64,000 nucleotides of DNA from positions 14,254,275 through 14,318,274 of the forward strand of contig NC_134032.1 of the NCBI RefSeq assembly GCF_964204645.1, given 5' to 3'. The first letter of the stretch is position 1; each line of letters starts with the position of its first letter. Source of the DNA: Tubulanus polymorphus. Lineage: Eukaryota > Nemertea > Palaeonemertea > Tubulaniformes > Tubulanidae. The notes beneath the pieces are model-generated. The model had not been told where the DNA came from and did not search any database. It was given only the letters and a program-made list of their open reading frames with translations. The position numbers and the translations under genes were made by a program. Below, one piece after another: positions 1-64,000 of this stretch.

Positions 1-1460
1 GATGTTGGATCTGTGGTAATCTATCTGTCAGGTCTTGAAGCTGCATCACCTAAAACATGATAAACACCTTGGATTCTGCTGGTGTGGTAGAGTTTGAAGT
101 TGGTTCTGTGGTAATTCATCTGTTGAATCTGAATGTTGAAACTGTTCTCATCCATCTGGGAAATCTGGATTCTGATGTTGGTTCTGTGGATTTTCATCTG
201 TGAAGTCTGGACGGTGGTTCTGTGGTCTTCATTCTTTGAAGTCGGGAAGCTGCATCACCTAGAAGATCATAAATACCTTGGAGTCTGGTGTGGTAGTTTG
301 ATGTTGGTTCTGCGGTAATTCATCTGTGAAGTCTGGATGTTGGATCTGTGGTTATTCATCTGTGAAGTCTGGATGTTGGTTCTGTGGTAATCCATCTGTC
401 AGGTCTTGAAGCTGCATCACCTAAAACATGATAAATACCTTGGATTCTGCTGGTGTGGTTGAGTTTGATGTTGGTTGTGTGGTAATTCATCTGTTGAATC
501 TGAATGTTGGTTCTGTGGTCATCCATCTAGGAAATCTGGATTTGATGTTGGTTCTGTGGTTTTTCATCTGTGAAGTCTGGATGTTGGTTCTGTGGTAATT
601 CATCTGTGAAGTCTGGATGTTGGTTCTGTGGTTATTCATCTGTCAGGTCTGGAAGCTGCATCACCTAAAACATGATAAATACCTTGGATTCTGCTGGTGT
701 GATAGAGTTTGATCTTGGTACTGTGGTTTTTCATTTGCAAAGTCTGGATGTTGGATCTGTGGTAATTCATCTGTGAAGTCTGGATGTTGGATCTGATTCT
801 GATGTTGGTTCTGTGGTCATCCATCTGGGAAGTGTGGATTCTGATGTTGGTTCTGTGGTTTTTCACCTGCGAAGTCTGGATGTTAGATCTGTAGTAATTC
901 ATCTGTGAAGTCTGGATGTTGGTTCTGTGGTCGTCCTTCTTTATGTCTTGAGGCTGCATCACCTAGAACATCATAAATACCTTGATTCTGGTGTTGTGGT
1001 TAGAGTCTGGATGCCGGTTTTTGTGATAATTCACCTGTGACGTCTGGATATAGGTTCTGTGGTCTTCCTCCTGTGAAGTCTTGAAGCTGCATCACCTAGA
1101 ACATCATGAACACCTCCAATTCTGTTTCTGTGGTAGAGTCTGATGTTGGTTTTGTGGTCTTCCTTTTTTGAGGTCTGAAAGCTGCATCACCTAAAACATG
1201 ATAAATACCTTGGATTCTGCTGGTGTGGTAGAGTTTGATGTTGGTTTTGTGGTAATTCATCTGTTCAATCTGGATGTTGGAACTGTGGTCATCCATCTGG
1301 GAAGTCTGGATGCTGCATCACCTAAGACATAGTATATACCTCCGATTCTGTTTGTGTGGTAGAGTCTGGATGTTGGATCTGTGGTAGTTCATCTGTTGAA
1401 TCTAGCGTACTGACTGTGAAAATCCTTCTGTGAAGTCTGGATTCTGATTCTGTGGTAATT
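1..1460 (+). repeat. Degenerate 36-bp tandem array
   Basis: Basic unit near GATGTTGGTTCTGTGGTAAT plus TCATCTGTGAAGTCTG, interrupted every few hundred bases by GCTGCATCACCTAAAACATG (31-60, 401-430, 655-675, 1180-1200). Reading frames on both strands stay open only because the unit is a multiple of three. Confidence 0.85.
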
Positions 1461-2130
1461 GACTGTAAAATGTTTACATTTAAATACAAAACATTAACAC
1501 CACTTCTAGTTCATTGTCTCATTACTCCATGTGACTAATTCATGTTGGCCTTTGTTATCACATTGGAATCAAACAAGTTTTGAATTGAACAATCAACCTT
1601 ACTTCAAATGACAAATTCATATTGGCCTATTTCATCATTTAAGCCTTTCGGTACCCACCCACCATACCGAGCCAGAAATTCTTATTTTGGATGATTTTAC
1701 TAAAACCTCAGGTAAAATTATACTGTAAGTGTTATAAAAAGGGGTACTGTACCCACAGTTGGGCACCATTGAAGAAAACATTTGGGTGACATATGTGTTA
1801 CATGACCTAATTAATGCAATTTACATATTTTTCAGAAAAACTTCAAATAAAATTCGAATATCTTACCAATTGCTATACATAGCATGCTTCTCTATTCTGC
1901 AGTATGTTCTGATGATTTTCTGAGAATCTGATGGTTAAATGTCCATAGTTAAGAAATTTATGGCTGTTTCAGTGAAGCAAGGTATAGTCAGCCCAAATGC
2001 AGATTTATAAATCAATATTGATCCACAAAATATATTTCGAAACGACTGTTCCTGCATAGTAGCTGAATTACTTACAATGTTTTGAGATAGATGGCGCATC
2101 GGCATTATACAAATTCTGTATGAAAATGAC
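1461..2130. other. Mostly unassigned AT-rich sequence
   Basis: Contains stray copies of the CAAATTCATATTGGCC repeat at about 1610-1640. No gene, RNA or element recognised in the rest. Confidence 0.4.
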
Positions 2131-2540
2131 AAATTCATATTGGCCTATTTTATCAGTTTGAACCCAAACTATCAACTTTACTCCAAATGACAAATTCATA
2201 TTGGCCTATTTTATCAGTTTGAACCAGAAATATCAACTTCACTCCAAATGACAATTTCATATCGGCCTATGTTATCACTTTGAACCCAAACTATCAACTT
2301 CACTCCAAGTGACAAATTCATATTGGCCTATTTTATCAGTTTGTAATCAAACTATCAATTTTATTGATCATGCGACAAATTGGCCTATCTCATCAGTTTG
2401 AACCCAAACTATCAATTTTACTCCAAGTGACAAATTCATATCGGCCTATTTTATCAGTTTGTAATCAAACTATCAACTTTACTCCAAGTGACATATTCAT
2501 ATTGGCCTATTATGTCAATTTGTAATTAAACTATCAACTC
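2130..2540 (+). repeat. 61-bp tandem repeat (first block)
   Basis: Unit contains ACAAATTCATATTGGCCTAT and TTTATCAGTTTGAACCCAAA; starts about every 61 bp (e.g. 2140, 2201). Confidence 0.85.
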
Positions 2541-4447
2541 TTCTTTAATCCCTGTAACAATTCTTTATAACCTAATATACTGCAAACTCAATCAGATTCC
2601 AGGCCTTATTTGATGTTGAGTTTACAGTATCGGCCCTATCTTCCTCACATGTCCTGTTTAAGTGAATATCACTCAAATTTCTGTTAATAGATTTAAAACC
2701 CTTCACCTCATGCAACTTATGTACTAACATTCTAGGCCGATTGTTTCATTTTTCTATTTTTAAGTTTTAGGTGGTATACGAAGGGTTGATAGAAGAATAA
2801 ATGCAACTGATATAATCTCCTATCAGTCACATTTTTTACATACGGTCCACAAGTAAAAAGCAGTCGAAATTATGTTTAGTTTATACTAGACTAAACTACG
2901 ATTGTATGAAATACTGGTGACAGATATCGGACCTATGAACATTCAATAATAAACTGACTGTGCGCAATAATATATTCACTCTCTGCTATAGCAGCTAAAC
3001 CTAACCTTGCTATAAAAATGCGTAAATTTATTGAAACTTTCTGCTTTTTCCTTACCTGAAATATCTATAAAACATGATTTAAGCAATTTTTGATATCAAA
3101 CTCACATCTGCATCTCTTCTCTCCTCTTGTCGTCACTGACTGAGTTGAATAAATCCAATCCACATCCTGACATTCATGTTTGTGTATAATAGTTTTACAA
3201 TCCGAAATCAGCTCTAACAGTTAACAAATGCTTCCAGTGTTCCAGTTTTTACCATATTGCATGTTTTCCGCCAGAAATCCATCTAAAAAACCTCAATCTC
3301 AACAGTTAAATTCTATATCAATATCTTTTTTGGCAAAAAAAACATTTAATGCAGGTTAAGTAGGGCGGCCTCCACTCCTCACACCAGATCAATTTCTGAT
3401 CCAATCAGAATTTCATTGAATGAATTGTGCCTTTACAGGGATGTATGTTAAAATATGATGTTTAATCCAGATTTCTCATGAACCTGCATCAACTGAATTG
3501 AATCATACAATCAATCAATTTTACTGATCACGCGACAAATTGGCCTATTTTATCAGTTTGAACTCAAACTATCAACTTCACTCCAAGTGATGAATTCATA
3601 TTGGCCTATTTTATCAGTTTGTAATCAAACTATCAACTTTACTTCAAGTGACAAATTCATATCGGCCTATTTTGTGAGTTGGAACCAGAAATATCAACTT
3701 CACTCCAGGTGACAAATTTGGCCCATTCTATCAGTTTGTAATCAAACTATCAATTTCACTCCAAGTGACAAATTCATATTGGCCTATTATGTCAATTTTT
3801 AATCAAACTATCAACCCTTCTTTAATCCCTGTAACAATTCTTTATAACCTAATATTAAACTCAATCAGATTCCAGGCCTTATTTGATGTTGAGTTTACAG
3901 TATCGGCCCTATCTTCCTCACATGTCCTGTTTAAGTGAATATCACTCAAATTTCTGTTAATAGATTTAAAACTCTTCACCTCATGCAACTTATGTACTAA
4001 CACTCTAGGCCGATTGTTTCATTTTTCTATTTTTAAGTTTTAGGTAGTACACGAAGGGTTGATTGAAGAATAAATGCAACTGCTATAATCTCCTATCAGT
4101 CACATTTTTTACATACGGTCCACAAGTAAAAAGCAGTCGAAATTATGTTTAGTTTATACTAGACTAAACTACGATTGTATGAAATACTGGTGACATCGGA
4201 CCTATGAACATTCAATAATAAACTGACTGTGCGCAATAATATATTCACTCTCTGCTATAGCAGCTAAACCTAACCTTGCTATAAAAATGCGTAAATTTAT
4301 TGAAACTTTCTGCTTTTTCCTTACCCGAAATAACTATAAAACATGATTTAAGCAATTTTTCATTTCAAACTCACTAATCTGCATCTCTTCTCTCCTCTTG
4401 TCGTCACTGACTGAGTTGAATAAATCCAATCCACATCCTGACATTCA
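2541..4447 (+). repeat. 1.27-kb segmental duplication containing 61-bp repeats
   Basis: The non-repetitive block from TTCTTTAATCCCTGTAAC at about 2541 recurs at about 3818, and ATTCATGTTTGTGTATAATAG at about 3172 recurs at 4443, i.e. offset about 1.27 kb. Another 61-bp repeat array (about 3500-3810) separates the two copies. Non-coding. Confidence 0.75.
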
Positions 4448-6955
4448 TGTTTGTGTATAATAGTCTTATAATCCAAAATCAGCTGTAACAGTTTACAAAA
4501 TGCTTCCAGTGTCCCATCTAGTTTTTACCATATTGCGTGTTTTCGCCAGAAATCCATCTTAAAAACCTCAATCTCAACAGTTAAATTCTATATCAATATC
4601 TTTTTTGGCAAAAAAAACATTTAATGCAGGTTAAGTAGGGCGGCCTCCACTCCTCACACCAGATCAGTTTCTGATCCAATCGGAATTTCATTGAATGAAT
4701 TGTGCCTTTACAGGGATGTATGTTAAAATATGATGTTAAATCCAGATTTTTCATGAACCTGCATCAACTGAATTGAATCATACAATCAATTTTACTGATC
4801 ATGCAACAAATTGGCCTATTTTATCAGTTTGTACTCAAACTATCAACTTTACTCCAAGTGATGAATTCATATTGGCCTATCTTATCAGTTTGAACTCAAA
4901 CTATCAACAAATTAATATTGGCCTATCTCATCAATTTGAAGCAAGGATATCAACTTTACTCCAAGTGAAAAATTCATATTGGCCTATTTTATCAGGTTGG
5001 ACTCAAACTATCAACTTTAGTCCCAATGACAAATTCATATTGGCCTATTTTATCATTTTGAACTCAAACTATCAACAAATTAATATTGGCCTATTTCATC
5101 AATTTGAAGCAAGGATATCAACTTTACTCCAAGTGAAAAATTCATATTGGCCTATTTTATCAGGTTGGACTCAAACTATCAACTTTAGTCCCAATGACAA
5201 ATTCATATTGGCCTATTTTATCAGTTTGGACCAAAAATTTCAACTTCTATTTCACTCCAAATAACAAGCTCATATTGGCCTACTTTATCAGTTTGAACCC
5301 AAACAATATTTAAGTTACAAATCTAGTGACAAATTCATATTCAGAATGTTTGTGTATAATAGTCTTATAATCCAAAATCAGCTGTAACAGTTTACAAAAT
5401 GCTTCCAGTGTCCCATCTAGTTTTTACCATATTGCGTGTTTTCGCCAGAAATCCATCTTAAAAACCTCAATCTCAACAGTTAAATTCTATATCAATATCT
5501 TTTTTGGCAAAAAAAACATTTAATGCAGGTTAAGTAGGGCGGCCTCCACTCCTCACACCAGATCAGTTTCTGATCCAATCGGAATTTCATTGAATGAATT
5601 GTGCCTTTACAGGGATGTATGTTAAAATATGATGTTAAATCCAGATTTTTCATGAACCTGCATCAACTGAATTGAATCATACAATCAATTTTACTGATCA
5701 TGCAACAAATTGGCCTATTTTATCAGTTTGTACTCAAACTATCAACTTTACTCCAAGTGATGAATTCATATTGGCCTATCTTATCAGTTTGAACTCAAAC
5801 TATCAACAAATTAATATTGGCCTATCTCATCAATTTGAAGCAAGGATATCAACTTTACTCCAAGTGAAAAATTCATATTGGCCTATTTTATCAGGTTGGA
5901 CTCAAACTATCAACTTTAGTCCCAATGACAAATTCATATTGGCCTATTTTATCATTTTGAACTCAAACTATCAACAAATTAATATTGGCCTATTTCATCA
6001 ATTTGAAGCAAGGATATCAACTTTACTCCAAGTGAAAAATTCATATTGGCCTATTTTATCAGGTTGGACTCAAACTATCAACTTTAGTCCCAATGACAAA
6101 TTCATATTGGCCTATTTTATCAGTTTGGACCAAAAATTTCAACTTCTATTTCACTCCAAATAACAAGCTCATATTGGCCTACTTTATCAGTTTGAACCCA
6201 AACAATATTTAAGTTACAAATCTAGTGACAAATTCATATTCAGAATGTTTGTGTATAATAGTCTTATAATCCAAAATCAGCTGTAACAGTTTACAAAATG
6301 CTTCCAGTGTCCCATCTAGTTTTTACCATATTGCGTGTTTTCGCCAGAAATCCATCTTAAAAACCTCAATCTCAACAGTTAAATTCTATATCAATATCTT
6401 TTTTGGCAAAAAAAACATTTAATGCAGGTTAAGTAGGGCGGCCTCCACTCCTCACACCAGATCAGTTTCTGATCCAATCGGAATTTCATTGAATGAATTG
6501 TGCCTTTACAGGGATGTATGTTAAAATATGATGTTAAATCCAGATTTTTCATGAACCTGCATCAACTGAATTGAATCATACAATCAATTTTACTGATCAT
6601 GCAACAAATTGGCCTATTTTATCAGTTTGTACTCAAACTATCAACTTTACTCCAAGTGATGAATTCATATTGGCCTATCTTATCAGTTTGAACTCAAACT
6701 ATCAACAAATTAATATTGGCCTATCTCATCAATTTGAAGCAAGGATATCAACTTTACTCCAAGTGAAAAATTCATATTGGCCTATTTTATCAGGTTGGAC
6801 TCAAACTATCAACTTTAGTCCCAATGACAAATTCATATTGGCCTATTTTATCATTTTGAACTCAAACTATCAACAAATTAATATTGGCCTATTTCATCAA
6901 TTTGAAGCAAGGATATCAACTTTACTCCAAGTGAAAAATTCATATTGGCCTATTT
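4448..6955 (+). repeat. 899-bp tandem repeat, nearly three copies
   Basis: Copies start at 4448, 5347 and 6246 (TGTTTGTGTATAATAGTC). The third stops at about 6955. Copies appear identical where I compared them. Each holds a unique half and a 61-bp-repeat half, which gives a spurious 163-codon frame. Confidence 0.92.
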
Positions 6956-7215
6956 TATTGGGCTAAAACTCCAGGCTGCTAGATTTTAGGGGAAGCTCCA
7001 GGCTGGTAGATTGCATGGGTGCTCAAACTCCAGGCTGCTAGATTTTAGGGGAAGCTCCAGGCTGGTAGATTGCATTGAGGGTTCAAACTCCAGGCTGGTA
7101 GATTGCATGGGAGCTCAAACCCAGGATGGTAGATCTGTAGATTGCATGGGTGCTCAAACTCCAGTCTGGTAGATTGCATGGGGGGGAGTTAAAAACTCCA
7201 GGCTAGTAGATCATC
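6956..7215 (+). repeat. Short tandem repeat with CTCCAGGCTGGTAGATT unit
   Basis: Units of about 28-30 bp (AAACTCCAGGCTGGTAGATT then GCATGGG) in imperfect copies. Directly abuts the truncated third 899-bp copy. Confidence 0.75.
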
Positions 7216-8380
7216 TGAGGGGTTCACGCTCCAATCGCCTGATTAAGTGGATCCAAAGTCAAGTTGTATATTTTCTGAGATTCTGGATGCGGCCTGTAGT
7301 TACTGATTGTCTAAAAGTTCAGGATCAAAACTACAGAAAGGATCCTGCCAGTGGATTTCATTAGATATCTGAAGAGCTGTAGATAATTGTTTTTACTCAC
7401 TTATCAAATAATCTTCAGATTCATCAATCTGAAGATGCAGCATCAGAATCTGATGCTGCATCAGCGTTTTGGGTCTGGGGGATGCAACCAACCATTTTCG
7501 GGACCGTCGATGGAGACAGCTGATATTGTTTTCGTTTTGGATAAGTCTAGACGCCAGTCTTCCGCACAAGTTCATTAAACTGTAACAATAAAGAGATGAA
7601 TCGAATCGGAACAGCGCGACAATACATCATTGTGCCTTTATCGAAATGATTTCAACTTCACTCCAAGTGACGCGATTAAGCGAAGAAAATGTCGCCAAGA
7701 GGTCAACCCCGAGAAATATCAACGTGCCATAAAAAAAACCCAGGCGTTTCACAATTTCAAATCGACCATAAATTGCGAAAAAAATATTTTCAAAACACCC
7801 ATAAATGTGTTAAACAAGGTCGCGAAATAATCGTTACAATTTATTCAATATTTCATACATTGTATATTTTGCGTAAAGTTAGTTACTTTTTGTTACCCAA
7901 TGAACTGCGCGAATCGCCATTGTATCAAAACGACTCGCCTGCTAACTTTTGGAGCGTCATTTTAAATCTGCTTCAAACATTTTTTCGCGACGCCATCCAA
8001 ACCTACATTTATCAGCAGTCGCTTCCTTGTATCTGTACGAATCGATTTATTGCCTTCAGGTTGACGTTACGACTTTTTTCTCAGAGGATTGATGCAGAGT
8101 TTTTCGCAAAAAAATCGTGAAAAATGTCCTCCTTCTCCATCTTCGCCAGACGTACCGAATACTCGAAGCTGATTGGCTGAATCGCTCGGGCGATGCGCAC
8201 TATCAGCCTCGCTGTGGATACAGCGCTATCAGTCTCGCTCTGATTATCACGACAACACGTGCTCGTTTCAGACTTATAGATAAGCTGTTAAATGATAAGC
8301 TGTTAATCCTGTGTCTATAATATATATTTCTAATATGAATATATATATCCATTCTTCCTTGAAGGATAAACTACATATCA
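7216..8380. other. Unassigned region, partly CpG-rich
   Basis: From about 7480 to 8270 CpG is more frequent than in surrounding DNA (for example TTTTTCGCGACGCC, GAATCGCTCGGGCGATGCGC). A 143-codon frame at 7689-8120 has no recognisable domain and biased low complexity. A promoter or degraded element is possible; I cannot identify either. Confidence 0.35.
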
Positions 8381-8560
8381 ATCATAGATATGTCCGCCAT
8401 TACTGCAGCGTTGCCATTGCGGCGGCGAAGTGTCCGTATTCCGTCTCATTTTGTCCGTATTGGGCAACGGGTGCAATACAGTCTCATTTGCCCATATACT
8501 ATTGGGCAATACAGTCTCATTTGTCCGTATCGGGCAATACAGTCTCAAGATTTCTTTATA
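8380..8560 (+). repeat. Short GTCCGTAT/GGGCAATACAG repeat
   Basis: GGGCAATACAGTCTCATTTG recurs three to four times with TGTCCGTATT between. Confidence 0.6.
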
Positions 8561-9110
8561 TTACCCTTCCGAAATTATATGAGCTAAGAAGAAATTCCAC
8601 AATAAAAATGTCCAACTCAATCCAAGAATCATTAAAGCCTAAAACATCTTCCACGATCCGTGACTAGACCGGTCCTCGTGTAGGACAAACATGCACACCC
8701 TGTGATCACTGGCCTTAATCTCGGGCCCCATCGAAACAAGGGTCCTCCGGTTTCTCCAGGGACGGCTCTGTAACCGACTATTGCTTTAGATTTTTTCTAT
8801 CCAGCGCGGAATAAGATTTTGACAACCGGCCTAACGAGGCCGTGAATCTGGGGAAAGATTACCCCCCCCTCCTGTACTTGTGCCTTCTAGGATCACAATT
8901 TTTTTCTTCATTTTAATTAGATAATGAATTGTCCCCTCATAGTTGCCATCAAATACGTAGCTTTAGAACACCAACATTTCAAAATTCGCCGCGCTAGCCA
9001 AGTCTGTATTCCAAAATTCCTGGCTTCACCCTTGGGTATAGTCATCCCAGCCTAACGGACTCGTCCAGCTTATTCTAATACATATAATTCTTGTCATTTC
9101 AACGTGTTAA
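8561..9110. other. Unassigned sequence
   Basis: GC-richer than its surroundings at 8660-8880 (CCGGTCCTCGTGTAGGAC, ACCGGCCTAACGAGGCCG). May be an old mobile element; no ORF, RNA gene or paired ends identified. Confidence 0.3.
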
Positions 9111-9830
9111 ATATTTTTCTCATTTATTTAAGGCGAATCATGAGTACAAGAGTTTAGGCGAGTCCTTGGTTTTAGGCGAGTCAGGATTCCATGAATTTAG
9201 GTGAGTCATAAGGCAAGTTCTTAACGCATGAATTTTGCCGGGCGAGTCTATGAATTTGTGCAAATGAGGAAGATTTGGTTTGAGGCAGGTTAGTCAATAA
9301 ATTTAGGCAAGTCAGGACTCAACAATTTTAGGCGACTCAGGAGTCCATTAATGCAAGAAGACTTTGCTTTAGGCGAGTCAGGAGTTCATGAATTTAGGGT
9401 AGTAAGACTTGGTTTTAGGCGAGTTTGGAGTCTATGAATTTGAAGGTGAATGAGGAGACCTTGGTTATTCTGATTGTACGTATGTACACATACTATGAAG
9501 TATTGTATTAGTATCAAGCAGTTCAGGAGGAAGTTAATGATTTCAAGCAAGTTTCGGAATATTATTGGTTTTAGCAAAAATACTGTATCTTTGGTTTTAG
9601 GCAGTTCAGGGATCATTAGTTTTGGGGAGTCCATGAACTCAGGCCAGTAAAGAGTCCTTGGATTGAGACAGCAGTGATAGTGGTTAGTCATGTTAGTAAG
9701 GAGTCCTTGGATTGAGACAGCATTGACAGTTAGTCATGTCAGTCAGGAGTCCTGATATAGCCGTCATAGTGGTTAATCATGTTAGTCAGGAGTCCTTGGA
9801 TTGAGTCCTTGTAGTCTTCTGGAAGGTGAA
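9110..9830 (+). repeat. Irregular repeat built on TTAGGCGAGTCAGGAGT
   Basis: Variants of TTTAGGCGAGTCAGGAGTC with ATGAA spacers, then GGAGTCCTTGGATTGAGACA units after 9640. Period varies. Confidence 0.65.
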
Positions 9831-9889
9831 AGTCTCGAAATCATCCCCTGAACACCTCACCTCCTTAAGCGAATACCAGTAGAACAATT

Positions 9890-10723
9890 ACGAGAAATCT
9901 GTTTCTGTAACAATATTTTATTCTTACTGAATTCATACAATGTCAATGTTACTAATCATAATCATCATACAGAGTGTGTGAGGATCGAAAAATCAATAAA
10001 TAAATCTACCCATAAACTATACAGTCATACATACACGTGTACACGGACAGTATTATCTATCTTGAACTTATGGAGCGAATGATGATGTAAAAAATAACTA
10101 ATCTTACAAACAAACAAAGCTGTTTAATATATATATGTGTACACGACATATACTAACACTGGTGCAAATCTAACCCCTACCGTTAGATAGATTATCAAAT
10201 AAAGCCTTGAATAACTGTTTGTATTACTACATTTTGCGATATATGATTATAGAACAGCCAAACGTTGATTAGATCTAGTACAATAATATAGCACACTAAC
10301 TTGAGTTACCCTCCCCGTTCCCCTCTGGTGTAGTGTCAACAAGGTGAAGGAAGCTCCGAGGGCTTACATATGCAGGGAGCCCTTAGTTCCACAGGGAGGG
10401 AGCCAGTTCGGGGTAGGTTGATTTCGAAAAAGAGACCAAAAAAGAAAAATCACAAAATTTCCAGTCTTAACAATATTTCCGGCAGCGAAAAATTACAATC
10501 GTTTTCATACAATTCTCACAACATCGATAGCAACAGTTAACACTGGTATCCATTGTTAAGGTAAACATCAGTATCCACAGCAACGGGTATATCCCTAACT
10601 GTTTATACTTATACATATATATATATATATATACGTCAAGTAGAAAGCGTTTATAGTTAAGCAGCGAGTCTAGAATTTATCTACAATAACGCGAACGAAC
10701 GTCTAGCTCCATAGCAGCCTTCT
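9890..10723 (-). other. SDHA: Probable SDHA 3' UTR
   Basis: About 0.8 kb of non-coding sequence follows the stop up to an AATAAA at 9922-9917 (minus strand), the best candidate polyadenylation signal I see. It holds a (TA)n run at about 10614-10632 and no ORF. The exact 3' end needs transcript data. Confidence 0.5.
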
Positions 10724-10810
10724 TTAATACGTTCGAACTTTAGGTGGAACTGATTTGATAACGTTTTCGTCTAGAGTTTTGTCGATGACCGGTCGATAGC
10801 TGATCTTACA
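10724..10810 (-). CDS. SDHA: SDHA coding exon 14 with stop (residues 644-671)
   Basis: Encodes [20 protein letters not shown] ending KVRTY and TAA, equivalent to the vertebrate C-terminus RPVIDKTL...RSY. Acceptor TTTCAG. Confidence 0.94.
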   Translation of the reverse strand, partial: CKISYRPVIDKTLDENVIKSVPPKVRTY

Positions 10811-13800
10811 CTGAAACGGAAAATATTAAAATATAATATATAAATTCTCGTTAAAATCTTTTAAGGTGTTTTTTTGGGAGGCTATCCCCTTTAATCCTTG
10901 GTCAAAGCAGAGCTAAAGGCTATGCCTTGTTTCTCATTTCTGCTGCATTTAAAGTTGACCCGGCTGTCCTCCTATTTACCCTGTACATTACTTTAAAATC
11001 TAGATCAAGCTAACAACAGACCAGGGGCCAGTTCCATAGTCGAGACTTAGACTTAAGACCAGTCTAAGACCAACTTGGTTCTATAGCCAATCTAACAACT
11101 TAAGACCAGTCTCAGAATTTAAAACCACTTCTGGACTTAAGTCAAAACTGTGCAACAGGGCCCAGGGGCCGGTTCCATAGTCGAGACTTAAGTCCAAAAG
11201 TGGTCCTAAATCTTAAGCTGTTAGATTAGCTATATAACTAAAAGAGTCTTAGACTAGTCTTAAGTCTAAGTCATGACTATGCAACCGGCCCCTGGCAGAT
11301 ATAGAAATTAACTGATCACAGTTTCTATTACAGTTCACAGAGTAACTCTGCCGATTTTTCAATATCCATAAACGTGTTTATATCTATATACTTGAGTAAT
11401 AAACTTCATTTGTTTTGAAGTTGTTGTTTTTTAAACGTACTTTGCCGGATTTTTCTTCCATATGAATCATCGTATGTTTCCTCCAATGTTCCTCGATTGG
11501 TTTTTTCTTCTGGCCCTCGAGGGTTGGTTTACTGTAGTCAAATTCATCCAATCGATCCTAAAAAAACGGAAACAAATTCAGAAATTTGAAAAGACAGGAC
11601 GGCTACTTTCCACCAACTTCCAAATTCCCAGATTTAACCATATCATAAGGGGTCATTCATTTATTACGTACGCATTAGGGGAGGGGGAAGTGTCAATTGC
11701 GTACTGTAATGCTTAATGTATATGAAAAAATGGCAGGTTGAAAAAGTCAAATTTCATGCATAACGTAATAAATGAATGACCCCTAAGACCAAATTCCCGA
11801 AGTTAGAAATTCTCTGAGGATTGAGGTTTTATGGAACTTCTTACTGACAAAATCTACCGCTTCTATCATTCCAGTTACCGGTACATAGATAAATAAAAAA
11901 TTCCCAGGTTTTTCCCAAGAATTTTCAATTTTCCTTAATAGAAATGATGAGTTCATTATGCTAACAGTACACATTTTAGCGGTGACTGGTTGATAAAGGT
12001 GATTTTCAAGAGAAATCGCTGAAGAAAGTTGCACTTGGGAAATGCAATACGTGAAACGTAAATGAATTTCCTAAATATTTCCCTGTTTTGAGGAATATTT
12101 TTCAAATTCCCAAATATTTCCTAAACGGGAATTATTATTTCAAAATTCCAAAGTTTTTCCCGATTTCCCTGTTGTGTGGGAGTTTGTCGAAGTGAACCTG
12201 GTTGAAACGAACCTTGAAATCCTCTCTAGAATGAGCTCCACGACTTTCTTTACGGTTCTCCGCCGAAACGATCGTCTGCACAGCGTTCAACATCAAATTC
12301 TGTAATTCTAACGTTTCGACCAAATCCGAATTCCAGATCATTCCACGATCGGTGACCTACAAATATATTCAATACGTAAATCCGACTGCGGCAACTGAGG
12401 ATACCACCAGCGAGGGTCCACCAGGTGGTGCTCTGGTACCGGCTTACTATCCCAGATTCAATTAAAATCTAGCAACAATTTCTAAATTTCTACGAATGAT
12501 GGATTAAGATAGCGCTTTATCTGAACCCTAAAAGATAAATACCAGTTTATAGAGACACAGTTTGCATAATTTCAGACATGGGAGGCTAAAATCTTGATGA
12601 AAGTGAAAAGAAAATTTTAAATTCATTGAGTTGATAAGTTTATTTACTCTCCTACTATTTCCATGTCACATGGAGGGCGAAAATATTTTGCCTTCTGATA
12701 CACACGCCACCTAGTAGGATAGCTGGTTGCACTGGCAGTCCTCATTAATATAACTATTACAGAGTCAGATTAATGTTAGTATCAGCCAGTAGGCAGAGCC
12801 ACCACGTGGTATAACCTTATATATTGTAAATAGCATGTATTATATAAGCGTGAGCCCGGTTTATTTAGTTTAAAAGATGAAATAAACTGTAAATACTGTT
12901 TATTCCTCCATATACCATGGAAATGGTGTGAGTGTAATAAATATTTGTATTCCTACCTTAAGGTCTGCCATATTCTGATAGATATTGTCCATTTTTTGGC
13001 ATCCTTCTTTTAGAGATGGCCCATCACGGAATACAGCTGCATGCTCCTGCATTGCCTACAAACATAACAAACAAACTCACTATCATTCCCAAAAACTAAA
13101 CTAGCTCTCTCTTACTTATAAGGCACAAACGTTTTTTTTTTTTTTTTTGGAATACTCAAAATAACTTGGAAGAACTCTTTTAGAACCCAGGGGCCAATTG
13201 CACGGGTCGTCTAAAATCAGACCAGTCTAAGAGTAAGACCATCTAAGTTATATATAACCATCAAAGAATTTGAGACCAGCTCTTTCGAGACCAACAGCCA
13301 ATTGACAACTTCAGACTAGTCTAAGCTCATTTTGATTCTATAGGCTATAGAACGAAATGAGCTTGGACAGGTCTTATTAAGTTGTTAGATTGTCATTGAT
13401 TTAAAACCACTCCTTGACTCCATGAGCACTACTGGGCCAAAATTCGGTTTAACACTTCATGGCGTAACTCAAGCTCACTTTCAATCGATGAGTTGAACAC
13501 TACTAAGATCTCTGGCTCACAGCTGTGGAACCCACTGCAGCCTATCTATTCAACTGATAGATTAGAATTCAAAACACTTACTTTTTGCATATCGAGTCTT
13601 AAATCAGCTGTAGGTGTTTTTCCGTCCATGTACCGAATCTTATCCAAATTAGCAACAGATTCTTCACCAGCGTTCTATAAATAGAATAATCATACAGTAG
13701 CGACACCTATCTATCAGCGAGACAACTACAACAAGGGTTATTACTGATCAGGAAATCACAAATTATTTTCCCTGACCCTTGACCAAAAAATATCCTGATT

Positions 13801-16800
13801 AAATTATAAGATATCCTCAGTGGGGGCTGTTTCTTATCAAGAGGTTCCTTGTGCCACTCGTCACCAGCAAGAACGAGAAACCAAAAATTCAAATTCCCTG
13901 ATAAAGTTACGAGATATCCTCAGTGAGGGCTGTTTTTTTTCAAGAGGTTCCTTGTGTCACTCGTCACCAGCAAGAACAAGACACCAAAATTTCCCTGAAT
14001 AAATTATAAGATATCCTCAGTGAGAGCTGTTTCTTATCAAGAGGTTCCTTGGGTCACCAGCAAGAACAAGACACCAAAAATTCAAATTCTCTGATTAAAT
14101 TATAAGATATCCTCAGTGAGAGCTGTTTCTTATCAAGAGGTTCCTTGGGTCACCAGCAAGAACAAGACACCAAAAATTCAAATTCTCTGATTAAATTATA
14201 AGATATCCTCAGTGAGAGCTGTTTCTTATCAAGCGGTTCCTTGGGTCACCAGCAAGAACAAGACACCAAAAATTCAAATTCTCTGATTAAATTATAAGAT
14301 ATCTTCAGTGAGGGCTGTTTCTTATCAAAAGGTTCCTTGTGTCACTCGTCACCAGCAAGAACAACAAGACACCAAAAAATTCAAATTTCCCTGATTAAAT
14401 TATAGGATATCTTCATTGAGGGCTGTTTCTTATCAAGCGGTACCTTGTGTCACCAGCAAGAACAACAAGACACCAAAAATTCAAATTCTATGATTTTAAG
14501 TTTTAAGAAAAGACTCAGAATTCCCCTGTTTTCTCTGCAAGAAAAAATAAACAGGATTTCCCTGTACTACAATGAAGAATATGATAATTCTGACCTGTTT
14601 TAGTTCCGGTAATTTATCACCGGGTTTATCCTGTTCGATGATTGTATTAGCGCAGGCTCGACCGAATATAACCAGATCTAACAATGAGTTAGCTCCTAGA
14701 CGATTAGCTCCGTGAACAGACGCGCACGCCACCTCTCCGGCAGCGTATAGACCGGGTACTACAACATCGTCGCCTTTCTTCTCGTCGAACTGGATCACCT
14801 ACAATCACAATGTATCAAATATACATCGATGAACACTATCGTATCTACCAGGGATCAGATTGATGAAATCATGTATTTTCACATTTTTGATTGGCAGTTT
14901 TCAATTTTCAATTTCACACACCTAATGCATAAGTTCTGGCATTAGAGGGGATGAAATATTTTGAGACGTTTTTCATGAATTTTTCATACTAATATTTTCA
15001 TGATTTTTTGAATAGATTCTTCACATCAATCTTATTTCAATGTAGCATATATCAAGTGAAAGATTGAACCCAATGTTTCGAGATGGATCATAAGAGAACC
15101 CTGATTTATCGTTTACGTTGAATGAACCATGTTTTTGAATGAACCTTACCTGTCCCTTGTAGTTGGTAGGAACGCCGCCCATGTTATAATGAACGGTAGG
15201 TAGAACGGGTATCGGTTCTCGGGTGGCGTCGACGCCCGCGAAGATATGAGCCGTTTCCATGATACCCGGCAATCTACTGTGTAGGATATCGGCTGGGATA
15301 TGTGATAGTTTCAAATAGACGTGATCTTTCTCCGCACCAACTCCTCTACAATTAATAAACCACGACTCTAAATTATAGTGGGGCTGGAGACATTTCAGCG
15401 ATTGGTTCCCCTCACCCTCACAGGGGTATTGCCGGGTCCATATAGATCTGTCATCCCAGAATTCAAGGTCTTTTCAAGCAGAAAATTTCAAAGTTTGAAG
15501 AGTGTCTGTATCACTTTCATCCCAATTACTGTAGGAATCTGTGGAATCTGTGTATACAATAACTAGGCCTAAAATTTCTCAAAATTCAAGGACTTTGGGA
15601 CATTTTGCTCAAATTCAAGAATATTCAAAGACCTTTAAAAGGCATTTTTTGATTAGGAGTTTTCAAGGGGAATCAAGGAGTCGTAGGAAACCTGTATTGT
15701 TAGCAGGTTAAAAGTCCCTATTTCCCCTCAAACAGGGTATTAGTAGCTGGGTTAAGTTTTTTCTAGTTGAGGGGGTAGGAGCCACAGAAGAACCTGTTTG
15801 AAGAAGAAACTCTCACTACCAACCACCATTAGAGACGCAAATACTTCTCTTGCCTGCCCTCCCTAATAACAATGGTACTAGGCCATCGACAGGGCATACC
15901 CTACTTCTCGTACCTACCCTCCCTAATTTCGATGGTACTAGCTCGCATACAGGCCCTTATAGTCCACTTACCTGCCCTCCCTAATTTCGATGGTACTAGC
16001 CCGTGATACGACATCACGCGAGGCTAAATCTTTAGCATTTGGAGCGTAGCGTTCCATATAACGTTCACCCTCGGAGTTGATCAGATATCCGCCCTCTCCG
16101 CGACTGCCTTCCGTTATCAAACATCCAGCTCCGTATATACCTATAAATACACAGCAGACGCATTCATTATCAGTACCACAGCGGGCGGAGTTATCGCGTT
16201 TGATTGACATTTGGTAAACACGATAGTTCATTAAAACGGACTACACGGGGTGTTAACCAGGTTAAAAAAACTTTTAATCACATAACACCAATCACAGGTC
16301 TAACGTTAAGAGCTAAACCCAGTCAGACAAGACCATATGGATTGTTGCGAATCTGAGCACCCAGAGATCTTTAACCCAGGGATTTTTAACACCACAAACC
16401 CAGTGGGCCTTAAAAGGGAGATTACTGAGCACCCAGAGATTGGCAATGCAAACCCCAGTGGGCCTCAAAAGGGGAGATTAGAGGAATGGGCTTAATCACC
16501 TAGTCAGACTAAGTCCATGGATTGTTGTCAACCCAGAGATTAGGATTTTCGAACCCAGTGGGCCTTATAAGGAGTGAGGCCTTATAAGGAGAAGTGGGCT
16601 TATTCTCACCTGTTGGGTGGAACTGTACGAATTCCATATCCTCATTGGCTAAACCAGCTCTGGTAACCATAGCGGTTCCGTCACCGGTACAAGTGTGAGC
16701 AGACGTACAAGAGAAATACGTTCGGCCGTAGCCTCTGTAATATAATATCGAAAACCATTTGAAATCGATCAGTTATTTGGTGAAACCCTAAAAACCCAAT

Positions 16801-19800
16801 AAATAAACCGACAATAATGCTATTTCAAAGTTTAGAGATTAGTCTAATAATAATAATGTCACATTTATATAGCGCCTGTTTCACTTATAATAATGTTCAC
16901 CAGCGCTTTGTAAGGTAGTGGTGCTGAATTCACCGAGCATAGGCTTTGCAGAAAAGCAAATGTTTTACTCTCTGTTTGAAAGTGTTGATTTCAGTTATAT
17001 TGCGTATATTTGCGTCGAGAGAGTTCCACAGAGTTGGAGCAATACATTGGAAGCTACGTCCACCATATGTTTTAAGACTATACTAACTCAAGTCTATACC
17101 AACTTGACTTGCTTCCCGCTCCCGACTAGGCCTATACCCTGACATGCACGTTCCTGACTTGATCTGCTATGAATCCAATCAATCCACCCGACTAGGCCTA
17201 TACCCTGACATGCACGTTCCTGACTTGATCTGCTATGAATCCAATCAATCCACCCGACTAGGCCTATACCCTGACATGCACGTTCCTGACTTGATCTGCT
17301 ATGAATCCAATCAATCCACCCGACTAGGCCTATACCCTGACATGCACGTTCCTGACTTGATCTGCTATGAATCCAATCAATCCACCCGACTAGGCCTATA
17401 CCCTGACATACACGTTCCTGACTTGATCTGCTATGAATCCAATCAATTATCGCAGTCAAATAATACGTAAGACATAGTAAGGAATCAGTTTAATTTAACG
17501 TGCGATCTAGCATTCTCAACATATTTCTCTGATCTTAGCTTTTTTTTCAAAATCCCCTGTTCCATAGTTGAGACCAAACGTGGTCTTAAGCTGTTTCATT
17601 AGCTCAGGGGCCGGTTGCATAGTCATGGCTTAGACTTAAGACCAGTCTAAGACCAACTTGGTTCTATAGCCAATCTAACAACTTAAGACCAGTCTTAAGA
17701 TTTAAGACCACTTTTTGACTTAAGTCACGACTGTGCAACTGGTCCCTGGAACTAAAAGATGGTCTTAAACTGGTCTTAAGATCTCTAAACCTTGACTTTC
17801 TAATATGCTTTATACGTTGATGTTAATCATTCAGAGAATATATTTGATATGATCTTATTAGAAAAACAGTAACCGCAAACGTGACGGTAGTAACACGATT
17901 ACCGCTTCCCGGAAGATGGAATTTCGAGTTTACTAACGAACCAAAATGAAACTTACCCGGTGGCCAAGATAGTGTTCTTACATCTGAACCGGTGAATAGA
18001 ACCGTCCTCCAAACACAGAGCGATCAAACCGACACATTTACCGTTATCCATCAGTAAATCCAACGCCTGATACTCGATGAAGTAAAACATGTTGTCATAT
18101 TTCAACGACTGAAAATATATAAAATCATTTTACCATATTTTTTTTTGAATATCTGGTTCTTCTACAATAATAGTGGATTTCGCTTGTGGTAAGCAAGGAT
18201 CCACCAACAGGTGTCACTACTGCACATTTGGATGATGCCATTTCTTAGATACAATTAAAATATATCGAGGGCAGATGTAGAGGGATGGACCGAGTGGGCT
18301 GGTCGATCCCCTTAAAAATTGGAATTTTTTTTGCAATGAAAATTCTTAAAACTAAATCTAAATGAGCTTTGCCTTTAATTTCCTATGGGAGAGCCATCAA
18401 TGTCTTGCTTGCAGCCCTCGTATTGAATCTACCCTCCTCCAGTGCTCGTTAAATTTTCAGAGGTTGCTACATAAACTTCATCATTTTCAGATTATCAAGA
18501 CACGTGAATAGCATTATTTCTGAGACTTTAAAATCTAGAATCGAATGTTGACTGAAAAATGAACTTAAGTTCGACTGAATTGCGGGAAAGCTTCTGACAC
18601 GAGTGCCTCAACCTCTCAGTGGGCGGTGGGAGAGCATATGATGAACATATTATTTTTATTATCAATATCTAATAATGACAGTATGTTAATAATTAACCGA
18701 CTGTTAACAACCGCGTCCTGGAAGACCTAACATCTCGATGTAGCTTCCTCTCAACACTTACCCTTCCGTACAACGTATGTAACATGCTGTGACCGGTACG
18801 ATCAGCCACCGCGCAGCACCTGTGAGCCTGACCTCCTTTACCGTAATTAATACTCTGACCTCCGAACGCTCGCTGGTAGATTTTACCATTCTCCAAACGA
18901 CTGAACGGCATTCCGTAATTCTCCAACTGAAATGACAACGATGAAGATTTACGATCATTTACGAAGAATTTATAGGAAAATTGAAAATGACCTGGTAATT
19001 GTCAAGTTATTTCATCGGAAATTTCTTCAGCACAATAGCTCTGGTCCTGTTTAACCCTTTCAGTGCGTCTACATTGCAGTGCGGTGTATAAATCGGTGAT
19101 GGACTTAGCTTGTACACAGCATCGTGGTGTATTAGTAATTAGTTTTTATACTTGTTAAAAGATGGCAGCACCTGTTAAATGTGACGGATCATTAGTTACT
19201 AGTGATACACCGCACTGCAGTGTAGGCGCACTATAGTCGAATGTCTGTTGTTCAACACACTGGGGTGCAATATCTAAATAATTTCAAATGACCTCAAGCA
19301 CTTTAGGGTATCAATTATCAATTAGCCTGAAAGGGTTCACAGTTGCATGTTCAGGGACTGACAAGGAAGACACCTCTATAGGTCTCATAAAGTAACATTA
19401 CTATTTTGTGTAAAAATTCTCATTTAGTCTTCTATCTATCGGACATACCTCAATAACGGCTTGCGGAGCCTCTTCGGTCATATAGTGAATAGCGTCCTGA
19501 TCTCCCAACCAATCAGATCCCTTCACTGTGTCATACATGTGATACTTCCAGTCATCCTCTTCCATATTACCTAACGCTGCGTTTATACCTCCCTGAAAAA
19601 CAACGAAGACATTTCTTCAAAAATTGAGATATCAGACTAATAATTGATATACCACTTCGACACAGAATGGAGACATAAGTGACATACTACATCAAAAAAT
19701 TGAGATATCCCAAAATGAATTAACATATCATTCAAAAAGTTGAGATATCATTTAAAGAATGGAAATATTGACCAAACAGATCTAAGCATCATGAAAAATT

Positions 19801-21341
19801 TAGATATCTTTGACAAGATATCGACCAATAAGAATTAGATACCTCAATTAAAATTATCAGATATGTCCAAATACGAAAATAACCCGAGATCAACGGCAAA
19901 AATTCAAATTTGTAGGATTTTTTATGGAAACTTTAATATTCAGAGGCATTTTGCAAATCTTGATTCAGATCTTATAACATTTTACATCGTTCTTTTGTAT
20001 TCCCGAGTCTGAACCCCTTATATCGATCGGAGTGTTTCTTCAACCTCACGACGTCGAGATTGTTCATTAAACCTCACGACAGGACAACAGTCTTAGTAGT
20101 GTTGCCCACGGACTGTACGCAGCCAGCAGTTAGTGAGCCCGCTTATCTCACGCAGCACTCTGATACTGGAACCTATTTGATTGTTCATTAAACCTCACGA
20201 CAGGACAACAGTCTTAGTAGCGCTGCCCACGGACTGTACGCAGCCAGCAGTTAGTGATCCCGCTTATCTCACGCAGCACTCTGATACTGGAACCTATTTG
20301 ATTGTTCATTTACCCTCACGACAGGACCATAGTCTTTGGAACCCGCACAGCTGGGCCCAGTTTCACAAACAAGTTAAACTCAAATTTTTGGTGTAATTGC
20401 CATTGGTAACTTCATGTTTTCAATGAGGACAACAATTAAAACATAACTGTTTTAGGCTTAAACTTTTTTGTGAAACCGGGCCCAGGACTTGAACCCCTCA
20501 GTACCGATAACGACTACATTACACCTTATTCCGCTAACTAACCCTACTGACTAATTACCTGTGCAGCAACAGTGTGAGATCTAGTCGGGAATAGTTTTGT
20601 AACGCAAGCCGTTTTAAATCCTTCCTTCGCAAGTCCGAACGCAGCCCGGAGACCGGCGCCCCCTGCCCCGACAACGACGGCATCGTAAGTGTGATCTACG
20701 ATCGGGTAGTCCCGAGAAACCTGACCCGACGACACTCCAGCTGCTCCGCTGTTACGACCTTGAACTCGGAAACTGAAATCGCGACTTGCAGCAGCGATCG
20801 GTCGCGTCAGTGACGAAAACTAGAATATAAGAAATAAATATTTTTTAAATAATTCAAAATTTTCAGTAAAAAGGTAAAAAGCAATTTCATCATTTGAAAA
20901 TGGATAAAAGCCGATGCAGAAAATTTGTTAGCCTATTATGAAATCCAACTTTATGTAACACTTTTCAGAGGTAGGTTATGTAATGTCATTTCAAATTATT
21001 CCATCTAAGTCTAAGTTAAACATGAAAATGATGGTAAAATTTTGCCGTTAGAATTAGGAATTATTATTTCAATTGGATAAAATTTGCACTAGACAGCCGA
21101 AAATGTGAAAAAGTCACTTGGTTTTTTGCCCAAGGTCAAACTGATTTCACAATTCTGTCACGTTCTAAGCTCAGTTTAAACTAAATTCGCGAGCGATCTT
21201 TAATCAATTCTGGACGGAAATTGGTTAAAGAACAGATTCTAAATTCGATAACATTAAAATCGAGTCAATCCCAATGCTTACCACATTTTTCTGGGCAATT
21301 TTAGCCCTAAGTACGGACGAAACATTCAACACGGAAGCCAT
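10724..21341 (-). CDS. SDHA: Succinate dehydrogenase [ubiquinone] flavoprotein subunit, mitochondrial (complete, 14 coding exons)
   Basis: Catalytic subunit of complex II: oxidises succinate to fumarate in the mitochondrial matrix and passes electrons through covalent FAD to the iron-sulfur subunit, linking the TCA cycle to the respiratory chain. Coding exons (plus coordinates): 21282-21341, 20559-20819, 19449-19592, 18762-18926, 17957-18108, 16610-16734, 15972-16140, 15150-15345, 14595-14798, 13582-13674, 12957-13055, 12213-12356, 11441-11557, 10724-10810. They sum to 2016 nt, i.e. 671 residues plus TAA, close to the roughly 664 of vertebrate SDHA, and all introns are GT-AG. Residues 1-45 are basic and Ser-rich (mitochondrial presequence, inferred). 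Seen: dinucleotide-binding [10 protein letters not shown] at 71-80; [10 protein letters not shown] with the FAD-linked His at 102; QFHPTG around 300; SRDVV with the proton-shuttle Arg at 344; HYNMGG (His 411); [13 protein letters not shown] (Arg 457). Roles of these residues follow from the bacterial and mammalian family. No frameshift is seen, so it is probably functional. Confidence 0.97.
11022..11294. mobile_element. Two adjacent palindromic MITEs (CAGGGGCC family) in SDHA intron 13
   Basis: CAGGGGCCAGTTCCATAG at 11022 and its inverted version GACTATGCAACCGGCCCCTG at 11275-11294 bound two head-to-head elements meeting near 11163. Internal AAGACCAGTCTAAGACC is palindromic. Same family at 13190, 17607 and 57970. 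Confidence 0.75.
11441..11557 (-). CDS. SDHA: SDHA coding exon 13 (residues 605-643)
   Basis: Encodes [20 protein letters not shown] and EEHWRKHTM, the conserved C-terminal domain. Acceptor TTTTAG, donor GTACGT. Confidence 0.93.
11646..11786. mobile_element. 140-bp MITE in SDHA intron 12
   Basis: Terminal inverted repeats GGGGTCATTCATTTATTACG (11649-) and its complement CGTAATAAATGAATGACCCC (ending 11783) flank about 90 bp. Confidence 0.8.
12213..12356 (-). CDS. SDHA: SDHA coding exon 12 (residues 557-604)
   Basis: Encodes [20 protein letters not shown] and [16 protein letters not shown]. The frame stays open past the donor GTTCGT, but the true continuation is [10 protein letters not shown] in the next exon. 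Confidence 0.93.
12957..13055 (-). CDS. SDHA: SDHA coding exon 11 (residues 524-556)
   Basis: Encodes [19 protein letters not shown] through MADLK, matching the MQ-HAAVFR block of the family. Acceptor TTGTAG, donor GTAGGA. Confidence 0.93.
13189..13440. mobile_element. Diverged CAGGGGCC MITE remnant in SDHA intron 10
   Basis: Begins CAGGGGCCAATTGCACGGGT and holds AGACCAGTCTAAG and AGACTAGTCTAAG in inverted arrangement; ends are eroded. Confidence 0.5.
13582..13674 (-). CDS. SDHA: SDHA coding exon 10 (residues 493-523)
   Basis: Encodes [18 protein letters not shown] through RLDMQK, the start of the helical domain. Acceptor TTATAG, donor GTAAGT, phase 0 at both ends. Confidence 0.93.
13750..14510 (+). 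repeat. 96-100-bp tandem repeat in SDHA intron 9
   Basis: About seven copies of AAATTATAAGATATCCTCAG, GGCTGTTTCTTATCAAGAGG and CACCAGCAAGAACAAGACAC, starting near 13811, 13912, 14011, 14107, 14203, 14300 and 14404. Fills most of the intron. Confidence 0.88.
14595..14798 (-). CDS. SDHA: SDHA coding exon 9 (residues 425-492)
   Basis: Encodes [20 protein letters not shown] followed by [17 protein letters not shown], the FAD/substrate signature with Arg 457. Acceptor TTGTAG, donor GTCAGA. The next intron is filled by a tandem repeat of about 97 bp. Confidence 0.95.
15150..15345 (-). CDS. SDHA: SDHA coding exon 8 (residues 359-424)
   Basis: Encodes [27 protein letters not shown] and [20 protein letters not shown]; the substrate-binding His is in HYNMGG. 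Acceptor TTGTAG, donor GTAAGG. Confidence 0.95.
15850..15950 (-). repeat. Two partial copies of SDHA exon 7 end and donor in intron 7
   Basis: CCCTCCCTAATTTCGATGGT at 15918 matches the last bases of exon 7 (15976); a more diverged copy is at 15858. Spacing is 58-60 bp, so the exon end lies in a three-copy microsatellite-like duplication. Copy 2 retains a GT donor (GTAGGTACG), copy 3 has GC instead. Confidence 0.75.
15972..16140 (-). CDS. SDHA: SDHA coding exon 7 (residues 303-359)
   Basis: Encodes [20 protein letters not shown] through [18 protein letters not shown], with the catalytic Arg equivalent at 344. The last 25-35 bases plus the donor recur in two diverged copies in the next intron. 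Confidence 0.95.
16300..16600 (+). repeat. Imperfect repeat in SDHA intron 6
   Basis: GAGCACCCAGAGAT and AACCCAGTGGGCCTTAAAAG with GGGAGATTA recur three times with variation. Confidence 0.6.
16610..16734 (-). CDS. SDHA: SDHA coding exon 6 (residues 261-303)
   Basis: Encodes [20 protein letters not shown] and FVQFHPT, the capping-domain region with the substrate-site His near residue 300. Ends one base into the Gly codon; donor GTGAGA. Confidence 0.95.
16846..17095 (+). mobile_element. Dispersed interspersed repeat in SDHA intron 5
   Basis: TAATAATGTCACATTTATAT then AGCGCCTGTTTCAC, GTTCACCAGCGCTTTGTA and AGAGAGTTCCACAGAGTTGG. The first 120 bp recur at 52617-52750, so it is mobile or retrocopied. 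Family not identified. Confidence 0.65.
17121..17452 (+). repeat. 66-bp tandem repeat, five copies, in SDHA intron 5
   Basis: Unit CCCGACTAGGCCTATACCCT, GACATGCACGTTCCTGACTT, GATCTGCTATGAATCC and AATCAATCCA; starts at 17122, 17188, 17254, 17320 and 17386. Nearly identical copies; the 22-codon length keeps frames open on both strands. Confidence 0.93.
17607..17748. mobile_element. CAGGGGCC-family palindromic MITE in SDHA intron 5
   Basis: From CAGGGGCCGGTTGCATAGTC to GACTGTGCAACTGGTCCCTG, about 142 bp with internal AAGACCAGTCTAAGACC. A partial copy precedes it at about 17555. Confidence 0.8.
17957..18108 (-). CDS. SDHA: SDHA coding exon 5 (residues 211-261)
   Basis: Encodes [20 protein letters not shown] and ends with ILAT plus two bases of the Gly codon that is completed by exon 6 (ATGGYGR). 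Donor GTAAGT. Confidence 0.94.
18762..18926 (-). CDS. SDHA: SDHA coding exon 4 (residues 156-210)
   Basis: Encodes [10 protein letters not shown], then [18 protein letters not shown] and [15 protein letters not shown], all standard SDHA blocks. Acceptor TTTCAG, donor GTAAGT, phase 0 at both ends. Confidence 0.95.
19050..19340. mobile_element. Fold-back element in SDHA intron 3
   Basis: AGTGCGTCTACATTGCAGTG (19062) pairs with CACTGCAGTGTAGGCGCACT (19213-19232), and outer AACCCTTTCAG pairs with CTGAAAGGGTT. A related fragment is at 62620-62745 in DDX54 intron 1. Confidence 0.7.
19449..19592 (-). CDS. SDHA: SDHA coding exon 3 (residues 108-155)
   Basis: Encodes [18 protein letters not shown] through EEAPQAVIE, including [14 protein letters not shown], which is almost invariant in SDHA. 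In phase 0 at both ends; acceptor TTTCAG, donor GTATGT. Confidence 0.95.
20060..20553 (-). mobile_element. tRNA-derived SINE, internally duplicated and carrying a MITE, in SDHA intron 2
   Basis: Minus-strand head at 20553-20490 has a tRNA box B (GGTTCAAGTCC) and box-A-like TTAGCGGAATAAGG. The body ATTGTTCATTAAACCTCACG plus GTACGCAGCCAGCAG is tandemly duplicated (about 20060 and 20181, 121 bp). Same family as 55310-55450. A palindromic MITE splits it at 20352-20486. Confidence 0.7.
20352..20486. mobile_element. Short palindromic MITE nested in the SINE
   Basis: GGGCCCAGTTTCACAAA (20353-) and its complement TTTGTGAAACCGGGCCC (to about 20484) as terminal inverted repeats; about 135 bp. Confidence 0.75.
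20559..20819 (-). CDS. SDHA: SDHA coding exon 2 (residues 21-107)
   Basis: Carries the rest of the presequence, the conserved [19 protein letters not shown] dinucleotide-binding fold and RSHTVAAQ with the His that binds FAD covalently. Acceptor is TTCTAG and donor GTAATT. A SINE begins about 10 nt inside the following intron. Confidence 0.95.
21282..21341 (-). CDS. SDHA: SDHA coding exon 1 (residues 1-20)
   Basis: Starts at the ATG on 21341 (context AAAAATGGCT) and encodes [20 protein letters not shown], the start of the mitochondrial targeting region. It ends in phase 0 at donor GTAAGC. An NRF-1-type motif lies 17 nt upstream of the ATG. Confidence 0.9.
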
Positions 21342-21357
21342 TTTTCATCCGCTCTGC

Positions 21358-21369
21358 TGCGCCTGCGCA
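21358..21369 (-). promoter_or_regulatory. NRF-1 consensus site at the SDHA start
   Basis: Reads TGCGCAGGCGCA on the minus strand, a perfect match to the NRF-1 consensus YGCGCAnGCGCR, 17 nt upstream of the SDHA ATG. NRF-1 is an established activator of nuclear respiratory-chain genes in animals. Its use here is inferred, and it lies either in the core promoter or in a very short 5' UTR. Confidence 0.7.
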
Positions 21370-21413
21370 ATACTATACCTGACCCATAGACTGGTTGCCG
21401 GTCTCTACAATCG

Positions 21414-21560
21414 GTCGTCGTTCCAAGACGAGTTTGTCGATGATGTCATAGATAAATAATAACATAACCACATGCGTGCATGATGGTCGTCATTAGTTCC
21501 AAGACGAGTTTGTCGATGACGTCATTGGTAAATAATAACATAACCACGTGCGTGAGGAAC
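21414..21560 (+). repeat. Two tandem copies of a CRE/E-box block upstream of SDHA
   Basis: The stretch TTCCAAGACGAGTTTGTCGA followed by TGACGTCA (TGATGTCA in copy 1), AATAATAACATAACC and CACGTG (CACATG in copy 1) occurs at about 21421-21477 and 21498-21554. An inverted third copy is at 22264-22322. The 8-bp CRE palindrome is intact at 21517-21524 and the E-box at 21545-21550. A regulatory role is only inferred. Confidence 0.6.
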
Positions 21561-22835
21561 AGATTTAAATACAAAGACTTTATTCAACCAATTCTGTGCG
21601 CCGAATTGTATGATCATAAACAAATTGCCGCAATATTTTCCTTCGTTATCATCTTTTGATGATTCTTTGTTCAACATTATTCAAAAACGAATAACCACTA
21701 GTTTGTAAATAAACAAAATGAATTATTTACTTGCGTAGAAGTAGTAATGTTTATTTTCTTGCAAGGCTTATAATGATAAAATCAAATAACTCTTGCTAGT
21801 AGACTATTGATGTGTTTTTAGATACCCATTCAACAATAGCCGGAATCATAGAATAGTTCAAAGTTCTTCAATTCGTCTTAAATTTAGTATGATATGTGAA
21901 ACTGGGTCTACTGAAAATTCGAAACCCTGTCCTATTTTAGTAGTATGAACTAACTGAGATTTCAGAAAAAAAACAACATAAAACACGAAACAAAACATTC
22001 TTTATTTTTCTTCTCGATTAAGCCTTCTCAGTAGAGTTCGATTCAGACCGACATGTCTTTTGCAATCCTTCACCAGTAAAGAATGGATTAAAAAACTATG
22101 TTTTAGGTCAACTGCCAGTCCTTTCTAGTCCTGATCAGACTTTTTATCAGGTATTTACTATCAAGCCCGACTGAGTTAGGCCACCGTCTGATGCTCTCTC
22201 TCTCAAGTCAAGTTGAAATAGACATTTCCAACTGCTCTAACAGATAAGAGCGCGTACCAGGACGCACGTGGTTATGTTATTATTTATATATGACGTCATC
22301 GACAAACTCGTCTTGGAACTAATGACGACCGTGCAGGTCGAGGGGAACAAATTCAAATACAAAGACTTTATTTAACCAATTCTGTGCGCCGATTTGCATA
22401 ATCATAAATAAATTGCCGCAATCTTTACCTCCGTTATCATCTTTTGATGATTCTTTGTTCAACATTATTCAACAAGGAATATCCACTAAATTAATTATTT
22501 TGGTATGTAAATAAACAAATTAATTATTTACTTACGAAGAAAATGTTTATTTTCTTGCAAGACTTACAATGATAAATACAATTAGTAGGCTATGTAATCT
22601 AATTATGGAGCCTATCTCCTGGGATCCAGCCATCAAATTGAAGGATGAAAAAAGACGTGTTTTTAGATACCAGTTTAACACACTTGAACTCCTTAAGATA
22701 GATCAGTTCTTCAATTCGTCTTCAATTTAGTATGATACGTGAAAGAAAATTCAAGAGCCTGTCCTATTTCAGTATCATGAACCAACTGATAACTTATCAT
22801 TAGAAATTTCTAAAAAACAAAACACGAAACAAAAC
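21545..22835 (+). repeat. Pair of direct repeats (about 450-490 bp, 0.8 kb apart)
   Basis: The block starting AAATACAAAGACTTTATTCA at about 21566 recurs at about 22355. Similarity continues through CTTTTGATGATTCTTTGTTC and GTGTTTTTAGATACC to the AAAACACGAAACAAAAC run at about 21985 and 22820. Both carry AATAAA on the minus strand near the start. The inverted CRE block lies between them. I cannot identify a coding sequence here. Confidence 0.7.
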
Positions 22836-22839
22836 AGAA

Positions 22840-24290
22840 CGATGACCACACTCAAACGTGGTGAACGGATAATAAGATAAAATCCCACTATTTACAGATT
22901 AAAAGAAAAAAAAACCAGAATTTATTTATTAAATCTAAAATATTTAAAAGATACGACGTGTTTTCAGTGTAGAAGAAACTGTATTTAAGGAAACAATTGC
23001 GAAAAGACAAATAATTATTCCACTGTAATGGCAGGGAATCAGTGTCCAAAATGCAGGTTGATAGCTGCATAAATAGTCAACTAAATGAAAGTCTCTGAGA
23101 CCTTTAGAGTAATCAGACAAGATCGGTCTGATTACTCAAAGCCGAGAGAAAGGTGTCGATCTGTTGCCTGGACCCCAGACACTCTATCTGAAAGGGGATG
23201 GGAGGAGGGTTCAAGCTGTCTTTTTGAAGAGCGAGTACTTCAGATTATGTAGGTCTAAAGTCTAAACGAGTGTCTGAAGGGTATGGGTGGGGACTGGAGT
23301 ATCCTCAGCAGATAGGGTAGTGCCAAGCTGCTGCAGATTGCTCCTCATTTTCAGTAGATCCTTAGTTAAATACAAATCCCATGATTGAAAGTGAAATTGT
23401 CGTATTATCAAAATATGGATCGATGTAAATTAGCCGGGACATGCTGGAAATCTGATCGTAAACACAATCGTATCAATGAGGTTCAACTGTCGTCCTGTTC
23501 ATTTAATTCACTTCCAGAGAAAAAAGAATCCATGTACAATAGACTTGACTAACTCGAATCAATTAAGACAAGGTGATAATTGTCACCCACAGATAAAAGA
23601 ATTTCAATGCAATAGTTCAATGGGTTTATGTCCGAGTTGGTGTAAGCTTGGAGAATCATTACTCCAATATAAAAGTGACTGGACTTGAAATGATTCTAGT
23701 TAAGAGAGTCCACCGTACATTATATAAAGAAATAATAACACATATAATTTGTAGAGAACAACTGACCACTAATGATACTGATGTTAAAACAACTAGTGGT
23801 TAGTAGTTCAAATGGTATTCATAAACAATAGTTCAACAGATAATCAAACACCATAAAATCAATGTATTCATCAATATAATAATCAAACAAGTCAAGAGCA
23901 AACTGAGTATCTTGAGTTAAGAGTTTAACATCGTCAGAATGAGATGCAACACAAAAACAATCATTTTAAAGAAATAAATGTATTTACAAAAATAACGCAA
24001 AGTCACAAGTACATAATCTCACAGTGCTCACATTAATCACTGTAACAAAACTCTAAACCAAAGTTTGACATCCTCAATTATCATTTATAAAATAATTTAA
24101 CCAGCACAACAAAAACAAGAGAAGCCCTTTGAAATGTATGCATTAAAAACGCAAAGTCGCAGCACATCAGTAATTAATAACCCACAATCAGATTCAACAA
24201 CAAACCAGCCAATCAAACCATCAATTCATATTTATTTTTCAATAGATGTACAATGTGTATTTACATTCAACCTATACTGAAGCTATCAGC
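22840..24290. other. No gene recognised
   Basis: AT-rich sequence with one small palindrome (AGTAATCAGACAAGATCG and CGGTCTGATTACT, about 23110-23140). A 70-codon frame at 23476 lacks any recognisable feature. Confidence 0.4.
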
Positions 24291-24885
24291 CTCAGAGAAA
24301 TTGGTCGGCATCTCTGGAACTACGCTAACTCGCGGTAACAAACACTGAAAGTCCCGCTTTGACGGAGAAATTGGTCGGCATCTCTGGAACTACGATAACT
24401 CGCGGTAACAAACACTGAAAGTCCCGCTTTGACGGAGAAATTGGTCGGCATCTCTGGAACTACGATAACTCGCGGTAACAAACACTGAAAGTCCCGATTT
24501 GACAGAGAAATTGGTCGGCATCTCTGGAACTACCGATAACTTGCCGTAACAATCACTGAAAGTCCTGATTTGATGGAGAAATTGTTCGGCATCTCTGGAA
24601 CTACGATAACTCGCGGTAACAAACACTGAAAGTCCCGAATTGATGGAAAATTGGTCGGCATCTCTGGAACTGCGCTAACTCGTGGTAACAATGACTGAAA
24701 GTCCCGATTTGATGGAGAAATTGGTCGGCATCTAGGGAACTGCGCTAACTTGTGGTAACAATCACTGAAAGTCCCGAATTGATGGAGAAATTGGTCGGCA
24801 TCTCTGGAACTACGATAACTCGCGGTAACAATCACTGAGAGTCCCAAATTGAGGGGAAATTGGTCGGCATCTCTGATTTGATCTT
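24290..24885 (+). repeat. 70-bp tandem repeat, about nine copies
   Basis: Unit GAGAAATTGGTCGGCATCTC, TGGAACTACGATAACTCGCG, GTAACAAACACTGAAAGTCC; starts at 24301, 24371, 24441, 24511, 24582, 24651, 24721, 24791 and about 24860. A partial copy recurs at about 25545-25590. Confidence 0.92.
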
Positions 24886-26100
24886 TTCCTGTCGTCTGAT
24901 ATTCTACAGCCAACCACAAGCTCAATACATGTACTACAATGTGAAAACACAAAATATAAATAATGATATCATTTTTGAGACTTCTTCAAAAATATATTTC
25001 AATCATACCTGCTTTTTAGTAGATTCAGACACATGACTCTTAGGTTTTTCATGGGGAAATTGATCTGCATCATCGGTATCGTTTCCATCTTGATATCTGG
25101 TATTGTGTGACGAATAACTCAATACTAACTACAACAACAATGTACTAAATAAACTATGATTTTCATTCATAAGACTCTTCATAAAAACAAAATTCATCTA
25201 ATTTCAATTTTACCTGATTTATAGTCAATTCAGATTCATGACTCGGACCTTGAGGAATTTGCTCAATTCTTCCTGAACTCTGATGTTTTCCTTTCCTCTG
25301 GTTTTGAGCATCTCTTACAACAACAGTCCACTAGCTACAACAAAAATTCATAAAAGTAACCAGTCTCATTGAGTCGACTGTTCCTGCAAAGAAATTCATA
25401 AGTTCAATTTACCTGATTCATAGTCAATTTAGACACATGACTTAGAAGAGAAATTGCTCAGAACTCCAGCAACTTTTCGTATCTTCTTGAACTTTCTGTT
25501 TGATGTGGAGATTCCCAGAGTACTTCGATTTCTGCGTACAAACACTGAACAAAGTCCCGAATTGACGGAGAAATTTGTCAGCATCTCAGATCTGATCTTT
25601 TCCTATCGTCTGATATTCTACAGCCAACCACAAGCTCAATACTACAATGATAAAACACAAAATATGAATTAATGATATCATTTTTGAGACTCTTCTTCAA
25701 AATAAATTTCAATTATACCTGATTTATAGTCAATTCAGATTCATGACTCGGACCTTGAGGAATTTGCTCAACACTTCCTGAACTCTGATGTTTTCCTTTC
25801 CTCTGGTTTTGATCGTCTCTAACAACAACAGTCCACTGGCTACAACAAAAGTACATAAAGGTAACCATCTTCTTTAAGTCGACTGTTCCTGCAAAGAAGT
25901 TCATATCAAGTACAATTTTACCTGATTCATAGTCAATTCAGACTCATGACACCTTAAATATTTCTCAACGACAACTGGAACAATCCTGAATGTTTCCTGT
26001 CAATCGTTTGGTATTTTGTACTTGCCGACCAAATCAATACACGCTACAACAGGGAAATATGAAATACATATAATACTAACTAACCGTCCTAGTTGAGAAC
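24886..26100 (+). repeat. Imperfect duplications of about 0.5-0.7 kb
   Basis: TTTATAGTCAATTCAGATTC then ATGACTCGGACCTTGAGGAA and CTGATGTTTTCCTTTCCTCT at about 25220 recur at about 25722; GTCTGATATTCTACAGCCAA at about 24893 recurs at about 25609. Non-coding. Confidence 0.7.
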
Positions 26101-26564
26101 ATTCTATCTACAAAGAAATTCATAGCAATTTATACTATACCTGATTTATAGTGTTTACTTAGTAAAATTTCTAAGAACCTCAGGAACTTTCAGTATCATC
26201 TAGAACTTTCTGTTTGTTGGCGTGGAGATTCCTCAGTAGAGTACCTCAGATTTCTACTGACAACAGACACCAATCCAACACTTCTCTTTCTGGTACTTCC
26301 ATCTTTCTCTTTCCTCTCGTTTTACAAATTGATATTTAATTATTTGACATTTTTACCATCATAAAATTGATATTATGTTTTTCTTTACATCATCGTTATT
26401 AGAGATCTTACAAAGAATGATACAAATAATACGTTTCTTAATTTCAAACTCACAGCTGTTTGTAAATTATTTCCACACACAAAGATGGCATGCTGCATGC
26501 TGATCAATTTGCTAACCATGCGCATGGACCCGCGGGTGTGCCAGTGCTGTTTAGTGCAAGTGAT

Positions 26565-26750
26565 GCATCGGTGCAAGTGCAAAGTGAGACGTCAAGTGCA
26601 AAGTGAGACGTCAAGTGCAGAGTGAGACGTCAAGTGCAAAGTGAGACGTCAAGTGCAAATTTGGACGTCAAATGCAAATTTGGACGTCAAGTGCAAAATG
26701 GGATGTCAAGTGTAAAATGGGATGTCAAGTGCAAATTGAGATGTCAATTG
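26565..26750 (+). repeat. 19-bp tandem repeat
   Basis: Unit GTGAGACGTCAAGTGCAAA, about nine or ten copies with substitutions (AATTTGGACGTCA, AAATGGGATGTCA). Confidence 0.88.
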
Positions 26751-26759
26751 TTTTCACCA

Positions 26760-27460
26760 GTGTTTACGATGATCAACCATCTTTCTGAAGATGTTTAAAG
26801 CAATTTGAATTCTAAAAGTTTTTTACACTGCCGGCTCACAGACTTAGAAACTGGTTTACCTCATCATCAGAGTTTAGACGCTGACAATTTTATCACTCCT
26901 TAAGTGGAGTAATATAATCAAGTCACTAACAATTCAGTTTTGTCAATTCAAGAAGGGAAAGGAGGGGAAGGCATTAAACCTCAATATCACCCCAGCCTTA
27001 AGTCACTTAAAATTCAGTTTATGTCACAATTAACTTGACAATTCAAAAGGTGGAGGGATCACTAAATTTCAATTTTATCACAACCAATTGTTTTAGCAGT
27101 AATTTACCGACAGTGTTTTGTAACACATAACTTTTATCAACACCTTTTGAAGGAGGTCATCAGTGTTGTGACGCACTGACAATTCTGTTCATTAGTCACG
27201 TTTATACATGACAGTTGAAGAAGGAAGGAGGAGACTCCTGACCTCAATATCACCCCAAAACAGAATGTATCAAATAAGCAGCTGTATTAAAGGAGTTCAT
27301 CAGTTTTGTAACACACTGACAATTCAGTTTGTTTGTCACGTTTCTATATGACAGTTAACAACCTTCAGGTGCAAGGAACCAAAGTGAAGCAATCAAACAA
27401 TAGCATCTTTGAGTATAACACTTTTAAAATGTGTAATGTGATAATAATTTGCTGATACAG
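26760..27460. other. Diverged 153-bp satellite-like units and spacer
   Basis: Holds degraded units with AGTTGAAGAAGGAAGGAGGA and CATCAGTGTTGTGACGCACT. The stretch 27200-27470 recurs at about 30110-30390, so it belongs to a larger duplicated block. Confidence 0.6.
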
Positions 27461-28520
27461 TATACACAGAGAACCAACACCAGCATTATTTCAATGATTC
27501 AACCACCACAAAGCTATCGATGGATAGCTGTTTTGAATATTTATACATTTAAAACGTAAAGTCGCAATAAGGACGATCAGGAAACATAATCAGTCCCAAT
27601 TCACCGACATATATTACAATATATATATACACAGAACCAACACCAATGACATTTCAAAGATTCAACCACCACAAAGCTATCGATGGATAGCTGTTTTGAA
27701 TATTTATACATTTAAAACGTAAAGTCGCAATAAGGACGATCAGGAAACATAATCAATCCCAATTCACCGACATATATTACAATATATATACAATGTACCA
27801 ACATTTCAAAGATTCAACCACCACAAAGCTATCGATGGATAGCTGTTTTGAATATTTATACATTTAAAACGTAAAGTCGCAATAAGGACGATCAGGAAAC
27901 ATAATCAATCCCAATTCACCGACATATATTACAATATATATACACACAACCAACACCAATGACATTTCAAAGATTCAACCACCACAAAGCTATCGATGGA
28001 TAGCTGCTTTGAATATTTATACATTTAAAACGTAAAGTCGCAATAAGGATAATCACAAAACATGATCAATCCCATTTCACCGACATATATTACAATATAT
28101 ACAATGTACCCACACCAGCGACATTTCAAAGATTCAACCACCACAAAGCTATCAATGGATAGCTGTTTTGAATATTTACACATTTAAAATGTAAAGTCAT
28201 AATGAGGACGATTGGGAAACATAATCAGTCCCAATTCACCGACATATATTACAATATATACACAGAACCAACACCAGCGACATTTCAATGATTCAGCCAC
28301 CACAAAGCTATCGATGGATAGCTGCTTTGAATATTTATACATTTAAAACGTAAAGTTGCAATAAGGACAATCACAAAACATGATCAATCCCAATTCACCG
28401 ACATATATTACAATGTATATACAGAACCAACACCAGCGACATTTCGATGATTCAACCACCACAAAGCTATCGATGGAAAGCTGCTTTGAATATTTATACA
28501 TTTAAAACGTTAAGTCGTAA
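27460..28520 (+). repeat. Satellite A array, first block (about 155-165-bp unit, seven copies)
   Basis: Unit contains AACCACCACAAAGCTATCGA, TGGATAGCTGTTTTGAATAT, TTATACATTTAAAACGTAAA and CACCGACATATATTACAATA. Starts of AGCTATCGATGGATAGCT, itself a hairpin, lie near 27512, 27681, 27829, 27989, 28151, 28307 and 28466. Confidence 0.93.
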
Positions 28521-30200
28521 TAAGGATGCTCAGGGAGCAAAACTCGCCAACACTCAATATCACCCCATAACAGAGTGTATTAATTAACACGCAGCAGCAA
28601 GCAGCAGTATTTAAGGAGGTCATCAGTGTTGTACCACACTGAAAATTCAGTTTGATTGTCACGTTTCTACATGACAGTTGAAGAAGGAAGGAGGAGACTC
28701 CTGCACTCAATATCACCCCTGAACAGAGTGCATTTATTAACACGCTGCAGCAAGCAGCAGTATTAAAGGTCATCAGTGTTGTAACACACTGACAATTCAG
28801 TTTGTTTGTCATGTTTCTACATGACAATTGAAGAAGGAAGGAGGAGACTCCTGTACTCAATATCACCCCAAAACAGAGTGTATCAATTAACACCCAGCAG
28901 CAAGCAGCAGTATTAAAGGTGGTCATCAGTGTTGTAACACACTGAAAATTCAGTTCCTTTGTCATGTTTCTACATGACAGTTGAAGAAGGAAGGAGGAGA
29001 CTCCTGAACTCAATATCACCCCAAAACAGAGTGTATAAATTAACACGCAGCAGCAAGCAGCAGTATTAAAGGTGGTCATCAGTGTTGTAACACACTGAAA
29101 ATTCAGTTCCTTTGTCATGTTTCTACATGACAGTTGAAGAAGGAAGGAGGAGACTCCTGAACTCAATATCACCCCAAAACAGAGTGTATAAATTAACACG
29201 CAGCAGCAAGCAGCAGTATTAAAGGAGGTCATCAGTGTTTAATGCACAGACAATTCAGTTCGTTTGTCACGTTTCTACATGACAGTTGAAGAAGGAAGGA
29301 GGAGACTCCTGAACTCAATATCACCCCAAAACAGAGCCAGCAGCAAGCAGCAGTATTTAAGGAGGATGATTCATGATGTTATAATGTTTAATGTAATAAT
29401 TCTTATAGTAATAATGTTTAATGTAATAATGCAAGAAGTTCATGGAAGGTGGTAAGAATTAACACCCAGCAGCAAGCAGCAGTATTAAAGGAGGTCATCA
29501 GTGTTGTAACGCACTGACAATTCAGTTCCTTTGTCACGTTTTTACATGACAGTTGAAGAAGGAAGGAGGAGACTCCTGCACTCAATATCACCACAAAACA
29601 GAGTGTAACAATTAACACCCAGCAGCAAGCAGCAGTATTAAAGGAGATCATCAGTGTTGTAACGCACTGACAATTCAGTTCCTTTGTCACGTTTCTACAT
29701 GACAGTTGAAGAAGGAAGGAGGAGACTCCTGAACTCAATATCACCCCAAAACAGAGCCAGTAGCAAGCAGCAGTATTTAAGGAGGATGATTCATGATGTT
29801 ATAATGTTTAATGTAATAATTCTTATAGTAATAATGTTTAATGTAATAATTCAAGAAGTTCATGGAAGGTGGTAAGAATTAACACCCAGCAGCAAGCAGC
29901 AGTATTAAAGGAGGTCATCAGTGTTGTAACGCACTGACAATTCAGTTCCTTTGTCACCTTTCTACATGACAGTTGAAGAAGGAAGGAGGAGACTCCTGCA
30001 CTCAATATCACCCCAAAACAGAGTGTATCAATTAACACCCAGCAGCAAGCAGCAGTATTAAAGGAGATCATCAGTGTTGTAACGCACTGACAATTCAGTT
30101 CCTTTGTCACGTTTCTACATGACAGTTGAAGAAGGAAGGAGGAGACTCCTGACCTCAATATCACCCCAAAACAGAGTGTATCAATTAAGCAGCTGTATTA
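28520..30200 (+). repeat. Satellite B array, first block (153-bp unit)
   Basis: Unit contains CAGCAGCAAGCAGCAGTATT, AAAGGAGGTCATCAGTGTTG, GACAATTCAGTTCCTTTGTC, TTTCTACATGACAGTTGAAG and AAGGAAGGAGGAGACTCCTG. Consecutive CAGCAGCAAG starts at 29048 and 29201 give 153 bp. Variant units carry a TGATGTTATAATGTTTAATG insert. Confidence 0.93.
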
Positions 30201-30379
30201 AAGGAGTTCATCAGTGTTGTAACACACTGACAATTCAGTTTGTTTGTCACGTTTCTATATGACAGTTAACAACCTTCAGGTGCAAGGAACCAAAGTGAAG
30301 CAATCAAACAATAGCATCTTTGAGTATAACACTTTTAAAATGTGTAATGTGATAATAATTTGCTGATACAGTATACACA

Positions 30380-32545
30380 GAGAACCAACACCAGCATTAT
30401 TTCAATGATTAAACCACCACAAAGCTATCGATGGATAGCTGTTTTGAATATTTATACATTTAAAACGTAAAGTCGCAATAAGGACGATCAGGAAACATAA
30501 TCAGTCCCAATTCACCGACATATATTACAATATATACAATGTACCAACACCAGCGACATTTCAAAGATTCAACCACCACAAAGCTATCGATGGATAGCTG
30601 TTTTGAATATTTATACATTTAAAACGTAAAGTCGCAATAAGAACGATCCGGAAACATAATCAATCCCAATTCACCGACATATATTACAATATATACAATG
30701 TACCAACATTTCAAAGATTCAACCACCACAAAGCTATCGATGGATAGCTGTTTTGAATATTTATACATTTAAAACGTAAAGTCGCAATAAGGACGATCAG
30801 GAAACATAATCAGTCCCAATTCACCGACATATATTACAATATATATATACACAGAACCAACACCAATGACATTTCAAAGATTCAACCACCACAAAGCTAT
30901 CGATGGATAGCTGCTTTGAATATTTATACATTTAAAACGTAAAGTCGCAAGAAGGATAATCACAAAACATGATCAATCCCATTTCACCGACATATATTAC
31001 AATATATACAATGTACCAACACCAGCGACATTTCAAAGATTCAACCACCACTAAGCTATCGATGGATAGCTGTTTTGAATATTTACACATTTAAAATGTA
31101 AAGTCATAATGAGGACGATTAGGAAACATAATCAGTCCCCATTCACCGACATATATTACAATATATACACAGAACCAACACCAGCGACATTTCAATGATT
31201 CAGCCACCACAAAGCTATCGATGGATAGCTGCTTTGAATATTTATACATTTAAAACGCTAAGTCGCAAAAAAGACGATCACAAAATATGATCCATCCCAT
31301 TTCACCGACATATATTACAATATATGCAATGTACCAACACCAGCAACATTTCAATGATTCAACCACCACAAAGCTATCGATGGATAGCTGTTTGGAATAT
31401 TTATACATTTAAAATGTAAAGTTGCAATAAGGACGATCAGGAAACATAATCAGTCCCAATTCACCGACATATATTACAATATATACACAGAACCAACACC
31501 AGCGACATTTCAATGATTCAGCCACCACAAAGCTATCGATGGATAGCTGCTTTGAATATTTATACATTTAGAACGCTAAGTCGCAAAAAAGACGATCACA
31601 AAATATGATCAATCCCATTTCACCGACATATATTACAATATATACAATGTACCAACACCAGCGACATTTCAAAGATTCAACCACCACAAAGCTATCGATG
31701 GATAGCTGTTTTGAATATTTATACATTTAAAATGTAAAGTCATAATGAGGACGATTGGGAAACATAATCAGTCCCAATTTACCGACATATATTACAATAT
31801 ATACACAGAACCAACACCAGCAACATTTCAATGATTCAACCACCACAAAGCTATCGATGGATAGCTGCTTTGAATATTTATACATTTAAAACGCTAAGTC
31901 GCAAAAAAGACGATCACAAAATATGATCCATCCCATTTCACCGACATATATTACAATATATGCAATGTACCAACACCAGCAACATTTCAATGATTCAACC
32001 ACCACAAAGCTATCGATGGATAGCTGTTTGGAATATTTATACATTTAAAATGTAAAGTTGCAATAAGGACGATCAGGAAACATAATCAGTCCCAATTCAC
32101 CGACATATATTACAATATATACACAGAACCAACACCAGCGACATTTCAATGATTCAGCCACCACAAAGCTATCGATGGATAGCTGCTTTGAATATTTATA
32201 CATTTAGAACGCTAAGTCGCAAAAAAGACGATCACAAAATATGATCAATCCCATTTCACCGACATATATTACAATATATACAATGTACCAACACCAGCGA
32301 CATTTCAAAGATTCAACCACCACAAAGCTATCGATGGATAGCTGTTTTGAATATTTATACATTTAAAATGTAAAGTCATAATGAGGACGATTGGGAAACA
32401 TAATCAGTCCCAATTTACCGACATATATTACAATATATACACAGAACCAACACCAGCAACATTTCAATGATTCAACCACCACAAAGCTATCGATGGATAG
32501 CTGCTTTGAATATTTATACATTTAAAACGCTAAGTCGTAATAAGG
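30380..32545 (+). repeat. Satellite A array, second block (about fourteen copies)
   Basis: Same unit as at 27460-28520. Within it a four-unit higher-order repeat of 635 bp is visible: CATTTAGAACGCTAAGTCGC at about 31565 recurs at about 32200. Confidence 0.93.
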
Positions 32546-35500
32546 ATGCTCAGGGAGCAAAACTTGCCAAAACTCAATATCACCGCATTACAGAGTGTAT
32601 TAATTAACGCGCAGCAGCAAGCAGCAGTATTTAAGGAGGTCATCAGTGTTGTACCAGACTGACAATTCAGTTTGTTTGTCATGTTTCTACATGACAGTTG
32701 AAGAAGGAAGGAGGAGACTCCTGCACTCAATATCACCCCTGAACAGAGTGTATTTATTAACACTCAGCAGCAAGCAGCAGTATTAAAGGTAGTCATCAGT
32801 GTTGTAACACTCTGACAATTCAGTTTGTTTGTCACGTTTCTACATGACAGTTGAAGAAGGAAGCAGGAGACCCCTGAACTCAATATCACCCCAACAGAGT
32901 GTATTAATTAACACCCAGCAGCAAGCAGCAGTATTAAAGGAGGTCATCAGTGTTGTAACACACTGACAATTCAGTTTGTTTGTCACGTTTCTACATGACA
33001 GCTGAAGCAGGAAGGAGGAGACTACTGAACTCAATATCACCCCAAAACAGAGTGTATAAATTAACACGCAGCAGCAAGCAGCAGAATTAAAGGAGGTCAT
33101 CAGTGTTGTAACGCACTGACAATTCAGTTCGTTTGTCACGTTTCTACATTACAGTTGAAGAAGGAAGGAGGAGACTCCTGAACTCAATATCACCCCAAAA
33201 CAGAGTGTATAAATTAACACGCAGCAGCAAGCAGCAGTATTAAAGGAGGTCATCAGTGTATAATGCACAGACAATTCAGTTCGTTTGTCACGTTTCTACA
33301 TGACAGTTGAAGAAGGAAGGAGGAGACTCCTGAACTCAATATCACCCCAAAACAGAGCCAGCAGCAAGCAGCAGTATTTAAGGAGGATGATTCATGATGT
33401 TATAATGTTTAATGTAATAATTCTTATAGTAATAATGTTTAATGTAATAATTCAAGAAGTTCATGGAAGGTGGTAAGAATTAACACCCAGCAGCAAGCAG
33501 CAGTATTAAAGGAGGTCATCAGTGTTGTAACGCACTGACAATTCAGTTCCTTTGTCACCTTTCTACATGACAGTTGAAGAAGGAAGGAGGAGACTCCTGC
33601 ACTCAATATCACCCCAAAAACAGAGTGTATCAATTAACACCCAGCAGCAAGCAGCAGTATTAAAGGAGGTCATCAGTGTTGTAACGCACTGACAATTCAG
33701 TTCCTTTGTCACGTTTCTACATGACAGTTGAAGAAGGAAGGAGGAGACTCCTGACCTCAATATCACCCCAAAACAGAGTGTATCAATTAACACCCAGCAG
33801 CAAGCAGCAGTATTAAAGGTAGTCATCAGTGTTGTAACGCACTGACAATTCAGTTCCTTTGTCACGTTTCTACATGACAGCTGAAGCAGGAAGGAGGAGA
33901 CTCCTGAACTCAATATCACCCCAAAACAGAGCCAGCAGCAAGCAGCAGTATTTAAGGAGGATGATTCATGATGTTATAATGTTTAATGTAATAATTCTTA
34001 TAGTAATAATGTTTAATGTAATAATTCAAGAAGTTCATGGAAGGTGGTAAGAATCAACACCCAGCAGCAAGCAGCAGTATTAAAGGAGGTCATCAGTGTT
34101 GTAACGCACTGACAATTCAGTTCCTTTGTCACGTTTCTACATGACAGTTGAAGAAGGAAGGAGGAGACTCCTAACTCAATATCACCCCAAAACAGAGTGT
34201 ATAAATTAACACGCAGCAGCAAGCAGCAGTATTAAAGGAGGTCATCAGTGTTTAATGCACAGACAATTCAGTTCGTTTGTCACGTTTCTACATGACAGTT
34301 GAAGAAGGAAGGAGGAGACTCCTGAACTCAATATCACCCCAAAACAGAGCCAGCAGCAAGCAGCAGTATTTAAGGAGGATGATTCATGATGTTATAATGT
34401 TTAATGTAATAATTCTTATAGTAATAATGTTTAATGTAATAATGCAAGAAGTTCATGGAAGGTGGTAAGAATTAACACCCAGCAGCAAGCAGCAGTATTA
34501 AAGGAGGTCATCAGTGTTGTAACGCACTGACAATTCAGTTCCTTTGTCACGTTTCTACATGACAGTTGAAGAAGGAAGGAGGAGACTCCTGCACTCAATA
34601 TCACCACAAAACAGAGTGTATCAATTAACACCCAGCAGCAAGCAGCAGTATTAAAGGAGATCATCAGTGTTGTAACGCACTGACAATTCAGTTCCTTTGT
34701 CACGTTTCTACATGACAGTTGAAGAAGGAAGGAGGAGACTCCTGAACTCAATATCACCCCAAAACAGAGCCAGCAGCAAGCAGCAGTATTTAAGGAGGAT
34801 GATTCATGATGTTATAATGTTTAATGTAATAATTCTTATAGTAATAATGTTTATTGTAATAATTCAAGAAGTTCATGGAAGGTGGTAAGAATTAACACCC
34901 AGCAGCAAGCAGCAGTATTAAAGGAGGTCATCAGTGTTGTAACGCACTGACAATTCAGTTCCTTTGTCACGTTTCTACATGACAGTTGAAGAAGGAAGGA
35001 GGAGACTCCTGAACTCAATATCACCCCAACAGAGTGTATTAATTAACACCCAGCAGTAAGCAGCAGTATTAAAGGAGGTCATCAGTGTTGTAATGCACTG
35101 ACAATTCAGTTCCTTTGTCACGTTTCTACATGACAGTTGAAGAAGGAAGGAGGAGACTCCTGAACTCAATATCACCCCAAAACAGAGCCAGCAGCAAGCA
35201 GCAGTATTTAAGGAGGATGATTCATGATGTTATAATGTTCAATGTAATAATTCTTATAGTAATAATGTTTAATGTAATAATTCAAGAAGTTCATGGAAGG
35301 TGGAAAGAATCAACACCCAGCAGCAAGCAGCAGTATTAAAGGAGGTCATCAGTGTTGTAACGCACTGACAATTCAGTTCCTTTGTCACGTTTCTACATGA
35401 CAGTTGAAGAAGGAAGGAGGAGACTCCTGAACTCAATATCACCCCAACAGAGTGTATTAATTACCACCCAGCAGTAAGCAGCAGTATTAAAGGAGGTCAT

Positions 35501-38500
35501 CAGTGTTGTAACACACTGACAATTCAGTTTGTTTGTCACGTTTCTACATGACAGCTGAAGCAGGAAGGAGGAGACTACTGAACTCAATATCACCCCAAAA
35601 CAGAGTGTATAAATTAACACGCAGCAGCAAGCAGCAGTATTAAAGGAGGTCATCAGTGTTGTAACGCACTGACAATTCAGTTCGTTTGTCACGTTTCTAC
35701 ATTACAGTTGAAGAAGGAAGGAGGAGACTCCTGAACTCAATATCACCCCAAAACAGAGTGTATAAATTAACACGCAGCAGCAAGCAGCAGTATTAAAGGA
35801 GGTCATCAGTGTATAATGCACAGACAATTCAGTTCGTTTGTCACGTTTCTACATGACAGTTGAAGAAGGAAGGAGGAGACTCCTGAACTCAATATCACCC
35901 CAAAACAGAGCCAGCAGCAAGCAGCAGTATTTAAGGAGGATGATTCATGATGTTATAATGTTTAATGTAATAATTCTTATAGTAATAATGTTTAATGTAA
36001 TAATTCAAGAAGTTCATGGAAGGTGGTAAGAATTAACACCCAGCAGCAAGCAGCAGTATTAAAGGAGGTCATCAGTGTTGTAACGCACTGACAATTCAGT
36101 TCCTTTGTCACCTTTCTACATGACAGTTGAAGAAGGAAGGAGGAGACTCCTGCACTCAATATCACCCCAAAAACAGAGTGTATCAATTAACACCCAGCAG
36201 CAAGCAGCAGTATTAAAGGAGGTCATCAGTGTTGTAACGCACTGACAATTCAGTTCCTTTGTCACGTTTCTACATGACAGTTGAAGAAGGAAGGAGGAGA
36301 CTCCTGACCTCAATATCACCCCAAAACAGAGTGTATCAATTAACACCCAGCAGCAAGCAGCAGTATTAAAGGTAGTCATCAGTGTTGTAACGCACTGACA
36401 ATTCAGTTCCTTTGTCACGTTTCTACATGACAGCTGAAGCAGGAAGGAGGAGACTCCTGAACTCAATATCACCCCAAAACAGAGCCAGCAGCAAGCAGCA
36501 GTATTTAAGGAGGATGATTCATGATGTTATAATGTTTAATGTAATAATTCTTATAGTAATAATGTTTAATGTAATAATTCAAGAAGTTCATGGAAGGTGG
36601 TAAGAATCAACACCCAGCAGCAAGCAGCAGTATTAAAGGAGGTCATCAGTGTTGTAACGCACTGACAATTCAGTTCCTTTGTCACGTTTCTACATGACAG
36701 TTGAAGAAGGAAGGAGGAGACTCCTAACTCAATATCACCCCAAAACAGAGTGTATAAATTAACACGCAGCAGCAAGCAGCAGTATTAAAGGAGGTCATCA
36801 GTGTTTAATGCACAGACAATTCAGTTCGTTTGTCACGTTTCTACATGACAGTTGAAGAAGGAAGGAGGAGACTCCTGAACTCAATATCACCCCAAAACAG
36901 AGCCAGCAGCAAGCAGCAGTATTTAAGGAGGATGATTCATGATGTTATAATGTTTAATGTAATAATTCTTATAGTAATAATGTTTAATGTAATAATGCAA
37001 GAAGTTCATGGAAGGTGGTAAGAATTAACACCCAGCAGCAAGCAGCAGTATTAAAGGAGGTCATCAGTGTTGTAACGCACTGACAATTCAGTTCCTTTGT
37101 CACGTTTCTACATGACAGTTGAAGAAGGAAGGAGGAGACTCCTGCACTCAATATCACCACAAAACAGAGTGTATCAATTAACACCCAGCAGCAAGCAGCA
37201 GTATTAAAGGAGATCATCAGTGTTGTAACGCACTGACAATTCAGTTCCTTTGTCACGTTTCTACATGACAGTTGAAGAAGGAAGGAGGAGACTCCTGAAC
37301 TCAATATCACCCCAAAACAGAGCCAGCAGCAAGCAGCAGTATTTAAGGAGGATGATTCATGATGTTATAATGTTTAATGTAATAATTCTTATAGTAATAA
37401 TGTTTATTGTAATAATTCAAGAAGTTCATGGAAGGTGGTAAGAATTAACACCCAGCAGCAAGCAGCAGTATTAAAGGAGGTCATCAGTGTTGTAACGCAC
37501 TGACAATTCAGTTCCTTTGTCACGTTTCTACATGACAGTTGAAGAAGGAAGGAGGAGACTCCTGAACTCAATATCACCCCAACAGAGTGTATTAATTAAC
37601 ACCCAGCAGTAAGCAGCAGTATTAAAGGAGGTCATCAGTGTTGTAATGCACTGACAATTCAGTTCCTTTGTCACGTTTCTACATGACAGTTGAAGAAGGA
37701 AGGAGGAGACTCCTGAACTCAATATCACCCCAAAACAGAGCCAGCAGCAAGCAGCAGTATTTAAGGAGGATGATTCATGATGTTATAATGTTCAATGTAA
37801 TAATTCTTATAGTAATAATGTTTAATGTAATAATTCAAGAAGTTCATGGAAGGTGGAAAGAATCAACACCCAGCAGCAAGCAGCAGTATTAAAGGAGGTC
37901 ATCAGTGTTGTAACGCACTGACAATTCAGTTCCTTTGTCACGTTTCTACATGACAGTTGAAGAAGGAAGGAGGAGACTCCTGAACTCAATATCACCCCAA
38001 CAGAGTGTATTAATTACCACCCAGCAGTAAGCAGCAGTATTAAAGGAGGTCATCAGTGTTGTAACACACTGACAATTCAGTTTGTTTGTCACGTTTCTAC
38101 ATGACAGCTGAAGCAGGAAGGAGGAGACTACTGAACTCAATATCACCCCAAAACAGAGTGTATAAATTAACACGCAGCAGCAAGCAGCAGTATTAAAGGA
38201 GGTCATCAGTGTTGTAACGCACTGACAATTCAGTTCGTTTGTCACGTTTCTACATTACAGTTGAAGAAGGAAGGAGGAGACTCCTGAACTCAATATCACC
38301 CCAAAACAGAGTGTATAAATTAACACGCAGCAGCAAGCAGCAGTATTAAAGGAGGTCATCAGTGTATAATGCACAGACAATTCAGTTCGTTTGTCACGTT
38401 TCTACATGACAGTTGAAGAAGGAAGGAGGAGACTCCTGAACTCAATATCACCCCAAAACAGAGCCAGCAGCAAGCAGCAGTATTTAAGGAGGATGATTCA

Positions 38501-40765
38501 TGATGTTATAATGTTTAATGTAATAATTCTTATAGTAATAATGTTTAATGTAATAATTCAAGAAGTTCATGGAAGGTGGTAAGAATTAACACCCAGCAGC
38601 AAGCAGCAGTATTAAAGGAGGTCATCAGTGTTGTAACGCACTGACAATTCAGTTCCTTTGTCACCTTTCTACATGACAGTTGAAGAAGGAAGGAGGAGAC
38701 TCCTGCACTCAATATCACCCCAAAAACAGAGTGTATCAATTAACACCCAGCAGCAAGCAGCAGTATTAAAGGAGGTCATCAGTGTTGTAACGCACTGACA
38801 ATTCAGTTCCTTTGTCACGTTTCTACATGACAGTTGAAGAAGGAAGGAGGAGACTCCTGACCTCAATATCACCCCAAAACAGAGTGTATCAATTAACACC
38901 CAGCAGCAAGCAGCAGTATTAAAGGTAGTCATCAGTGTTGTAACGCACTGACAATTCAGTTCCTTTGTCACGTTTCTACATGACAGCTGAAGCAGGAAGG
39001 AGGAGACTCCTGAACTCAATATCACCCCAAAACAGAGCCAGCAGCAAGCAGCAGTATTTAAGGAGGATGATTCATGATGTTATAATGTTTAATGTAATAA
39101 TTCTTATAGTAATAATGTTTAATGTAATAATTCAAGAAGTTCATGGAAGGTGGTAAGAATCAACACCCAGCAGCAAGCAGCAGTATTAAAGGAGGTCATC
39201 AGTGTTGTAACGCACTGACAATTCAGTTCCTTTGTCACGTTTCTACATGACAGTTGAAGAAGGAAGGAGGAGACTCCTAACTCAATATCACCCCAAAACA
39301 GAGTGTATAAATTAACACGCAGCAGCAAGCAGCAGTATTAAAGGAGGTCATCAGTGTTTAATGCACAGACAATTCAGTTCGTTTGTCACGTTTCTACATG
39401 ACAGTTGAAGAAGGAAGGAGGAGACTCCTGAACTCAATATCACCCCAAAACAGAGCCAGCAGCAAGCAGCAGTATTTAAGGAGGATGATTCATGATGTTA
39501 TAATGTTTAATGTAATAATTCTTATAGTAATAATGTTTAATGTAATAATGCAAGAAGTTCATGGAAGGTGGTAAGAATTAACACCCAGCAGCAAGCAGCA
39601 GTATTAAAGGAGGTCATCAGTGTTGTAACGCACTGACAATTCAGTTCCTTTGTCACGTTTCTACATGACAGTTGAAGAAGGAAGGAGGAGACTCCTGAAC
39701 TCAATATCACCCCAAAACAGAGCCAGCAGCAAGCAGCAGTATTTAAGGAGGATGATTCATGGTGTTATAATGTTTAATGTAATAATTCTTATAGTAATAA
39801 TGTTTATTGTAATAATTCAAGAAGTTCATGGAAGGTGGTAAGAATTAACACCCAGCAGCAAGCAGCAGTATTAAAGGAGGTCATCAGTGTTGTAACGCAC
39901 TGACAATTCAGTTCCTTTGTCACGTTTCTACATGACAGTTGAAGAAGGAAGGAGGAGACTCCTGAACTCAATATCACCCCAACAGAGTGTATTAATTACC
40001 ACCCAGCAGTAAGCAGCAGTATTAAAGGAGGTCATCAGTGTTGTAATGCACTGACAATTCAGTTCGTTTGTCACGTTTCTACATGACAGTTGAAGAAGGA
40101 AGGAGGAGACTCCTGAACTCAATATCACCCCAAAACAGAGCCAGCAGCAAGCAGCAGTATTTAAGGAGGATGATTCATGATGTTATAATGTTTAATGTAA
40201 TAATTCTTATTGTAATAATGTTTAATGTAATAATTCAAGAAGTTCATGGAAGGTGGTAAGAATTAACACCCAGCAGCAAGCAGCAGTATTAAAGGAGGTC
40301 ATCAGTGTTGTAACGCACTAACAATTCAGTTCCTTTGTCACGTTTCTACATGACACTTGAAGAAGGAAGGAGGAGACTCCTGAACTCAATATCACTCCAA
40401 AACAGAGTGCATTAATTAACACCCAGCACCAAGCAGCAGTATTAAAGGAGGTCATCAGTGTTGTAATGCACTGACAATTCAGTTCCTTTGTCACGTTTCT
40501 ACATGACACTTGAAGAAGGAAGGAGGAGACTCCTGAACTCAATATCACTCCAAAACAGAGTGTATTAATTAACACCCAGCCCCAAGCAGCAGTATTAAAG
40601 GAGGTCATCAGTGTTGTAACGCACTGACAATTCAGTTCCTTTGTCACGTTTCTACATGACACTTGAAGAAGGAAGGAGGAGACTCCTGAACTCAATATCA
40701 CTCCAAAACAGAGTGTATTAATTAACACCCAGCACCAAGCAGCAGGATTAAAGGAGGTCATCAGT
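32545..40765 (+). repeat. Satellite B array, second block, with 2553-bp higher-order repeat
   Basis: About 8.2 kb of 153-bp units. A higher-order period of 2553 bp is exact for many landmarks: 33285, 35838, 38391 and 34277, 36830, 39383. Each period has five variant units bearing the AT-rich TGTTATAATGTTTAATGTAA insert (offsets 574, 418, 420, 418 and 723). The third period lacks one 153-bp unit (39383 to 39650 is 267 instead of 420). The array ends in three diverged units with CCAGCACCAAGCAGCAG. Confidence 0.93.
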
Positions 40766-41840
40766 TATAAATTAGCAGTAATTTACCCACAGTGTTTTGT
40801 AGCACTTAACTTTCATCACCACCAATTGATTTAGCAGTAATTGATCCATAGTTTGAAATGTGGTGCAATCAATGAGCAATTTCAAACTTTTCTATTAAGG
40901 AAACCACAGCAAAAAACTAAATGTATATAAAAAAGGAGTGTCTTATTTAATTTTTGATGAGAAAGGAGAGAGAGGAGAGGAGGCATGTACACCTAACACA
41001 ACGTTTAAAACTCAATATCACAACCAAAACAGTTGAATGATAGCAAGCATCAGCAACATGAAGTTTTCAAATAAGGAAGTTATCAGTATTGTAAGTCACA
41101 TCTATTTGACAATTCAAGAAGGCAAGGGAAGGAGAAGAGACTACAAAACTCAATATCACCCTTAGAACAGAGTGGAATGAGCAACATGCAGTAGCAAACA
41201 ACAGTATTTGCCATGTTTCTACATGACGAAAGGAGTATCTTCTGTATTTGATACTCGTTTGATGTCATAGCAAGGCCATTACCAGGAGTTATAGAGAACA
41301 AAAGGAGAAGCCATGCCACCACAAGATTTTAATTGTCTATGATTTTGATATTGTATATAAAAATGGCACGATATATCACCTCGTAGCAGAGGAAGGAGGT
41401 AGAACAAACCACAAGATCAGTACATCTATCAATGTTTCATTACATGTATCATTGTTTCAAGACACCAACTTTCAGTGTTTTGTAACACTTACCTTTATCA
41501 CCACCAATTGATTTAGCAGTAATTCACATTTCGTGATGAGAGAGAGGAGAGAGAGAGAGAGAGGAGTCTTGTAGGAAATGTAGCGATACACCTATCAAAG
41601 CTTTTTTACAAATGCAAATCAGTCTATTCTAGACTATGGACGTTTGTTGCTGGAGGAGACAAACTGTATTCCAAATTGAAACCCTTATCCCTTTTAGCTT
41701 TTTCTTAAAGAGATCGAACCCACAAGACGTCTGGCAAAGGCTCCAAACATTTTCATAACTGTTTGTGTAGAGCCAATGATAAAACCAGCACTTATCATCA
41801 TCAAACAAAAGCTGAAAACTGCAAACCAGAGGAAGTATGC
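40766..41840. other. Unassigned sequence with degraded satellite B and a (GA)n run
   Basis: Loose similarity to satellite B (TCAATATCACCCTTAGAACAG, AAGGGAAGGAGAAGAGA) and GAGAGAGAGAGAGAG near 41545. No supported gene apart from the weak exon candidate at 41694-41818. Confidence 0.45.
41694..41818 (-). other. Weak candidate: terminal exon with a membrane segment
   Basis: After TCCTCTGGTTTGCAG a 40-codon frame encodes FSFCLMMISAGFIIGSTQTV, KMFGAFARRLVGS and a TAA, i.e. one hydrophobic segment then basic residues. The acceptor derives from the neighbouring repeat and no upstream exon is seen, so this may be chance. Confidence 0.15.
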
Positions 41841-41844
41841 ACAA

Positions 41845-43010
41845 TCGATGAGATGATTGTTCATAGCTGCAACCAATGGAGTGAACTGCAACCAGTGAGG
41901 GAGAAGTATGCACAATCAATGAGATGATTGTTCATAGCTGCAACCAATAGAGTGAACTGCAACCGGTGAGGGGAAGTATGCACAATCGATGAGATGATTG
42001 TTCATAGCTGCAACCAATAGAGTGAACTGCAACCAGTGAGGGAGAAGTATGCACAATCAATGAGATGATTGTTCATAGCTGCAACCAATAGAGTGAACTG
42101 CAACCAGTGAGGGGGAAGTATGCACAATCAATGAGATGATTGTTCATAGCTGCAACAAATCAAGTGAACTGCAACAAGTGAGGGGAAATTATATTTCAAA
42201 CCAGTGAGGGGAAATTAGCTCAATCATTGAGATGATTGTTCATAGCTGCAACCAATGGAGATAGCTGCAACCAGTGAGGGGGAAGTATGCACAATCAATG
42301 AGATGATTGTTCATAGCTGCAACCAATAGAGTGAACTGCAACCAGTGAGGGGAAGTATGCACAATCGATGAGATGATTGTTCATAGCTGCAACCAATAGA
42401 GTGAACTGCAACCAGTGAGGGGGAAGTATGCACAATCAATGAGATGATTGTTCATAGCTGCAACCATTCAAGTGAACTGCAACAAGTGAGGGGAAATTAT
42501 ATTTCAAACCAGTGAGGGGAAATTAGCTCAATCATTGAGATGATTGTTCATAGCTGCAACCAATGGAGATTGCTGCAACCAGTGAGGGGGAAGTATGCAC
42601 AATCAATGAGATGATTGTTCATAGCTGCAACGAATGGAGTGAACTGCAACCAGTGAGGGGAAATTATATTTCAAACCAGTGAGGGGAAATTAGCTCAATC
42701 ATTGAGATGATTGTTCATAGCTGCAACCAATGAAGTGACAACCAGTGAGGGGAAAATATGCACAATCAATGAGATGATTGTTCATAGCTGCAACCAATCA
42801 AGTGACAACATGTGAGGGGAAAGTATGTACAATCAATGAGATGATTGTTTGTAGCTGCAACCAATCAAATGAACTGCGACCAGTGAGGGGAAATTATATT
42901 TCAAACCAGTGAGGGGAAATTAGCTCAATCATTGAGATGATTGTTCATAGCTGCAACCAATGAAGTGACAACCAGTGAGGGGGAAGTATGCAAAATCGAT
43001 GAGATGATTT
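41845..43010 (+). repeat. 70-bp tandem repeat with a longer higher-order pattern
   Basis: Unit GTATGCACAATCAATGAGAT, GATTGTTCATAGCTGCAACC, AATAGAGTGAACTGCAACCA, GTGAGGGGAA; starts near 41849, 41919, 41989, 42059. Variants with TTATATTTCAAACCAGTGAG recur every 300-350 bp. Confidence 0.92.
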
Positions 43011-43680
43011 TTTTCATAACTGCAACCAATGATGGTAAAACATATACATTGGGTTTGCAATTCCATTGATTATTCATAATGATGTATAGTTTTTGTCAGC
43101 TGGAGCCTGGTACGTCTTCACCTCCGGACAAAAAATCTAGTGTTTCTTTATTCATGATTTGCCACCCAAAATTGATTGTCAAGGTAATTGTAGGATGTAG
43201 CAGTAGTTTACAATCAGTAGTTCCAGTAATGAATTAACAAAAGTGTTAGTCGCCAGCAACTAGCAAAGTACCAATCCACCGACGGGGTTGGTTCTGTAAT
43301 ACATAAGTATATAAGACATAAAAATACCTTTATAAAATGTGTATTGAAAGATTCAATCATCAGCCTCACTGATGATATACTGTCGACTTATCGTTATTAT
43401 GTAATGGATGAGGCAAATCATGAAAGCGGTTAAAAGTGTAGTAACAACAGAGTTAGTTGTACAACCGTATCGTACAACCAGTGACATGATCACTTCTCGC
43501 AAAATAAGCTTACGATCGCTTCCAAACCTTCAAATGACCCTTCTTACCCAATTTTCTTCGTTATTTCCATCACATCACATCCATTATTTTATTGGTAACT
43601 ATTTACAAATATGATAATTATATGCGAACATGTCATTTATGTGTTATATGCATGATCCTTAATGTTTTTTTTTTCATTCC
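43011..43680. other. Unassigned; upstream side of the orphan exon
   Basis: No exon with a matching donor is found here on the plus strand. A 68-codon frame at 43408 has no features. The T-rich tract ending at 43682 is the acceptor of the exon at 43683. Confidence 0.4.
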
Positions 43681-43682
43681 AG

Positions 43683-44374
43683 ATTTAGACATCATAGACT
43701 CTCTTAACCATGACCAGTCTGAAGCAGCCCGCAGAGCACTTCAAGGATTTAAAGACATTCATACAAGGTGTGTATCTCTCTGCGGGCCTAAGGAACCAAC
43801 TCCAGAAATCATTCCACCATTTGAGTTGGTTCCTTTGCAGGAGGTGGACCCTGCTTCTCCCGTAAATGTGGAGCAGGAGGTCGCCCCTGCAGTGGTGACC
43901 CCGACAGAGGCGCCACAGCTTCAGATGCCTTCACTGCGTTGGTCGCCCCGTCGAAAGACACAAGAAATAAATTACTCAATAGGTTCGGGGCGTCCGAAAC
44001 CAAAAAACAAAGGCAAGCGTGCGGCTCGTCCTCCCCCACCGAGACAACCAAATTTTGAGGAGGCGAGCAGTGATGAGGAGGAATTCGCCACTCCTGGAGC
44101 AACACCACCAGGGCCCGCAACACCACCACCTCGCGATGATACTAGACCACCACGACGACCACGACAACCACCTACTACTAATTCTACTACTACTACCACT
44201 ACTACCACTACTAAGAAAAGACGACCACGACCACCTACTTCAACTGCGACTAGTACTACTACAACTTCGACAACTAGATCAAATAATACAAGAAATAGAA
44301 AAAGAAGACTTGAAGATGAAGAAAGTGATGATGATGATTACGAAAACAATAATGCTGGTGGCTTCTATATTTAA
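43683..44374 (+). CDS. Terminal exon of an unrecognised basic, disordered protein (exon 3 of the rearranged locus)
   Basis: After a strong acceptor (T-rich tract, CATTCCAG at 43682) the frame is open for 229 codons to TAA at 44372-44374. It starts LDIIDSLNHDQSEAARRAL (likely helical), then a Pro-rich segment, SLRWSPRRKTQ, an acidic patch EEASSDEEEF, alternating Pro/Arg and Thr runs, KKRRPRPP, RNRKRRLEDEESDDDDYE and NNNAGGFYI. It looks nuclear and disordered, with two basic NLS-like clusters. The first codon is completed as Asn if joined to the candidate exon at 44513-44741 or 49512-49737 (both end one base into a codon). No known domain recognised. No matching upstream exon in the same orientation lies in the window. 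Confidence 0.5.
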
Positions 44375-44786
44375 TATTTAGAAAATAATGATGCCTAATA
44401 ATTTAATGTTAACTATTATTATTATTTAATATAAACTCGAGTTAACTATTTCTTAGAATCAATAATTTTCGATTTTCTTGATTTTTATAACATTATTGTT
44501 TTTACATTGCAGCAGCAGCAGCAGCAGCAGCAGCATCAGCGACAACAGTACGCGGCGATATACATTGATACCAACAAAACTATACAACTTAAACTTCAAC
44601 TTAAACATCAAACGACTTCAACTTCTACCTCTCCTTTGACCATGTCTACGAAATCAGACATTTTTTGTGGGCTTTTGAAGTTGGTGCGCGCCGAGGTTCT
44701 TGCACTAGATCCGGCATCCCTCGGCGCGTTTTGTGATTTGAGTAAGTACAAACTCTACTTCATCGATCTCATTTAGTTCATCTTGA
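44350..44786 (+). repeat. Left arm of a 435-bp inverted duplication
   Basis: Begins in the last codons of the exon at 43683-44374 (AATGCTGGTGGCTTC) and runs through an AT-rich intron-like stretch, the candidate exon and its donor to TTTAGTTCATCTTGA. Its reverse complement is at 49467-49900 with only a handful of differences. Confidence 0.9.
44513..44741 (+). pseudogene. Exon 2 of the rearranged gene, left inverted-repeat copy
   Basis: Bounded by acceptor TTTTTACATTGCAG and donor GTAAGTAC. Frame: eight CAG codons (Gln), HQRQQYAAIYIDTN, then MSTKSDIFCGLLKLVRAEVL and ALDPASLGAFCDL to the splice site. It lies downstream of the exon it should precede (43683-44374), on the same strand, so in this order it cannot be spliced normally; hence the pseudogene call. 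No homologue recognised. Confidence 0.45.
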
Positions 44787-44932
44787 TAAAATTTATAAAC
44801 AGTTCATTTCTATAGCGGCCGGGTCTGTTATGGTGAAATTGATCACAATTTTAAAAAAAGTAATGTATAGGGTAGATAGGCGGCCGGCGGGGTCAACATT
44901 TAAGCTCAGCAGAGCGGAGAAACAAGGTATCA
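44787..44932 (+). mobile_element. Truncated copy of the TGATAC MITE at the inverted-repeat junction
   Basis: AAAATTTATAAACAGTTCAT through AGAGCGGAGAAACAAGGTAT matches 54482-54640 closely, but the left end is replaced by the inverted-duplication arm. Confidence 0.8.
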
Positions 44933-45350
44933 ATTTTTTTTGGCCTTAAGTGCAGAAATTTATTCAATTATTTTGTAGAACACTTTTTGATTGCATACAG
45001 GGCCACAGTAAGAGGAAGAATTTGCATTTTATTTCCTCTGAACATGAGGCAAGCGTGTACATATATTTTCTTCTGAATTTTCTCAAAAATGAAGACAAAA
45101 TTTTGACTGATTTGTGGATATTTTATTGTTTAAACTATTTACAGCATGAATTATAACAGAAAAATGACACAAATCATTACACTTCACTGAATCTAAAACC
45201 AGTAAAAGCATTTCACACAACACTGCCCGCTACTGCACCTTCAGAAACAACACTCACTACAAATAAAAAAACATTCATTTTGAAGAACAATATTTAACTA
45301 TCAACACAAATGGCTGTAATTCATTATTCCCAATAGAATATTCATTAGGC
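44933..45350. other. Unassigned; contains a dispersed 60-bp motif
   Basis: TTTCACACAACACTGCCCGC with TACTGCACCTTCAGAAACAA at 45210-45255 recurs at 47260-47300 and 47315-47355. No gene seen. Confidence 0.45.
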
Positions 45351-46003
45351 GCGATCACACGACGAAATTTAGACCGGTCTAAATTTGGTCCGGTCCAATT
45401 TAGACCGGACCAAGCGTTCTAGAAGAGCGAACCAGGTCCGGACCAAATTTTGGACCGGTCTAAATACGCGTGTGTGGACAGAAACTGGTACCAGGTCCGG
45501 TCTAAATCGTAATTCTGAATCTCTGCGGTAGATGTCGCCACCTCTGCGGCAGAGTGTGAGTCCAGTTTATTAAGTTTTAAATGCTTTTATTACCGTTTAC
45601 GTAATTATTTTTAAGTACTGTTTTTACTCCCTATTCAATGGAAACTTTTGGAGCGTAATTCGTATTTGTATATCGCGATCATCATCCGTTTTATTGCCGT
45701 GTTTTAAACCGTGTTTAAACGACACTTAGAGTTTCAGCATGATAATGTATAAACCTGACAAGAGGATCGAATTGGTCAAATGAAGAATGTCGTGCTCTAC
45801 TTGGAATCTGAAAGCAAGACTTCATCCAGGCGTAATAAATCATTTAGCAGATGGCGACATCTTGTGGGCCCGGTGACAAGCGATTTTTTCACCGTGTGTC
45901 ATAACGCCGTGTGAACGCTCACCAAAATTTGGTCCGGTCTAAATTTGGACAGGACCAGGTACGGACCCATTTAGACCGATCTAACTAGTTGTCGTGTAAA
46001 CGC
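45351..46003. mobile_element. Non-autonomous DNA transposon, about 650 bp
   Basis: Ends GCGATCACACGACGAAATTT and GTTGTCGTGTAAACGC are imperfect inverted repeats, with subterminal palindromic GGTCCGGTCTAAATTTGG motifs on both sides. No transposase frame. Superfamily uncertain. Confidence 0.65.
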
Positions 46004-46585
46004 GGCTATTGTCAGCAATAGGCCTATCGGTACATCACATATTCATTACATAACTTACCTAGAATGTATAATTCATCTTACAACAGCCATTGATTTATTC
46101 AGAACAACAAAATTCCATGCACAACTGGTATTCATCACACGGTAGACTCTTCCTAAACCGCTATGCTTCCTTTTTATACCGAATTAGGCAGTTACCGGTT
46201 TGAAGAATTGCAAAAAAAAATCAATGGATGAAAAGAATTATTGAGCTTAACGACGGTCAAAATTATCAATTTCTTTGTATTTTATAACATCTGACCGTGT
46301 AGCGAATGGCCACAATTCCTTCTGTAATACACCAGACACAAGTCGTTCAATAGACTGGACATTTCACGTTTCTTTATCCCGCAACATTTTCCTGTTTCGG
46401 TTCACTTGTGATGCCCTTGCATAATGGAAACTAAGACCAGTTTAAGTTATAGTAATAGAACATAAGGCCTCAACCTCTAACACAGATAGAAGATTGATAA
46501 GTAAATGTATTCTATATTGTAAGTGAACAGCCATTACAGTTTACCTGTTTAGGCAGAGAATAAACGGAAATGAAGTGAACATTTA
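46004..46585. other. No feature recognised
   Basis: AT-rich sequence without ORF, repeat or RNA signature that I can support. Confidence 0.4.
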
Positions 46586-46870
46586 CGGGATAAGGGAAGC
46601 GTTCTGAGAAACCAGGTCGTCGTGGATTCGAACCCCGTACATTACCGTGTCCCTAGCAAGACACTTATCCTCATTGCCTCTTTGCACCCAGGAATAAATA
46701 AATACCTGGCCTGACAGATGACTCCTGAGCGCCTAGCAGCTGCTCGGATGTTGCTTCTCCCAAGGAGACTATTAAATGGCTGGGGCAATAAAACCGAAAA
46801 TGTAAAGCTCTCTGAGCAGCTGCTGGATTTAGCACTAGACGCATAATATTATAATTATCATTATCATCGA
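46586..46870 (+). mobile_element. tRNA-derived SINE with a widespread central domain
   Basis: Box-B-like GGATTCGAACCCCG is followed by GTGTCCCTAGCAAGACACTT, CATTGCCTCTTTGCACCCAG and AAATACCTGGC, a central block I recognise from SINEs of many marine invertebrates. Tail near ATTATCATTATCATC. Confidence 0.65.
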
Positions 46871-47759
46871 ATAGAGCAATATACCAGAAAAGGCGAAATA
46901 TATGTATTGAAAAACAACATTTCATCTTTATTTCATCGAATTGAACAGATTATACCAGATATAGACCGTCTACCAGTTTAAGTGGAGTCTACAGTATCAT
47001 TAAGGGCAAAAAATCCAGTAAAATCCGAGACATTTGAATATATTTTTCTAAAATGAATTTTCACCGAATTTTACTCCAAAAATTGCGATATATCCTTCGA
47101 GTACTGCACATTTCCCTATAGTTTTTGCTAAGTCTAATTCATTTTCATTTCACGACAAACAGAAAGACAACACAAATAATTTCATTCAAGTTTCTTCTGT
47201 ATTTTCATCATCAAACAAATACTTCAGCTTTTACTTTCAGAAACAACCACCAGGGGTAAGATCCATTTCACAGGACACTGTCCCCTGCTGTACCTTCAGA
47301 AATAACCAACAGGGGTAAAAACCATTTCACAAAACACTGCCCGCTGCTGCAACTTCATACATTTAAATCCATTCACTACAAATTATAATAAAACTTTTAT
47401 TCATAAAAATTAAACATCAGCGAACAATAAACAATATTTAGAATTTAGGCTTATTTCACATGTGTTCATTAAGTATTTCGAATAAGTCACTACTTACCCC
47501 TCAAATAGAGAATTCTTCAGTGGAGTAATTCACTATAAATACAGCTGCAGCCGTTTACAGAAAAAACAATATGAAATGTCGCTGTCGAACTTGTAGGGTA
47601 TAAAACGGGATAGACCTAGATAAATGTCAGGCCTTGATAACAGTAGAGGAAATACTTTTTATGGCCTCTAGAAAATAAGAGAATTCTGAAAATAAAACAT
47701 TAAGTTAAAGGGTAGGCCTATCTGATGAACTGCTAGAGGAAATTTGATAAAATCTGGTC
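46871..47759. other. Unassigned sequence with two copies of a dispersed motif
   Basis: Tandem copies of AGAAACAACCACCAGGGGTA and TTTCACAGGACACTGTCCCC near 47240 and 47300. No gene seen. Confidence 0.4.
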
Positions 47760-47789
47760 TCAGAACGAAATTCGGTTCCTGACTAAACT

Positions 47790-48245
47790 ATCAACTAAAC
47801 CGCAGTCCAGTTATTGACTGACTAAAATATGGACTAAACCGTAGTCCAGTTATTGACTAAAATATGGACTAAACCGCAGTCCAGTTATTGACTAAAATAT
47901 GGACTAAACCGTAGTCCAGTTATTGACTAAAATATGGACTACACCGCAGTCCAGTTATTGACTAAAATATGGACTTAACCGTAGTCCAGTTATTGACTAA
48001 AATATGGACTAAACCGTAGTCCAGTTATTGACTAAAATATGGACTACACCGCAGTCCAGTTATTGACTAAAATATGGAATAAACCGTAGTCCAGTTATTG
48101 ACTAAAATATGGACTTAACCGTAGTCCAGTTATTGACTAAAATATGAACTACACCGCAGTCCAGTTATTGACTAAAATATGGACTAAACCGTAGTCCAGT
48201 TATTGACTAAAATATGGACTTAACCGTAGTCCAGTTATTGATTAA
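47790..48245 (+). repeat. 35-36-bp tandem repeat, about 12 copies
   Basis: Unit ACCGTAGTCCAGTTATTGAC plus TAAAATATGGACTAA, alternating GTAGTCC/GCAGTCC, which gives a two- to three-unit higher order. Confidence 0.92.
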
Positions 48246-48250
48246 ACAAA

Positions 48251-48633
48251 GTGGCTACTCGTACGGACCCGTACGAATAATTCCGTAGGCTATTTGTACG
48301 CACCCGTCGGATAACTCTGGAATTATGTGTACGGGAAGGTATAGGGTTAGGGTAAGGTGAGGCTATATGTAGTTAAAACATTCAACCGACTGTCAGCGAG
48401 CTCGGTGGTCCAGTGGTACGATGCTGTGCTAGTAATTTACTGGCCCGGGTTCGAGTCTCGCTCTATCCGCTATTTTTCTCTAATTCTATTCTCCACACTT
48501 TCCTTGAATTTTCTAAGTCGTGCACCTCTGTACGCATGCGCGGCGTTAATCGGCCAATCAGCGACAGTGTGCAGATCCTAGTCCCGTACGAATAGTCTCC
48601 AGAGTAATCCGTACGGTCCGTACGAGTAGCCAC
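48251..48633. mobile_element. 383-bp terminal-inverted-repeat element carrying a tRNA-like sequence
   Basis: Begins GTGGCTACTCGTACGGACC and ends with its exact complement GGTCCGTACGAGTAGCCAC, with weaker pairing further in. No transposase. Interior includes the tRNA-like stretch at 48395-48462. Confidence 0.85.
48395..48462 (+). tRNA. tRNA-like sequence (pseudogene) inside the TIR element
   Basis: Box A TGGTCCAGTGG and box B GGTTCGAGTCT match RNA polymerase III promoters. AGCGAG pairs with CTCGCT, and GCTAG/CTGGC can close a 7-base loop. The base before the anticodon is not U and the T stem is imperfect, so it is a tRNA-derived sequence rather than a working tRNA. Confidence 0.45.
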
Positions 48634-48659
48634 AGCGTTGATTAAACTGCAGTCTGCTT

Positions 48660-49020
48660 CCTGACTAGTCAGTAACCTGTCTGTGGTTTAGTTTCACGAT
48701 CGGATATTTTCACAAACCACAGCTCATCCGATTATAAAAAGCTTACCACCAACGATTTAGGGAACTAACTACTTCCTGACTAATGGACTGAACCGCACAG
48801 TCCAGTTACTTGATTTATTAAACATAAATCAGGATTTCGTATGAAATGCATTGGTCTGTAGGCCTACACAACTTAAATTATTTATGTTGTAACTTATCTC
48901 TATTGACTGGAATATGAATAACATGATGAATATTTCACAATTTCGACAATATTTGGAACCGAAACCAGGAAATGAAGTTACTTCCTCAAGTTATTTTTCA
49001 TCCACCAGAGCCTCCACTCA
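48660..49020. other. No feature recognised
   Basis: Some palindromic GACTAGTCAG-type fragments, otherwise nothing supported. Confidence 0.35.
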
Positions 49021-49021
49021 C

Positions 49022-49110
49022 TATTCAATTCAATTCAAACTTTATTCACCATAGATTCGTTAGCAAATTCAATTGAGTTTAAGAGTGGTGACAAAATTGC
49101 ATCATATGTC
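49022..49110 (-). mobile_element. LINE 3'-tail fragment
   Basis: On the minus strand GGTGAATAAAGTTTGAATTG then AATTGAATAG resembles the end of the LINE at 52566-52595 (CAATAAAGTGTGAATTGAAT). Only the last tens of bases are present. Confidence 0.5.
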
Positions 49111-49466
49111 AAAATGAAAAATTTATACTCGAACAATTGAGAAATTTGAAATAGAATAAGAGACTAGAAACATAAAAGGATATGTTCAAAATAAATTTCC
49201 TAATTTTATCAGTGTGACATAAATTGAGTTTTCCAAAATTAAAAAGAGAATTGAAAGAAATTGATATTAGATGATAATAGATTTTTTAATTAATGAAATT
49301 CGAAATAATTGAGATTTAGACAATTTGAGATTTAGGAAATCAAATAATGCATCAAATAATGTGAGATAAAATAATTGTGATTGTGAATTTGAGATCAAAT
49401 AATTTCAGATGTTGGAAATCAAATAATTTGAGATGTTTGTCAAAAATGATCGAGAATTTGAGATAC
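49111..49466. other. Simple AT-rich sequence
   Basis: Repeats of GAAATTTGAGAT/ATCAAATAAT words without a fixed period; no gene seen. Confidence 0.4.
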
Positions 49467-49900
49467 TCAAGATGAACTAAATGAGATTGATGAAGTAGAG
49501 TTTGTACTTACTCAAATCACAAAACGCGCCGAGGGATGCCGGATCTAGTGCAAGAACCTCGGCGCGCACCAACTTCAAAAGCCCACAAAAAATGTCTGAT
49601 TTCGTAGACATGGTCAAAGGAGAGGTAGAAGTTGAAGTCGTTTGATGTTTAAGTTGAAGTTGAAGTTGTATAGTCTTGTTGGTATCAATGTATATCGCCG
49701 CGTACTGTTGTCGCTGATGCTGCTGCTGCTGCTGCTGCTGCAATGTCAAAACAATAATGTTATAAAAATCAAGAAAATCGAAAATTATTGATTCTAAGAA
49801 ATAGTTAACTCGAGTTTATATTAAATAATAATAATAATTAACATTAAATTATTAGGCATCATTATTTTCTAAATATTAAATATAGAAGCCACCAGCATTA
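49467..49900 (-). repeat. Right arm of a 435-bp inverted duplication
   Basis: Reverse complement of 44350-44786. I count about five substitutions and one CAG unit of difference. Flanking sequence differs on both sides, so the breakpoints are sharp. Confidence 0.9.
49512..49737 (-). CDS. Exon 2 of the rearranged gene, right inverted-repeat copy
   Basis: Nearly identical to the left copy (one CAG fewer, few substitutions) with acceptor GACATTGCAG and donor GTAAGTAC. Encodes Gln run, then MSTKSDIFCGLLKLVRAEVL and ALDPASLGAFCDL. It follows a promoter and short 5' exon on the same strand (50368-50391), so translation could start at MSTKS. The exon it would join in phase lies on the other strand, 5 kb away. 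Possible intact start of an unknown gene. Confidence 0.5.
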
Positions 49901-50367
49901 AGTTGAACGACGCTTCGAATGAAAGGTTTCTATGGATTCGAGTTACGGTTGAATAGACTGAGCTGTCTGTGTATTACACCTAGGCATGTCAACTAGCCGC
50001 TTTAGCGCGTCGATTTGAACACCAGAAAAACAGCTTCCGAAAATTTCATAAATAAATTTGATAAATTTCCATTTCCTCAATAAAATCACAATAACGTCTT
50101 CATTATTACGAGAGCGAAATTGAAAATCAAATGTTGTAATTTACTTCTAAATATTTAAAACACAATTTGGACAATTTTGAGCAAAATGAACGTCACAATG
50201 GAAATGTCATAATTTAAACACCTATATAATATAATCCGAACTTTCGGAACTTTGGAAATTGTCTCGTATGCGAAACCTAAGGTCTATGTATAAAATTTAC
50301 AAGTAAGATAAATAGAATAAATAAATTTGATCGAAATAAATAAATAAAATGGATGACGTTTGCTTAC

Positions 50368-50436
50368 CTGTAGAAATGGCCGAACTGGAATGAGGGATCA
50401 GCTGACCTGAGTTTTTATACTGACAGTGTGACGTCA
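50368..50436 (-). promoter_or_regulatory. Core promoter and 5' exon (CRE, TATA, initiator, donor)
   Basis: On the minus strand: CRE palindrome TGACGTCA at 50436-50429, TATAAAA at 50419-50413, initiator TCATTCC with the expected start near 50391 (28 nt from TATA), a 5' exon of about 24 nt, then donor ACAG/GTAAGC (exon end 50368). Spacing of all elements is textbook. It points at the candidate exon at 49737-49512. Confidence 0.6.
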
Positions 50437-50721
50437 CTGAGACTGACCAATGAAAAGTACCAATATTACCGCCAAGTTTAAAAAATCATTTTCTGATGGG
50501 ATTCGAACCTGATCAACGCCACAAAAAAATTCCATTTAGTTCGAATCCACGCAAATTCAATTAATATTCACACTGATGTTTCCTCAGTTTACCCTAGTTA
50601 TCTGTTTAACTTAATCTGTTTGACAAACTGTTTAAGATGCATTCTGAAAATCGATTTTAAGCAAACTGAACACATACAAAATGACATACGAGACAAACTT
50701 ACACACCCGAGTGGTTACCAC

Positions 50722-50793
50722 AGATCTATGGTCTAGTGGTTAGAATTCCCGCCTGGTAAACAGGAGACCTTAGTTTCGAGTCCTGCCACCGCT
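50722..50793 (+). tRNA. Degenerate tRNA-like sequence (Asp/Glu type)
   Basis: Box A TGGTCTAGTGGTTAG, CCCGCCTGGTAAACAGGAGA (anticodon-arm region resembling tRNA-Asp) and TTTCGAGTCC (box B with one change). Stem mismatches in the anticodon and T arms indicate a pseudogene or SINE head. Confidence 0.45.
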
Positions 50794-50799
50794 AACTTT

Positions 50800-51280
50800 C
50801 GCTTTTGATAATTTGCCCCAAATCTGTTTCTTTTTTTAATATTTCAGATTGTGATGAGGGGTTGGCCTGCTCGGTGATATTGATTTGAAGATGAAATAAT
50901 TTTAGTGGATCATGAATTTAGGAAAAAGATTACAGCACCACTGACCCATGTTTAAAACAAGACTTTTCGGCCATACGGAAATGTTACAGATGATGGATGT
51001 AATTTCAGAGGGTATAATTTGAAACGCCAATAACAGTAGCCCAAAATTGTGATCGGTAGTGTGAGTGAGTGAACCCTGTGATGGCTCTAACTCTTAATTA
51101 CGAATCTATTCGATTGTTATTCAGTACATACAGTCGGTTTTTAACTGTAAGGTGCTGCCCCTAGGTGTATCATAGGCGGTAAATTTGTGAACTAACTGAT
51201 AGTTCAATTTTCCTACTGCGGCGCGCGAGTAATAAGTTAGTTCATATATTCACCATCAACGATATGTATAGGGGCAGCAA
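50800..51280. other. No feature recognised
   Basis: Contains an imperfect palindrome around 51140-51290 (CTGCCCCTAGGTGTAT and ATGTATAGGGGCAGC; AACTAACTGATAGTT), possibly a small fold-back element. Confidence 0.4.
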
Positions 51281-51284
51281 TTGA

Positions 51285-51640
51285 CGCCCCAGTACATCCT
51301 CTATTCAGCATCAGGGCCATTCCAGAACCACTTTCAGTTATTATTGGGTTCGCACCCGGGAGACCCTTGTACATCCTCTATTTAGCACCAGGAACACTCA
51401 GGACAGTACCCTGCCGGGTTTAAACCCGGGATACACCCCTGTTCCGGCATCTCAAGACCACTCTGAATCAGCGTCAGGGGTTCACACCCGGGACACCCCT
51501 GTACATCCTCCATTCAGCATTAGGACCACTCTGAATAAGTGTCAGTAATTACTGGATTCGAACCCGGGACACCCCTGTACAGTCTAATTCAACATCAGGA
51601 TCACTCTGGGATGCGGACTCTATTCAATCCGGTATCCGGA
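51285..51640 (+). repeat. 85-95-bp degenerate repeat
   Basis: CACCCGGGACACCCCTGTAC, ATCCTCTATTCAGCA and GGACCACTCTGAAT recur four times. Confidence 0.7.
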
Positions 51641-52597
51641 CTCTATTCAATCCGAACTTGGTCAATTCCCTCTTCTTTTCATTTTTTAAGCCAATCTGTT
51701 AAGTACTGGCTACATATTTGTAAATTAGACCGTAACTCCATGGTCAAAAAAGCCTATCTGGATAACTTAAAACTAACTGACCAGGTAAACTCGTGGCCCA
51801 AGTCGATGAAAACTCTTTTGTATCATGTACATCTTGATCATTTATGGAAAATCAGGGCACTAAAACACCAGCTCGAGCTATTAGAATTCTCAATAGAACT
51901 CTCTGTAACTCTTACATGTGTGAATGGCTATCGAAGATTAATGATTCTGATGCAAACCCTGCACCTATAAATTATTCAAAACTCACTTTGGAGCTGAAAA
52001 TTATTTACGCTGTTCAAACTCTGCCACCATAGGAACTTCTCAAAATTACGCATTAGTGCCCACTCGTTCCGTATTGAAACTGGCCGATATCAATATCCGA
52101 AACTACCCGCAGAAAAAAGGACATGTCAGATCTGCCAATCTGGCGAAGTAGAGTCGGAATTCCACTTCGTCATGGAATGTGCGGTTTACGGCGATCTACG
52201 TGCTAAAAGTTTGTCAAAATTATCAAAATTTACTGATTTCCTAGACCTTTCGGAAGATACTCAATTTCAATTCATTATGTCTTACGGTCGTGGTGACACA
52301 GAAATTTTTTCTATAATTAATAGATTTATAGATAATATCTTCATTAAACGCCGGGGAATCGCTCGAGTCAGTCATGAACCACGGTGTAAATGTTCCTTTT
52401 TTCATTACTTGTAAATCGTATTTTTGTTACATATGTTTTTGGTTTTTTTTTCTCTCTCTCTCTCTTTCTTCTCTTTTTCAACTTGTCTCTCTTGTTTGTA
52501 ACTGTGTTTGTAATGTGTTCACTTTATTTTTGTGTATCTGATGTTGTAATGTTTCGACAATGATCAATAAAGTGTGAATTGAATTGAATTGAATACG
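51640..52597 (+). mobile_element. 5'-truncated, frameshifted non-LTR retrotransposon (LINE) 3' end
   Basis: Fragments in shifting frames: VKYWLHICKLDRNSMVKKAY, RAIRILNRTLCNSYMCEWL, then LRISAHSFRIETGRYQ, CQICQ-(8 residues)-EFHFVMEC, which is the C-terminal zinc-binding region after the reverse transcriptase in several LINE clades. It ends with CAATAAAG and a GAATT-repeat tail at 52578-52595, typical of CR1/RTE-like elements. At least two frameshifts and no endonuclease/RT core, so it is dead. Confidence 0.78.
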
Positions 52598-52616
52598 GAC
52601 GCGTACGGATGTCTCC

Positions 52617-52750
52617 AATTAATAATAATGTCACATTTATATAGCGCCTGTTTCACTAATAATAATGTTCACCAGCGCTTTGTATGGTAGTGGTGCTGAA
52701 TTCACAGAGCATAGGCTTTGTAGAAAAGCAAATGTTTTACTCTCTGTTTG
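52617..52750 (+). mobile_element. Second copy of the AGCGCCTGTTTCAC dispersed repeat
   Basis: Matches 16846-16980 almost base for base (GTTCACCAGCGCTTTGTATG, GGTGCTGAATTCACAGAGCA) and then stops. Confidence 0.75.
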
Positions 52751-52792
52751 ACTGGTTGCCGGTCTCTACAATCAGACCGATAACCAGTCTAT
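52748..52792. other. Hairpin shared with the SDHA promoter region
   Basis: GACTGGTTGCCGGTC and AGACCGATAACCAGTC pair around TCTACAATC. The left half also occurs at 21388-21415, just upstream of SDHA. Confidence 0.6.
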
Positions 52793-52799
52793 CATCGTT

Positions 52800-53200
52800 G
52801 GGTGCCGGTCCTAGTGCGCACAATTCGATAGACTGATTGCCAATATCTTTTTCAAGATTTCAGTTTTGACGAGCCTTTCGACTTTTCATGAAACCCCACC
52901 TTCATATTACAACATTGCGTATCCCAAGCCAAGTACAAATTGTTGTAAAGTTTATTTCTGATGAAATAAATATAAGAATATATCAATCATGAGTGTTTCC
53001 CTTACAAACAAACCGCCCCACACCACAGCACAGGGGCTCGTATTTAAAGTTTGTTGGGGGGTGAACTGTAACTTAGATCATCCAGTATCCCTGGTACTAT
53101 ATATATAAAAAGAAGATAAGTTAACTCTAACTGACCACACCACGGAACGAGTTCCACACAGTGATTATTCAATGTGGCTGAAGAAGTGGGAAAAGTTTAT
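52800..53200. other. No feature recognised
   Basis: AT-rich sequence; no gene, RNA or paired element that I can support. Confidence 0.4.
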
Positions 53201-53202
53201 AG

Positions 53203-53369
53203 CACAGGGACTTGTCACAATTGATAGTGAATGAATAAAACCAATATCAATGACCAGGTCCACTATCCCTGTATAATATAAAAATAATGTTATTTTATTA
53301 TACAGTTGCAGGGATACTGGTACCCCCATCATTGGTCTCATCCATTATCAGTCGTGACAAGTCCCTGTG
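53203..53369. mobile_element. 167-bp fold-back element
   Basis: Arms CACAGGGACTTGTCAC at 53203 and its complement GTGACAAGTCCCTGTG at 53354-53369; pairing with gaps extends over about 75 bases to a short AT-rich loop. Confidence 0.8.
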
Positions 53370-53634
53370 GTTTATAGTTCAATCAAAGAGATATCTTCGT
53401 TTTCATATGTTTCAGTTCTTCTTATTGAAAAACAAAATCATTATTATATCGATAACGATATACCTCAACATTTATTATAAATACAACTCAATACAGATTT
53501 CAATTTTTTTAGTTTTTACATGAAAATACTGCACATTTTATCTAGTAAAATAGAGGGAAACAAGATGAGGTTGCCCGCACACGAATGGGTCCATGTTCAA
53601 CGCAGTTGCTTAGATCCGTGTTAGTTTGAGTCCA

Positions 53635-53790
53635 GAACTGTAGAACTGGGTCCAGAACTGTGAAACCGTGTCCAGAGTAGAATTCGGTCCAGTTCTGTGA
53701 AACTGAGTCCAGAACTGTGGGACTGGACCCTAAACCTGTGCAACTGGGTCCAGAACTGTGCAACTGAGTCCAGGTCTGTGGAACTTTGTC
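53635..53790 (+). repeat. About 22-bp tandem repeat after DDX54
   Basis: GAGTCCAGAACTGTGGAACTG-like units, seven or eight degenerate copies, directly 3' of DDX54. Confidence 0.75.
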
Positions 53791-53911
53791 CACAACAGCT
53801 AGTCCTAAAGAGTCCTTTATAAGCAGCACTTCATGAGTCCAATGTTTATATAGAACCGAGTTTAGTATCGTCAACTTAAGAAGAACCAACATTCATGTTT
53901 ATAGAACAGAG

Positions 53912-53917
53912 TTTAAT
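53912..53917 (-). terminator. Possible DDX54 polyadenylation signal (ATTAAA)
   Basis: ATTAAA on the minus strand about 30 nt after the DDX54 stop. It is a common variant signal and no canonical AATAAA lies closer. It would give a very short 3' UTR and is tentative. Confidence 0.25.
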
Positions 53918-53945
53918 ATCGCTGAGTTTGAAAAAACCAGTTCAA

Positions 53946-54109
53946 CTATGATTTTCCGGTTTTCATTTGTTTTTGAATTTGTCGTTTTTTCTGAAAACTT
54001 TTCATCTTCTGCGTTTTCCGTCTGCTCTTCAAAATCTGTTCGGAACGTTTCAATTCGGAGCGAACTTTCCTGTTGTCCGTCGTCGTAGCAACCTTCTTGT
54101 TGTGGAAAC
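53946..54109 (-). CDS. DDX54: DDX54 coding exon 18 with stop (residues 785-838)
   Basis: Encodes [20 protein letters not shown] and a basic tail ending KTGKS and TAG, matching PELKTKQQILKQRRRAQK in human. The tail after this block is shorter than in human DDX54. Acceptor CTTCAG. Confidence 0.88.
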
Positions 54110-56352
54110 CTGAAGTTTGGCAGAATGGAGAATAAGGGTATAATTTCAATCAGTAAACCCATATCGTTACTGAAGTTGTATCAGAGAAAAAACTCTTTTA
54201 AAAACAAATCAAATCTAACAATATGTCTCCATGCCTACGAACTGATATCATTTTCAAATCATCAAAACTAGGGTTTGTAGCAGGGGCAAAATTAGGGGGC
54301 CGTCTAGAGCTTTTTATCAAGACAAAGATCGTTAAAACCTACAAATTTGACACTCATTCTTTTGGAAATTTCATATTTTTTGATGTATTTGCTTAAGGAA
54401 TATCTTACACCGGGGGGGCGGAACCATGCAAAGGCTAAACAAAAATGATACACCTTATTTCTCCGCAGCGGCCAGGTTATTTTTGTGAAATATGATAAAA
54501 TTTATAAACAGTTCATTTCTATAGCGGCCGGGTCTGTTATGGTAAAATTGATCACGATTTAACAAAAAGTAATGTATAGGGTAGATAGGCGGCCGGCCGG
54601 GTCAACTTAAAAGCCACTAGAGCGGAGAAACCAGGTATCAAATTTTTTTAGCCTAATCGGTGGACAACAATCAACCGAGATTGAGTTCTTCCAAAAAACT
54701 TGATATGGACGTCGGATATATTCACACCCGTAACACTCACCTCTATTACGAGTTCCAAACACTTGCATTCTGTTCCGGCCTCCGTCGCTTTTCGAGGACT
54801 GTGAATTATTTCTATCCTTCTCCTCATTGCTATCATCATTATCATCATCAGCTTCCTCGCGAGACGTGATCTTCGTTTTTGCCACCCATTGTTTGTATCT
54901 AACGCGACGCAGAGTTAAGGATTTTACCGAGAAAGTTTTCCAGCTCCCCTCAACCGAAGTGAATCGCAGACTTTACAAAACAATCACTTCCAATTCATCC
55001 AATGAGGAATAATTCATCTATTTCATGAATCTTAATCTAGAATCAAAACCACATCTGAATCAATTTAGAATCCACAAGTTGGTCCAACTCTGGATCAAGT
55101 TCCACAGTTCTTGCCTCAAATTTGACTCAAAGGTTTAAACATCGGCAAACGAACCGATGGAAAAGAACCAATTGCAACTTAAAAAGTCAATGTGATAACT
55201 GTGGGTATGGGATCCAACTGTGTATACAGTTCTCTGTTTAGGCCTTAGTTTGGCTTTGACTCTAGCTTTACACCGCTTGGATCTTGGTTTCCCGAGACTA
55301 ACCCTTATTGGATTATTCATTAACTCACGACCTCATGAGGTGTTGCTAACACACAGTAAGCGGCCAGCAGGACTCGAACCAACTTGTCACTCAGCACTGA
55401 TAGTGGATGCAACAGCATACACCTTATCGCACTAAGCTACTGAGGCCGCCTAGTTAAATTATCGAAACATTTAGTAAAGATTCTGAAGAATCATAAAGGA
55501 TTTCGATATCTGGGGAAATATCGATATAATGGGGTGGTGAATGGTAGAAGTTATCGAACTGATAAAACTGGCGTGACTTAGTCATAATTTACGTATTCTA
55601 AAATTACGATAAGGATACGAATTTGATTTATAAGAAGCTGGAATCCAAGCTCCACTTTCGGTCTTGATCTTTTTCTTATTGCCCTGATTTTCGACTCCAA
55701 CAAACTTTTTTTTCTTACGATCCCTGGAAAGTAAATACAAACGCAAATATAATCAATATCAGCCCCCAAAAACCGAGCAAATCGAACACAGAATAAGGCT
55801 GCTTGCAGATCAGTCATTCCAGGATAAAAGAAGTTTTCAAGGAGTTTTAAAGAGAATTTTTATATTTCAAGGAAGCCAGAAATATTCAAATTTCAAGGAA
55901 GCATCTCTTTCAAAAGCATTTTCCGTTTAAAGGAGTTCTTAGGGAATCGAAGAGTTGTAGGGCCCTGTCTTTTATTTTTTGATTTGAAAATCCACAGTAA
56001 CCTCGAGACGGAATTAGAGACGGACCCCTGACTCCTTCCGGCTGAGATTTCATACATACCATCTAACTGCACTGTTCATTGTTTTCATCTCTCGAGCATC
56101 GTCTCCCGTTAAATCCAAGGTGGCACTAGCAGCCTGCTGGTCAAAACTCGAGCCCAAACTCAAACTAGAAATACACAAAAAATACAAATTACAATTTCTG
56201 GGGCTGATCATGCACCTTCAGTTGCTCAAAAGTTAAGAGTTAAGTTCACTTCTTCTTCTTCTTCCGATATCTGTCAACATCAACTGGTTGATGAAACACA
56301 GTGTATAGGTGTGCGCAAATAAATATATACAGACATTACTAATAAATTTAGT

Positions 56353-56396
<44 letters not shown>

Positions 56397-59300
56397 GAGT
56401 TTTTAAGCTAAGCGGTGTGGGAGAGAAGAGTCTAAAAGGATGTGTGCTTCGTTACAATCGAAACTGCATTGGTTACTATGGTATTTATCCGCCAGTTATC
56501 TTTAATCGACTAAACCCAAGGACCCAGTTCCACATTTCTGTGTTAAGATTTTACTCAGAGTTAACTCATTGAAAATGAAATAAACTCTAACTTACAACTG
56601 TGGAACTGGATCCCGAGTTCAGAGTTACCTCTAACTCACAACGTGGAACTGGATTTCGAGTTCAGAGTTAACTCTAACTCACAACGTGGAACTGGATTTC
56701 AAGTTCAGAGTTAACTCTTAAACTCACAACTGTGGAACTGGGTCCTGGTGGTCTTTTCAAATTAACTCAGAAAAACAATCTTGTAATTCACCAAAATTTC
56801 GAGGACGCTTATTTTCAAATTCTTTCTTACCCTTTCTCAGAAGCGAAATCTTTCGGTTTATAAGGAATGTAAAATTCCTCGTCTCTCACTCCGCCTGCTG
56901 TCGTCCCGTCTGCCAAACGTTTTCGTTTCTTCTGTTTTTTCTCCTTGAATATTTTATCCGGATGCGATCGTTTCGGGGCGACCACTTGTTTGAAGGTATT
57001 CTTAAAATAAAAGATATGTATGTAAAACAACTTAATCCGGGGCCAGTTTACAAAAGAGAAGAGGGCCAAATTGAATTCAAGGATCAAGAATCTTTAAATC
57101 TCAGAACTCCCTAATAATTACTCAATCTCTGTAGCCTATTTAGACGAATGTTATGATTGTTTGGTAATTCCAGGTCGTCCTCTGTATTTGAGAGTTTGAA
57201 TAGAAAAGATCAATCTCAGAATTCCCTGATAATTTCCCAATCTCCATGATTAAATCCCTGGTTCCCTGATTTTCCTGCAGGGAATGCGATATCTTCAATT
57301 TCCTGATAATTCTCTGATTTCCATTAGAAAATATCTGATTTCCTGATTTCTGTGCAGGGAATTTAAAATCCTACATAAATTCCCTGCACAGAATATGAAA
57401 ATCTAAATTCCCGATAATTCCCAAATTTCCATAAGAAAATACCTAGGCTAGGTTTCATAGATGTGGATGAAAAAATAGTCCCTAGGAACATTTTGAAATT
57501 TGTCAGTTATATCCATGGTTTCTCATTGTTACTACCATAGTATGGTGGTTGTTACCCAGATTAACCCAAAATCATAAACTCCCCAATTTCCCTGATTTAC
57601 AGATACCCTGAAATTCCATGATTTTCTGATTGCTTTTAAGGTCAGCAGCCACAATGACAGTTGAACCAGGGTTTTCTAAATACCTGTAACGCATCTTCCG
57701 AAACTTCCATCTCCGCATTATTCGAATTTTCTACCTCCGCCATTCGTTCGTCTTCCTCCAGCGTTTTCTCGAGAAATCGATCCGTTTTCTCGCGTTGTTT
57801 TATCTGCGTCGAGATGATCGCGTTGCCGTGGAAATTACGCTTGTTTTTCATCACTTCGAATCCGCGATTTTTTGCGTGCGAGTTGATCTCGAAAATCGTC
57901 TGCAAGAAAAGCAGCGAGCAGACGACAATTTAAAATGAAACTAAAATTCTCCTGATTTATCAATTCAGGGTCCTGAGGCTGGTCGCATAGTCATGGATTA
58001 GACTTAAGACCAGTCTAAGACCAACTTAGTTCTATAGCCAATCTACAACTTGAGACCAGTCGACCACTTTTGGACTTAAGTCACGACTGTGCAACTGGCC
58101 CCTGCTGCGGGGCTAATTGCACTGACATGGCTTAGATTTAAGACCAGCCCAAGACCAACTTAGTCCTATAGCATATTAAGACTGAATTTTAAAAGGGTCA
58201 GTAATTTGATGAATATTCAATTGTTTTGTTTTTCTTTTTTCTATTAGCAGATGAGTAAATTTGAGTTGAATTTCTTGTTTGTATGAAACTAGATCCATTA
58301 GAATACCGGTACAAACTTACGGTTTGCGGACGATAATTTCTCATTTTTTCGATCAATTGCAATCTTTCGGTCTCGTCGTTTTCGCCACTTTCACCGAACA
58401 GGGGATGAAACGTCAACGGCACGGCGGACATTTCCTTCATACGTTTAATAGACTCACTCGCCGGAGCCGGTCTTGATCGGATATAGTTTTTAAATGCGTT
58501 CGTGCAAACTTTCACTTGTCCTTCCTTCAAATACAAATAACACATATTAGACTGTGTGCAGTAAAACGTATCTATAACATCATCAAATTGTGTAGAGACC
58601 CATCTTGAAAAGATGGCAGCCTCCATTAATCCCTATGACATCATTGATTGATTGATATCTTATTTACATAGAACATATACAATAATACAGAGACAAGAAT
58701 TATTAATTATTAATTATTAATTATCACCAACTGTTGTAGAGAACTGACCGACATGTATATAGACCCTTTCAGAAAACATGGGTGCCTCTATAATAATCCC
58801 CCTTATGACATCATCAAATTGTGTAGACCCTTCCTCCATAAACATGTTATGATATCATCTTTGTAGAGAAATGATCAATGAAATAGACCTGCCCAAAATA
58901 GATGGCCAGCCCTAATAATCCTCTCATGCATCAAACAGTCTAGTTATCATATGAATACGAACCAGCTCAGAATTGTGATAATGCCATTGTCTGATATTGA
59001 TCTCCTCGTCATCAGCAATCCACTGCGGTACCCGACCATAAACACCATCAACATCTGCAAAATAAATCGCTACATTTACATAACACATTTTATTCGAGTT
59101 TTGATGGAAATTTCGTTGCAAATTGCGGAACCAGATCTCTCTGATCTACCAATATTTTGAGCGTTAGAAACAGTTATTTTTACCTGGTGTATTCTTATCT
59201 TTAAGAGCGTATTTCATCGGTCGTCCGAGAAACAGATGTAAATCCAACACGTAGGGAATTTCGTCGTGAGCTACGAGCGAATACGCCGTTCCCGAACGTC

Positions 59301-62300
59301 CAGCGCGGGCCACACGACCTTGAAAAACAACAGACGACACACATTCAATACGATAAAAATTTCATGAAGCATTTCTATATTCGGATAAGCACAGTGAATT
59401 GAGCAGCTGGAGTAAAATTTACGAGAAAAGGGATTCTTCGTTCAGTAAATGCGCATAAAATTTGAATTTTTTGACCTAACGCCCCATCATCCCTCTTGTA
59501 TGCAAAATCGGCCATTTTTTCCTATACTTTAAGTATCAAATTATGCTACTGCACTAACCCCCCCCCCCCACCCTTAAAATTTTCTAGAAAAGGGATTCTT
59601 CATTCAGTACATGCGCATAAAATTTGAATCTTTGACCGAACGCCCCATCATCCCCCTTGTATGCAAAATCGGCCACTTTTCCTATACTTTAAGTATCAAA
59701 TTATGCTACTGCACTAACCCCCCCACCCTTATTTGTATATAACAGATGAATACCCTCGAAGATATCTGCTTTCAATATCAATTTCGATATCTCATCAACT
59801 TACCGACGCGATGGACGAAAAGTTTTGGTTTCGCCGGAAAATGATAATTAATCACGTTATCCAACATCGGAATATCGATACCTCGCGCGGCGAGATCCGT
59901 CACGACCATTACCATCGATTTCTTCTTTTGGAATTTAGCGATGTTTATCTTACGAGCCGTCTGATCCAGGGAACTGTATATATACGTGTTACTGATACCG
60001 GCGACATCTAGCAGCTGAAATATACAACGATCAATATATCTGATTCGGGTTTTCATATACAGTGGACCTCCGATATACGCCACTCCCGCCTACCGCCAGG
60101 TTTGCTCAATGTACATCTCTAAACAAATACATAATAAAACATCCCCGATATACCACCCTCCCATTTACCACCACCCTCGCTTACCGCCAGGTTTTCTCAA
60201 TGTACATCTCTTTATAAATACATAGTAAAACACCCCCAATATACCACCCTCCAATATACCGCCACCCCCGCCTACTGCCAGGTTTTCTCAATGTACATCT
60301 CTATACAAATACATAGTAAAACACCCCTGATATACCGCCATACTCTCTATACAGCCAGTTGTTCTGTACCGAGATGTGGGCGGTATATCCGGGGTTGACT
60401 GTAACTTGCAGAATAATTTACACACTAAGTTTAGAAAATAATTTCTCAAATCCAAGAATTTCAAAAACGAAATACGTACCATTCGGATGTATTCGACGTG
60501 ATGTTTCGTAGCGACGAATAAAACCGTCTGCTCCGTCGGTTTAATCACCTGCTTCAACAGATGGATCAATAACGCTGTTTTATCAACCGCGCGACATTGG
60601 AAAAATGAGAGCTGCGAAAAAAAAACCGATCACAATTACATCAAACGACATCAAAGAATCAATGTTTTACAAGTACATTAAAAACTCCAAATTTCCAATA
60701 ATCATCTCAATAGGAGGAAGCTAAGCCTATATTCCTGTACACAATCAGTAACACTGTCAATCAAACTTCTGCCATTGAGATGAGCTCATTTTAACAGAAA
60801 ATGCGTGAAAACTTCATCAAAAGACGACATCGCAGAATCAATGAATTTTAAGAATTACCTTAAGATTTTCGCTCAGTTTTGTATCCACATCTAAACGTAT
60901 CAAGGTCGGATCGTGGAGACCGGCTTTCGCGAATTCGACGAGTAATTTTGGCAGCGTCGCCGAGAACAACAGCGTCTGCCTCGTCTCCGGCAGTCGGTTG
61001 ATTATTTCTTGCAGTTGTTCCTGGAAACCCATTTCAAACAATCTGAAAAATAAAAGTAAACACATCCAGAGACCTCTTTGGACAGAAGTGTCGAGTTTTT
61101 CCTGATTTTTTCCTAGATTTTTCTGATTCGCCGAGTTTATTTTTGATGAGTTTAGGCAATTTTTTGCAAACTTCAATACAATTCAAACGTTATCAGGAAA
61201 ATTCTTTCAACAAGGTCCAATTTCAAGGCATAAAATGAAATGACCAATCAAAGTAAATTTTGTTAATAAGCAGATGTTATACTGACCTATCGGCTTCATC
61301 AAAAACAACATATTCAACCGCGTTCATTTTTAAATCCATTTCCATAACAACGTGCAGGAATCGACCCGGTGTCGCTATAATTCTGAAAACAAAATACCGA
61401 TGTCTTCTTAGATCTAATTGGTCGATTGGTCTAAGAAGCTTGAATATTGACCAATCGTAATTCATTTTACATTCAGTGATGATGCTTACATGTCTGGATT
61501 TTCGTGAAGAGCCGCAAATTGATCTTCCATACTGAAAATAACAATGAAAAACATCAAAGTCAATCTTTCGAAAAAGTCTTGAAAAAAAGTCAAAAGCACA
61601 AAAACGAATGAATTCCTACCTATCTCCACCGAGCACGACAGCTGACTTCAAACCTGTGTATTTTCCAATCTGAAAATAATACCGAAAAATTTTTTTTCAC
61701 TTTTTTTCAAAGTCTGCTCTATATTCATTGATTTTAGCTGAATATTTCTCCTAGTTTGTATCACATCATGTACCTTAAAGTCTCTTTGTTCATATATCTC
61801 ATGATTTTGTTACAACATTAGAATGTATATATTGTCGAAATATTGGAAAAATATTAAGTCAAGGAAACATTTAAGAATCAATGGTTCATTCTAATAATTG
61901 TGAGATTTTAAATTAATACTGTCACAATAGTCGCTCAGTTTTATCAGTGGGAATTTTTCGAAGTCATTAAAAAAACCTGACATTTTAAGCAGTCATTAAG
62001 GGATGCAAACCTCCTTGGTAAATTTAAGAGTTTGAAGAGCTAATTCTCGAGTTGGTGACATGATCAATGCGCGCGCTCCAGACTTCGCCGAGTGCAATTT
62101 CAATTTCTCGAACATCGGCAACAAAAACGCCGCCGTTTTCCCGCTACCCGTCCTCGCCATGGCAACCACATCTTTACCTTCCAGTATGATAGGAATCGTC
62201 TATAAAGCGAAAAATAACATGATTTTCTAAAAGTTTCCAGAATTTGTTTCTCGTTTGAAATGTATCAAGGAGCGATAATGCAAACCTTTCTTTGAATCGG

Positions 62301-62973
62301 GGTCGGAATTTTGTAACCTTTGCGAATGATACCATTGTAAACACTACGAGAAAATCCTGAAAAAAAAAAAATAAAATATTTTAATTTGAAAATACAGAGC
62401 CCAGTCTCACTTGCCAGAGTTACCTCTCAGGTGATGCTGCTGCATCTTAAAGTGTAGTTTGGAACCCAAAATCTTAGGGAAAGAATTTTGTATGTTGAAC
62501 TTTTTAATTTTGAATAGAATTATGCTGCACTAATTTGAATATTTTTGGAGGAAATTGACTAAGAAAATCTATTAAAAATTCAATTAATTACTAAGTTTCC
62601 AATGTTTTTCCCTTAAACTTTTCAGTGCTGACTAATTAATACCCTAAAGTGCTGGAGATGATTTGAACATTTTCAGCTCTCAATGTGTTATGTATCTACC
62701 TATACACCGCACTGCAGTAGCCTCGCTGAAAGGGTTTAAGGGAGAGAACTGTGGACCTCAGTTCTTATTTACAAACTTACCCATCGATTGGAAGCCTCCG
62801 GATTTTTTATGTTTACGATTTTGTTTAGCGACTAATCTTCTAGTTTCATTCGCCAGATCATCTTCACTATCGATTTCCTCCTCATCAGCACCACCCTCAC
62901 GTCCGGCCGTTTCACTATTCTTTTCATTGTCATCATCATGAAATTCTTCGTCATCGATCAGACTCAGGTCCAT
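53946..62973 (-). CDS. DDX54: ATP-dependent DEAD-box RNA helicase DDX54/Dbp10 (complete, 18 coding exons)
   Basis: Nucleolar RNA helicase of the Dbp10 family, needed in yeast for 60S ribosomal subunit maturation and a nuclear-receptor coregulator in mammals (family knowledge). Coding exons (plus coordinates): 62781-62973, 62286-62356, 62011-62199, 61620-61669, 61490-61531, 61287-61382, 60859-61042, 60480-60611, 59804-60014, 59184-59318, 58963-59054, 58321-58524, 57684-57899, 56831-57000, 56060-56164, 55619-55723, 54741-54898, 53946-54109. They sum to 2517 nt, i.e. 838 residues plus TAG (human about 881). Order: acidic N-terminus with [13 protein letters not shown] motif PTPIQ; motif I ARTGSGKT (103-110); PTREL; ATPGR; DEAD (210-213); SAT (241-243); [22 protein letters not shown]; then the Dbp10-type C-terminus [24 protein letters not shown] and [11 protein letters not shown]27 was considered, but these C-terminal blocks are specific to DDX54. 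All helicase motifs are intact. Confidence 0.96.
54446..54640. mobile_element. 195-bp MITE in DDX54 intron 17
   Basis: Ends TGATACACCTTATTTCTCCGC-like (TGATAC...TTTCTCCGC) and GCGGAGAAACCAGGTATCA are inverted repeats. Interior ATAGCGGCCGGGTCTGTTAT is shared with 44787-44932. Confidence 0.8.
54741..54898 (-). CDS. DDX54: DDX54 coding exon 17 (residues 732-785)
   Basis: Encodes [20 protein letters not shown] and a hydrophilic Asn/Ser/Asp-rich linker. Acceptor GTTAG, donor GTGAGT. Phases fit both neighbours. Confidence 0.83.
55310..55450 (-). mobile_element. tRNA-derived SINE in DDX54 intron 16
   Basis: Minus-strand reading: GGCCTCAGTAGCTTAGTGCG (box A region), then GGTTCGAGTCCTGCTGGCCG (box B). 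Followed by CACCTCATGAGGTCG and GTTAATGAATAATCC, shared with the element at 20060-20553. Confidence 0.65.
55619..55723 (-). CDS. DDX54: DDX54 coding exon 16 (residues 697-732)
   Basis: Encodes [14 protein letters not shown] and [19 protein letters not shown]. The frame runs on past the donor GTATCC to a nearby stop, but splicing here joins SYKSNS to YKQW as in SYKRDLYQKW of human. Confidence 0.85.
56060..56164 (-). CDS. DDX54: DDX54 coding exon 15 (residues 662-697)
   Basis: Encodes [20 protein letters not shown], matching FEQQAAGAVLDLMGDEA of human DDX54. Acceptor TTCTAG, donor GTATGT; both codons split at its ends are completed by its neighbours. Confidence 0.9.
56352..56396 (+). repeat. 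(AAT)n microsatellite in DDX54 intron 14
   Basis: About fifteen uninterrupted TAA/AAT units. Confidence 0.95.
56518..56752. mobile_element. MITE with internal 54-bp repeats in DDX54 intron 14
   Basis: Begins AGGACCCAGTTCCACA and ends TGTGGAACTGGGTCCT, perfect inverted ends. Inside, AACTCACAACGTGGAACTGG and GAGTTCAGAGTTAACTC repeat three times. Confidence 0.75.
56831..57000 (-). CDS. DDX54: DDX54 coding exon 14 (residues 606-662)
   Basis: Encodes a Lys/Arg-rich stretch ([14 protein letters not shown], likely nuclear/nucleolar localisation) and [19 protein letters not shown], a DDX54 hallmark. Acceptor TTTAAG, donor GTAAGA. Confidence 0.92.
57684..57899 (-). CDS. DDX54: DDX54 coding exon 13 (residues 534-605)
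   Basis: Encodes [20 protein letters not shown] and a charged, likely helical stretch ([14 protein letters not shown]). Acceptor TTGCAG, donor GTATTT. Confidence 0.88.
57970..58185. mobile_element. CAGGGGCC-family MITE and partial copy in DDX54 intron 12
   Basis: GGTCGCATAGTCATGGATTA through GACTGTGCAACTGGCCCCTG (to about 58109), then a second partial copy. Same family as in SDHA introns. Confidence 0.75.
58321..58524 (-). CDS. DDX54: DDX54 coding exon 12 (residues 466-533)
   Basis: Encodes [28 protein letters not shown] and KMRNYRPQT, blocks typical of DDX54/Dbp10. I placed the acceptor at TTGAAG because only it keeps phase with exon 11; an AG four bases on would shift the frame. Confidence 0.88.
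58963..59054 (-). CDS. DDX54: DDX54 coding exon 11 (residues 435-465)
   Basis: Encodes [20 protein letters not shown] through HYHNSEL, matching VDGMLGRVPQ of the human protein. Acceptor TTGCAG, donor GTTCGT. Confidence 0.9.
59184..59318 (-). CDS. DDX54: DDX54 coding exon 10 (residues 390-435)
   Basis: Completes motif VI with [19 protein letters not shown] and continues [14 protein letters not shown]. The acceptor is an AAG (TTCAAG); donor GTAAAA. Reported because it is the only source of the second half of motif VI. Confidence 0.92.
59420..59735 (+). repeat. Tandem duplication (about 152 bp, two copies) in DDX54 intron 9
   Basis: GAAAAGGGATTCTTC, GCGCATAAAATTTGAA, CGCCCCATCATCC and TTATGCTACTGCACTAACCC in each copy, differing in C-run length. 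Confidence 0.88.
59804..60014 (-). CDS. DDX54: DDX54 coding exon 9 (residues 320-390)
   Basis: Encodes [38 protein letters not shown] and KLFVHRVG: motif V and the first half of motif VI. Donor GTAAGT. Confidence 0.95.
60060..60401. mobile_element. Pogo/Tigger-like MITE in DDX54 intron 8
   Basis: CAGTGGACCTCCGATATACG at the left and GTATATCCGGGGTTGACTG at the right are inverted repeats flanked by TA on both sides (60058-60059, 60402-60403), as in Tc1/mariner-pogo elements. The interior has three tandem copies of a 60-90-bp GCCAGGTTTTCTCAATGTAC unit. Confidence 0.75.
60480..60611 (-). CDS. DDX54: DDX54 coding exon 8 (residues 276-319)
   Basis: Start of RecA domain 2: [20 protein letters not shown] and [13 protein letters not shown]. 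Acceptor TCGCAG, donor GTACGT. A pogo-like MITE sits in the next intron. Confidence 0.93.
60859..61042 (-). CDS. DDX54: DDX54 coding exon 7 (residues 214-275)
   Basis: Encodes [38 protein letters not shown] and [13 protein letters not shown], with motif III SAT. Phase 0 at its end; donor GTAATT. Confidence 0.95.
61287..61382 (-). CDS. DDX54: DDX54 coding exon 6 (residues 182-214)
   Basis: Encodes [19 protein letters not shown] and [11 protein letters not shown], i.e. motif Ib and the DEAD box. Acceptor TTTCAG, donor GTCAGT. Confidence 0.95.
61490..61531 (-). CDS. DDX54: DDX54 coding exon 5 (residues 168-182)
   Basis: 42-nt micro-exon encoding [13 protein letters not shown], identical to the family block; too short for ORF finders. 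Acceptor TTTCAG, donor GTAAGC. Confidence 0.9.
61620..61669 (-). CDS. DDX54: DDX54 coding exon 4 (residues 152-168)
   Basis: Short 50-nt exon encoding [16 protein letters not shown] plus the first two bases of Ser 168. Human has Arg at the equivalent of 168 (GGDRMEDQF). Donor GTAGGA. Confidence 0.9.
62011..62199 (-). CDS. DDX54: DDX54 coding exon 3 (residues 89-151)
   Basis: Encodes [20 protein letters not shown] (Walker A, Lys 109) and [19 protein letters not shown] (motif Ia). Donor GTTTGC, phase 0. Confidence 0.95.
62286..62356 (-). CDS. DDX54: DDX54 coding exon 2 (residues 65-88)
   Basis: Encodes [18 protein letters not shown] followed by TPIQRK, the Q motif that recognises adenine. The acceptor has a long T tract; donor GTTTGC. 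Confidence 0.93.
62400..62540 (+). repeat. Dispersed repeat copy in DDX54 intron 1
   Basis: CTCACTTGCCAGAGTTACCT, CAGGTGATGCTGCTGCATCT and TATGTTGAACTTTTT match 63627-63760. Confidence 0.8.
62620..62745 (-). mobile_element. Fragment of the intron-3 fold-back family in DDX54 intron 1
   Basis: CACCGCACTGCAGTAG and CTGAAAGGGTTTAA match parts of the element at 19050-19340. Confidence 0.5.
62781..62973 (-). CDS. DDX54: DDX54 coding exon 1 (residues 1-65)
   Basis: The first ATG is at 62973 in context AAAAATGG. Encodes an Asp/Glu-rich tail ([15 protein letters not shown]) then [14 protein letters not shown], which matches the [12 protein letters not shown] that opens the helicase core in DDX54. 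Donor GTAAGT. Confidence 0.92.
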
Positions 62974-63430
62974 TTTTATCAACAAACCCTTGAAATTCGG
63001 AAAACAGACTAATTTATTGCCCTAGACGCTATTTATTGGCCCTGTAACGTACGTAGCTAACTTGAAGATTGATGATCGTACTGTAGAGTGATGGCCTTTT
63101 CTTGACTTGAACTTATGAAGAATCTTGTTTGATTTGTATTGAATTTATGAAATAAACGTCTAAAATCGACCGTTTTGTTTAAAATAAGATTTACAAGTAT
63201 ATATTTTCGAAACGAAGGTCCCGTTCTCTATTCAATTACCAAATTTGGAGCGATTCTGATCAGAATTGAGTCTTTAACGGGCTGAAATTCAACGTCGCTT
63301 CAGTATTTCACTTCAAAAACAACGTGGTAGACCACCATGACAGTTATGCTAAAAACGCGGACCAGGATTTCCCATCCTCGGTTAAAAAGCCCACAGGTCG
63401 GGATTTAGGGAATACTGTCATGGCGGCCAA
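62974..63430. promoter_or_regulatory. Divergent promoter region between DDX54 and the next gene
   Basis: About 450-540 bp separate the DDX54 ATG (minus) from the first exon of the plus-strand gene. It contains inverted CCATGACAG motifs (about 63337 and 63411) and, at 63417-63427, CATGGCGGCC, resembling a YY1-type element. No TATA box is obvious on either side, as expected for housekeeping promoters. Confidence 0.45.
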
Positions 63431-63518
63431 AGTGAAACTGATGCTTGAAATGGGAACATTGTGAACATATTCTGGCTCCTGGCGCGTTTAGATTTGGGCT
63501 TAAATCGATATTTTTCTG
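63430..63518 (+). other. Putative non-coding first exon of the next plus-strand gene
   Basis: Its 3' end at 63518 is set by a consensus donor (CTG then GTGAGT). The 5' end is not known. A short frame from ATGGCGGCC at 63419 closes after about 14 codons, so I treat this exon as UTR. Confidence 0.45.
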
Positions 63519-63626
63519 GTGAGTTCTAAGATTTAATTGAGATGATTCGAAAGATGTTAAAATCTATCGGGTTTTCCCCGTTAGTTCGTTGTAATTAACG
63601 TTTGAACGAGGAAAATACGCAGCACA

Positions 63627-63760
63627 GCCTCACTTGCCAGAGTTACCTCTCAGGCGATGCTGCTGCATCTTAGTCTAAGTCGTAGTTTGGAACCAAAAAC
63701 ATTAGGGAAACGATTTCGTATGTTGAACTTTTTGTGTTTGACTAAATTTATGCTGCACTA
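63627..63760 (+). repeat. Dispersed repeat copy in the first intron of the next gene
   Basis: Near-identical to 62400-62540, with a 9-bp AGTCTAAGT insertion. Confidence 0.8.
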
Positions 63761-63951
63761 ACTGCACTGTATTTTGAAACCCAAAGATAAGAAAGATTGT
63801 CCAAATATCAAAATGATGCTAAATTTCTTAAAAGTTTTAATTTTTTGACCCCTTTGTCAAAGGAATGAATGTTTGAAATATCAAAAAGTGAAAAAAGGGA
63901 TTTTCAAGTTAGCAGATTCAGATGATTTTAATATACTTTTTTCTTCTGTAG

Positions 63952-64000
63952 AATTACTGGATGCTAATAAACAAACATGGCCGGGAAACAGTTTAATAAA
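63952..64000 (+). CDS. First coding exon of an unidentified gene, cut by the window edge
   Basis: A strong acceptor (T-rich tract then TTCTGTAG at 63951) precedes AATTACTGG, an upstream ATG at 63961 and the probable start ATG at 63977 in good context (AACATGG), encoding MAGKQFNK up to the edge. The upstream ATG opens an 11-codon frame that overlaps the start. Eight residues are too few to name the protein. Confidence 0.5.

Follow-up and report, generated by a model that had tools for sequence, protein, structure and literature searches.

A scrambled copy of a multi-copy gene in Tubulanus polymorphus, probably a pseudogene patched with inverted copies by DNA repair

In the genome of the nemertean Tubulanus polymorphus one copy of a multi-copy gene, situated in the window (the whole stretch of 64,000 nucleotides analysed here), carries its exons on opposite strands. 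We consider it probable, with good confidence, that this locus represents a dead host-gene copy that has been rearranged, a deletion having been filled in with inverted copies through fold-back or template switching. The locus is the fossil of a known type of mutation, not a new route of making RNA. Judged from its sequence, the window copy is most likely a pseudogene, because no single collinear transcript can unite promoter and exon 2 with an intact exon 3; the initial annotation had already stated that no linear transcript joins the three, which for an intact exon 3 holds true. With paralogues of normal order as a reference, the locus illustrates that a gene can be scrambled by one repair event and then falsely suggest trans-splicing.

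Normal order and coding capacity of the family

The gene is part of a repeated unit of about 30 kb, and both exons have many homologues within the same genome, with at least 46 matches listed to the exon-2 block (best 40 of 53 candidates scored) and at least 74 to exon 3. On the C2 and C11 stretches the normal order on one strand is promoter, exon 1, exon 2, an intron of about 6 kb, exon 3, about 10 kb of further DNA and 71-bp repeats. In a survey drawn from 39 of the at least 46 exon-2 matches and 52 of the at least 74 exon-3 matches, 35 of 39 exon-2 matches examined are followed downstream by exon 3 on their own strand (35 of 37 without the window's two); the exceptions are the window's two, a match on C3 that has no exon 3 closer than 20 kb, and a match belonging to a scrambled cluster on C2. 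Loci merged from the same matches are found at most 5 Mb from a contig end in 41 of 43 cases. To the right of 51650, none of 54 matches listed (best 40 of 519 candidates) lies within 100 kb of another listed unit copy.

Exon-3 pN/pS amounts to 0.23-0.56 within five groups (40 copies) and dN/dS to 0.37-0.59 in 15 pairs of six representatives, the broken copy L031 having been dropped, which shows that the paralogue family is protein-coding and exon 3 under purifying selection. The exon-3 frame is open in many paralogues elsewhere, and the 33-residue start in exon 2 is open in 7/7 blocks read, of which two repeat the C2 and C5 loci. Upstream, three elements, which from general knowledge we take to be a TATA box, a CRE/ATF-like site (TGACGTCA) and a CCAAT box, are identical in the window and all three paralogues compared (L007, L008 and L009), with a few intervening bases varying; the intron side of the exon-1 donor is GTAAGC in all three, and two bases immediately upstream differ.

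Structure of the window copy

On its minus strand the window keeps the order of the paralogues as far as 44784, followed by an inverted exon-2 block, an inverted exon-3 segment, filler, and the unit again about 10 kb further on (Table 1). Compared with the C2 copy, the window lacks 254 bp of intron, about 59 of which belong to a dispersed repeat also present at 54.4 kb, as well as about 9.7 kb past the break in exon 3; between 18544 and 28251 of the C2 composite there is no window match of at least 100 bases. The inverted pieces are the exon-3 segment of 1.3 kb and the second exon-2 block, which sits between intron and exon 3.

Table 1. Features of the rearranged copy; positions are those of the window.
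Feature	Position	Strand	Remarks
Repeated unit	21813..51632	-	Best matches to C2/C11 stretches, inverted piece between; lower end set by extent of paralogue fetch
71-bp tandem repeats	41710..43043	-	Window back in normal order, C2 composite from about 28252 onward
Junction C, 71-bp repeats/inverted segment	43044..43050	.	About 7 bases of filler, ATACATT
Inverted segment, intron end and truncated exon 3 (from 43683)	43052..44353	+	Opposite to rest of unit
Chimeric frame	43683..44374	+	Exon-3 residues 1-224 and five from exon-2 block, then TAA
Junction A, exon 3/exon-2 block	44350..44353	+	4-base overlap TAAT
Exon-2 block, left inverted copy	44350..44786	+	Carries exon 2, up to 44741, and four private substitutions
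Junction B, intron/inverted exon-2 block	44784..44786	-	3-base overlap TCA
Intron common to paralogues	44784..49466	-	Contains 35-bp tandem array, copy number variable
Exon-2 block, right copy	49467..49900	-	Normal position for family
Exon 2	49512..49737	-	Acceptor within CAG run, exact base ambiguous; ATG 49611-49609; 33 codons and one base
Exon 1, untranslated	50368..50392	-	Start probably about 25 bases from TATA; donor after 50368, CTACAG/GTAAGC
Promoter	50412..50451	-	TATA 50413-50419; TGACGTCA 50429-50436; CCAAT 50447-50451

A block of about 435 bp occurring twice in opposite orientation, about 4.7 kb apart and with about five differences, had been described in the initial annotation and was recovered by alignment of the left block (437 bases) with the right one (434 bases), which differ by five mismatches and one 3-base gap inside a CAG run, the 275-nt core arms being separated by 4680 bases. 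This similarity is far above chance, and both are copies of one repeated sequence. Private changes are present on either side, namely four substitutions in the left block (44413, 44578, 44591 and 44765) and one substitution plus a 3-base deletion in the right one; in left-block coordinates, 44503 is a further position at which a base distinguishes the arms. The right block does lie downstream of a promoter and 5' exon on the minus strand (about 50451-50368), as had been claimed, and the annotated agreement in phase was confirmed as well: on the minus strand exon 2 runs to 49512 (GATTTGA/GTAAGT), on the plus strand the first base of exon 3 is 43683 (CAG/ATTTAGAC), and joining A with AT gives the Asn codon AAT.

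The inverted segment containing the exon 3 noted beside the left block is 99.1% identical to L007 and 98.5% to L008. This exon 3 is broken off after residue 224 of 285, with the final 61 codons missing, and the frame ending at 44374 closes not with the C-terminus of the family but with a five-residue chimeric tail, because positions 44350-44353 of the left block overlap the truncated end of exon 3. The C-terminal motif present in 42/42 fetched family copies is absent in the window. Since the truncated exon 3 differs from L007 at only 4 of 668 bases, loss of function in the window copy is argued from structure, not from decay. As regards the proposed recent inversion-duplication of a real gene, the inversion-duplication is evident against the paralogues of normal order, and 'recent' is valid in a relative sense only: the arms diverge at 5 of about 434 sites, which is similar to the 1.3-1.5% found in the exon-3 segment between the two nearest paralogues, L007 and L008 (1.3-4.3% across the seven segments compared).

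Repair mechanism and competing explanations

A break or stalled fork within the intron would have initiated the rearrangement. The free end may then have turned back on itself and used exon 2, located about 4.7 kb behind it, as a priming site, whereupon 437 bases would have been copied, followed by a switch at TAAT to exon 3 and the copying of 1.3 kb, and the copied end would at last have been joined to the 71-bp repeats, by MMBIR/FoSTeS or fold-back repair. This mechanism is drawn from three joins of one event, of which two show an overlap in the range of 2-5 bp typical of template switching (2-8 bp for fold-back), and the inverted pieces are templated from nearby DNA. Among 20,000 random inverted joins within the unit, overlaps of at least 3 bases arose by chance in 6.3% and of at least 4 bases in 2.2%; short overlaps of 3-4 bases arise in end joining too.

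The signature of MMBIR/FoSTeS, as outlined in PMC2621351, consists of junctions of 2-5 bp and of inverted duplications together with deletions near low-copy repeats. The window resembles it in its deletion with inverted duplication, in overlaps of 3 and 4 bases at two joins and in repeat-rich DNA, but differs from the human disease loci of that account in concerning about 10 kb of an animal gene family, in the filler at one join and in that only one event was seen. For fold-back inverted duplication a normal-copy spacer between the inverted copies and an overlap of 2-8 bp are given (PMC3907307); inverted and direct copies, a single-copy spacer of a few kb and a short overlap at the spacer end are likewise found here, whereas the inverted copy measures only 437 bp, is followed by a second template and the original unit, and comes with no terminal deletion.

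Next to the right block, the intron piece 48721-49466 has its closest counterpart in C5/L009 (99.9%), the C5 exon 3 belonging to another subfamily, whereas C2/C11 come closest to the inverted exon-3 segment, and for this reason the donor of the inverted pieces is blurred by exchange between copies. There is no sign of a foreign donor in the intron part of the exon-3 segment, because the identity of the window to L007 (98.7%) and L008 (98.9%) equals that between L007 and L008 (98.7%). In the block comparison no derived base was common to both exon-2 blocks and absent from the paralogues; the neighbouring exon-2 copy is therefore an unproven template for the left block.

An assembly error, with one normal or two overlapping copies misjoined in a repeat-rich region, is unlikely. 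The locus lies within a multi-copy unit full of tandem arrays, and an inverted exon-3 order occurs at 0/37 other exon-2 matches examined; however, both arms carry private changes, so that they are not one molecule read twice, and two joins share merely 3-4 bases, whereas assemblers usually misjoin at long identities. Furthermore, the window contains no N, and among the matches listed (for exon 2 the best 40 of 53 candidates) no exon match beyond C11 presents itself as a possible other allele. We regard it as very unlikely that two separate events, a simple inversion and, unrelated to it, the insertion of another copy's exon-2 block, produced the locus: the left block shares no derived base exclusively with the right one, as such an origin would allow, but two or three independent hits would be required at the same spot, and the block reaches exactly from the break in the intron to that in exon 3.

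It is highly improbable that the kept promoter transcribes exon 2 together with its inverted copy into a dsRNA of about 435 bp, from which Dicer would produce siRNAs against exon 2 of the family. Promoter elements and exon-1 donor are kept, the arms are complementary at 98.8% leaving out the single 3-base gap, exon-2 blocks 73-99% identical (among the matches listed) offer a target family, and the genome holds 27 Piwi-domain matches and one Dicer-dimer match (E 5e-6). A published analogue is found in the Nmy/Tmy hpRNAs described as silencing Dox genes in Drosophila simulans (PMC10292708), which resemble the window in having inverted copies of part of a multi-copy family, in the window beside a kept promoter, and differ from it in that the window loop is long and its arms are probably a by-product of DNA repair. 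Yet 12 A[AT]TAAA signals lie between the arms on the minus strand, the loop requires intron retention, a single locus is concerned, and the differences between the arms are uncompensated. The broken copy might now act as a natural hairpin suppressor of a selfish or dosage-sensitive chromosome-end family encoding basic, probably nuclear proteins, to which we give equally little credence; if true, a repair accident would have produced a trans-acting silencer at a single stroke, and the birth of an RNAi suppressor would have been caught. Trans- or back-splicing of the exons into a normal protein, as considered in the initial annotation, is scarcely credible, for the matching phases of exons 2 and 3 are no more than a legacy of the collinear gene (as in L007 and L008), the window exon 3 is devoid of the conserved C-terminus, and such splicing is unneeded because the exons are collinear at 35/37 other exon-2 matches examined.

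Affinities of the family

No Pfam family came near the cut-off (best E 1.7 for the spliced protein and 0.039 among 18 members), PDB searches by sequence with protein and profile returned nothing convincing (best E 0.058 and 0.029, mostly in Pro/Thr/Lys-rich parts), and the family profile had no confirmed relative among viral contigs. Judged by eye, no frame of at least 90 aa between position 9500 and the end of either 29.7-kb composite (C2 and C11) resembled an enzyme such as a transposase, integrase or reverse transcriptase, and the two of these frames compared with Pfam had no match; terminal repeats were absent between 8501-11000 and 36001-39601 of the C11 composite, where the far unit end is not certainly within the stretch. 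A published subtelomeric family matching the unit was not evident in a literature search, which does not establish that it has gone unpublished.

Subtelomeric multigene families are a general class of chromosome-end gene families. The present family is like them in its dispersed and tandem copies toward contig ends, open frames and moderate constraint, and differs in that no Pfam or PDB relative was found. With its conserved CRE/TATA promoter, a protein for which no relative was found and merged loci mostly within 5 Mb of contig ends, it is a lead for chromosome-end biology. For the protein encoded by exon 3 of one paralogue, the predicted structure (mean pLDDT 51, pTM 0.17) has two helices at the N-terminus and a third close to the C-terminus, the remainder being of low confidence.

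Gene order in the paralogues and in the window

Matches to the exon-2 block, the sequence that the initial annotation had described as a 435-bp inverted duplication, were found at least 46 times in the genome (40 of 53 candidates scored), and 74 matches were obtained with the exon-3 protein. The three loci with the block most similar to that of the window (on contigs C2, C11 and C5) served as references, two of them extended to about 39.6 kb each. The C2 and C11 loci both run from the promoter through exon 1, exon 2, an intron of about 6 kb, exon 3 and about 10 kb further to 71-bp repeats; they are collinear over about 20 kb and have tandem arrays in common over about 9 kb more. The C5 locus (L009, C5:1206999-1213412) has the same exon order, but its exon 3 comes from another subfamily (74% identical), while its exon-2 block is 98% like that of the window, which makes it a mosaic of two subfamilies. 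Exon 3 lies on the same strand downstream of exon 2, 1.3 to 16 kb away, in 35 of 39 exon-2 matches examined (this count leaves out seven fragments among 46 exon-2 rows and, as fragments too, all but 52 of 74 exon-3 rows). Of the four exceptions, two are those of the window, one belongs to a scrambled cluster on C2, and one has no exon 3 inside 20 kb.

In the window (C8:14254275-14318274; assembly of 267.8 Mb) the inverted block was borne out, with five mismatches and one 3-base gap between the copies and a single-copy spacer of 4.7 kb, and the exon limits and phase hold as first drawn, the codon split between exons 2 and 3 encoding Asn. The promoter elements TATA, the palindrome TGACGTCA and CCAAT, as well as the exon-1 donor, are identical in the window and all three paralogues compared.

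Structure of the rearranged copy

The minus strand of the window follows the C2/C11 order from about 51.6 kb down to 44784, where two inverted pieces follow; the 71-bp repeats come after the second and normal order restarts there.

Features of the rearranged gene copy (window positions)
Feature	Position	Strand	Remark
Left exon-2 block	44350-44786	+	
Right exon-2 block	49467-49900	-	
Exon 2, end	49512		GTAAGT donor
Exon 3, start	43683		preceded by CAG
Inverted exon-2 block	44786 to 44350		same as left block; directly past break in minus-strand order
Inverted segment	44353 to 43052		intron end and exon 3
Join, intron/inverted exon-2 block	44784-44786		overlap TCA
Join, exon 3/exon-2 block	44350-44353		overlap TAAT
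Third join, 71-bp repeats/inverted segment	43044-43050		about 7 bases of filler

Compared with C2, 254 bp of intron (about 59 of them a dispersed repeat also found at 54.4 kb) and 9.7 kb past the exon-3 break are missing, the latter without any match of at least 100 bases in the window. Exon 3 is truncated after residue 224 of 285, and its frame closes with a stop codon after five foreign residues. The motif lost with the C-terminus (around GPGW) occurs in 42 of 42 other fetched copies, in variant form at locus L051 and behind an upstream frame break at L031; these were the longer rows among the 74, and since partial or split copies exist outside this set, such as a two-piece one at C2:27.77 Mb, the window copy is not the only broken one.

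Two further repeat structures were observed. Nested tandem arrays (units of 15, 153, 159, 318 and 418-420 bp) occupy about 13 kb of the window (27461-40765) and recur in the C2 and C11 units, and an intron stretch of about 630 bp (45360-45990) bears, by eye, palindromic repeats like AATTTAGACCGGTCC close to both ends, which resemble those of a small non-autonomous DNA transposon; the repeat listing covers its 45365-45413 end.

Origin and age of the rearrangement

Most likely the window copy is a pseudogene that arose through a familiar type of rearrangement: a deletion would have been patched with inverted copies of nearby DNA in a repeat-rich setting, by steps whose order we infer. Deletion, inverted patches of nearby origin, overlaps of 3-4 bases and repeat-rich DNA match microhomology-mediated break-induced replication as described in PMC2621351, and direct copy, 4.7-kb spacer, inverted copy and short overlap at the spacer end match fold-back repair as described in PMC3907307. 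Random inverted joins in the unit (20,000 draws) overlapped by at least 3 bases in 6.3% and at least 4 bases in 2.2%.

The arms differ at 5 of about 434 sites, the left block having four private substitutions and the right block one substitution and a 3-base deletion. As the nearest paralogues (L007 and L008, on C2 and C11) diverge to a similar extent in their exon-3 segment, with identities of 98.7% and 98.5%, though by up to 4.3% in other segments, the event would be roughly as old as their split or somewhat younger. Two observations count against an origin in cis: no derived base is exclusive to left and right blocks, and the intron flanking the right one is closest to C5 (99.9%), not C2 or C11. 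The C5 mosaic points to sequence exchange between family copies, whereby the donor of the inverted pieces would not be fixed by sequence distances.

A hairpin-RNA role like that of Nmy/Tmy (PMC10292708), though improbable, is possible because the promoter is retained and the genome has Piwi-domain and Dicer-dimer matches (Dicer as one exon-sized match, E 5e-6), but would require transcription across 4.7 kb containing 12 A[AT]TAAA motifs. Misassembly as the source of the order is disfavoured, since each arm bears its own private changes, two joins have only 3-4 bases in common and no second allele was found on small contigs among the matches listed. With the normal order given by C2 and C11, the rearranged gene of the initial annotation stands, and trans- or back-splicing between exons 2 and 3 is unnecessary.

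The gene family

The predicted protein has about 320 aa, 33 of them from exon 2, whose 33-residue start is open in all seven blocks read (two being the C2 and C5 loci again). The exon-3 part opens with a helical stretch and ends in a conserved C-terminus; it also has a Pro-rich linker and a basic SPRR...GSGRP motif, which we take to be AT-hook-like. The family is under moderate constraint (pN/pS 0.23 to 0.56 inside five groups; dN/dS 0.37 to 0.59 between six representatives), and no described relative was found in the libraries searched.

Merging at 50 kb turned the 52 exon-3 rows into 43 loci. A contig end is no more than 2 Mb away from 30 of them and no more than 5 Mb away from 41. For this clustering a binomial P of 1e-14 was computed, which presumes that all 11 long contigs have true ends and that the copies are independent, two premises that are not established, and the size of C7 was unseen. 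Neither exon-2 block nor exon-3 protein had a match on C7 among the matches listed. At C6:3876105-4072000 seven gene copies stand head to tail, spaced 28-34 kb, with stop-free exon-3 matches in all seven. At locus L059 (626-2464; C1:31520525-31522363) an exon-3 coding piece has turned into a tandem satellite with a unit of 134 bp, which is no multiple of 3; it counts 13.7 copies at 96% matches, and its frames contain stops. Apart from the family, an exon-like frame on the minus strand of the window (15021-15473) matches Pfam FAD_binding_2 (E 7e-15) and resembles a succinate dehydrogenase flavoprotein.
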